This document shows, piece after piece, positions 1-40,567 of a stretch of DNA of 40,567 nt. Below the pieces are notes generated by a model. It was not told the DNA's origin, did not search any database, and saw only the letters and a list, made by a program, of their open reading frames with translations. Every line of letters starts with the position of its first letter. Within the stretch, counting starts at the first letter, position 1. The position numbers and the translations under genes were made by a program. The DNA is from a virus: positions 1 through 40,567 of IMG/VR virus record IMGVR_UViG_3300047510_002323; one strand, written 5' to 3'.

Positions 1-13
1 CCCTTCTCTGAAA

Positions 14-250
14 ATGACTGATTTTTCGATTCTTGCTGCTGCTGCCTCCGATGACCTTCTCATCGCAGAGATTCAGGGGAAAGTGAAGGTAACTCGTTTG
101 CCTGCCCGTAAACCCCGCAAATCAGATTTGATTATGACTCGGGTTGGCGGATGTGGTTCCCGTTGGAGCAACTCCACTGGCGGCAATGGTAGACTGAAGG
201 CAGGGCAATTGCGACCTGAAGAGATTGCTCTCAAATCTTCGCTTCGCTGA
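14..250 (+). CDS. Doubtful GC-rich ORF, possibly the 3' end of a gene starting outside the window
   Basis: An open frame ends at a TGA at 248-250 and stays open to the left edge (from base 2), so the ATG at 14 may be internal. The product would be 78 residues or longer, basic in the middle and Ala-rich near the start (ILAAAASDD). I recognise no family. The first 300 bases are about 51% G+C by hand count, far above the AT-rich genes downstream, so this may be a host-derived or recently acquired piece, or not coding at all. A different frame (138-194) gives a short protein-like run, so a frameshifted remnant is also possible. No good ribosome binding site precedes the ATG at 14. Confidence 0.25.
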   Translation: MTDFSILAAAASDDLLIAEIQGKVKVTRLPARKPRKSDLIMTRVGGCGSRWSNSTGGNGRLKAGQLRPEEIALKSSLR

Positions 251-492
251 CACTTAGCAGCACACGAACGGATGGGGGGATACCTCATTCGTTCTCAGCA
301 TTCGTGACAGCCAGTTTAACGATTAGCGCCCTTATGTTATACCGCCCGCCCTTAAATAAAAACGCTAAGGTACCATTAAGCTATAAAAGTATGCCCCCAC
401 GAGGTCTATATTTGCCTCTAAGAATTTCTAAAACCCTCAATGGATTTCAAAAATATAAAAAAATTTCGCGTAAAAAATTTTAAGGTATAGGG
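251..492. other. Non-coding stretch between GC-rich edge segment and first clear gene
   Basis: I see no ORF with support here. The left part is GC-rich and contains one hairpin (266-294). From about 340 onward the DNA becomes AT-rich, with A and T runs just before the gene at 493. No tRNA cloverleaf, tmRNA signature or consensus late promoter could be found; TATAAAAGTA near 385-395 only loosely resembles one. Confidence 0.4.
266..294 (+). other. Hairpin after the GC-rich ORF, possible weak terminator
   Basis: GAACGGATG (266-274) can pair with CATTCGTTC (286-294), giving nine pairs including one G-T wobble around an 11-base loop. No T run follows, so it is not a standard intrinsic terminator. 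It sits 15 bases after the stop at 250, where a terminator would be expected. Confidence 0.3.
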
Positions 493-648
493 ATGAGTAA
501 AAGTAAACCGTATTGGAATTTTTGGAAAGTTATTTTTGCGGGGTGGATTATAAGATATCCTGGAAAATTCTTTGATGTATTCCGATATCCGCTAATGGTC
601 TTATTTGGGTCTATTGTAGTGATGATATATAATTCATTGAAACAATAA
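493..648 (+). CDS. Small membrane protein, 51 aa, unknown function
   Basis: The ATG at 493 opens a 51-residue frame ending in TAA at 646-648, with a weak AAGG ahead of it at 482-485. The product begins MSKSKPYWNFWK, is rich in aromatic residues, and has a hydrophobic stretch near residues 33-46 (PLMVLFGSIVVMIY) that could span or anchor in a membrane. An aromatic amphipathic segment (residues 7-20) lies before it. It reads as a small inner-membrane protein of the sort scattered through cyanophage genomes. I do not know its role. It lies 10 bases before the next ORF in the same direction, so the two are probably co-transcribed. Confidence 0.6.
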   Translation: MSKSKPYWNFWKVIFAGWIIRYPGKFFDVFRYPLMVLFGSIVVMIYNSLKQ

Positions 649-658
649 AAATTTCAAT

Positions 659-853
659 ATGTTAGAAAAAGTTTATCACATATACGCAAAGAACCGCTGC
701 CTGTTCCATTCTCTAAAAGAAGATGAATTTTATAGGACTTGGAACACTTTATTAACAATGGTAGATATCACATCTACAGAGTATCGGAAAGAAGATTTAA
801 ATTACGAAGAATTAATCGTAAATAAAAAAATAATTTCCGAGTCTTCTCACTGA
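659..853 (+). CDS. Small conserved cyanophage-type protein, 64 aa
   Basis: A 64-residue, soluble and charged product starting MLEKVYHIYAKNRCLFHSL. It resembles a short hypothetical protein I have seen in many T4-like cyanophages, with an N-terminal block (YHIYAKNRCL) followed by an acidic, tyrosine-containing tail. No catalytic motif or membrane segment is visible. It follows the small membrane protein gene by 10 bases and probably shares its transcript. The function is unknown, and the family assignment comes from memory of the N-terminal block. Confidence 0.65.
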   Translation: MLEKVYHIYAKNRCLFHSLKEDEFYRTWNTLLTMVDITSTEYRKEDLNYEELIVNKKIISESSH

Positions 854-914
854 GAGGGGGGGTTTACAAATACTAAATAGCACGATAAAATTGAACTGAA
901 GGATTTTATTTCTT

Positions 915-1715
915 ATGGCAAAAGGATTTACAGTAAAGGCAAAACCTCCCAGCACTCAGGGATCTGAGGATTGGGATATTGGTGCAATTAAAGAAAGAAT
1001 GCGAGGTAAGAGCATTGTGTTCTGTTTACCAGGGCGCGGATGTTCTTTTACATTTTTAAAAGCATTTGTTCAGTTATGTTTTGATTTGGTACAGAATGGA
1101 TGTGGGATTCAGATTTCACAAGACTATTCTTCAATGGTAAATTTCGCACGGTGTAAGTGTCTTGGTGCGAATGTTCTCCGTGGTCCCAAGCAAATTCCTT
1201 GGGATGGAAAACTACAATATGATTATCAACTATGGATTGATAGTGATATTGTTTTCAACACTGAGAAGTTTTGGCAACTTTGTGATCTTGCGTTTCCTGC
1301 GGAAGCAATTGATGAAGAAGGAGTTGTTGATGAATCGAAGAAGCGTGGAATTGTTGCTGGTTGGTATGCGACAGAAGATGGTCGTACAACCTCTGTAGCA
1401 CACTGGTTAGAGGAAGATGATTTCCGTAACAATGGTGGAGTAATGAATCACGAAACCGTTGAGAGTATGGCTAAGCGTAAGAAACCATTTACAGTTGATT
1501 ATACTGGATTTGGTTGGGTATTAATTCAGAAGGGAGTCTTTGAAAATCTCGAATATCCTTGGTTTGCTCCAAAGATGCAAGTTTTTGAATCTGGTGCTGT
1601 ACAAGATATGTGTGGAGAGGATGTTTCCTTCTGTCTTGATGCGAAAGAACAGGGATATGAGATTTGGTGTGATCCTCGCATTCGCGTTGGACACGAAAAG
1701 ACTCGTGTTATCTGA
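915..1715 (+). CDS. Putative GT-A fold glycosyltransferase, 266 aa
   Basis: The product looks like a nucleotide-sugar-dependent glycosyltransferase of the GT-A (family 2-like) type. After a short basic N-terminus comes a beta strand, IVFCLPGRGCS (about residues 35-45). The metal-binding DxD motif appears as WIDSDIVF with D109 and D111. Near the C-terminus GEDVSFC supplies the acidic ED pair typical of these enzymes, and the ending RVGH (H260) matches the late metal-coordinating histidine. AAGGA at about 898-902 precedes the ATG, and a CTAAATA element lies at 873-879. Glycosyltransferases in T4-like phages may modify phage DNA, host envelope sugars or virion proteins; the sequence does not say which. 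The fold is fairly sure, the substrate unknown. Confidence 0.7.
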   Translation: MAKGFTVKAKPPSTQGSEDWDIGAIKERMRGKSIVFCLPGRGCSFTFLKAFVQLCFDLVQNGCGIQISQDYSSMVNFARCKCLGANVLRGPKQIPWDGKLQYDYQLWIDSDIVFNTEKFWQLCDLAFPAEAIDEEGVVDESKKRGIVAGWYATEDGRTTSVAHWLEEDDFRNNGGVMNHETVESMAKRKKPFTVDYTGFGWVLIQKGVFENLEYPWFAPKMQVFESGAVQDMCGEDVSFCLDAKEQGYEIWCDPRIRVGHEKTRVI

Positions 1716-1720
1716 GGCAA

Positions 1721-1873
1721 ATGTTTAATATTCTCTACAAAGGGGAAATAATGTACACTGGGCTTTCACATGAAGAATGTGCGGAAGCCCTTTCAGAACT
1801 CTCATATCAATTTTATGAGGGTGTTGAAATTGATCCGAATGAACTTAAATTGGAGGAAATTGTAGATGGCTAA
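1721..1873 (+). CDS. Small acidic protein, 50 aa, unknown function
   Basis: The ATG at 1721 opens a 50-residue frame, beginning MFNILYKGEIMYTGLSHEEC, that ends in TAA at 1871-1873. The product is acidic, with an EEC...EALSEL helix and a C-terminal LKLEEIVDG. An in-frame ATG at 1751 is an alternative start, giving 40 residues. It follows the glycosyltransferase gene by 5 bases and overlaps the next gene by 8 bases, a layout that suggests translational coupling. The small size and lack of motifs leave its function open. Confidence 0.6.
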   Translation: MFNILYKGEIMYTGLSHEECAEALSELSYQFYEGVEIDPNELKLEEIVDG

Positions 1874-2006
1874 GAGACCTTCTTTCAGTGGTGCTCAACT
1901 CATTGAGTCTAAACCCAAGAAAACACGGCAGGGGACAGGTAAACATACCAAGTATGCCGCGTCTTCTCGGAATAAAGCACGCAAGCGTTATAGAGGACAA
2001 GGTTGA
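1866..2006 (+). CDS. Small basic protein, 46 aa, conserved in T4-like cyanophages
   Basis: A strong GGAGG at 1852-1856 lies nine bases before the ATG at 1866. The product is 46 residues and very basic, starting MAKRPSFSGAQLIESKPKKT and ending in a KARKRYRGQG tail. I recognise it as a small protein widespread in T4-like cyanophage genomes, of unknown role. The high Lys/Arg content and lack of hydrophobic segments are compatible with nucleic acid binding, but no binding fold can be shown. The gene overlaps the end of the preceding one by 8 bases in another frame. Confidence 0.7.
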   Translation: MAKRPSFSGAQLIESKPKKTRQGTGKHTKYAASSRNKARKRYRGQG

Positions 2007-2084
2007 GATTCTTATAACTAGTTCTTAAGGGGTCCAATCCGGTCATCCAAAGTCTCTCTATGAGGCAGAAAGTATAATTTAGAT

Positions 2085-2609
2085 ATGAAAAACCTCAAGT
2101 TTATATCACAAGATACTGAAATGGCACTCATTCAAGAGATGTCATACAAAATAAAAATGTCAGATTGGAATATTCACCCTTCAGATACTTGTTTTTTATG
2201 TGTCTCTCCTGATTATTCAGGTATTGTCACTCAACATCTCTCGCACTCATTATCAATGGGGCGGGAGATTTTTCATATTGAGGCAGTTAATGTGCCATTT
2301 CCCGATGAAGATGCCTTAGAATACAAAATTTCATTCGAAATTAACTTTGCGGAGTGGTGTCGTAAGTGGAAAACCTTCGTTTTATGTGAAGCTGGAGTCA
2401 TTCGAGGTGGAAATTACACCTGGATTACCAATTCTATGAAAAAAATCACAAAATGTGATGAAAATTACAGAAAATCTCACTATTATACCCTATCATTATG
2501 TGAAAATATTCATAGTAAATTCAAAAGTGACCTAGTTTCTCTATATTATGATGATGAAATAGAGGATCTTCACTTTTGGTGGGAAAGACCAAACAATCAC
2601 TGGACCTAA
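2085..2609 (+). CDS. Hypothetical protein, 174 aa
   Basis: A soluble protein with mixed alpha/beta composition. A hydrophobic strand followed by a glycine loop, FVLCEAGVIRGGNYTW near residues 100-115, faintly resembles the PRPP-binding loop of phosphoribosyltransferases, where an acidic pair is followed by a glycine-rich turn. The canonical acidic doublet is not present, so I do not assign that function. The C-terminus is acidic and aromatic (DDEIEDLHFWWERP). It stands alone between two short gaps. TATAAT at 2073-2078, only seven bases before the ATG, gives no convincing promoter. It could be a nucleotide-metabolism remnant, but this is a weak guess. Confidence 0.55.
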   Translation: MKNLKFISQDTEMALIQEMSYKIKMSDWNIHPSDTCFLCVSPDYSGIVTQHLSHSLSMGREIFHIEAVNVPFPDEDALEYKISFEINFAEWCRKWKTFVLCEAGVIRGGNYTWITNSMKKITKCDENYRKSHYYTLSLCENIHSKFKSDLVSLYYDDEIEDLHFWWERPNNHWT

Positions 2610-2665
2610 TTCAGGGATAGAAACCCCTTAAAAAGTTCTGTTTAACCTAAAATAGGAGAAAACAG

Positions 2666-2926
2666 ATGGCAATTCACCCAAATCCAGACCGAAATTCAAG
2701 TTATATGAAAGAAGTTTGGGGAACTTCAAGTTTAGCAACTGATTATTGGAGCATTCCTGAGAAAAAGTCGGAAAAAAAGATGCTTCGAGAGATTAATAAC
2801 GACGAAATTACTCCAAAAAAGCACGATTTTTCTGTTCAGAATGAAATTCACGAAAAAATTCGTAATGATGATGATTATGATGATTGGAGTTATGGAACAG
2901 AACCATTTTATGGTCAAAATCTCTAA
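2666..2926 (+). CDS. Small hydrophilic protein, 86 aa, unknown function
   Basis: AGGAG at 2654-2658 precedes the ATG at 2666 at good spacing. The product is highly polar, with a lysine-rich middle (EKKSEKKM) and a C-terminal acidic/aromatic run (DDDYDDWSYG) that looks disordered. No motif is recognised. Its stop codon abuts and overlaps the AATAAATA late promoter element for gp25 (2925-2932), so this gene closes the accessory cluster and the structural operon begins right after it. Confidence 0.55.
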   Translation: MAIHPNPDRNSSYMKEVWGTSSLATDYWSIPEKKSEKKMLREINNDEITPKKHDFSVQNEIHEKIRNDDDYDDWSYGTEPFYGQNL

Positions 2927-2932
2927 TAAATA
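2925..2932 (+). promoter_or_regulatory. T4-type late promoter upstream of gp25
   Basis: AATAAATA lies 25 bases before the gp25 start and matches the T4 late promoter core (TATAAATA) at seven of eight positions. It overlaps the stop codon of the preceding gene. A start about six bases downstream would give a short leader into the baseplate operon. Confidence 0.55.
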
Positions 2933-2956
2933 ACTTGAGATTATATCTTACCATTA

Positions 2957-3358
2957 ATGCCTTTAGAGAGAGTTAGTAAATCATTTAAAGATATTAGTTT
3001 ATCTCTTCAGGTCAGCCCATTGACTTCTGATATTTTGTCAATTAAAAATGAAACTGCGATTGCAAGATCAGTTCGTAATCTGGTGCTAACTTCACCTGGT
3101 GAAAGATTTTTTAATCCAGAAGTTGGATCTGATGTTGGACAATCATTATTCGAAAACATCGATCCAATTTCTGCTAATACTATTAAATCTCAGATTGAAA
3201 ATACAATCAAAAATTATGAACCGAGGGTTTCATTAACTCGTGTTATTGTAAGTCCTGATTATGATAATAACGCATTTAATGTTACAATCAGATATAATAT
3301 TATAGGTATAGATGTTCCACCTCAACAGTTAGTATTCGTATTACAGCCAACCCGATAA
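2957..3358 (+). CDS. 25: Baseplate wedge protein gp25
   Basis: A 133-residue protein, almost the same length as T4 gp25 (132). It carries the family core: an N-terminal DISLSLQVSP segment, then TAIARSVRNLVLTSPGERFF, then NPEVGSDVGQSLFE. These are hallmarks of the gp25 / gpW-type baseplate proteins found in contractile injection systems. gp25 sits with gp6 and gp53 at the inner wedge core, where tail sheath assembly is nucleated. The gene is followed without any gap by gp6 (TAA, then ATG at 3359), as expected for a co-translated wedge operon. The start is fixed by the late promoter 25 bases upstream and by the family length. I am confident of the identity. Confidence 0.93.
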   Translation: MPLERVSKSFKDISLSLQVSPLTSDILSIKNETAIARSVRNLVLTSPGERFFNPEVGSDVGQSLFENIDPISANTIKSQIENTIKNYEPRVSLTRVIVSPDYDNNAFNVTIRYNIIGIDVPPQQLVFVLQPTR

Positions 3359-5275
3359 ATGGCAATAGTAAATTTTACAAATCTAGATTTTGATCAAATA
3401 AGGATATCCATTAAGGATTACCTTAGGTCAAGCTCAGACTTTACAGATTATGATTTCGAAGGATCGAATTTATCGATCCTAATAGATATTCTTGCTTACA
3501 ACACTTACATCTCCTCATATAATGCTAATATGGTTAGCGGTGAGGTTTTTATTGACAGTGCAACATTGAGAGAAAATGTTGTTTCTTTAGCAAGGAATAT
3601 TGGATATGTCCCGAGGTCAAGAACATCAGCAAGAGCAAATATATCTTTTTTCGTTGATGTTTCGAATTATCCATCAGTTCCAAGAACTATAACCTTAAAA
3701 AAAGGAATTGTATGTACTACAGAGTCTGATTTTAGTGGAGAAAGTTATACCTTTGTCATTAAAGAAGATATTACAGTTTCGGTTATAAATGGAATTGGAT
3801 TTTTTAATGGAGTTGAAATATTTGAGGGAAGTTTATTATATTCCGATTTCTTAGTAAATTCTTTAATACCAAATCCACCTCAGAGATTCATTATTGAAAA
3901 TCCTAACGTTGATGTGAGTACTTTAAGTGTTTCCGTTTTTGAGGGATCTGTAAGCAGTCTTTCTACCAAATATAGTTTGGCTCAAGATATTATTGATGTT
4001 AAATCAGATTCAAAAATATTTTTCATACAGGAAGTAGAAGATCAAAAATATGAATTAATTTTTGGTGATGGAATTTTTGGCGATAGATTGAAAAATAATA
4101 ATGTAATCAGAGCGAGTTATGTAGTTTCAAATGGAGTATTAGGGAATAATTTATCCCAATTCACTTTCTCTGGTAGATTAGTAGACTCTAATAATAGTCC
4201 ACTTTCGAGGGGAATCTCTAATATTGAGACAATTACAGCATCTTATGGTGGAAACGAAATTGAGAGCGTTCAATCAATTAGAAATTATGCCCCAAAATAC
4301 TACTCTTCTCAGAATAGAGCAGTAACAGCAAATGATTTCAAAGCAATTATTCCGAGAATCTATCCAGAGTTAGAGTCTATTAGTGTTTTTGGTGGAGAAG
4401 ACTTAAATCCTCCCAGATATGGGAAAGTTTTTGTTGCAGTTAAACCTCAGAGCGGTTCTTTCTTATCTTCAAGTGCTTCTCAAAATTTAAAAAATTTACT
4501 TAGAAAATATACAGTTGCTGGAATTGTAGTTGATGTTATTGATTTAAAATACTTATTCATTGAATTAGATACTACAATTTATTATAATGAAAACTTAACT
4601 AATAATGCTCAGACTCCTAAAAATAAAGTTATTTCCAATTTAGAAAAGTATTCTAAGTCATTGGAATCAGATAAAAGTGATATTAGATTTAAATATAGTA
4701 AAGTTTTAAATTTAATTGATGAAAGTGATAAATCAATTACTTCTAATATAACAAAAGTTTCTTTAAGAAGAGATTTTAGAGCATCTATTAATCAATTTGC
4801 TGAATATGAAATTTGTTTTGGTAATCAAATACATATTAATAGCCTTAATGGATACAATATAAAGACTTCAGGATTCTCTGTAACTGGTGTTAATGGAACT
4901 GTTTATATTTCAGATAAACCCAATCCAGATCAAAAAACTGGTAATCTTTTTCTATTCAGATTATCAACAGAATCTGATCAACCAATACAAGTTAGACAAT
5001 CTGTGGGTAAGATAGATTATGTGAAAGGTGAGATACTTTTGAACCCAATTAACATAACTTCAACCATTATAGATAGTGGAGAATCTATTGTTGAGATTTC
5101 AGTAACTCCTAAATCAAATGATGTTATTGGTTTACAAGATCTTTATCTAAAACTTGATACAAATAAAGTAACAGTTACTGCTGTTCCTGATAATATTTCT
5201 TCCGGTAATGATATTTCTGGAACGAACTATATCACAACTTCAAGTTATACGAATGGAAAATTAATTAGAGAATAG
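3359..5275 (+). CDS. 6: Baseplate wedge protein gp6
   Basis: A 638-residue protein close to T4 gp6 (660). The N-terminus has the typical helical region with FEGSNLSILIDILAYNTYI and the block LRENVVSLARNIGYVPRS, followed by ARANISFFVDV, all characteristic of gp6 in marine T4-like phages. The middle carries LIFGDGIFGDRL and the segment RNYAPKYYSSQNRAVTANDF, which match the baseplate J-like core. gp6 dimerises to form the inner iris of the baseplate and binds gp25 and gp7. The gene starts directly at the end of gp25 and ends 5 bases before the giant downstream gene. It shows none of the repeat modules that inflate its neighbours. Confidence 0.93.
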   Translation: MAIVNFTNLDFDQIRISIKDYLRSSSDFTDYDFEGSNLSILIDILAYNTYISSYNANMVSGEVFIDSATLRENVVSLARNIGYVPRSRTSARANISFFVDVSNYPSVPRTITLKKGIVCTTESDFSGESYTFVIKEDITVSVINGIGFFNGVEIFEGSLLYSDFLVNSLIPNPPQRFIIENPNVDVSTLSVSVFEGSVSSLSTKYSLAQDIIDVKSDSKIFFIQEVEDQKYELIFGDGIFGDRLKNNNVIRASYVVSNGVLGNNLSQFTFSGRLVDSNNSPLSRGISNIETITASYGGNEIESVQSIRNYAPKYYSSQNRAVTANDFKAIIPRIYPELESISVFGGEDLNPPRYGKVFVAVKPQSGSFLSSSASQNLKNLLRKYTVAGIVVDVIDLKYLFIELDTTIYYNENLTNNAQTPKNKVISNLEKYSKSLESDKSDIRFKYSKVLNLIDESDKSITSNITKVSLRRDFRASINQFAEYEICFGNQIHINSLNGYNIKTSGFSVTGVNGTVYISDKPNPDQKTGNLFLFRLSTESDQPIQVRQSVGKIDYVKGEILLNPINITSTIIDSGESIVEISVTPKSNDVIGLQDLYLKLDTNKVTVTAVPDNISSGNDISGTNYITTSSYTNGKLIRE

Positions 5276-5280
5276 TAGAA

Positions 5281-8200
5281 ATGCAAAATACAAGGATTAA
5301 AATTAGTAATGTCGTCAAGAATCAACTTCCTAATTTTGTAAAGGAAAATTATCCTTTAGTTGAGAGTCTATTTAAGGAATATTATTCAGGTATTGAATAT
5401 CAAGGTAGCACTCTAGACATATTACAAAATATTGACAAGTATGTTAAACTTGACAATCTTACTAATTTAATTGAAACAACTACTCTAAGTCAAGATATTT
5501 TTTTCACAGATACTAGTATTCCAGTACAGAGTACCACAGGATTTCCTGAAAGATATGGATTAATTCAGATTGATGATGAAGTTATTCTATATAAATCAAA
5601 AACTTCAAATTCATTTGAAGGATGCTCAAGAGGATTTAGTGGAATTACTTCATATGAGAATGGTTTAGAATTCCAAGAAACTAATTCTAGCCGTCATTCA
5701 AGGTCTGCTTCAGTTAAAAATTTAAATATTCTATTTCTTAACGAGTTCTTTAAGAAAATAAAATACCAATTTGCTCCTGGATTTGAGGATAGAAAATTTT
5801 TCTCTGGTTCTACTGTAAAAGTCAATAAAAATCTATTAATAAAGCAACTGAAGGATTTTTATACTTCAAAGGGAACAGATGCTTCATATAAAATCCTATT
5901 TAAAGCATTATTTGGGGATGATGTTCAAGTTATTAAACCAAGAGATTATCTTATTAGACCTTCGGATGCTCAATATAGAAAAAATCAAGAACTAGTTGTT
6001 GAAGCAATTATTGGCGATCCTAAAAATCTTGAAAATACAACGATATTCCAAAATGCATTAACTATTGATGGGGAAGATTTTATATCTTCTGCTTACGGTA
6101 CAGTTAATAAAGTTGAGACTATATCCAGAAAAGATAAGACTTATTATGTTTTAAGTCTTGACTTTGATTATAACAAAGATATTAATTTACGTGGTTCAGT
6201 CTATGGAGAATTTGTAATTGGTCCAAAGACTAGAATTGTTGAAGATATTGTTTCGGGGTCTAAAAATATATCCGTAGATTCTACTTATGGATTTCCTGAA
6301 AAAAATGGAACACTAGTTGTTTATTATGAAGATAATACTTCCCAGTCGATATTTTATGAAAGAAAAAATCTAAATCAATTTTTAGGATGTTCTGGTATCA
6401 CTAGAGATATTGAAAAGGCCAGTGATATCTACTTAGATTATCTTTGTGAAGGTGGTTTAACTGTTGGTCAAGATGAAAATCCAATTAAATTTAGAATTAC
6501 TGGAGTTTTATCAGAAGCAGTAGTTGATCCAAAATCACATTATATTGTGAGTGGAAATAGAATTAATTTAAGAACTTTAGGAAAAGATATTAAGGAAGAA
6601 AAATTTAATAAATTTAAATTAAATATATGTCCATCATATAATGTAAAAACTGTCCAAATTAGCAACTCGCAGAATAATATTTACACTATATCTCTCTATG
6701 ATGATCACATTTTTTATCAAGGTGATGAAGTAACTTTACAGACAACTTCGGGATTGTTTAGAACATATAATGGTGTTGTTGAGTCTGTTTTGGATGATTA
6801 TAGAATAAATGTATCATTACCTTCAAATTTTGACTCAACAAAAAGGTATATAATTGAGAGAAATATTGGAAAGTTTAAATTTTCATATAATTCTGAAATA
6901 TTTCCCGAATCTGATAATGTCTACATTACAGATGTTCAAAACACATATAGAGATTCCGAAGAAAATCTTTATGTTTCATCACAATCTTTACCAAATTACA
7001 GCAAAGATAGAATTAGTTTAAGTGATGAAACTGTAGTATTAAGCGAAGATTTTATTATTACTGAAGAGGTAAATGTAAATAATCCAAATAAGATTGATAA
7101 AATTTTAAATATTGGAAGACATTCTTTTATTACAGGTGATGCGGTATACTACCAGTCCGGACCATCTGGCAACTCTCTTAATATATTAGATGGAGTATAT
7201 TATGTAAAGAGTCTGGGTAGTTTTAATAATTCTACTCAAATTAAATTGGCGAGCAGTAGAAGCAATATTAATAACAATATTTTTATTGACGTTCAATTTG
7301 ATGATACAACTATAAAATTATCCGGAAAAGAAAATAAAATTTATAAATCAACGAATGAATTAATTTTCTTCCAAAATAATACAATTTCTGAGCAACAAAC
7401 TACTTTTAGTAGAAAAATTTCCCCCAAAAATATTATAAGAAAGATTTCAAAACCAATAAGACCAAATAATAAAGTTATAACACCTTCGGGAAATATTGGA
7501 ATTCTAGTCAATGGAGTTGAAGTACAAAATTATAAGTCAAATGATTTTATTTACTATGGTTCTATTAATTCAATAGACGTAAAATCATTTGGAAATGGAT
7601 ATGATGTTATACACCCACCAATTTTAGAGATTGTTGATGAGTCTGGAACTGGTGCTCAAGCAATATCACACGTTAGAGGTTCATTAGATAGAATTGATAT
7701 TTTGGATGGAGGATTTGATTATGATGGAGTTCCTGAGATAAAAATTTCTGGCGGAAATGGATCTAATGCGATTGCAGTTGCAAATATGACTGTTTTTGAG
7801 CATTCTGTCGAATTTATTGCAGAAAGTAATCAAGTAAATACAATTACATATACAATAACTTTCAACTTAAAGCATAAATTTTATGATGGTGAAAGAGTCA
7901 GGTATGCTTATACTGATGCTCCTATTGGAGGATTATCTGAAGATATTGATTATTTCGTTTCTCCAGACTCTGATTTTGTTTTAAAACTTTATGGAACTTA
8001 TCATGATGCAATTAATAAGACAAATCCTATAGAATTAACTTCTTTAGCACCAGGAAAACACTATATTAAAAGCGTAAATAAAAAATCAACGATTGGTACC
8101 ATAGAAGTACTTAGAAGTGGTAAAAATTATACAAATAAAAATTTAGTATTTTCTAATGATAATTTAGATATCTATAGAAATTCTATAAAAATTAACAATC

Positions 8201-11200
8201 ATGGATATAAAACTGGTGAAATAGTTTTATATGATTTTGATGGAACCTCTATACCTGGTTTAACGAGAAATACAGAGTATTTTGTAAGTGTAATTGACGA
8301 AAATCAATTCAGATTATGTGAAATTAATCTAGATCAAGTAAATCCCAAAGAATATAATTTAACTAGAAATATATTTGTTAATTTTTCTGATTATGGAACT
8401 GGAACTTATAGTTTAAATTATAAAGAAATTAAAGTTGAAATTATTGGCAATTTTAAAAACAAATCTTTACCAGTTGAAGATATTGAGGCAAAAATAATAC
8501 CTTATTTTACCGGAGAACTGTTTTCAACAGCAATTCTAAACCCAGGTTCTGGATATGGATCTCCAACCGTATTAAATTATAATAGACAACCTAATATTAT
8601 AGTAAAAAATGGATCTGGATCTGAATTAAGACCCATCATTTCAAATGGACAAATAAAAAGAGTTTTAATCGTTAATGGTGGAACAAACTATAATACAACC
8701 CCATCTATAGAAATAGATGGAGTCGGAACCGGCGCAAAATTAATTCCTATAATCTCAAACGGAAGAATTGTTGATATAAAAGTCATTTCTGAAGGAATAA
8801 ACTATGACAATAATGGCACAAGTCTTAGAGTTGTTTCCTCAGGATCTGGAGCTGCGTTTGATTTTTCAATTCAAACTTGGAATATTAATTCTGTAGAAAG
8901 ATTAATATCAAAGAACTTAATAAGTTCTAATGATATTGTTTTATATGACACAAAAAATGAATTTGGAGAAAGAATTACTCAATTAACTCATTCATATGCT
9001 CCAAGAAAGCTTAGAGAAAATATTTTAGTCTCTACAGTAGAGGGAGAACAAATTTTCTTCAAAAAAGATTTGGAAGTTGATTTTAATGGAGTTGAAAGTG
9101 AGACTTCAATAACACATTCGCCAATTATAGGATGGGCATATGATGGAAATCCAATTTATGGACCATTTGGGTTTACAAATCCAAATGGTACTGGACTAAT
9201 TAAAAAGATGGAATCTGGATATTCAAGACTTTTGCGTGAAAATAGACCAAGTACGGATATTTTTCCTTTGGGATTATTTGTTGAGGATTATGAATATACT
9301 GGTATTGGTGATTTAGATGAATACAATGGAAGATTCTGTGTAACTCCAGATTTTCCTAATGGAATTTATGCTTATTTTTCCACAATTGGTGGATTTGATA
9401 ATCAATTTAGTCAAAAATACTTAAGACCTGAGTTCCCATATTTTATTGGAAATGAATTTAAATCCAATAAAATAGATTTTAATTTTGAAACAACTATAAA
9501 TCAAAACTCCATCTCTTTTGAAGAACTTAATTTGATTAGAAATACAAATCAATATAAATTTTTGAGCGATACTGCAACTTATAATTATGTTTTTAATCCA
9601 ATCGATTATGAAGACCAACTGAACAAAGTAACAAGAACTGAGAGGGGTATAATTGATGATGTTGATGTCATTTCTGGGGGAGAAAATTATTCTGTAGGTG
9701 ATAAAATTGAGTTTGATGAAGATGAGAATGGTAATAAATCATATGCCGAAGTAACTGAAGTTATAGGGAAAACAGTTAATAATATCTCTGTAATTAATAC
9801 TATCGTTGAAAACGTTGAGTTTGGTACGTCATTAACTTCAAATTCTATTATTGGAGTTTCTTCTTCTCCACATGGATTAAATGATAATGATATAATTTCC
9901 ATAATTGGATTAGATGAACTACTTACTAACAATAGAAAAGATGTTAGTTCTTCTGTTGATGTATTTACAAATCAATTAACACTAAATGAAAATATATTGG
10001 TAGGAAATTCTGGCGACAACTTTATACCAAAAACTATTAAAGTTTTGGGAAATTTAAAATCAACCGCTATTAGAGCTAATGACATTTACACTATTGGTGA
10101 TGAAGAACTGAAGGTATTAAATGTATACCCACAAGATTCTAAAATAAATGTTTTAAGAACTAAAGCTGGCATTTCTTCTCATCCGTCAGGAACAATTTTA
10201 ATTGAGAACCCAAGATTCTTTGAAGTTCCCACATCTAGAGATATTTCTTCTCCTGTTTTATTGTCAGATCAAAATTATCCATTAAATAATGAAATTTATT
10301 TTGACCCATTAGTTTCTATTGGTATCGGAACTATTGGAGATGTAACTTCAATTCTTCTTGAAATTAATCCTTTAAATTATCAGATAGGCATCTCTACAGA
10401 CGCATTAGTTTATGGTGATTCAAGTGAAAAACTTAGTTTTGTATTTAACAATCCAGCAAATTCTTCCAATTTTAAAATTGGGGATTATGTAAGTTTGACT
10501 GGTTCAACCGATCCATCTCTAAACGATTTGGGATCTCTTAAAGTTCTTAATGTTGACTTTGGGTCAATTATTGTTGATTATAATACGAGTTCATTAACTG
10601 GAACCCAATTAGATGCTATTGCATCAATCGATCCAGAATTTGTTTCTTATGTTCAAAAGTGGATTACTAGAGAGATTCCAATTAGACAAATATATTTACC
10701 AGAGCACAAACTAAAAACTGGTGATAAAATTGTTTATAATAATAATGAAGGATCGCCAATTATTGTATCTGAAGATAAAACAAATACATTTGAATTGCTA
10801 GAACCAGATAATTTATATGCTTACGTATTTGATTCTAATCATATTGGAGTATCTACGGATATTGTTGGATTGACTAGTACCGGAGAATATTTAAATCCAG
10901 AAAATAATTCTACACTATTATATTTCATTAATCCTGGTTCGAGGAAATATCATAGTTTTAAAACTGATTATGATAATGTTCAGGTTGGAAAAATTTCTAA
11001 GAATATTGCAAGAGTAACTACATCAGGAAATCCTTCCTTATTCTATAATGAAAAGATTAATATTGATGTAAAAGATACTTCTCAAAGAGAAATTGTTGTA
11101 AAATATAATGATGCCAATAGAAGATTAATTTTTGATCCTAAACAATTTGTAGAAACTGACCCAGTAAATGATACGATTAATATTAATAATCATGGATATT

Positions 11201-14200
11201 ATACTGGACAAAAAGTCATACACACTACAGGTGATATCTCTTCAATAGAAAATGATAAAATTTATTATGTTGTGGTTGAGGATGACAATAATTTTAGTTT
11301 AGCAGAAACTTATAATGATGCCATTTTAAAAAAACCAAATATTATCGGTATTACAACCACATCATTTGGAGAAATTTCTTCTGTAAATCCACCATTCAAT
11401 CTTTACAAAAATCAAACTGTTGATTTTATCTTAACCGATGAATCTTTATCATTTACAAATAATGACGTAAAATTCTCCGCATTTGACTTTGACTTATATG
11501 TTGATGACCAATTTACTGAAAAATTCATAAAATCAGAAAATGATGATTCCTTTAAGGTTACTAAGACTGGAAAAATTGGTGTAGAAAATTTTGCAAAAGT
11601 TAGACTACAGATTAATGACCACACTCCACAGAAACTATTTTATAAATTTACCTTAGTTAATACTTCACTCAACATTCCAGAAACAAAATCTCAATATAGA
11701 GTTGATGATGATGATATTAAGGATAACAGCACATTATTCATCTTAGATAGTGCTTATTCGGGACAAAAGAGAGTTTACTCTTCTGGTTCAAATTATTTTG
11801 AGTATTTCTTAAGAAATAGACCTGAGAAGACTTCTTATACTACAACTAATTCCAATATTTCATATGTAACTGATTCTTATTCAACAACTGGAAGTATCAG
11901 TAAAGTTTCAGTTCTTTCTAGAGATAGAAAGTATAGAGTTCTACCAGGAATAACTTCTATTACTACGAAAACTGGAAGTGGCGCGTTACTATTCCCATCT
12001 AGTGAAAAAATTGGTTCAGTTAAAAAGGTTGATATTCAGAACATTGGATTTGATTATAGCATAGACTATAGTTTGAGACCAACTGGGAATCTCCCACAAT
12101 TAATAAATGTTGAACCATTAAGTATATTTAAAGATATTAAAGTACTTTCTATTGGTAAAAATTATACTATTATACCAGATCTCATAGTTCTTGATGGATT
12201 AACTAATAAATTTGATGCCCAATCCGAATTAAAATTTATCCCAGATGATTATGAAGTTGAAATAATCCAAAATAGCTCTGGTCTTTTCAATAAAACTCCA
12301 ATAATTGTTCCTATCAATAATTCTAACGGGATTAGTGTTAGAAGTGTATCTTATAATGTTGATAATAAGACATTGACATTCATTTTAAATCCATCATTCA
12401 GTAGCGAAGCAGATTTTCCATTTGATGACGGTGATAAAGTTTTACTTGAAAACTTTAGAGTTAATGATATTGTTGTAGACCCAATTACTAATGAAGTCAC
12501 TGTAAATGAAAATGTTAAAGGAATTAATTCGGAAAACTATGGTTATGCTTTATTTACAGTTAGAGATGTAAACAAGGCAATTGGAGGAAGCGGGGCAAGT
12601 TTTACAATTGATATGAGTGATTATTTGGTTCGTGATGAGATTCCTGGTGATTATAGACCTGTCAACTCTTTTGGGTATGTCGTTCCTCAAAGTTACTTCC
12701 CAACATTTGAAATAACACTCCAGAAGAACAACTTTGTTATTGGTGAAGAAGTTGTTACTACTAGTGGTTTTACTGGAATTGTTGAATATTGGGATAGAGA
12801 GAACGAGTTTGTTAGTGTTCTTTCTGCGGATAAATTTGTAACTGGTGATAGAATAACTGGAAAAACTTCAAACTTGAGTGGTATTGTAGGAAAGGTTCAA
12901 TTTTATGATGCTGAGTATAGAACAAATTCTTCATCTACAGTTGCTAGAGGTTGGGATAATACAATAGGATTCTTAAATGATAAGAGTCAGAGAATTCAAG
13001 ACAGTTTCTATTATCAGTATTTCTCATATGATTTAAAGTCAAAAACTCAATTTTCAGAATGGGATGATGCAGTATCCAGTTTAAATCACGTATCCGGATT
13101 TAAAAAGTTTTCAACTTTTGAAGTAGAATCTTCAACTGAAACTGCTAATCCAGTTAGTATTTCATATTCAGAATTAAACTCCGTTTCAGATTTAATCTCT
13201 ATAGTTGATTTGAATTCTTATGTCAATTTTGATATGGTTTCTGAAAATTCATATCTTCTTGATGGTAGAGTTGCATCTGACCAAATCGTATTTAATACTA
13301 TTCCAATTCAAGATTATGCCGAATCTATCGGAAATAGAGTCTTAATGATAGATGATTTTAGTGGAGAATTTAATAATCTTCCTAGAGAAGAAAGATTTGT
13401 TGTTGCCGATAGATTCCCAATTTTCCAAACTAGATTTAGAAAGTATTTTACATATGTTAAGGATAAACTATTCTTTAATGAGAGGCAATTTGGAATAATT
13501 ACAGTAATTCATGACAATCTAGAAGGTTATGTCTCTCAATATGGTAGGTTAGATACTGTAGGTGAATTAGGAAACTTTGAATTTAAGATTAATGGAAACT
13601 TTGGAGAAATTACTTTCAATCCATTCGATTATGAATTTAATGACTTTGATATTGAGTTAGTATCATATAGTTTATTCGATACTTTTGTTGGTTTGGGATC
13701 TACTACCCAAGAATATTATAATCTTGGAGACCTTGTTGTATTTAATAACCAGACCTCAAAAATTCCTGCTGGGACAACATCGACGGTTGGTATTTCCACT
13801 ATAGATTTTTCATATAGATCTTCTAAGGTTTTAGTTACTTTAAATGATAATAATGGACAATTTAGAGAATCTGTTGAATTAAATGTTACGCATGATGGAA
13901 CTGAAGTCTATATATCTGAATATGGAAAATTATATACAGAACCTCTCAATCCTCCAATAGGATTCGCAACTTACAGTGGAGTAATTTCTGGATCAAATAT
14001 TATCATTAATGCAACTCCAGCAGTTTCTTATGGATCAACCCTAGAGATTAATACATTTAATATTTCTATTGGTGATATTACAAAAACATCTTCCGGTGTA
14101 TTGGCACTAAGTAATACTCGATTGGAATCTGGATTTGTTAATATTGCAATAACTGCTACTCCGTCTCCTATACTAATTCATGAACATACTCTTGTTTATG

Positions 14201-17200
14201 GAGGATCTTATTACTATATTTCAGTTGAGGATGTATCCAATGGAATTTATAATTCATTAGAACTCACTACTGTTAATAATGATAGTGATGTATATCAAAC
14301 TGAATTTGGATCTGTAATTAGCGATAATTCCCTTGTTGAACTTGGAACTTTTGAGACTCAAGTTGTTGGTAATAGGTGTAAATTATTCTTTACACCATTA
14401 CCCGGTAGAAACATTAGTGTTAGATACTATTATCAAGGTGTGAAGACTATCACTGAAAATCCAGAAACACCAGGAGAATTAATTCTATCCCTTAACGAAT
14501 CTCAAATTAACTCATATACAACTGATTATATTGGAACAGAAAATGCAATAAGAAGATCTTTTGAACTTTATCATAAAAATCTTAGAATTCTTAGAAGAGT
14601 ATTTAATGCATCAAGTTTTACTTCTGTTAATTTAATTGAAGATACTATTAGAATTCCAAATCATTATTTTGTTACAGGTGAGGAAGTTGTATATGACACG
14701 AATGGTGATGATCCTATTGGAATAGCAGCTACCGATATTCCTGGAATTGGAGTTACTACTGTATTGCCATCAAAACTTTACATTGTTAAAGAGAATGATT
14801 TGTTTGTAAGAGTTGCTGCATCGGCATCCCAAGCATTAAAGTCTATTCCTGATTATCTGGATTTGACTTCTTATGGAACTGGAACAAATCATACATTCAC
14901 AGGCAAAAAGGGAAATCCAAGATCTTTGATTACAATTGATAATATGATTCAACAGCCCATAGTTCCAACTTCATTTGAGACAACAATATCAGAACCTGTG
15001 GGATTGAAAGATGTTAGAGTTAAAGTTGAAAATCCCGAAGTCTTTATTGGTGGAGATATATTTAGAGTTGATGATGAAATTTTGAGAGTTAAAGTTGTTG
15101 GATTCGGTTCTGAAAATACTTTATTAGTCAATAGATTCTGGTTAGGTTCTCTTCCAGGAATTCACACTGTTGGAGCTGCCTGTACAAAGTTAACTGGAGA
15201 TTATAATATTGTAGATAATACAATTTATTTTTATGATCCTCCATATGGACCAATTCCAATCACTCCAACTAATCCAAAACCAGATGAAGTTGATTTTGTT
15301 GGAATTGCTACAGGATCTTCATTCTCAGGAAGAATATTTAATAAATCTGGAGAGATTAATGGTTTAAATCCAACATATTCTGATAACATACTACTTGATG
15401 GACTTTCCGAAGAGTTTACTGGAATTAGAAGTGAATTTACTTTAAAAGAAAAGGGATTGCCAGTATCTGGAATTTCAACGTCAAATCTATTTGTATTAGT
15501 TAAGAATATCCTTCAGGTTCCTTTTGATGAACAAAATAATCCAAATGGAGCATTTACTCTCGGACAATTACCTGGACCTGGTGGAGAAACTACAATTATA
15601 TTCAAACAAAATGAAGAAGTTTTGAATATTGATGATATAAACTCAACCAACCTTCCTGCAAGTGGAATAATTGTAAGCACGGGATCTACATTTGGAGCAG
15701 GATATCAACCACTGAGAACTCCTGGAGCATCGGCAACAATTGCTAATGATGGATCAATCTCAAATATAACAATTGGGTCGACTGGAAGTGGATATAGACT
15801 AATTGGTGGAAAAGAAATTTTAGTTACAACTTCTTCTGGAATTTCTTCAGGATTAAATATTCTACCCATCAATGAAGAAAGAGGATTGTTTGATAAACTA
15901 GCATATTCTTCTTCTCAGACATGTAGTGTTGGAGTTGGTACAGTTTATAATGATGTTCAGATTATCGGATTTGATCAAATAAGTTCTACAATAACTCTTG
16001 CGGAAAACCTAGATGTAGATCTTCCTGCCGATTCTCAAGTTTCAATTAAACTGAATGATTTAACTACAGAATTAGTTGATATTGGAATTAGAACAGAAAG
16101 TCAATCAGACTATGATGTAACTTATCTTGGATTTACTACAGTTATTAATGGTTCTATTTCATCAACTTTGAATTTAGTTAATCCTGGAATAGCTTTAACT
16201 GCTTTCTATGATGTTTTTGAAACTCGTGCGTCACAATCAGTTTCTGTAGGATCTACATTAGTTTATGTTAATAGTATTAGAAATATTAATAATATTAACA
16301 ATTATATTACAATAAATTCAAATTTCAATGTAAAGATTACTGGAATTGGAAATACTTTTATCACTGTCGATACGCCATTAGCATCTATTGCGGAAAATGA
16401 CGTTGTAACCATCAGAAGATATTCTCCTCCAGAGATTGTATTTGATTCTCCTGTTGGTTACTCCAATATTCCATTAATTTATAGTTCAGATTCTGGATCT
16501 TCTGGAATTGGGTCGGGGGCAAAACTTGATTTGATAGTTGGCGCTGATGGTAGTGTTATTGATTTTACATTCAAAAATAATGGATATGGATATAGACCGT
16601 TTGATGTGTTGACAGTTCCTACTGGAGGATTAATTGGAATTCCAACAGATCCTTCACAAACATTTAGTGAGTTTAAAATATTTGTTGATGATGTGTATGA
16701 TACTAAGTTTTCATCTTGGTCTATTGGAGATCTTCAAGTTATTGATAATTTTGATGATTTGTTTGATAACGTAAGACAAATTTTCCCAATAAAAATTAAT
16801 GGAGAAATAAAATCTCTTAGAGCAAAGAAGGGATCTAGTATTGATATTCAGGCAACTTTAATAGTTCTGTTCAATGATATTCTTCAGGTTCCTGGCGAAG
16901 GTTATACATTTAGGGGTGGAAGTATTATTTACTTCCCAGAGCCACCAAAATTTGGAGATACTGTTACTATAATATTTTATAGAGGAAATGGAGATGTTGA
17001 TGTTTTAGATGTTGATGTTTTAGAACCAATTGAAGTTGGTGATTCTTTGAATATTGTTAGTGATGTTAAGAGATTAAATCAAAATGAAAGAATTGTCTCT
17101 GAAATTGTATCTTCTGATTATGCAAATACTTTCATATATTCTGACAAAGGAATTGTTAATGATTTTAATTTCTTAAGACCAGTCATTTTATCCAAACAAA

Positions 17201-18831
17201 CTATCGATGCTGTTGTTGATGGTCAATTTGTTGGTAAAGATAGAGTTTACTATGAACCAAATATATTCCCTTCGGCAAAATTAATATCAAATATAACTGG
17301 GGTTTCTTCTGCATTTTATATTGATAGCTTAAAACCATTTTTTGATAATGCCGCAGAAATTATAGAAGATAGGGAAAGAAATAAGATTAAAATTATTGAC
17401 CAAACACAAAAATCTGCTGCCAGAGCAACTTGCCAAGTAACAGATGGAGAAGTTACTTCAGTCAATATCATTGACGGAGGTGAAGGATATGTTACGGCAC
17501 CTAATGTTTCAATTGAATATCCATATTTCTCAAATCCATCTCCAATAGGTATAGCATTAACAAATATTGACACCCTAATTGGAACAATATCTTCTACAGG
17601 CATTTCAACTGCGATTATTGGTGAATTTTTATCTGGTCAAAATAGTGGTGCCTCAGCAATTCTTGCTGGAATAACTACTGATAATTATATTGAAGTTTTA
17701 CCAATTAATTTGAATAGATTCCAAGTTGGAGAAGAAATAAATCTATTTGAGAGTGGATTTAGTGCCGATATTCTTAGCATAGATTCTACAGAATTTGCTA
17801 CAGCAACATCAACAATATCTTCTGGTTCAGTCAATTTAATTACAATAACAAATCCCGGAACAGGATATACTTATGGTCCAATCAAGGAGTTACAAGTTAT
17901 ATCAAATGGTTCTGGATATCCTGCAACTTTAAATGAATCCAATAGCACATTCACTTCTGCAAGACTTAAGTCTAAGACTGGAATTGGTAGAAATGCTTCA
18001 GTTGATATTAACTTGATTGTTGATCCAATTACCGAAAATTTTGTAGTTGATATAAACAATGTTAATATTACTTCAAAAGGATTCAAATATTCTGTTGGAG
18101 ATATTTTGGAAGTTGATGTTTTTGATAATCCTGGAATTGGAGAAACTTTTAGAAATTACCCATTAACAAACCCATTTAGATTTGAAGTTACTGAAATAGA
18201 ATCTCCGAAGATATCTATTGACCCTCCAACACCAAAAACTGAAATAATTTCTGATATTTCATATGTTTCGGGAGATTTTGGTATTGTTGTTGGAGTCAGT
18301 AATATTGACAGAGTTGTTGTTGGAAGTATTGATCCACCAGCAATTATTTTTGATATGTACATTCCAGAATATTCTATTCTAAGAGATGAAGATTTTATCG
18401 GAAATACTGTTGTCGGATCTGCAATAACAATTTCTCAATTACAAACAGGAGATTATTTCTCAATTTCCAATTCAACAGTTGGAAATATTCCAAATACATC
18501 TTACAGTATTGATGGACAAGTTGTTGGTGTATCCACGAATTTGGATAACATTTACCAGGTACTTTTCGCGCAGATTATACAAATAAATCATCCAAAATAT
18601 GGATTAATTTATATAAATCGAGTTTCATGTCCTATACAGAATTTAACTAGTGAGTTTAATGGAACTTTAGGGCAAAGTGATATTGCGGAGTTTAGTTGGG
18701 GCAAAATTTCAAACTTAGATAAAAGAATCACTCCAAAAGAATTCAATGTTGATTTAACATATACACAAAATCATCCAATTGTTCAAAGATATAATCCGTT
18801 GAAGATTGCAAATTATGATTATTCTTCTTAA
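5281..18831 (+). CDS. 7: Giant gp7-type baseplate wedge protein, 4516 aa
   Basis: It sits exactly where gp7 lies in T4, between gp6 and gp8. gp7 links the wedge core to peripheral proteins; T4 gp7 has 1032 residues, this one 4516 (roughly 500 kDa). Residues 1-70 form a helical head. Residues 77-120 and 325-380 carry two copies of a TGFP...ID(D)E...GCSRG-like module. A six-copy family of NHG/TG modules lies near residues 607, 862, 970, 1806, 1970 and 3126. GxGY modules occur near 771, 1089, 1134, 1172, 3502, 3766, 4066, 4194 and 4210. A YHYH-like motif (WAYDGNPIYGPFG) is at 1285-1300. No stop or frameshift interrupts the frame. The gp7 identity rests mainly on position and the N-terminal region, since most of the length is beta-rich repeat. 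Confidence 0.75.
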   Translation: MQNTRIKISNVVKNQLPNFVKENYPLVESLFKEYYSGIEYQGSTLDILQNIDKYVKLDNLTNLIETTTLSQDIFFTDTSIPVQSTTGFPERYGLIQIDDEVILYKSKTSNSFEGCSRGFSGITSYENGLEFQETNSSRHSRSASVKNLNILFLNEFFKKIKYQFAPGFEDRKFFSGSTVKVNKNLLIKQLKDFYTSKGTDASYKILFKALFGDDVQVIKPRDYLIRPSDAQYRKNQELVVEAIIGDPKNLENTTIFQNALTIDGEDFISSAYGTVNKVETISRKDKTYYVLSLDFDYNKDINLRGSVYGEFVIGPKTRIVEDIVSGSKNISVDSTYGFPEKNGTLVVYYEDNTSQSIFYERKNLNQFLGCSGITRDIEKASDIYLDYLCEGGLTVGQDENPIKFRITGVLSEAVVDPKSHYIVSGNRINLRTLGKDIKEEKFNKFKLNICPSYNVKTVQISNSQNNIYTISLYDDHIFYQGDEVTLQTTSGLFRTYNGVVESVLDDYRINVSLPSNFDSTKRYIIERNIGKFKFSYNSEIFPESDNVYITDVQNTYRDSEENLYVSSQSLPNYSKDRISLSDETVVLSEDFIITEEVNVNNPNKIDKILNIGRHSFITGDAVYYQSGPSGNSLNILDGVYYVKSLGSFNNSTQIKLASSRSNINNNIFIDVQFDDTTIKLSGKENKIYKSTNELIFFQNNTISEQQTTFSRKISPKNIIRKISKPIRPNNKVITPSGNIGILVNGVEVQNYKSNDFIYYGSINSIDVKSFGNGYDVIHPPILEIVDESGTGAQAISHVRGSLDRIDILDGGFDYDGVPEIKISGGNGSNAIAVANMTVFEHSVEFIAESNQVNTITYTITFNLKHKFYDGERVRYAYTDAPIGGLSEDIDYFVSPDSDFVLKLYGTYHDAINKTNPIELTSLAPGKHYIKSVNKKSTIGTIEVLRSGKNYTNKNLVFSNDNLDIYRNSIKINNHGYKTGEIVLYDFDGTSIPGLTRNTEYFVSVIDENQFRLCEINLDQVNPKEYNLTRNIFVNFSDYGTGTYSLNYKEIKVEIIGNFKNKSLPVEDIEAKIIPYFTGELFSTAILNPGSGYGSPTVLNYNRQPNIIVKNGSGSELRPIISNGQIKRVLIVNGGTNYNTTPSIEIDGVGTGAKLIPIISNGRIVDIKVISEGINYDNNGTSLRVVSSGSGAAFDFSIQTWNINSVERLISKNLISSNDIVLYDTKNEFGERITQLTHSYAPRKLRENILVSTVEGEQIFFKKDLEVDFNGVESETSITHSPIIGWAYDGNPIYGPFGFTNPNGTGLIKKMESGYSRLLRENRPSTDIFPLGLFVEDYEYTGIGDLDEYNGRFCVTPDFPNGIYAYFSTIGGFDNQFSQKYLRPEFPYFIGNEFKSNKIDFNFETTINQNSISFEELNLIRNTNQYKFLSDTATYNYVFNPIDYEDQLNKVTRTERGIIDDVDVISGGENYSVGDKIEFDEDENGNKSYAEVTEVIGKTVNNISVINTIVENVEFGTSLTSNSIIGVSSSPHGLNDNDIISIIGLDELLTNNRKDVSSSVDVFTNQLTLNENILVGNSGDNFIPKTIKVLGNLKSTAIRANDIYTIGDEELKVLNVYPQDSKINVLRTKAGISSHPSGTILIENPRFFEVPTSRDISSPVLLSDQNYPLNNEIYFDPLVSIGIGTIGDVTSILLEINPLNYQIGISTDALVYGDSSEKLSFVFNNPANSSNFKIGDYVSLTGSTDPSLNDLGSLKVLNVDFGSIIVDYNTSSLTGTQLDAIASIDPEFVSYVQKWITREIPIRQIYLPEHKLKTGDKIVYNNNEGSPIIVSEDKTNTFELLEPDNLYAYVFDSNHIGVSTDIVGLTSTGEYLNPENNSTLLYFINPGSRKYHSFKTDYDNVQVGKISKNIARVTTSGNPSLFYNEKINIDVKDTSQREIVVKYNDANRRLIFDPKQFVETDPVNDTININNHGYYTGQKVIHTTGDISSIENDKIYYVVVEDDNNFSLAETYNDAILKKPNIIGITTTSFGEISSVNPPFNLYKNQTVDFILTDESLSFTNNDVKFSAFDFDLYVDDQFTEKFIKSENDDSFKVTKTGKIGVENFAKVRLQINDHTPQKLFYKFTLVNTSLNIPETKSQYRVDDDDIKDNSTLFILDSAYSGQKRVYSSGSNYFEYFLRNRPEKTSYTTTNSNISYVTDSYSTTGSISKVSVLSRDRKYRVLPGITSITTKTGSGALLFPSSEKIGSVKKVDIQNIGFDYSIDYSLRPTGNLPQLINVEPLSIFKDIKVLSIGKNYTIIPDLIVLDGLTNKFDAQSELKFIPDDYEVEIIQNSSGLFNKTPIIVPINNSNGISVRSVSYNVDNKTLTFILNPSFSSEADFPFDDGDKVLLENFRVNDIVVDPITNEVTVNENVKGINSENYGYALFTVRDVNKAIGGSGASFTIDMSDYLVRDEIPGDYRPVNSFGYVVPQSYFPTFEITLQKNNFVIGEEVVTTSGFTGIVEYWDRENEFVSVLSADKFVTGDRITGKTSNLSGIVGKVQFYDAEYRTNSSSTVARGWDNTIGFLNDKSQRIQDSFYYQYFSYDLKSKTQFSEWDDAVSSLNHVSGFKKFSTFEVESSTETANPVSISYSELNSVSDLISIVDLNSYVNFDMVSENSYLLDGRVASDQIVFNTIPIQDYAESIGNRVLMIDDFSGEFNNLPREERFVVADRFPIFQTRFRKYFTYVKDKLFFNERQFGIITVIHDNLEGYVSQYGRLDTVGELGNFEFKINGNFGEITFNPFDYEFNDFDIELVSYSLFDTFVGLGSTTQEYYNLGDLVVFNNQTSKIPAGTTSTVGISTIDFSYRSSKVLVTLNDNNGQFRESVELNVTHDGTEVYISEYGKLYTEPLNPPIGFATYSGVISGSNIIINATPAVSYGSTLEINTFNISIGDITKTSSGVLALSNTRLESGFVNIAITATPSPILIHEHTLVYGGSYYYISVEDVSNGIYNSLELTTVNNDSDVYQTEFGSVISDNSLVELGTFETQVVGNRCKLFFTPLPGRNISVRYYYQGVKTITENPETPGELILSLNESQINSYTTDYIGTENAIRRSFELYHKNLRILRRVFNASSFTSVNLIEDTIRIPNHYFVTGEEVVYDTNGDDPIGIAATDIPGIGVTTVLPSKLYIVKENDLFVRVAASASQALKSIPDYLDLTSYGTGTNHTFTGKKGNPRSLITIDNMIQQPIVPTSFETTISEPVGLKDVRVKVENPEVFIGGDIFRVDDEILRVKVVGFGSENTLLVNRFWLGSLPGIHTVGAACTKLTGDYNIVDNTIYFYDPPYGPIPITPTNPKPDEVDFVGIATGSSFSGRIFNKSGEINGLNPTYSDNILLDGLSEEFTGIRSEFTLKEKGLPVSGISTSNLFVLVKNILQVPFDEQNNPNGAFTLGQLPGPGGETTIIFKQNEEVLNIDDINSTNLPASGIIVSTGSTFGAGYQPLRTPGASATIANDGSISNITIGSTGSGYRLIGGKEILVTTSSGISSGLNILPINEERGLFDKLAYSSSQTCSVGVGTVYNDVQIIGFDQISSTITLAENLDVDLPADSQVSIKLNDLTTELVDIGIRTESQSDYDVTYLGFTTVINGSISSTLNLVNPGIALTAFYDVFETRASQSVSVGSTLVYVNSIRNINNINNYITINSNFNVKITGIGNTFITVDTPLASIAENDVVTIRRYSPPEIVFDSPVGYSNIPLIYSSDSGSSGIGSGAKLDLIVGADGSVIDFTFKNNGYGYRPFDVLTVPTGGLIGIPTDPSQTFSEFKIFVDDVYDTKFSSWSIGDLQVIDNFDDLFDNVRQIFPIKINGEIKSLRAKKGSSIDIQATLIVLFNDILQVPGEGYTFRGGSIIYFPEPPKFGDTVTIIFYRGNGDVDVLDVDVLEPIEVGDSLNIVSDVKRLNQNERIVSEIVSSDYANTFIYSDKGIVNDFNFLRPVILSKQTIDAVVDGQFVGKDRVYYEPNIFPSAKLISNITGVSSAFYIDSLKPFFDNAAEIIEDRERNKIKIIDQTQKSAARATCQVTDGEVTSVNIIDGGEGYVTAPNVSIEYPYFSNPSPIGIALTNIDTLIGTISSTGISTAIIGEFLSGQNSGASAILAGITTDNYIEVLPINLNRFQVGEEINLFESGFSADILSIDSTEFATATSTISSGSVNLITITNPGTGYTYGPIKELQVISNGSGYPATLNESNSTFTSARLKSKTGIGRNASVDINLIVDPITENFVVDINNVNITSKGFKYSVGDILEVDVFDNPGIGETFRNYPLTNPFRFEVTEIESPKISIDPPTPKTEIISDISYVSGDFGIVVGVSNIDRVVVGSIDPPAIIFDMYIPEYSILRDEDFIGNTVVGSAITISQLQTGDYFSISNSTVGNIPNTSYSIDGQVVGVSTNLDNIYQVLFAQIIQINHPKYGLIYINRVSCPIQNLTSEFNGTLGQSDIAEFSWGKISNLDKRITPKEFNVDLTYTQNHPIVQRYNPLKIANYDYSS

Positions 18832-18839
18832 TTATACCT

Positions 18840-18847
18840 TATAAATA
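18840..18847 (+). promoter_or_regulatory. T4-type late promoter upstream of gp8
   Basis: An exact TATAAATA lies nine bases after the stop of the giant gene and 19 bases before the gp8 start at 18866. It gives gp8 and the following genes their own late transcript despite the tight packing. Confidence 0.7.
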
Positions 18848-18865
18848 ATCAAAAAATGTTAAAAA

Positions 18866-20383
18866 ATGTCGGCAATTATAACTGACCAGCTTAGAATATC
18901 TAATGCTCTTGGATTTATTGAAAAAGTTAATTCCGCAAATAACGCATATTATGTGTTTTTAGGATTATCAAATTCGACCGAGTACTTACCTACTTGGGAA
19001 GATTTGCCTCCATTTCCAAGAGATAATTTTAATGAGGAGAATAAAATATGGGACACTATGTTCTCACTCAAAAAGATATCACCGGGAGATGTTTCTCCTG
19101 TTGTGAGGAGAATTAATTGGGAGTCTGGAAGAACTTATGATATGTATCGTCATGACATAAGTATTGATAAGCGTGCTAATCAAACAGATTCTACTTCTTT
19201 ATATTCTTCCGATTATTATGTTGTAACTCAAGATTATAGAGTTTATATTTGCCTTCAAAACGGAACTTCTCCAGAATCTGTTAGAGGAAATCCTTCTTTG
19301 GATGAACCAACATTTACAGATCTAGAACCTAGATCTGCTGGTACTAGTGGAGATGGATATGTATGGAAATATCTTTATACAATAAGACCTAGTGAGATTA
19401 TAAAGTTTGATAGTACTAACTTTATCCCTGTTCCTAGAGACTGGAAGACAAATCCCGATTATTCCGGTGTTATTGAAAACGCTTCAACAAGTGGACAATT
19501 AAAAATTGTCAATATCTTAGATAGAGGAACAAATTTGGGTGCTCCCGGTCTATATCAAAATATACCTATCAAAGGTGATGGTAGTGGAGCAACGGTAACA
19601 GTTATTGTTGGAAGTGATAGAACAGTTGATAGTATATTTGTTTCAAATGGTGGAAGTGGATATACTTATGGAACTGTTGATTTGGAAAACTCTGGATTAT
19701 TTTTAAATGATCCACCAAAGTTTGATGTAATAATACCTCCAAAAGGAGGACATGGTGCCGATATTTATAGAGAGTTGGGATCAACAAACGTATTACTCTA
19801 CTCTAGAATTGAAAATGATATTGGTGATCCTGATTTTATAGTTGGTAATAAGGTTGCGAGGGTTGGAATTGTCCAAAATCCTGAAGCATTTGATTCAACT
19901 TCAATTTTAAACAAAGAAAAGGCAAGTTCTGTATATGCTCTCAAATTAAAAGACAATTCAGCAACAATTTTACCAAACTCATCATTCACACAAGACATTG
20001 CTGGAGTAGGAACTGCTATTGGTAGAGTTGTTTCTTATAATGATGAAACTAAAGTACTAAAATATTGGCAAGATAGGACTCTATATGGATATACAACATC
20101 CGGAATTTCAACATCTGCTCCAAATGGTTATAATCAAATTCAATTTAGTACCGAAGATAATATTGAAGTAAATTCAATTATTGTTGAAATTGATGATACT
20201 TTTAACGGTATATCTACAGTAATAAATAGTGGTACCGTATACCTTGGTCAAAATTTTGAAGAAGGATTTGCTAACCCCGAAGTAAAAAAATATACGGGAG
20301 ACATTATCTACGTTGATAATAGACCCTCAATTAGCAGATCTTCTAATCAGAAAGAGGATATTAAAGTCGTTTTACAATTCTAA
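18866..20383 (+). CDS. 8: Baseplate wedge protein gp8, enlarged
   Basis: The N-terminal part has classic gp8 features: YYVFLGLSNSTEYLP, then WDTMFSLKKISPGDVSPVVRR, YRVYICLQN, and DGYVWKYLYTIRPSE near residues 165-180. The C-terminus ends GDIIYVDNRPSISRSSNQKED followed by IKVVLQF, matching the ending of T4 gp8. The length is 505 against 334 in T4, and the excess is interior. Residues 212-275 form a GxGY module (SGATVTVIV...SNGGSGYTYG), and further insert lies around 300-440. gp8 dimers bridge gp7 and gp10 in the T4 wedge. The start at 18866 follows a late promoter. A nearby ATG at 18856 is in a different frame. Identity is firm; the function of the insert is unknown. Confidence 0.9.
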   Translation: MSAIITDQLRISNALGFIEKVNSANNAYYVFLGLSNSTEYLPTWEDLPPFPRDNFNEENKIWDTMFSLKKISPGDVSPVVRRINWESGRTYDMYRHDISIDKRANQTDSTSLYSSDYYVVTQDYRVYICLQNGTSPESVRGNPSLDEPTFTDLEPRSAGTSGDGYVWKYLYTIRPSEIIKFDSTNFIPVPRDWKTNPDYSGVIENASTSGQLKIVNILDRGTNLGAPGLYQNIPIKGDGSGATVTVIVGSDRTVDSIFVSNGGSGYTYGTVDLENSGLFLNDPPKFDVIIPPKGGHGADIYRELGSTNVLLYSRIENDIGDPDFIVGNKVARVGIVQNPEAFDSTSILNKEKASSVYALKLKDNSATILPNSSFTQDIAGVGTAIGRVVSYNDETKVLKYWQDRTLYGYTTSGISTSAPNGYNQIQFSTEDNIEVNSIIVEIDDTFNGISTVINSGTVYLGQNFEEGFANPEVKKYTGDIIYVDNRPSISRSSNQKEDIKVVLQF

Positions 20384-20389
20384 TCAATC

Positions 20390-23300
20390 ATGCCACAAGA
20401 AACTAATTTGAATGTAACTCCTTATTTTGATGATTTTGACGACAAAAAGAATTTTTATAAAGTTCTTTTTAAGCCAGGATATCCAATTCAATCTAGAGAA
20501 TTGACTACTCTACAGTCAATTTTACAGAATCAGGTTGAAAAGTTTGGATCACATTTTTTCAAAGAAGGTTCTCCAGTTCTTGGTGGCAATGCAGTTTATA
20601 ATAATTATTTTGAAGGAATCCAAGTAGAACCAAACTATCTTGGAATTTCTGTAGATTCTTATTTGAAAAATTTTATTGGCAAATATCTCATTGGACAAGA
20701 TTCTCAAGTAAAGGCAAGAGTTGAATTTATTTTGCCCGCTAACGAGTCTCCAACTGGCAATACTATAATATATGTTTCATATAGGGATTCAAATTCATCG
20801 CAAAACACAAGAGAATTTAATTCAGGAGAAATTCTTTTATCTCAGGATGATGTTCCTATTATTTCTGGTGGATTTACTACAATTCAGTCTGGACAGGGAG
20901 TATCTAGAGTTACTTCACAAAATTCTTCTATTGTTGGATCTTCAGTTACTATTCCAGACAGTGTCTTTTTTATTAGAGGATATTTTGTTAATGTTGAAAG
21001 AGAAACTATTATATTAGATCCTATTGCAAATAATGTAAATTATAGTATTGGACTAAAAATAACGGAAGATATTGTCACATCTGACGATGATGAATCTTTA
21101 GTTGATAACTCACAAGGATTTACAAATTTTGCTGCTCCTGGAGCAGATAGACTTTCAATTACCGTATCTTTAGCAAAGTATTCATTTTCAGAAACTCAAG
21201 ATGAAGGATATATTGAGTTATTTAAAGTTGTAGATGGATCTCCAGATAAAGTTCAAAGAGATGCTGAGTATAATCTTCTCGCAAATGAGTTTGCTAGAAG
21301 AACTTATGATGAATCTGGAGACTATTATGTTGCCCCATTTAAGGTTGATGTTAGAGAGTCTCTTGATAATTTAAAGGGAAATAAAGGAATATTCAAAGAA
21401 GGTCAAACAACTTATGGTAATAATGTTGCTGATGAGACTCTAGGAATTTATAAAGTATCTCCAGGAAAGGCATATATTAGAGGATTTGAAGTAGAAATTC
21501 CAAATCCAACCTTTATAGATTTTCCAAAACCAAGATTAACTAAAACACTAAAAAATCAAAGTATTGTTTATACAACCGGATCAACTTTTACATTGAATAG
21601 AGTTAATGGAAATCCTTCTTTAGGAATTTCGACAGATTATACAGTAACTCTAAGATCCGAAAGATTGGGAGTAGATGATAATATAGCACCAGGAAAGGAA
21701 ATTGGTCTTGCTAGGGTTTATGATTTTGCCTTAGAGTCAGGGTCATACAATAGCCTGTTTCCAAATTCTAATGAGTGGGATATTACTCTTTTTGATGTTC
21801 AACCATATATTGAATTTGAACTGAATAATCCAGTCACCTTACAGGTTCCAACTTTTATTAAAGGCAGTTCTAGTGGTGCTTCTGCATATTTAAGAGAATC
21901 TATCACAAACTCTGGAATTGTTACTGCATATAATGTAGAAGGAAAGTTCTTAAGAGGTGAAAAACTAAGTTTTGATGGTATTCAAAATAATAGAATTATA
22001 AAATCATTCACTCAATATGATGTAAATGATTTTAAATCAATTTATGGAGAACCAGTTGGAACTGGAGCAACTTTTAGTGCTGATTTAATACAAACGGTTA
22101 AAGCATTTGCTGGATTTGTTTCTATTTCTCCTGTAGTTGGTGGAATCAGTACGGTAACAAGTTCCGACTTTACATTTTCTGGACCATCAAAGATTAATGA
22201 TATTGTAGCATATTCAACTCCAGGTAATGTTGTACCAACATTTGCAAAAATAACATCTATTTCTGAAAGACAGTTGGAAATTGAAGAAGTTACTCCTGTT
22301 AGTGGAGTTTGCGTATCTACACTTCCTACATCAGTACTTTCTGTATCAGATTTTAGAATTTTAAAGTCTGGTCTTCAAAGTTCTACAGATAATACTTTAT
22401 TTACAGTATTTCCAAAAGATAAAATATCTTCACTTAACTTAGAAAATTCTGAATTAATAGTTAGAAAGCAAACTGTTATTAATATTTCTGGAAATAGTTC
22501 TCAAGTAATCGTATTACCAAGTGATGAGAGATTTTTACCCTATGATGAAGAAAGATATTCTGTATTTTATCCCAATGGAAGTACAGATCCACTTAGAGAG
22601 GATAAATTCTCATTCACATTAGGGTCTCAGAATCTAAGGATTAATGGACTATCCGCTTCTACTGGAACTGCGATTTTAACATATACAGTCAAAAAATTAA
22701 ATGTATCCGCAAAGATAAAGAATAGAAATAGAGTTAATTCTATTGTTGTTGACAAATCGAAATATAATTATTCTGGAATTGGACAAACTACTGTCAATGA
22801 TGGATTAGAATTCGGAAATTATCCATACGGAACAAGAGTTCAAGATGAAAGCATTTGTTTAAGATATCCCGATGTTACAAAATTATTGGGAGTTTATGAA
22901 ACATCAAGCATTATTGGTACACCAGAACTTCAGTCCATTACTTTAAATCTGAATACTCTCACAACATCAAATTTGATATTGGGAGAAGAAATTGTAGGAC
23001 AGGAAAGTAAGTGTGTTGCTATTTTAGTAGAAAGAGTCGGTATTAATTCGGTTAGCTATATCAGTCTAAATTCAGCAGAATTCATTCCTGGTGAAGGAGT
23101 TCAATTTAAAGAATCTAATGTTGTTTCAACAATTTCTTCTTTAAATAGAGGAAATTGTAAAGATATTACTAGAGATTTTGTATTTGACAATGGACAAAAA
23201 AATACTTTCTATGATTATGCAAAAATAACTAGAAAAGATAGGTCTAGAGAACCACTCAAAAAACTAAAGATTGTTTTCGAATCAACTTCAATAAATTCTG

Positions 23301-26300
23301 CAGATGAGGGAAGTTTCTTCTCAGTCGATTCTTATAGCCAATTTGACTACTGTGATGTTCCATCTTTCCAAGGAATAAAAAATTATAATATTCTCGATTT
23401 AAGACCTAGAGTTTCTCCATATATCGTATCTGAAGGTGTAAGGTCACCATTTGAATCATTATCAAATAATTTTGTCAATGTAGACAATCAAAATACTCCT
23501 ATTTTGGCATCTGATGAAGATATTATTTTAGATTTTTCATATTATCTTCCTAGAATTGATAAGATTGTTCTTTCAAAAGAAGGTCAATTTGAATTGATGA
23601 TTGGCGATCCAGCAGAAAATCCTCAAGCACCATTAAATCTTTCAGAATCTTTAGATATTGCTACTATCACTCTTCCTGCGTATTTCTGTACTAATGATGA
23701 GGTTGGAGTTAACTTATCTCAGCATAAGAGATATAGAATGTCTGATATTAAAAAGCTTGAAGATAGAATTAAAAATCTTGAGTATTATACAACTCTTTCT
23801 TTATTGGAAAAAGAAACTGCTAACTTTACAATCAAAGATGCAAATGGACTTGATAGGTTTAAGTCTGGATTTTTCGTTGATAACTTTACAACACTAATTT
23901 CACAAAAATCTTCCGCAATTGCCAAGAATGCTATAGATGTTGAAAATTCTCAGTTAAGACCTTCAGTATACACAACTTCAATTGATTTAATTCTTGGACA
24001 TACTAATTCTAGAGGTAATATAAACTTCAATGATGATGATTTTGATTATAAGTCAAATCAATCTATTATTGGAAATAATGTTAAAAAATCTGTTGGTCCC
24101 GTTGGAAAAGGAATATTAACTCTCGATTACTCCGAAACTGAGGAAATTGTTCAGCCATATGCAACTAGAGTTGAAAATGTAACTCCATACTTGGTTACTT
24201 TCTATGGAGGAATTGCATGTTTAAATCCTGGTTCTGATATTTGGTTAGATCCTGTTGTTCTCGATCCTATCAATCTGGGAGTTAGTGAAGGAGAAACTCA
24301 GGTTGTCGATGTTCAATTAGATGATGTACCCGATCCAAATTCGGGATGGTGTCCAGTTATATTTGGTGCTTGGGAAACTTCTTGGACAAATGTATCAGCA
24401 CCAAGAGAAGTTTCTAGAGGTCCAAAGTATGAGAAGGATGGAAAGTGGTATCAAGATGTTGTTTATGCAAAAGATAAGGAAGGTTATAAGTCTAGAGTAG
24501 GTCAAACAAATAGAATTACATTTTCAGATACTCCTGTATCTTATGGTACAAATCTGGTTAGTATTGATATTGCCACTTACTGCAGATCGAGAAATATTGA
24601 AATTATATCCAAAAAATTAAAACCATATACTCAGATGTATGCGTTTTTTGATGGGCAAAGTGTCGATGCATTTATGGTTCCGAAACTATTGGAAATTGAA
24701 ATGTTATCTGGAGTTTTCCAAACAGGAGAAACTGTTAGAACATTAAGACTAGTAGATGGTGAAGGTAAAGCAAATATTCGATTCCGTCTTTGTCAACCAA
24801 ATCATAGAGAAGGTAGATATGATTCTCCAACAGCAACTTACTTCTTCAATCCATACGATAGAACTCAAAATATTCCAACAAGTTACTCCGAAGCATCTGA
24901 ATTTTTAAATATTGATACTTTCCTCTTATCGGAAGAAGCAATTGGAGAATCTTTTGGATATGTTTCATCTGGAATGGTTCTAATTGGAAGTTCAAGCGGT
25001 GCTATTGCTAGAGTTAAGCCTGTAAGATTGATTACCGACAATGTTGGAACATTGATTGCTTCTCTTCATATTCCTGATCCATCTGTACCAAGTAACCCTA
25101 GATTTAACACTGGAGAAAAAGTCTTTAGATTATCAAGTCTACAGAGTAACTCGACTGTTCCTGGTCTATTAAACAGTTTGGCAGAGTCTACTTTCTTTGC
25201 TAAAGGAACTATTAAAACAACTCAGGAAGCTTATGGTTATATAAGAAATAGATTGAAAGAAGTAGGGACTCTATCAGAATCTTTACCAATATCGACAACT
25301 GATTTTTCACAACCTATTACCGTTGAAGTTCCTGGTCCACCAGCACCAACTCCAGAACCATCATATCCAACTCCAAGTCCAGAACCAAACCCAACTTGTG
25401 CCCCTTCGGACGGACCAAAACCTTCTCCTGGACCAAAACCAAGTCCTTCTCCATCACCAAGTCCTTCTCCATCACCAGGTCCTTCTCCATCACCAGGTCC
25501 TTCTCCATCACCAGGTCCAAAACCAGCATCTCAAAAAATTGAACAATTTAAATTATATACAACTCCGGGAACTTATACATTTACTGTTCCAAAAGGCGTA
25601 ACTTCTATTGAGGCTTCTGGAGTTGGTGCTGGCGGTGGCGGTGGATATGGAAAATCTACAAAATCAGGTGGCGGCGGTGGCGGCGGTGGAGTAGCATCCA
25701 AATCAATTTCGGTAAATCCTGGCGAAGTTTTAACAATCGTTGTTGGTGCTGGTGGAAAGGGAGCTTCTTCAGATAATAAAGCAACCGATGGAGAACCAAG
25801 TTATGTTCTTGGTAAGAATATCCTTGCCAAAGGTGGTGTAGGTGGTTCTAGTACATCTAAAGGTAGAGGTGGAGATAATAGTGGAGGTGGAGGAAAAGGT
25901 GAAGATGGAAGATATGATAGGGATGATGATGGTAAAAAAGGTGGATATGGTGGAGGTGCCGGTTTAATCGGTGGCGGAAACTGTGGACACCCAAAATCAG
26001 AAGACTGTGGTAGTGGAAGTGTAAGAGGTGGCACTGGTGGAAATGGTATAAAATTTGCTGGTTCTGGTGGAACTGACGGTGAAGTGCCTGAGTGTGGGAA
26101 TGCAAATGGTGGAAGAGGTGGCACCTATGGTGGCGGCGGTGGTGGTGGAATTAGTGATGGTTCTGGAGCAGATGGATCTCCTGGAGCATTCCTCTTGAAG
26201 TGGAAAGAGTCAAAAGATTCGGCATCTACAGATTTAATTCCTCCTATTGGTTTAGATCCATTAGCACAATCTTTTACTATCAACTCTCCTGATGGAAGAT

Positions 26301-28753
26301 TTGTGACTGCTATTGATCTTTTCTTCCAATCTAAAGATGATTCTCTCCCTGTTATTGTAGAACTAAGACCAATGTCACTTGGTCTACCTACTGGAGAAAT
26401 TTATCCATTCTCTCAGGTACTTGTTTATCCAGAAGATATTGAAGTTTCTGAAGATGCTTCCGTTGCCACAAGAATTCAATTTGATGCTCCAGTTTATCTA
26501 CAAGGTGATACAGAGCACGCAGTTGTAATTAAATCGGATTCTACAAACTATTATGTTTGGATCTCTAGATTAGGGGAAGTTGATATTACCACAGCATCTC
26601 TACCAGAATCTGGAAGAACCATTATAGCAAGTCAACCAGATATTAGTACGGTTGGTTCTTTATTCAAATCACAAAATGCTTCTACTTGGACTCCAAGCCA
26701 ATTTGAGGATCTTAAGTTTACTTTATATTCGGCAGTATTTGTGCCTGATGGAAGTGTAAGTTTCTTTAATCCAGATTTAACAAAGAAAAACAAACAGTTT
26801 TCACCATTAAGTAATAATCCTTTAGAAATTTTCTCAAGAAAACTAAAGATTGATATTTCAGAAACTCTTAATGATACTACATTTACACTTGGCAATACAG
26901 TTGTTCAAACTGTTACTGGTGCGACAGGAAATTATGTTGGTGCTACTGGTGCCGTATCAAGTCTATCAATTACCAATAGTGGAATTGGATATACTCCATC
27001 AAATGGAACATCATTCACTTACTTTGGCGTACCTTTAGAAAATTCTTCTTCTGAAGGCAGATTGGCAACTGCAGATATCACAATTGGAAGAGAAATTCTA
27101 CCTAATGGAGATTTTAATGATGGAGTCGCAATCGCAGCAACTATATCAGCAAGAGGAACTGGATATCAAAAGGGAGATGTTCTATCTGTTGCTCAGTTGG
27201 GAGACCAAACTCTTGGTAGAAACTTGTTATTGACTGTTGATGATGTTACAGATTTCAATCAAATTATTATTGATAATGTACAAGGAAACTTCTCAACTGG
27301 AATTGGATATACTTTAATGTATACCAATTCATCAGAAATCAATGTAAATATTAATGATGGAGTAACAAGTCCAATTCATATCAACAATATTACGGAAATA
27401 ACTGATGGATTACACATTAAAGTTAATCATCAGAATCACGGAATGCACTCTGAGGTTAATTTTGTTCAATTATCTAATGTAAAACCAGACACTAATCCCG
27501 TAACTTTAATTGGAAATATTTCTTTCGATACATCATTGTCTTCAATAGAATTATCATCAACTTCAGGATTTACAACTTTTGAAAATGCCCCTGTGAGTGT
27601 ATTAAATCCTGGTTATATTTTAATTGATAGAGAAATACTTAGCTATACTGGTGTTTCTGGAAACCAATTAACAGGAATTACTCGTAAAACTGATAGTAGT
27701 GATGGTTGTATTATACCAAGATCTGTACCACACTTTGATGGTGATGAAGTTTATAAGTATGAATTGAATGGAGTTTCTTTAAGAAGAATCAATACAACTC
27801 ACACACTTCAGGATGCTTCTGTTTTAGAACCAATCGGACTTGACTATTACATTCTTTATATTGATACTATAAGACCAGATCCTTCACTGAAATCTTTATA
27901 TTTCTCAGAAACTAAGTCTACAGGAGGATCTACAATCCAAGCATCAAGTAATATTCAATTTGAAATTATTAAACCAAATGTTGAGACTTTTATACCACCA
28001 AAAACAAGCATATCGGCAGATTTAAGAACAGTTTCTGGAACTAGTGTTAGTGGAGTTGAACCTTCATTTGTAGATCAAGGTTATCAGAGAGTTGATTTGA
28101 ATGTTGATAATAATATGAACACTAGTAGACTAATTTGCTCTAAGATAAATGAAATCACTTATCTTACAGATCAACCAGCAAATAAATCTTTAGAACTCAG
28201 AACTTTCTTAACAACTGAAAATAATAGACTAAGTCCTGTAATTGATTTGGATAGAGTTGGGGCGATTCTAATTTCAAATAGAGTTAATAGACCTATTGAA
28301 AATTATATAAATGATTCAAGAGTTTCAACCTTACAAAAAGATCCAGTCGCATTCTATTATGCCACAAAACCAATTTCACTTGAAGTTCCTGCAACTTCTC
28401 TGAGAACTTATATTGCCGCATATATTAATAGAAATGCTGATATTAGAGCATTCTATGCTTTAATGAAGGATCCAACAGAAACTCCAATTTATTATCCATT
28501 CCCTGGATATTCAAATAAAATAACTTCTGGTGAAATTATTGATATCAATAACAGTGATGGAACATCGGATAAATTTGTTCCAAATAATGAATTATTTGGA
28601 AATGGTAATACTGAAAATTACTTCAAAGATTATGAATTCAGCATTGACAATTTGGCAGAATTCAGATATTTTAGCATCAAGATATCAGTTTCTTCGAATA
28701 TTCAAGTTTATCCACCGAAACTAAGAGACCTAAGAGTAATCGCTTTAGCATGA
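20390..28753 (+). CDS. Large DUF4815-like virion protein, 2787 aa, with Pro-rich and Gly-rich insert
   Basis: The N-terminus (VTPYFDDFDD, FYKVLFKPGYPIQSRELT, then LQNQVEKFGSHFFKEGSPV) matches the DUF4815-type virion proteins of marine T4-like phages. It lies where T4 has gp9-gp12, so an outer baseplate or short-fibre role is likely. Residues 486-526 and 1517-1582 hold SGASA-type modules. Residues 1646-1712 are a proline-serine linker with four tandem 18-base repeats. Residues about 1722-1937 are a glycine-rich domain (TYTFTVPKGVTSIEASGVG start, GGG runs), like adhesin domains of other phage fibres. The body then resumes at LDPLAQSFTI. GxGY and NHG modules occur near 2187-2260 and 2347, and a TSGF...IDREILSY...ITRK module lies near 2385-2440. 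It starts 6 bases after gp8. Cys is rare and no signal peptide is seen. Confidence 0.75.
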   Translation: MPQETNLNVTPYFDDFDDKKNFYKVLFKPGYPIQSRELTTLQSILQNQVEKFGSHFFKEGSPVLGGNAVYNNYFEGIQVEPNYLGISVDSYLKNFIGKYLIGQDSQVKARVEFILPANESPTGNTIIYVSYRDSNSSQNTREFNSGEILLSQDDVPIISGGFTTIQSGQGVSRVTSQNSSIVGSSVTIPDSVFFIRGYFVNVERETIILDPIANNVNYSIGLKITEDIVTSDDDESLVDNSQGFTNFAAPGADRLSITVSLAKYSFSETQDEGYIELFKVVDGSPDKVQRDAEYNLLANEFARRTYDESGDYYVAPFKVDVRESLDNLKGNKGIFKEGQTTYGNNVADETLGIYKVSPGKAYIRGFEVEIPNPTFIDFPKPRLTKTLKNQSIVYTTGSTFTLNRVNGNPSLGISTDYTVTLRSERLGVDDNIAPGKEIGLARVYDFALESGSYNSLFPNSNEWDITLFDVQPYIEFELNNPVTLQVPTFIKGSSSGASAYLRESITNSGIVTAYNVEGKFLRGEKLSFDGIQNNRIIKSFTQYDVNDFKSIYGEPVGTGATFSADLIQTVKAFAGFVSISPVVGGISTVTSSDFTFSGPSKINDIVAYSTPGNVVPTFAKITSISERQLEIEEVTPVSGVCVSTLPTSVLSVSDFRILKSGLQSSTDNTLFTVFPKDKISSLNLENSELIVRKQTVINISGNSSQVIVLPSDERFLPYDEERYSVFYPNGSTDPLREDKFSFTLGSQNLRINGLSASTGTAILTYTVKKLNVSAKIKNRNRVNSIVVDKSKYNYSGIGQTTVNDGLEFGNYPYGTRVQDESICLRYPDVTKLLGVYETSSIIGTPELQSITLNLNTLTTSNLILGEEIVGQESKCVAILVERVGINSVSYISLNSAEFIPGEGVQFKESNVVSTISSLNRGNCKDITRDFVFDNGQKNTFYDYAKITRKDRSREPLKKLKIVFESTSINSADEGSFFSVDSYSQFDYCDVPSFQGIKNYNILDLRPRVSPYIVSEGVRSPFESLSNNFVNVDNQNTPILASDEDIILDFSYYLPRIDKIVLSKEGQFELMIGDPAENPQAPLNLSESLDIATITLPAYFCTNDEVGVNLSQHKRYRMSDIKKLEDRIKNLEYYTTLSLLEKETANFTIKDANGLDRFKSGFFVDNFTTLISQKSSAIAKNAIDVENSQLRPSVYTTSIDLILGHTNSRGNINFNDDDFDYKSNQSIIGNNVKKSVGPVGKGILTLDYSETEEIVQPYATRVENVTPYLVTFYGGIACLNPGSDIWLDPVVLDPINLGVSEGETQVVDVQLDDVPDPNSGWCPVIFGAWETSWTNVSAPREVSRGPKYEKDGKWYQDVVYAKDKEGYKSRVGQTNRITFSDTPVSYGTNLVSIDIATYCRSRNIEIISKKLKPYTQMYAFFDGQSVDAFMVPKLLEIEMLSGVFQTGETVRTLRLVDGEGKANIRFRLCQPNHREGRYDSPTATYFFNPYDRTQNIPTSYSEASEFLNIDTFLLSEEAIGESFGYVSSGMVLIGSSSGAIARVKPVRLITDNVGTLIASLHIPDPSVPSNPRFNTGEKVFRLSSLQSNSTVPGLLNSLAESTFFAKGTIKTTQEAYGYIRNRLKEVGTLSESLPISTTDFSQPITVEVPGPPAPTPEPSYPTPSPEPNPTCAPSDGPKPSPGPKPSPSPSPSPSPSPGPSPSPGPSPSPGPKPASQKIEQFKLYTTPGTYTFTVPKGVTSIEASGVGAGGGGGYGKSTKSGGGGGGGGVASKSISVNPGEVLTIVVGAGGKGASSDNKATDGEPSYVLGKNILAKGGVGGSSTSKGRGGDNSGGGGKGEDGRYDRDDDGKKGGYGGGAGLIGGGNCGHPKSEDCGSGSVRGGTGGNGIKFAGSGGTDGEVPECGNANGGRGGTYGGGGGGGISDGSGADGSPGAFLLKWKESKDSASTDLIPPIGLDPLAQSFTINSPDGRFVTAIDLFFQSKDDSLPVIVELRPMSLGLPTGEIYPFSQVLVYPEDIEVSEDASVATRIQFDAPVYLQGDTEHAVVIKSDSTNYYVWISRLGEVDITTASLPESGRTIIASQPDISTVGSLFKSQNASTWTPSQFEDLKFTLYSAVFVPDGSVSFFNPDLTKKNKQFSPLSNNPLEIFSRKLKIDISETLNDTTFTLGNTVVQTVTGATGNYVGATGAVSSLSITNSGIGYTPSNGTSFTYFGVPLENSSSEGRLATADITIGREILPNGDFNDGVAIAATISARGTGYQKGDVLSVAQLGDQTLGRNLLLTVDDVTDFNQIIIDNVQGNFSTGIGYTLMYTNSSEINVNINDGVTSPIHINNITEITDGLHIKVNHQNHGMHSEVNFVQLSNVKPDTNPVTLIGNISFDTSLSSIELSSTSGFTTFENAPVSVLNPGYILIDREILSYTGVSGNQLTGITRKTDSSDGCIIPRSVPHFDGDEVYKYELNGVSLRRINTTHTLQDASVLEPIGLDYYILYIDTIRPDPSLKSLYFSETKSTGGSTIQASSNIQFEIIKPNVETFIPPKTSISADLRTVSGTSVSGVEPSFVDQGYQRVDLNVDNNMNTSRLICSKINEITYLTDQPANKSLELRTFLTTENNRLSPVIDLDRVGAILISNRVNRPIENYINDSRVSTLQKDPVAFYYATKPISLEVPATSLRTYIAAYINRNADIRAFYALMKDPTETPIYYPFPGYSNKITSGEIIDINNSDGTSDKFVPNNELFGNGNTENYFKDYEFSIDNLAEFRYFSIKISVSSNIQVYPPKLRDLRVIALA
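25445..25516 (+). repeat. Four tandem 18-base repeats coding PSPSPS/PSPSPG
   Basis: The unit CCTTCTCCATCACCAAGT or its ...CCAGGT variant occurs four times back to back at 25445, 25463, 25481 and 25499. It encodes the proline-serine linker ahead of the glycine-rich domain. Near-identical codons in all copies point to recent slippage expansion. Confidence 0.9.
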
Positions 28754-28971
28754 TGGAATATAGTAAAGTAAAGGGACACGAAAATTTAGTTCGTGATGAA
28801 AACACAAAATCAATCATTAATACAAATATTAATGAGTATGAAAATTACATTAAATTGAGAAATATTAAACAAACTGAAGTGGAAAGAATTCAAAGTATTG
28901 AAAGTGACTTGATGAGATTAAAAAATGACATTAATGAAATTAAATCTTTATTGGTGAATGCTTTAAAATGA
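28750..28971 (+). CDS. Small coiled-coil protein, 73 aa
   Basis: The start ATG overlaps the TGA of the preceding large gene (ATGATGG; the alternative second ATG is at 28753), and the stop overlaps the next start, so this gene is translationally coupled on both sides. The product is polar, with a C-terminal helix (VERIQSIESDLMRLKNDINEI) showing heptad spacing of I, L and M typical of a short coiled coil. It resembles small proteins found at this position in marine T4-like phages, but I know of no assigned role. A chaperone or trimerisation partner for the adjacent 2787-residue protein is possible but unproven. Confidence 0.65.
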   Translation: MMEYSKVKGHENLVRDENTKSIINTNINEYENYIKLRNIKQTEVERIQSIESDLMRLKNDINEIKSLLVNALK

Positions 28972-29144
28972 TTAATCCCGAAGACATTATCTTAGAAGAC
29001 ATTTCAAAAATGTTTTCTTATGAAAAGATATCAAGAGACATAGATAGTATAGAAAATATTGAAGATGCTAAAACTATGTGTAAGGCATTCGCTAAATTAT
29101 ACTTATGTCAACAAGAAGCAGTATCTAATCTGGCTAGAATCTAA
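28968..29144 (+). CDS. Small helical protein, 58 aa, coupled to gp13
   Basis: The ATG at 28968 overlaps the previous stop as ATGA, and its TAA overlaps the gp13 start as TAATG. The 58-residue product starts MINPEDIILEDISKMFSYEK and ends LYLCQQEAVSNLARI. It is acidic, mostly helical and without hydrophobic segments. A short protein of this kind just before gp13 is familiar from cyanomyoviruses, but its function is not known to me. The double overlap argues that it is real and made in proportion to its neighbours. Confidence 0.7.
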   Translation: MINPEDIILEDISKMFSYEKISRDIDSIENIEDAKTMCKAFAKLYLCQQEAVSNLARI

Positions 29145-29977
29145 TGGCAAAACCATCTACAAGGCAAGAATTAGTTGATTATTGCCTAAGAAAACTTGGA
29201 TATCCAGTACTGGAAATAAACATTGCTGATGAGCAAATTGATGACCTTGTAGATGATGCCCTTCAGTTCTTTTATGAAAGGCATTTTGACGGTGTAATAC
29301 AAAATTATTTAAAATATAGAATAACTCAGGACGATATCGACAGAGGAAAGGGTAAAGTTGGAATTACAACTTCAATCGGAAGTGAAACTATAAATGGTAT
29401 TCAAACTCAATATGATTTTAAAGAAAATAGCAATTATTTGCCAATACCTCCAAATGTAATTGGAGTCAATAAAATTTTTAAATTTGAGGGAGCTAACTCA
29501 ATTTCAAGTGGAATGTTCAGTGTCAAGTATCAACTATTTTTAAATGACTTCTATTATTGGGGTAATTTAGAACTTCTTACATATTCAATGATAAAAACAA
29601 AACTTGAAGATATTGACTTTTTGTTAAATACAAATAAACAAATTAGGTTTAATAAAAGACAAGATAGATTATATTTGGATATTGATTGGAATTCTGTCAA
29701 GGAAGATCAGTGGTTAATTATAGATTGTTATCAAATAATGGACCCAAACAGTTATAGTGAAGTTTGGAATGATTCATTCTTAAAACCATATTTGACCGCA
29801 CTTATGAAAAGACAGTGGGGGTATAATATTTCAAATAAATTTAGAGGACTTAAACTCCCAGGTGGAGTTGAATTGGATGGCAGAACACTTGTTGAAGATG
29901 CTCAAAGAGAGATTGACTCTTTAATGGATAAAATGTCATCAACATACGAACTTCCACCTTTAGACATGATAGGATAA
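29144..29977 (+). CDS. 13: Neck protein gp13
   Basis: A 277-residue protein with the gp13 N-terminus: TRQELVDYCLRKLGYPVLEI, then the acidic helix DEQIDDLVDDALQFFYERHF. The C-terminal half has YWGNLELLTYSMIKTKLED, IDCYQIMDP, LTALMKRQWG and KLPGGVELDGRTLVEDAQ, all typical of this family. T4 gp13 has 309 residues. gp13 and gp14 join the head portal to the tail and close the DNA exit after packaging. Unlike the neighbouring gp14, it shows no added repeat module. It starts on the overlap with the small gene upstream and is followed by gp14 after 4 bases. Confidence 0.92.
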   Translation: MAKPSTRQELVDYCLRKLGYPVLEINIADEQIDDLVDDALQFFYERHFDGVIQNYLKYRITQDDIDRGKGKVGITTSIGSETINGIQTQYDFKENSNYLPIPPNVIGVNKIFKFEGANSISSGMFSVKYQLFLNDFYYWGNLELLTYSMIKTKLEDIDFLLNTNKQIRFNKRQDRLYLDIDWNSVKEDQWLIIDCYQIMDPNSYSEVWNDSFLKPYLTALMKRQWGYNISNKFRGLKLPGGVELDGRTLVEDAQREIDSLMDKMSSTYELPPLDMIG

Positions 29978-29981
29978 AAAT

Positions 29982-31391
29982 ATGCTCAATCCATTTTTAC
30001 TTAACGGTTCAAAGAGCGAACAAGGTCTTATGCAAGACCTGATAAACGAGTCATTAAGAATGTATGGGATTGATGTATATTATTTGCCCAGACAATTTAT
30101 AACCGAAAAAACAGTAATTAAAGAGGTGGTAGAGTCTCAGTTTAATTCCGCATTCGCAATTGAGGCATATGTTGAATCTTATGATGGTTATTCTGGACAA
30201 GGTACAATACTTTCAAAATTCGGAGTACAAGAACTTGATGATTTAACTTTGACAATATCAAAAGAAAGATATGAAAATTATATTCGGAATCTGATTAAAA
30301 ACATGCCAGATTCGAAATTGACTTCTAGACCTAAAGAGGGTGATTTAATTTATTTTCCTCTTGGAGAAAGGATATTTGAAATTAAATATGTTGAACATGA
30401 AAAACCATTTTATCAACTTCAAAAAAATTATGTGTATCAATTAACTTGCGAACTCTTCAGATATGAAGATGAAATTATTGATACTGATATTGATGAAATT
30501 GACGAACTTCTTCAGGATTATGGATACATTCAAACACTTTCTGTTGTTGGTTCGGGGGTAACTGCCGAAGCATATACATCGATAGTCAATGGAGGCGTAA
30601 ATTCAGTAACGGTAGTTAATAGGGGAAGAGGATACACTAGCACTCCTGGAGTTAGATTCTCACTCCCACCAGATGGAGGAGTCAGAGCAACTGGAGTTGC
30701 TGAAATGATTGATGGTATAGTTGATCTTTGCGAATCTGATCCAAATCTTAAGAGAGTTCAAAGAGTTTTAATTACAAATCCAGGTGCTGGATATACAGTT
30801 CCCCCCCAAATAACATTTATTGGTGGTGGTGGATATGATGCCAAAGCAGTTGCTACTATTGCTGATGGAATAGTAGGAGTTATAACTGTAACAAATCCTG
30901 GTTCTGGATATATAAATCAACCAAATATTACTTTTACTGGAATATCTTTAGTATCTGCTGCTGCAACTGCTGTATTGGACAATGGTTCGATAAGTGCAAT
31001 TCAGATTATAAATGGAGGTGCTGGATATACTTCGATTGACATTGAAATTAGTTCTCCAGATGTTGTTTCTGGTGGTGGAAGTTTTGAATTCAACGAAGTT
31101 ATTGTTGGAAGTATTTCTGGAACTAGTGCTAGGGTTAAGTATTGGAATATTACTTCAAAACAATTAGAAGTATCTAATCTTGATGGTAAATTTAGAGTTG
31201 GAGAGAATATTACTGGACAAGAATCTGGAGCATCATACGTTCTAACTGATATAAGCGAAGATAATCTTCAGGACGATCAGTCTCTAAATAATTCAAATAC
31301 TGGCGATAAATTTGCAAATAATCTTGAAATTGAAACTGAAGCAGATTTGATTTTAGATTTTAGCGAAAAAAATCCATTTGGAACTCCATAG
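29982..31391 (+). CDS. 14: Neck protein gp14 with large C-terminal repeat extension
   Basis: Residues 1-185 match gp14: LINESLRMYGIDVYYLPRQF, FNSAFAIEAYVESYDGYSG, then LTSRPKEGDLIYFPLGERIF and KPFYQLQKNYVYQLTCELF. T4 gp14 has about 256 residues, this one 469. The excess is a block of four GxGY modules between residues 189 and about 360 (RGRGYTSTP, NPGAGYTVPP, NPGSGYINQP, NGGAGYTSI) and then an SGTSARV...SGASYVL module at 368-423. After the block, residues 430-469 end KNPFGTP, resembling the normal gp14 tail, so the repeats look inserted into the protein rather than appended. gp14 forms the neck with gp13, so the modules may project from the head-tail joint. Confidence 0.9.
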   Translation: MLNPFLLNGSKSEQGLMQDLINESLRMYGIDVYYLPRQFITEKTVIKEVVESQFNSAFAIEAYVESYDGYSGQGTILSKFGVQELDDLTLTISKERYENYIRNLIKNMPDSKLTSRPKEGDLIYFPLGERIFEIKYVEHEKPFYQLQKNYVYQLTCELFRYEDEIIDTDIDEIDELLQDYGYIQTLSVVGSGVTAEAYTSIVNGGVNSVTVVNRGRGYTSTPGVRFSLPPDGGVRATGVAEMIDGIVDLCESDPNLKRVQRVLITNPGAGYTVPPQITFIGGGGYDAKAVATIADGIVGVITVTNPGSGYINQPNITFTGISLVSAAATAVLDNGSISAIQIINGGAGYTSIDIEISSPDVVSGGGSFEFNEVIVGSISGTSARVKYWNITSKQLEVSNLDGKFRVGENITGQESGASYVLTDISEDNLQDDQSLNNSNTGDKFANNLEIETEADLILDFSEKNPFGTP

Positions 31392-31405
31392 TTTAAGAGG
31401 TTAAA

Positions 31406-32425
31406 ATGTTTGAATATTACTATAACGAAATATTTCGTAAAACAATTATTGGATTTGGAACTTTATTCAATGGGATTGATGTAAAACATTTTGATGAATC
31501 TGGGAATGTAAGTTCTGTAATAAAAGTACCTCTGGCTTATGGACCAATTCAAAAGTTTTTGGCAAGAATTGAGCAACAACCTAATTTAAATACACCCGTT
31601 CAAATGACTCTTCCAAGAATGTCATTTGAATTTGTTGGACTTTCTTATGATACTACAAGAAAGTTGACAACAACTCAAACATTTATATCAAAGTCTCCAA
31701 CCGACAGTTCGGACTTGAAGAAAACTTATATGCCCGTTCCATATAATATGCAGTTTGAACTTAGTATTATGACTAAGTTAAATGATGATATGCTTCAAAT
31801 TATTGAACAAATATTACCATATTTTCAACCTTCTTACAACTTGACAATTGATTTGGTAAAGACAATTGGTGAAAAAAGAGATGTATCGATTGTTTTAGAG
31901 TCAATTAATATGGAAGATAATTATGAGGGAGATTATTCTACTAGAAGAGCTTTAGTTTATACTTTAAGATTTAACGCAAAAACTTATCTTTTTGGTCCAA
32001 CATCTTCCGCAAGCAAGGATATCATCAAAAAAGCATCTATTACTCTTGTTTCTGGAGATTCAAAATCAACCTCAAGAGATCTTACATATTCTGCCACACC
32101 TGTAGCAACGAAGAGTTATAGTAACTTACAAATTGCTACATTATTATCTAATATGTCAGAATCAACAACAGAGGTTACTGTTTCGCAAGCAGCAAATGTT
32201 CCCATCAATTCTTATGTTACAATTGATAATGAAACAATGAAGGTGGTAAATAAAGTAGATAGAACTGATGTAATTAATCAAGATACTTTAGTTCTTGCTA
32301 GAGGACAATATGGAACACCTATTACGACTCATGTAAGTGGAACACCAATAGAATTGATTACAGAAGCTGATAATGCTCTTATTCAACCAGGAGATGACTT
32401 TGGATTTGATGGAAATATGTTTTAA
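31406..32425 (+). CDS. 15: Tail completion / sheath terminator protein gp15, with C-terminal extension
   Basis: The start MFEYYYNEIFRKTIIGFGTLF matches T4 gp15 (MFGYFYNSSFRR...). The core motifs PYNMQFELSIMTK, DDMLQIIEQILPYFQP, RDVSIVLESINMEDNYEGDY and STRRALVYTLRFN are characteristic. T4 gp15 has 272 residues, this one 339. The core ends near residue 200, and residues about 240-335 form an extension with the module EVTVSQAANVPINSYVTIDN, ending in LARGQYGTPITTH. gp15 forms the hexameric ring that caps the tail and binds the neck. AAGAGG at about 31395-31400 serves as ribosome binding site. Confidence 0.92.
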   Translation: MFEYYYNEIFRKTIIGFGTLFNGIDVKHFDESGNVSSVIKVPLAYGPIQKFLARIEQQPNLNTPVQMTLPRMSFEFVGLSYDTTRKLTTTQTFISKSPTDSSDLKKTYMPVPYNMQFELSIMTKLNDDMLQIIEQILPYFQPSYNLTIDLVKTIGEKRDVSIVLESINMEDNYEGDYSTRRALVYTLRFNAKTYLFGPTSSASKDIIKKASITLVSGDSKSTSRDLTYSATPVATKSYSNLQIATLLSNMSESTTEVTVSQAANVPINSYVTIDNETMKVVNKVDRTDVINQDTLVLARGQYGTPITTHVSGTPIELITEADNALIQPGDDFGFDGNMF

Positions 32426-32433
32426 TTAAACTC

Positions 32434-32883
32434 ATGAAAGAATTTGATAAGTTGGATGATATGTTTAATGTTTCTGGCGAAATTGTACCTAAGGTAGTTG
32501 ATGTTGAGGTTGAAATAGAACAAAAGAAAGTTGATGATAAACCTGTTGAGAATAAGAGGTCTTTGGATGTTGAAAAAGATTATGAATATGCCAGAGGTAC
32601 AATATACTCTCTTTTGGAAAAAGGAAGAGAAGCAATTGATGGTGTCTTAGAACTTGCACAAGAAACAGAATCTGCTAGAGCATATGAAGTTGCTGGTCAA
32701 ATAATAAAGAGTGTTTCTGATACAGCAGATAAACTTATGAATCTTCATAAGGATGTTAAAGACGTTCAAAATGAAAAGGGAAAAGGTCCTACAAATGTCA
32801 CAAACAATGCATTATTTGTTGGGTCAACTGCTGAATTGTCAAAACTTTTAAAGCAACAATCTAAAGAAAATTCTGAAGAATAA
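32434..32883 (+). CDS. 16: Terminase small subunit gp16
   Basis: A 149-residue, highly charged and mostly helical protein close to T4 gp16 (164). The centre RSLDVEKDYEYARGTIYSLL and REAIDGVLELAQETESARAY match the family and carry the two-helix oligomerisation core. The C-terminus (LFVGSTAELSKLLKQ) is also typical. gp16 oligomers regulate the large terminase gp17 during DNA packaging. In T4 gp17 follows immediately; here fibre genes follow instead and gp17 lies outside the window. An AATAAATA late promoter overlaps its stop codon. Confidence 0.9.
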   Translation: MKEFDKLDDMFNVSGEIVPKVVDVEVEIEQKKVDDKPVENKRSLDVEKDYEYARGTIYSLLEKGREAIDGVLELAQETESARAYEVAGQIIKSVSDTADKLMNLHKDVKDVQNEKGKGPTNVTNNALFVGSTAELSKLLKQQSKENSEE

Positions 32884-32886
32884 ATA
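32879..32886 (+). promoter_or_regulatory. T4-type late promoter overlapping the gp16 stop
   Basis: AATAAATA overlaps the TAA of gp16 (32881-32883) and lies 20 bases before the ATG at 32906. It probably drives the fibre island separately from the neck and terminase genes. Confidence 0.55.
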
Positions 32887-32905
32887 GTTAGAAAGAGTAT
32901 AAAAA

Positions 32906-33265
32906 ATGTCGATTGCTCAAATTAATAACATAACTATTGAGAGAGGAACCGATTTTGAAGTAACTTTTGACATTTTTACTGAAGATTTTGGTCCAAATGT
33001 TTTTGGTTTGGATTATTCTGGACTTTTTTCTATAAAAAAATATCCTGGTGCAACTACGGCATTTGAAAAATCAGTTGTATTTGATCCTGGAACGAATGAA
33101 ATAAAAGTTTCTTTAGCAAAAACTGAAACTTCAACTTTAAAACCTGGTAGAAATTACTTTCAAATAAGTATTTTATCCTCACCAGCATCAGGGTCACTTA
33201 CGAATAGAGTTGTAGAGGGTACCATTATAGTTTCCGAAGAAATTACTAATCATGTCCAACTTTAA
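32906..33265 (+). CDS. Small virion-associated beta protein, 119 aa
   Basis: The product is beta-rich with alternating hydrophobic residues and reads as a single small beta-sandwich: IERGTDFEVTFDIF near the start, then KPGRNYFQISILS and VVEGTIIVSEEI near the end. The layout resembles the N-terminal domain of baseplate upper (BppU-type) proteins, which begin with a similar strand about ligand-free intervals, but the match is weak. It overlaps the next gene by 14 bases and begins the fibre island, so a virion role such as a fibre adaptor is likely. No catalytic residues stand out. Confidence 0.6.
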   Translation: MSIAQINNITIERGTDFEVTFDIFTEDFGPNVFGLDYSGLFSIKKYPGATTAFEKSVVFDPGTNEIKVSLAKTETSTLKPGRNYFQISILSSPASGSLTNRVVEGTIIVSEEITNHVQL

Positions 33266-33581
33266 TGTCAAGTTAAAATCATCAAAAAGATTTAAAGTAA
33301 TATCAAATGTTGGAGGTATTCAAGTGCCAGCAAGATTTCAGGATTTAATTGATTTTGATGATGGAAATAGTGGTAATGGGGCTCCGGATACTTTTGTTTT
33401 GATGTATAATGCTACCACTCAGAAATGGACAGCAGTAAATCCTGATGATATTCTTTCAGCATCTGCAACTGATCAATACCAAACTCCAACTAGTGGAACA
33501 GTTGGTCTTCCTGATGAATTTTTAAATAAAATTGATGTAGATCTAGATGATCGTATTGATGTTGATGCTGGAACATTTTAA
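33252..33581 (+). CDS. Small structural-type protein, 109 aa
   Basis: The gene overlaps the preceding one by 14 bases in another frame, indicating coupled expression. The product begins with a basic stretch (KLKSSKRFKVISN), then an acidic, glycine-rich middle (DFDDGNSGNGAPDTFVLMYN). It carries the phrase LMYNATTQKWTAV, of the kind that ends fibre modules in these phages (compare NGNLSWDS in the next gene), and ends DVDLDDRIDVDAGTF. The ending resembles that of the 709-residue fibre (ITIDGGTFT). It is probably a small fibre or decoration component; the family is not known to me. Confidence 0.55.
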   Translation: MSNFNVKLKSSKRFKVISNVGGIQVPARFQDLIDFDDGNSGNGAPDTFVLMYNATTQKWTAVNPDDILSASATDQYQTPTSGTVGLPDEFLNKIDVDLDDRIDVDAGTF

Positions 33582-33583
33582 AA

Positions 33584-33590
33584 CTAAATA
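33584..33590 (+). promoter_or_regulatory. Possible late promoter variant CTAAATA
   Basis: CTAAATA lies 31 bases before the 709-residue fibre gene and differs from the ATAAATA core at one base. The same variant occurs at 873-879 before the glycosyltransferase-like gene. An A/T-only hairpin (33589-33608) follows. Support is weak. Confidence 0.3.
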
Positions 33591-33621
33591 ATAATAGTAA
33601 AATTATTAGGTAATAGTAAGC

Positions 33622-35751
33622 ATGGCTACACCCGTAATTCAGTTTAAAAGGGGTAGTGCAGGAATTGCGGGAACAATCCCTGCGCTACGACCAGGTGAAC
33701 CAGCGTTTTCAACAAATAATTTTGATTTTTTTATTGGATTTGACACTTCTGTAACCGGAAACAAGTTTTTTGGTTCTCATCGTTATTGGGATAGAGAAGA
33801 TGGAACAACTTCTCTTGGACTTAACATGGTAGATAAAGGTGGAATAAAGCATATTCAGATAAAATCGCCAAATACGATTACAGGAGCTGGATACACATTA
33901 ACTCTTCCTCCGACTCAGGGAACACAATCAACCGTTTTAACCAATGATGGAAATGGTAATTTATCTTGGGATAGCGGTTCATTTAATGCTGAATTTACTG
34001 GAATTACAACATTTGTTAGCGGTGGTTTCCTTGATGTAAATGTTCCTGCTGATTTTTCAGGAATTACAACTTTCAGTAACATTGACGTTAATGGTGGATA
34101 TATTGATGGAACTCCAATTGGTACAGCAAGTTCTAGTAGAGGTGTTTTTACAAATTTAACTGCTGGTGTTACAACAGTCACTAGTTTAAAAATTAATGGA
34201 TCTGGAACATATACTGACATTGACACAGATTTATCTACCGTTTCTGGTGGTCACGATACTTTAGTCTCGGCAAAGGCAGTCAAGGATTATGTTGATGCTA
34301 AGGTTGGTTTTTCAAGTTTAACATTTGATGGAGATTTTGGTGGAGAATTTACTATCGACTTAGATAGTGAGACCTTTACTATTGCAGGTTCTCCGAATGA
34401 AATCACCACTACAGGAGCTGGTAATAGCATTACTGTTGGACTTGTAAATGATGTCCAGATAACAACTTCTCTTGTTGTTGGTTCGGCCACAACAATAAAT
34501 TCCAGTGGAATTGATGTTGGAGTTGGTTCAGTTTCAGCTCAGGAACTTTATGGAACTCTTAAAGCTTCTGATTTAGACATTATTACTGGTGGTCTCACTA
34601 CAAGCACTTCTTTAGTGTCTGGGGATATATTTGTAGTATTTGATGCCGATGATACTGAGAATAAAACAGTTTCATCTGAAGTTATTGGTCAATTTGTTTA
34701 TTCGAATATTACTGGTGATGTACAAATCAGTGCTGGTGGTACTGCTACTATTCAAGCAAATTCTGTTGGTCTTGGCACTGATACTTTTGGTCAGTATGCT
34801 AAAACCATTACTGGTGGTTCTGGTCTAAGTGCCACCGCAGCAAACGCCGATGACAGCACTGAGTATACAATTAGTGTTAATGTTGGAACTGGAATTACCA
34901 TTACATCTGATGCAGTTACATTAAAAGGAGCAGCATCCTTAACTAATAATTACCTGCCTGCTTGGGATGCTGTAAATGGACAACTTATTAATAGTGGAGC
35001 ACAATATACTGTAGGTGGTGGTACAACTATCACTGGTGATCTTCACATAATAGGAACTGCTAATATTGGAACTGTTTCTGGTACTGCTTCAACATCACAA
35101 ACAGTAAATACAACAGGAACTACTTCCAGTGGAACTTATTATATGCTTTTTGCTGATGACTCAACCTCTCAGACAGGTGAAACTGTAAGAGTTAGTGCTG
35201 CTGCCACATTGAATCCAAATGGAACTGGTACTTTCAGTGTAGGAACTATTCAGGCAGGTTCAATTAAGTCCTCAATAGGATCTAGTTCGATTACTATTAG
35301 TAATTCTGGAACTGTTGCGTTTGCAACAGATGTTACTATTAACGGAAATCTTTATGTTGAAGGAACTACAACTCAAGTAAATACTTCGGAAATTACGGTT
35401 GAAGATCGTACTATTGAACTTGGAGTTGTCGATGGTAATCTTCCAACAGATACTACTTGGGATCTTGGAATCTTAATGAATTATGGTGAATCTGGAGTTG
35501 GAAAGACTTCTGCTCTTATTTGGGAGACATCGGGTGCGACTCCGAGATTTAAACTTGCTTCCAATATTGGAGAATCTGTTGGAATTAATACAAATTCTCC
35601 ACAAATTACAGTTTCTACATATGCTCCTCTTGAGATTTCAGAATTGTGGATTAATAATGGTTGTACTGGTGGTGACGTACAGGTTATTGGATGTGTGAAT
35701 TCTGAACTTCAACTTCAGAATATAACTATTGATGGTGGCACATTCACTTAA
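33622..35751 (+). CDS. Tail fibre-like virion protein, 709 aa
   Basis: The N-terminus, VIQFKRGSAGIAGTIPALRP followed by GEPAFSTNNFDFFIG, is the attachment-type start common to marine phage fibres. It is shared in outline with the beta-helix protein downstream (IKRSSVPGKRPTVEQLSSGE). The body is a long beta-rich, Gly/Thr/Ser-rich shaft with repeated phrases (TGITTFVSGG, SGITTFSNI) and blocks such as TVLTNDGNGNLSWDSG at about residues 108-123. Residues near 575-640 (VEGTTTQVNTSEITVEDRTI, then ELG) correspond to a module in the collagen-like fibre. The C-terminus ends in a repetitive ELQLQNITIDGGTFT. It is probably a trimeric side or baseplate fibre contacting the host. The specific receptor is unknown. 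An intrinsic terminator follows the stop by about 24 bases. Confidence 0.75.
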   Translation: MATPVIQFKRGSAGIAGTIPALRPGEPAFSTNNFDFFIGFDTSVTGNKFFGSHRYWDREDGTTSLGLNMVDKGGIKHIQIKSPNTITGAGYTLTLPPTQGTQSTVLTNDGNGNLSWDSGSFNAEFTGITTFVSGGFLDVNVPADFSGITTFSNIDVNGGYIDGTPIGTASSSRGVFTNLTAGVTTVTSLKINGSGTYTDIDTDLSTVSGGHDTLVSAKAVKDYVDAKVGFSSLTFDGDFGGEFTIDLDSETFTIAGSPNEITTTGAGNSITVGLVNDVQITTSLVVGSATTINSSGIDVGVGSVSAQELYGTLKASDLDIITGGLTTSTSLVSGDIFVVFDADDTENKTVSSEVIGQFVYSNITGDVQISAGGTATIQANSVGLGTDTFGQYAKTITGGSGLSATAANADDSTEYTISVNVGTGITITSDAVTLKGAASLTNNYLPAWDAVNGQLINSGAQYTVGGGTTITGDLHIIGTANIGTVSGTASTSQTVNTTGTTSSGTYYMLFADDSTSQTGETVRVSAAATLNPNGTGTFSVGTIQAGSIKSSIGSSSITISNSGTVAFATDVTINGNLYVEGTTTQVNTSEITVEDRTIELGVVDGNLPTDTTWDLGILMNYGESGVGKTSALIWETSGATPRFKLASNIGESVGINTNSPQITVSTYAPLEISELWINNGCTGGDVQVIGCVNSELQLQNITIDGGTFT

Positions 35752-35770
35752 TTTAATTTAATTAATTAGT

Positions 35771-35778
35771 AATAAATA
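35771..35778 (+). promoter_or_regulatory. Late promoter motif overlapping a terminator stem
   Basis: AATAAATA ends inside the left arm of the terminator that begins at 35775. Initiation about six bases downstream would start inside the hairpin, so new transcripts would lack an intact stem. The ATG of the next gene lies at 35805. Confidence 0.45.
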
Positions 35779-35804
35779 CACTCAGGAAACTGGGTGTATT
35801 TTTT
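35775..35804 (+). terminator. Rho-independent terminator after the 709-aa fibre gene
   Basis: AATACACTCAG (35775-35785) pairs with CTGGGTGTATT (35790-35800) in eleven pairs, one a G-T wobble, around a GAAA tetraloop. It is followed by TTTT, with the last two stem bases extending the run to six T's. The next ATG starts directly after it. Confidence 0.85.
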
Positions 35805-35996
35805 ATGTCTGAAGAAGATTTAAAATTAGTTTTGGCAAAATATCAACAAAAATCTTTTGACCTTTTTAATAAAACAATTGTCCTAGAGACTCAGGTTGAA
35901 ACTCTCACGCAAACAAATTTATTATTACAAAATGAAATTGAGAAATTAAAAAAATCAAAGAGAACTATTAAGTCAGAGTCTGAAGATTTTCAATAA
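35805..35996 (+). CDS. Small coiled-coil protein, 63 aa
   Basis: The ATG follows the terminator's T run with no spacer and no visible Shine-Dalgarno sequence, so translation may depend on a very short leader. The 63-residue product is a single long helix with heptad repeats (VLETQVETLTQTNLLLQNEI then EKLKKSK) and a polar tail. Short coiled-coil proteins of this kind occur beside fibre genes in cyanomyoviruses and might assist trimerisation, but this is inference. A palindrome and late promoter separate it from the next gene. Confidence 0.65.
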   Translation: MSEEDLKLVLAKYQQKSFDLFNKTIVLETQVETLTQTNLLLQNEIEKLKKSKRTIKSESEDFQ

Positions 35997-36012
35997 TTTA
36001 ATATCATTTGTC

Positions 36013-36020
36013 TATAAATA
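36013..36020 (+). promoter_or_regulatory. T4-type late promoter upstream of the beta-helix fibre
   Basis: An exact TATAAATA lies 52 bases before the ATG at 36072. A start about six bases downstream would place the perfect palindrome 36025-36044 at the very 5' end of the transcript. Confidence 0.7.
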
Positions 36021-36024
36021 ATAA

Positions 36025-36044
36025 AGACTCTTATATAAGAGTCT
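36025..36044. repeat. Perfect 20-base palindrome at the expected transcript 5' end
   Basis: AGACTCTTATATAAGAGTCT equals its own reverse complement. As RNA it would form an eight-pair stem with a four-base loop. No T run follows (CTGCGG instead), so it is not an intrinsic terminator. It may be a 5' stabilising hairpin or an operator. Confidence 0.75.
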
Positions 36045-36071
36045 CTGCGGTAAATACCAAAATGAGGTTGA

Positions 36072-37940
36072 ATGGCTGATCCAAATATTAGGATAAAAAG
36101 ATCTTCGGTTCCTGGTAAGAGACCAACAGTAGAGCAGCTTAGTTCGGGGGAACTAGCTTTAAATACTTATGATGCCGAATTATTTGCTCGCAGAGAAAGA
36201 ACAGGTATTGGTACTGATATTGTAAGAATCGGTGCTGGTACAACAGTTACGAATGTTTTATATGTCACAAAAGACGGAAGCGACTCCAATACAGGAAAAA
36301 AAATCGGAGACGCAAAAGCAACACTTAAAGGAGCCCTCGAAATCGCAGAAGAGGGAACCATTATTAAAATTAGTGCTGGATCTTATATAGAAGATAATCC
36401 GTTAGTCATTCCAAGGCAAGTTTCATTAGTTGGAGATAGTTTAAGAGAAGTTACAATTACTCCACAAAATTCTAATCAAGACCTTTTTTATGTTAAAGAA
36501 GGTGTTTATGTCACTGAGATGTCTTTTAGGGGTTCTGTAGATCCTGGAAAAGCTTGTTTTAGATTTGATCCGCACACAGTCGGATTTACTTCACAATCAC
36601 CATATATCAGAAACTGTACCAATTTTCTTTCCAATAGTATTGGATTAAAAATCGATGGTTCTGATGTGATTGGAAAGTTAAAGAGTATGGTTACAGACTC
36701 TTTTACACAATATAATCAAGGTGGTATTGGAGTTTCTATTACAAATGAAGGATATGCTCAGTTAGTTTCACTATTTACTATTTGTAATGACATTTCAGTT
36801 TATTGTGGTAGTGGCGGTGCTTGCGATTTAACAAACTCAAACTCTTCTTTTGGAAACTATGCCTTAGTTGCTGACGGTAGGGGACCAAAAAAGTATTCGG
36901 GAATAATTACAAGCGCTGCAGCAGCAAATTCTGATACATTTGTATTAGATTTAAATGTTCCAACATTAAATGTGACTAATGCCAGTTATGATAATGTGAC
37001 TGGATTAACTACAATTACAGTAAATACAGCACATAATTTTAATGTTGGGATGGGAGTTACAATTTCTGGTTTAGGATTTACTTGTGCTTCTGATGGTGGA
37101 ATTACTACAGTTACCTACCCTTCAGGAAATAATGGATATATTTTTGAAGTAAATGCGATTCCAAGTTCAACATCATTTGAAGTATATGTTGGTGCGTCAA
37201 CTTTACCTCACACATATACAACTGGCGGTACTGTAAAAATTAATGCTGTAAGACCTTTTGATGGACAGGTTGTTTATTTTGGAGAACTTTTTTATACAAT
37301 AAAAGATGTTGATATTACTTCTGGTGGAAGTGGATATACTGAAAATGTTTCAGTAAATTTTGAAAGTCCATCTACTAATTGGGGTGTTCCAGCAACTGGA
37401 GTTGGTCAAGTTGAAAATGGTCAGGTGACAAATATAGAAATAGTTTCTAGTGGTAGAGGATATACTTATACACCAACTATAACAATTTCAGGTCCTCCTG
37501 GAGCAGGTTCAACCGCAACAGGAACATCTGTTTTAGTTCCAACTTATTATGCCATTAGAGAGTCGACTCCAGTAGTTTCTGGAATTTGTACAATTACTAT
37601 TACAGAAAATCTACCCTATTCCGTTGGAGTTGGAACTTCAGTTCCATTCTTTAAACAAAGTAGAGTTCTTGCTTCTGGACATTCTATGGAATACATAGGA
37701 ACAGGAACTAATATTGATTCTGCTTTCCCCCAAGCTGGAGGAGTTCCTATTCAAGAAAATGAAACTGATATGAGAAATGGTGGATTAGTTGTTTATACTT
37801 CGACAGACCAGGCAGGTAATTTTAGAATAGGCGATGGTGTCGTTGTTGATCAATTAACAGGCACTATTTCTGGGAGATTTTATTCTAAGAGTTTATTTTC
37901 GACTATGACACCATTTATTCTAGCACTAGGAGGAGATTGA
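36072..37940 (+). CDS. Beta-helix tail fibre or tailspike-like protein, 622 aa
   Basis: GAGG at 36064-36067 gives a good ribosome binding site. Residues 1-40 (NIRIKRSSVPGKRPTVEQLS, GELALNTYDAELF) form the attachment-type start. Residues about 65-300 look like a right-handed beta-helix of the pectin lyase kind: LYVTKDGSDSNTG, ATLKGALEIAEEG, GTIIKISAGSYIED, VSLVGDSLREVTI, with Ser/Asn-rich turns. No catalytic aspartate set could be confirmed, so it may only bind. Residues 305-400 carry an NTAHNFNVGMGVTISG module, and 415-480 two GxGY modules (SGGSGYTENV, SSGRGYTYTP). The C-terminus has QENETDMRNGGLVVYTSTDQ and ends in TPFILALGGD, a common ending for these fibres. It likely binds or trims a cell surface sugar. 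Confidence 0.75.
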   Translation: MADPNIRIKRSSVPGKRPTVEQLSSGELALNTYDAELFARRERTGIGTDIVRIGAGTTVTNVLYVTKDGSDSNTGKKIGDAKATLKGALEIAEEGTIIKISAGSYIEDNPLVIPRQVSLVGDSLREVTITPQNSNQDLFYVKEGVYVTEMSFRGSVDPGKACFRFDPHTVGFTSQSPYIRNCTNFLSNSIGLKIDGSDVIGKLKSMVTDSFTQYNQGGIGVSITNEGYAQLVSLFTICNDISVYCGSGGACDLTNSNSSFGNYALVADGRGPKKYSGIITSAAAANSDTFVLDLNVPTLNVTNASYDNVTGLTTITVNTAHNFNVGMGVTISGLGFTCASDGGITTVTYPSGNNGYIFEVNAIPSSTSFEVYVGASTLPHTYTTGGTVKINAVRPFDGQVVYFGELFYTIKDVDITSGGSGYTENVSVNFESPSTNWGVPATGVGQVENGQVTNIEIVSSGRGYTYTPTITISGPPGAGSTATGTSVLVPTYYAIRESTPVVSGICTITITENLPYSVGVGTSVPFFKQSRVLASGHSMEYIGTGTNIDSAFPQAGGVPIQENETDMRNGGLVVYTSTDQAGNFRIGDGVVVDQLTGTISGRFYSKSLFSTMTPFILALGGD

Positions 37941-37944
37941 TACA

Positions 37945-38274
37945 ATGGCATTAGCACTTAATGTATTTCAGACTATAACAGCAGTAGTCGGTGTAGCATC
38001 AACAGAAGTATATACAGCACCAACTGGATACACTGGTGTTGTTTTGTTATGTCAAGTTGCAAATATTGGATCAACAACTGAAGAGGTTGATTTAATTCAT
38101 AGAAGAAGTTCTACTGATACTGAGTTACTTAAGAATTTTCCTATTTCTGGAAATGATACTGCCAATCTTCTTTCTGGAAAATTGGTACTTGAAAGTGGAG
38201 ATAAATTAGTATTATCGGGCAGTGATGGATCAAATTTAAAATTTGTTGCAAGCATTTTAGAATCATTAAATTAA
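37945..38274 (+). CDS. Small virion structural protein, 109 aa
   Basis: It starts 4 bases after the beta-helix gene, whose last codons (AGGAGG) supply the ribosome binding site. The product has no signal peptide and is beta-rich: VFQTITAVVGVASTEVYTAP, then VVLLCQVANIG, then VDLIHRRSS, ending LVLSGSDGSNLKFVASILESL. This is the layout of a small jelly-roll or Ig-like domain. Similar proteins lie next to fibre genes in cyanophages and are found as virion components. It may cap or link a fibre. The identity is from context and general appearance only. Confidence 0.65.
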   Translation: MALALNVFQTITAVVGVASTEVYTAPTGYTGVVLLCQVANIGSTTEEVDLIHRRSSTDTELLKNFPISGNDTANLLSGKLVLESGDKLVLSGSDGSNLKFVASILESLN

Positions 38275-38292
38275 TAGTTTAACCTAATAGAA

Positions 38293-40567
38293 ATGTCAAA
38301 ATATCTCAGCAATCGCCAAAAAAATCTCAAAGTCGGTATATCTTCTTATTCTGAAGATAAAACGACAATAGAAGTTATTGGAAAAGTTGGTATTGGGACT
38401 GAATCGGCAGGTGCTGATTTGGATATTAATGGTGATCTGAGACTTCGTGGAGGGTTTTATGATAGAGATAATCAAGTTGGAAGTCAGGGGCAAGTATTAG
38501 TCTCTACTGGAGCGGGTGTAACTTGGACGAGTATTGATGATATTTCAGCAATAGAAGAAATTATTAATACGACTTTAACTGGTATTGCGGTTGAAGAAGA
38601 AAGTGTTGGTATTGGTACAACATTTACAACCCTTAATTTTGTTGGTCTAGGAGTTACTGCAACTGGAGAAGGTTCAAAAGCAACTATCACTTTTAATCAA
38701 CAAGTAGGACCGCAGGGTCTTCAAGGAACCACAGGAACTCAGGGTATACAGGGAAGACAAGGAACTACAGGTACTCAGGGTATTCAGGGAACTCAAGGAA
38801 TTCAGGGTATTCAGGGAACTCAAGGAATTCAGGGAACCCAAGGAATCCAGGGCACTCAAGGAACCCAAGGTGTTCAGGGAACTCAAGGTGTCCAAGGTAT
38901 TCAAGGTACACAAGGAACTCAAGGTGTCCAGGGAGTTCAAGGTATTCAGGGAACTCAAGGAACCCAAGGTGTTCAAGGTGTTCAAGGAACTCAAGGTGTC
39001 CAAGGTGTTCAAGGAACTCAAGGTATTAAAGGAACTCAAGGAACTCAAGGTGTTCAAGGTATCCAAGGTACACAAGGTGTTCAGGGAGTTCAAGGAATCC
39101 AGGGTACACAAGGAACTCAAGGTGTCCAGGGAGTTCAAGGTATTCAGGGAACTCAAGGAACCCAAGGTGTTCAGGGAACTCAAGGTATTCAGGGCACTCA
39201 AGGAACCCAAGGTGTTCAAGGTATCCAGGGAACTCAAGGTGTTCAGGGCACTCAAGGAACCCAAGGTGTTCAAGGTATCCAGGGAACTCAAGGTGTTCAG
39301 GGCACTCAAGGAACTCAAGGTGTTCAAGGTATCCAGGGAACTCAAGGAACCCAAGGTGTTCAAGGTATCCAGGGAACTCAAGGAACTCAGGGTATTCAGG
39401 GAACCCAAGGTGTTCAGGGCACTCAAGGTGTCCAGGGAATTACTGGACCAGTAGCAGGTTCTGCGGAACAAGTTGTTTATAAAGATGGTTCAAATAATCC
39501 AACTGGTTCTGATAACTTAACATTTGATGGAACATTATTACAGGTATATGATTTAAATGTTACTAATAACTTAACAATTGGTGGTACATCAGTTTATATT
39601 AATGCTGAAGAATTAAGAGTTGAAGATAGAGATATTGTTCTCGGTTATAGTACATCAATAAGTCCAACGGATGATTCGGCAAATCATGGTGGAATTGCGA
39701 TTGCTTCAACGGAAGGAACACCTTTAATTTCTCTTGCAGCACCTGGTAATATCAATCCACTTCCAGATACCTACAAACAGATTATGTGGGTTAAGGAAGG
39801 TACTTGGGGAGGACTAGGTACTGATGCTTGGGTATTCAATTATGGTGTTGGTATTGGTCTAACTGATATTCTTTCAGGAACTGCTTTAGCTGTTGGTGGA
39901 GATGTTGATATTCATGGAGCAATTTATGATAGCAATCACAGCAAAGGTGGTTCTGGAGATATTCTTGTTTCCACTGGAACGGGAATAACTTGGACTGATC
40001 CATATGCGGCAGGAATTCAGGGCGTTCAAGGTATTCAGGGAACTCAAGGTGTCCAGGGAGTTCAAGGTATCCAGGGAGTTCAAGGTATCCAGGGAGTTCA
40101 AGGTATTCAGGGAACTCAAGGAACCCAAGGTGTTCAAGGTGTTCAAGGAACTCAAGGTGTCCAAGGTATTCAAGGTATTCAAGGAACTCAAGGTGTTCAG
40201 GGAACTCAAGGTGTTCAGGGAACTCAAGGTGTTCAGGGAGTTCAGGGAGTTCAGGGTGAGCAGGGAATCCAAGGTGTTCAAGGAAGACAAGGAACTACAG
40301 GTACTCAAGGTATCCAGGGCACTCAAGGAACCCAAGGTATCCAGGGCACTCAAGGAACCCAAGGTATTCAGGGTATCCAGGGAACTCAAGGAACTCAAGG
40401 TGTCCAGGGTATCCAGGGTATTCAGGGAACTCAAGGTATCCAGGGCACTCAAGGAACTCAAGGTGTCCAGGGAGTTCAAGGTATTCAGGGAACTCAAGGA
40501 ACCCAAGGTGTTCAAGGTATCCAGGGCACTCAAGGAACCCAAGGTATTCAGGGCACTCAAGGAACCC
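38293..40567 (+). CDS. Collagen-like tail fibre, at least 758 aa, 3' end outside the window
   Basis: The frame from the ATG at 38293 stays open to the right edge, so the gene is truncated there. Residues 1-138 are a globular head with an [17 protein letters not shown] phrase and [11 protein letters not shown]. Residues 139-387 are 83 uninterrupted G-X-Y triplets, mainly GTQ, GVQ and GIQ. A beta-rich middle (388-573) contains [16 protein letters not shown], shared with the 709-residue fibre, and a second copy of the head phrase ([15 protein letters not shown] ... [11 protein letters not shown]). A second G-X-Y array starts at residue 574 and continues beyond the window. Collagen-like shafts in phage fibres form trimers. 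Glutamine almost always fills the Y position and proline is nearly absent, unlike animal collagen. It is probably a long adhesion fibre. Confidence 0.85.
38707..39453 (+). repeat. Collagen-like G-X-Y array 1 (83 triplets)
   Basis: Eighty-three consecutive 9-base G-X-Y units with no break in the Gly register, from GPQ at 38707 to GPV at 39451. X is mostly T, V or I and Y mostly Q, with rare GRQ, GTT and GIK. The repetitive DNA also creates long meaningless open frames on the other strand. Confidence 0.95.
39190..39351 (+). repeat. 54-base higher-order tandem repeat inside array 1
   Basis: The segments 39190-39243 and 39244-39297 are identical, and 39298-39351 differs only at a few bases near the middle and end. 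Each unit codes six G-X-Y triplets, showing recent duplication within the array. Confidence 0.9.
40012..40567 (+). repeat. Collagen-like G-X-Y array 2, open at right edge
   Basis: From GIQ at 40012 every third codon is glycine to the end of the window, about 61 triplets so far. Composition matches array 1, with one GEQ and one GRQ interruption of the T/V/I pattern near 40256-40290. Confidence 0.95.

Follow-up and report, generated by a model that had tools for sequence, protein, structure and literature searches.

Gene organization of the locus

The stretch of viral DNA analyzed here (the window; an IMG/VR virus record of 40,567 nucleotides) contains a baseplate region in which a gp25 homolog, gp6, a giant gp7, gp8, and a VrlC-like protein are encoded in that order on one strand (Table 1). 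The gp7 frame begins with an ATG at position 5281, ends with its stop codon at 18831, and encodes 4516 aa with no internal stops. The initial annotation had described a single uninterrupted frame in the gp6-gp8 interval, and this description stands, with gp6 (phrog_219) and gp8 (phrog_438) recognizable on either side. The VrlC-like protein of the window is homologous to VrlC of P-SSM4, which in turn matches VrlC of S-SM2. It too is very large, and contains a Gly_rich_2 stretch (1724-1938) unmatched in the alignment with P-SSM4 VrlC.

Table 1. Predicted features of the gp7 region and its flanking genes. Numbers in parentheses are residues of the window gp7.
Feature	Position	Strand	Basis
gp25 homolog (sheath initiator), upstream context	2957..3358	+	Pfam GPW_gp25 E 1.4e-15
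gp6, wedge partner of gp7	3359..5275	+	phrog_219 E 2e-188; Gp6-like_1st above cutoff
Giant gp7	5281..18831	+	single frame; phrog_2885 match; intact in independent contigs
gp7 core piece 1 (1-291)	5281..6153	+	T4 gp7 match; PDB profile; Foldseek
~2200-residue insert of beta modules (~292-2490)	6154..12750	+	lies between core pieces
H-x-x-x-TG repeat, copy 1 (606-665)	7096..7275	+	self profile matches up to E 1e-13; none in reversed control
YHYH-family domain (1276-1368)	9106..9384	+	PF14240 E 1.8e-24
gp7 core piece 2 (2551-2656)	12931..13248	+	phrog_26741 371-474 E 1.3e-7; phrog_17744
Split region of DSL-LC02 (~2612/2649) and L200 (~2698/2716)	13114..13428	+	gene structure of relatives
gp9-C-like domain 1 (2704-2831)	13390..13773	+	profile and Foldseek matches
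gp9-C-like domain 2 (2832-2959), clearest copy	13774..14157	+	phrog_967 E 3.4e-8 and 2.6e-7
gp9-C-like domain 3 (2960-3084)	14158..14532	+	gp9-C HMM, profile matches
Split region of B23, L159, and L166 (~3050/3069)	14428..14490	+	gene structure of relatives
Distal part (3085-4516)	14533..18831	+	separate gene in B23, L159, L166
gp8	18866..20383	+	phrog_438 E 5e-153; Pfam Phage-Gp8 E 5.8e-17
VrlC-like/DUF4815 protein, 2787 aa, gp9/gp10 position, separate from gp7	20390..28753	+	PF16075 E 5e-57

A giant gp7 of the cyanophage type

At 4516 aa, the protein is indeed more than four times as long as T4 gp7 (1032 aa), but its size, initially taken as something special, is ordinary among the Kyanoviridae. 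By translation, 474 phage records match its first 3000 residues, nearly all of them from phages of Synechococcus or Prochlorococcus, and residues 2-4196 align to positions 6-3994 of the 4179 in the phrog_2885 profile (2965 bits). Computed from printed annotation coordinates, the annotated gp7 proteins of isolates measure 1942 aa in MC09, 3884 in S-CAM9, 4067 in Bellamy, 4156 in S-SM2, 4307 in P-TIM68, 5195 in P-SSM2, 6076 in syn9, 6483 in Syn19, and 7312 in P-SSM4; outside the cyanophages, the lengths are 498 aa in X1, 1007 in phiM12, and 1032 in T4. A 6619-aa gp7 relative has been detected by mass spectrometry in virions of S-SZBM1 (PMC9146016). The window protein is a normal, already annotated giant gp7 of marine cyanophages (Kyanoviridae). 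It shares with the phrog_2885 proteins (annotated "baseplate wedge initiator/subunit") of S-SM2, Bellamy, S-B05, P-TIM68, and P-SSM2 the position between gp6 and gp8 and the same order of core, YHYH-family domain, gp9-C-like triplet, and distal part, with 33-37% identity to the closest isolates across the first 3000 residues. It differs in belonging to an uncultured phage, in being somewhat longer (most of the others have about 4000-4300 aa), and in a stretch of ~200 residues near 3510-3715 that many relatives do not have.

The initial annotation had raised the concern that the frame might be an assembly fusion. Although no near-identical DNA is present in the phage collection, fifteen contigs contain sequences closely related to the middle of the gene, and those that are long enough retain a single frame. 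Intact orthologous frames of about 4510-4526 aa, with 58-82% amino acid identity or more, are found in independent metagenomic contigs, and an assembly fusion is thus excluded. In comparisons with two orthologous contigs, substitutions are concentrated at the third position of codons in almost every segment, and this holds also where the natural split points discussed below fall; a full-length single frame is also present in the cultured phages S-SM2, Bellamy, S-B05, P-TIM68, and P-SSM2. Against this evidence, the two-gene arrangement of the gp7 interval in five relatives leaves a negligible probability that two genes were joined, whether through a chimera in the assembly or through loss of a stop codon.

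A gp7 core predicted to be divided by a large insert

The assignment as gp7, made at first from the letters of the sequence, is borne out by homology searches. T4 gp7 residues 724-811 align with residues 183-291 of the window protein (E 5.7e-9), and an HMM of residues 1-245 matches T4-type gp7 in hhalign (E 2.4e-8). A profile of the first core piece (A1) finds T4-type gp7 as its best PDB profile matches (E 4e-5 and 2e-4), and Foldseek places gp7-sized chains of T4-type baseplate entries at ranks 1, 2, and 5 for the N-terminal model (9f4a_A0, 5iv5_BJ, and 5hx2_A). The AlphaFold model of residues 1-320, built without partners, has a mean pLDDT of 57.7, with the predicted helices at 8-61 below 50; the Foldseek result is taken as supporting evidence only, due to this low confidence in the core helices. 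The first core piece would comprise these N-terminal helices, which may correspond to the helix-turn-helix by which T4-type gp7 joins the (gp6)2-gp7 core bundle, a beta insert (62-147), and a trifurcation-type segment (183-218).

A second core piece lies beyond an insert of ~2200 residues. Residues 2558-2626 match phrog_17744 671-738 (E 1.1e-9), and the piece as a whole corresponds to the C-terminal parts of the compact gp7 families phrog_17744 and phrog_26741; it forms the end of the protein in MC09 and phiM12. Its match to T4 gp7 itself is weak (E 0.034), and searches of PDB sequences with the whole protein or with this piece gave no relevant match. Compact gp7 proteins bridge both pieces: X1 gp7 7-116 matches a T4-type gp7 at 649-761, and further matches come from the two PHROG families. 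These comparisons identify the frame as the gp7 ortholog of a Kyanoviridae-like cyanophage, and they show a predicted conserved core that is split into residues 1-~290 and ~2500-2650, separated by an insert of ~2200 residues and followed by a C-terminal extension of ~1870 residues. The insert is absent from T4 gp7 and from gp7 proteins of ~500-1000 aa. No counterpart of T4 gp7 1-720 was found in the window protein; thus, while T4 gp7 occupies the same genomic position and shares the core segment, its extra domains precede the core, whereas the cyanophage proteins have theirs inside and after it. In X1 (L089, positions 9803-11299), gp7 residues ~259-325 weakly resemble a tail sheath protein from the PDB (E 0.04).

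T4 gp7 has been stated to be absent from cyano- and pelagimyophages, apparently substituted by VrlC (PMC7029224). In both the window and S-SM2, a gp7 core is present beside a separate VrlC gene, which bears on that claim of substitution for cyanomyophages.

Repeats, the YHYH-family domain, and the distal part

The excess length over T4 gp7 had been ascribed mostly to repeated beta-rich modules, which overstates their share. A profile self-comparison classes 31% of the chain as repeats at a probability cutoff of 90, 39% at 80, and 43% at 50, against 0% in the reversed-sequence control, so that repeats would make up no more than about half of the excess. The repeat families are H-x-x-x-TG, with six copies (the first in Table 1, the others at ~847-937, 951-1056, 1799-1889, 1933-2045, and 3107-3214); GFP-x-x-G, which occurs two or three times; the GxGY modules; and three ~128-residue units in tandem at 2704-3084 (the triplet). 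The head closure family phrog_460 (Hc2) matches repeat modules of gp7 at 4027-4136 as well as the neck protein, which suggests, at the level of sequence, that neck and baseplate proteins share a GxGY module.

The YHYH-family domain scores 87.2 bits against a Pfam cutoff of 25 but covers only the second half of the PF14240 model. YHYH domains are predicted to be metal-dependent hydrolases in a survey of jumbo phages (PMC7824862). In 35 gp7 proteins, H1279 is the only invariant histidine of the domain and the YHYH motif is absent, while bacterial members have GVYHYHG or TYHYHG upstream. A catalytic role thus appears unlikely for the gp7 domain.

Within the distal part, residues 3081-3506 and 3716-4094 form conserved blocks. 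No known receptor-binding domain was recognized in the giant gp7. The distal part was also considered as an equivalent of the ~1400-aa wedge subunit encoded in the gp7-gp8 interval of P-SSM4 and Syn19 (T4-GC 399). This was rejected, as there is no collinear homology; the two share repeat modules and YHYH only.

A tandem triplet of gp9-C-like domains

Several comparisons connect the triplet with T4 gp9. In HMMER searches against PHROGs, gp7 2823-2915 matches positions 407-498 of phrog_967 (E 3.4e-8), the family in which T4 gp9 spans positions 229-518, and 11 of 44 single repeat units also match this family (best E 2.7e-9). A profile built from the repeats alone gives one match in the six-frame translation of the T4 genome, at gp9 ~192-278 (E 0.0014). 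Across 14 T4-like genomes, it gives a single match in six, confirmed in every case to be the gp9 C-terminal domain (E 7e-7 to 0.006), and no match in eight; a search of PDB sequences with the repeat profile did not return gp9. Thus, the homology is remote, and the Pfam gp9-C family PF23618 is itself not reached from the triplet. In the reciprocal direction, a gp9-C HMM ranks gp7 relatives first after gp9, at the triplet (best E 7e-8; E 3.5e-4 for the window protein), and hhalign of the triplet with gp9 gives E 4.7e-5 against 0.073 or higher for gp8, gp7, gp10, gp11, and reversed controls. The triplet is modeled with a pLDDT near 90 in the model of residues 2460-3510, for which the top PDB match in Foldseek is T4 gp9 (E 1.9e-4, prob 1.00); low-probability matches such as EBV gp350 were taken as generic beta matches.

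Taken together, these comparisons show residues 2704-3084 to be exactly three predicted tandem domains homologous to the C-terminal, fiber-side domain of T4 gp9 (PF23618; phrog_967; gp9 ~190-278). Exactly three copies are present in all 34 relatives compared, and also in the isolates S-SM2, B23, Bellamy, S-SCSM1, S-B05, SynMITS9220M01, and P-TIM68. The gp7 proteins of Syn19, P-SSM4, MC09, and S-CAM9 lack the triplet. While T4 gp9 is a separate trimer of three chains, the window has three copies in a single gp7 chain and no gp9 N-terminal domain: the baseplate-anchoring domain PF07880 has no match in the giant gp7, so the region is gp9-C-like rather than a gp9. The triplet and the split-core layout seem to be undescribed in the searchable literature, from which most subscription journals are excluded. 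One further copy of the gp9-C-like domain was seen in S-SM2 (NC_015279.1, 91101-91340; E 1.5e-20) within an open frame of 555 codons, possibly E3SJ01, a tail-fiber-like protein found by Foldseek.

Strict replacement of gp9 by the triplet was considered and rejected. PF07880 is absent from S-SM2, B23, P-SSM2, Bellamy, and SynMITS9220M01, but S-SCSM1 (L236), S-B05 (L237), and P-TIM68 (L239) encode, in addition to a triplet, a protein bearing the N-terminal domain of gp9/10, the gene for which directly adjoins the giant gp7. The triplet is therefore not a simple replacement for gp9. The product of the adjoining gene may itself be a fiber anchored at this place. The "gp9" of P-SSM4 and Syn19 was likewise rejected as a source of the triplet, as only its N-terminus resembles T4 gp9/10 and nothing in it matches the repeats of the triplet.

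Natural gene splits

The region is encoded as two genes in five relatives (B23, DSL-LC02, L159, L166, and L200), with three junctions in all, so that the chain divides naturally at these points. The two products measure 2845 and 1081 aa in B23, where the genes overlap by ATGA, 2514 and 1432 aa in DSL-LC02, and 2543 and 1500 aa in L200. The split falls directly before the triplet in L200 and near its end in B23, L159, and L166. Apparent breaks in L170 (5759-5838) and L185 (6803-6834) were rejected as true splits, as their open reading frames overlap and the core of L185 is the same as that of the intact L184; these are probably sequencing or assembly frame errors. In a tree of 47 relatives, 40 are fused and seven are labeled split, including these two. 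The split label is scattered over the tree, with seven changes, five of which are forced by well-supported branches, and both fusion and splitting are possible as directions of change.

Separate genes in close relatives had been named at the outset as evidence that would count against a single giant gp7. The five clear cases exist, but with a single frame in 40 of the 47 sampled relatives they reveal modularity rather than error. The accompanying proposal, that the chain carries host-contact domains kept separate in other phages, holds in part: three gp9-C-like domains are present and the distal part is separate in the five two-gene relatives, while host contact itself we infer. The natural splits provide ready-made domain boundaries for expression.

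A possible role for the peripheral domains

We favor, as reasonably probable, a reading of the giant gp7 as a wedge core with covalently attached peripheral domains that probably serve in fiber docking; the anatomy derives from sequence and the docking we infer. The two core pieces would fold together on two copies of gp6 to form the (gp6)2-gp7 center of the wedge, with the insert and the C-terminal extension projecting to the baseplate rim. The most likely mechanism would have the triplet act as a covalently attached docking site for a fiber or adhesin, such that modules at the rim could couple contact with the host to rearrangement of the wedge and contraction of the sheath, and this coupling would not depend entirely on a gp9 trimer assembled on its own. 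T4 gp9 is a trimer whose N-terminal domain binds gp7 and to whose C-terminal domain the long tail fibers attach (PMC3004832), and it is by reasoning from this arrangement that the triplet is a candidate docking site. The tail spikes of phage XM1 attach at two sites on the gp7 counterpart (gp17, 242 aa), a loop of its core domain and the C-terminus (PMC10457771). These sites may be comparable in position to the insert and the C-terminal extension of the window protein. XM1 differs in that its spikes are proteins of their own and its loop has ~27 residues. S-SZBM1 and several relatives have been reported to have no long tail fibers or related genes (PMC9146016).

T4-like cyanophages abound in the ocean, and the present work maps the domains of their largest baseplate protein and offers a specific candidate site for docking of a fiber or adhesin. 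A more tentative proposal, which we regard as possible but doubtful, is that the three domains of the triplet pack together as a single-chain pseudo-threefold socket, such that in this cyanophage lineage the long-tail-fiber socket, homotrimeric and separate in T4, is built covalently into gp7. If so, fiber movement would act directly on the wedge core. The triplet may instead be a general beta module rather than a socket, as similar folds occur in many cyanophage fiber, spike, and structural proteins. The additional domains could be a passive rim scaffold of beta modules common in marine phages, with no fiber-docking role for the triplet. The viability of Syn19, P-SSM4, MC09, and S-CAM9 without a triplet and the coexistence of gp9 N-terminal-domain proteins with it in three isolates are consistent with such a scaffold. 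However, 34 diverged relatives all have exactly three copies, and the best match in both the PDB and whole genomes is the gp9 C-terminal domain of T4; this is rather specific behavior for a generic module, and we consider a passive scaffold less likely.

Alternatively, the single polypeptide could be cleaved after synthesis to give wedge, triplet, and distal proteins, and the mature virion would then resemble that of phages in which two or three genes occupy this interval. The natural splits, at three junctions, do show the parts to be functional as individual chains. However, neither a protease nor a cleavage signal was identified, and 71 peptides (13.5% coverage) are assigned to the 6619-aa gp7 of S-SZBM1 in a published table that neither shows nor excludes cleavage (PMC9146016); processing is improbable.

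Other genes in the region

Beyond the VrlC-like gene, the window encodes a neck protein of 469 aa (29982-31391) with the T4_neck-protein domain in residues 2-175, much longer than T4 gp14. At 38293-40566 lies a collagen-repeat fiber protein that runs off the window, with 44% GC against 33% for the window and long antisense open frames. Five related contigs (L152, L175, L192, L204, and L208) contain 1.2-4.2 kb of extra DNA between gp7 and gp8, which is likely a variable fiber site.
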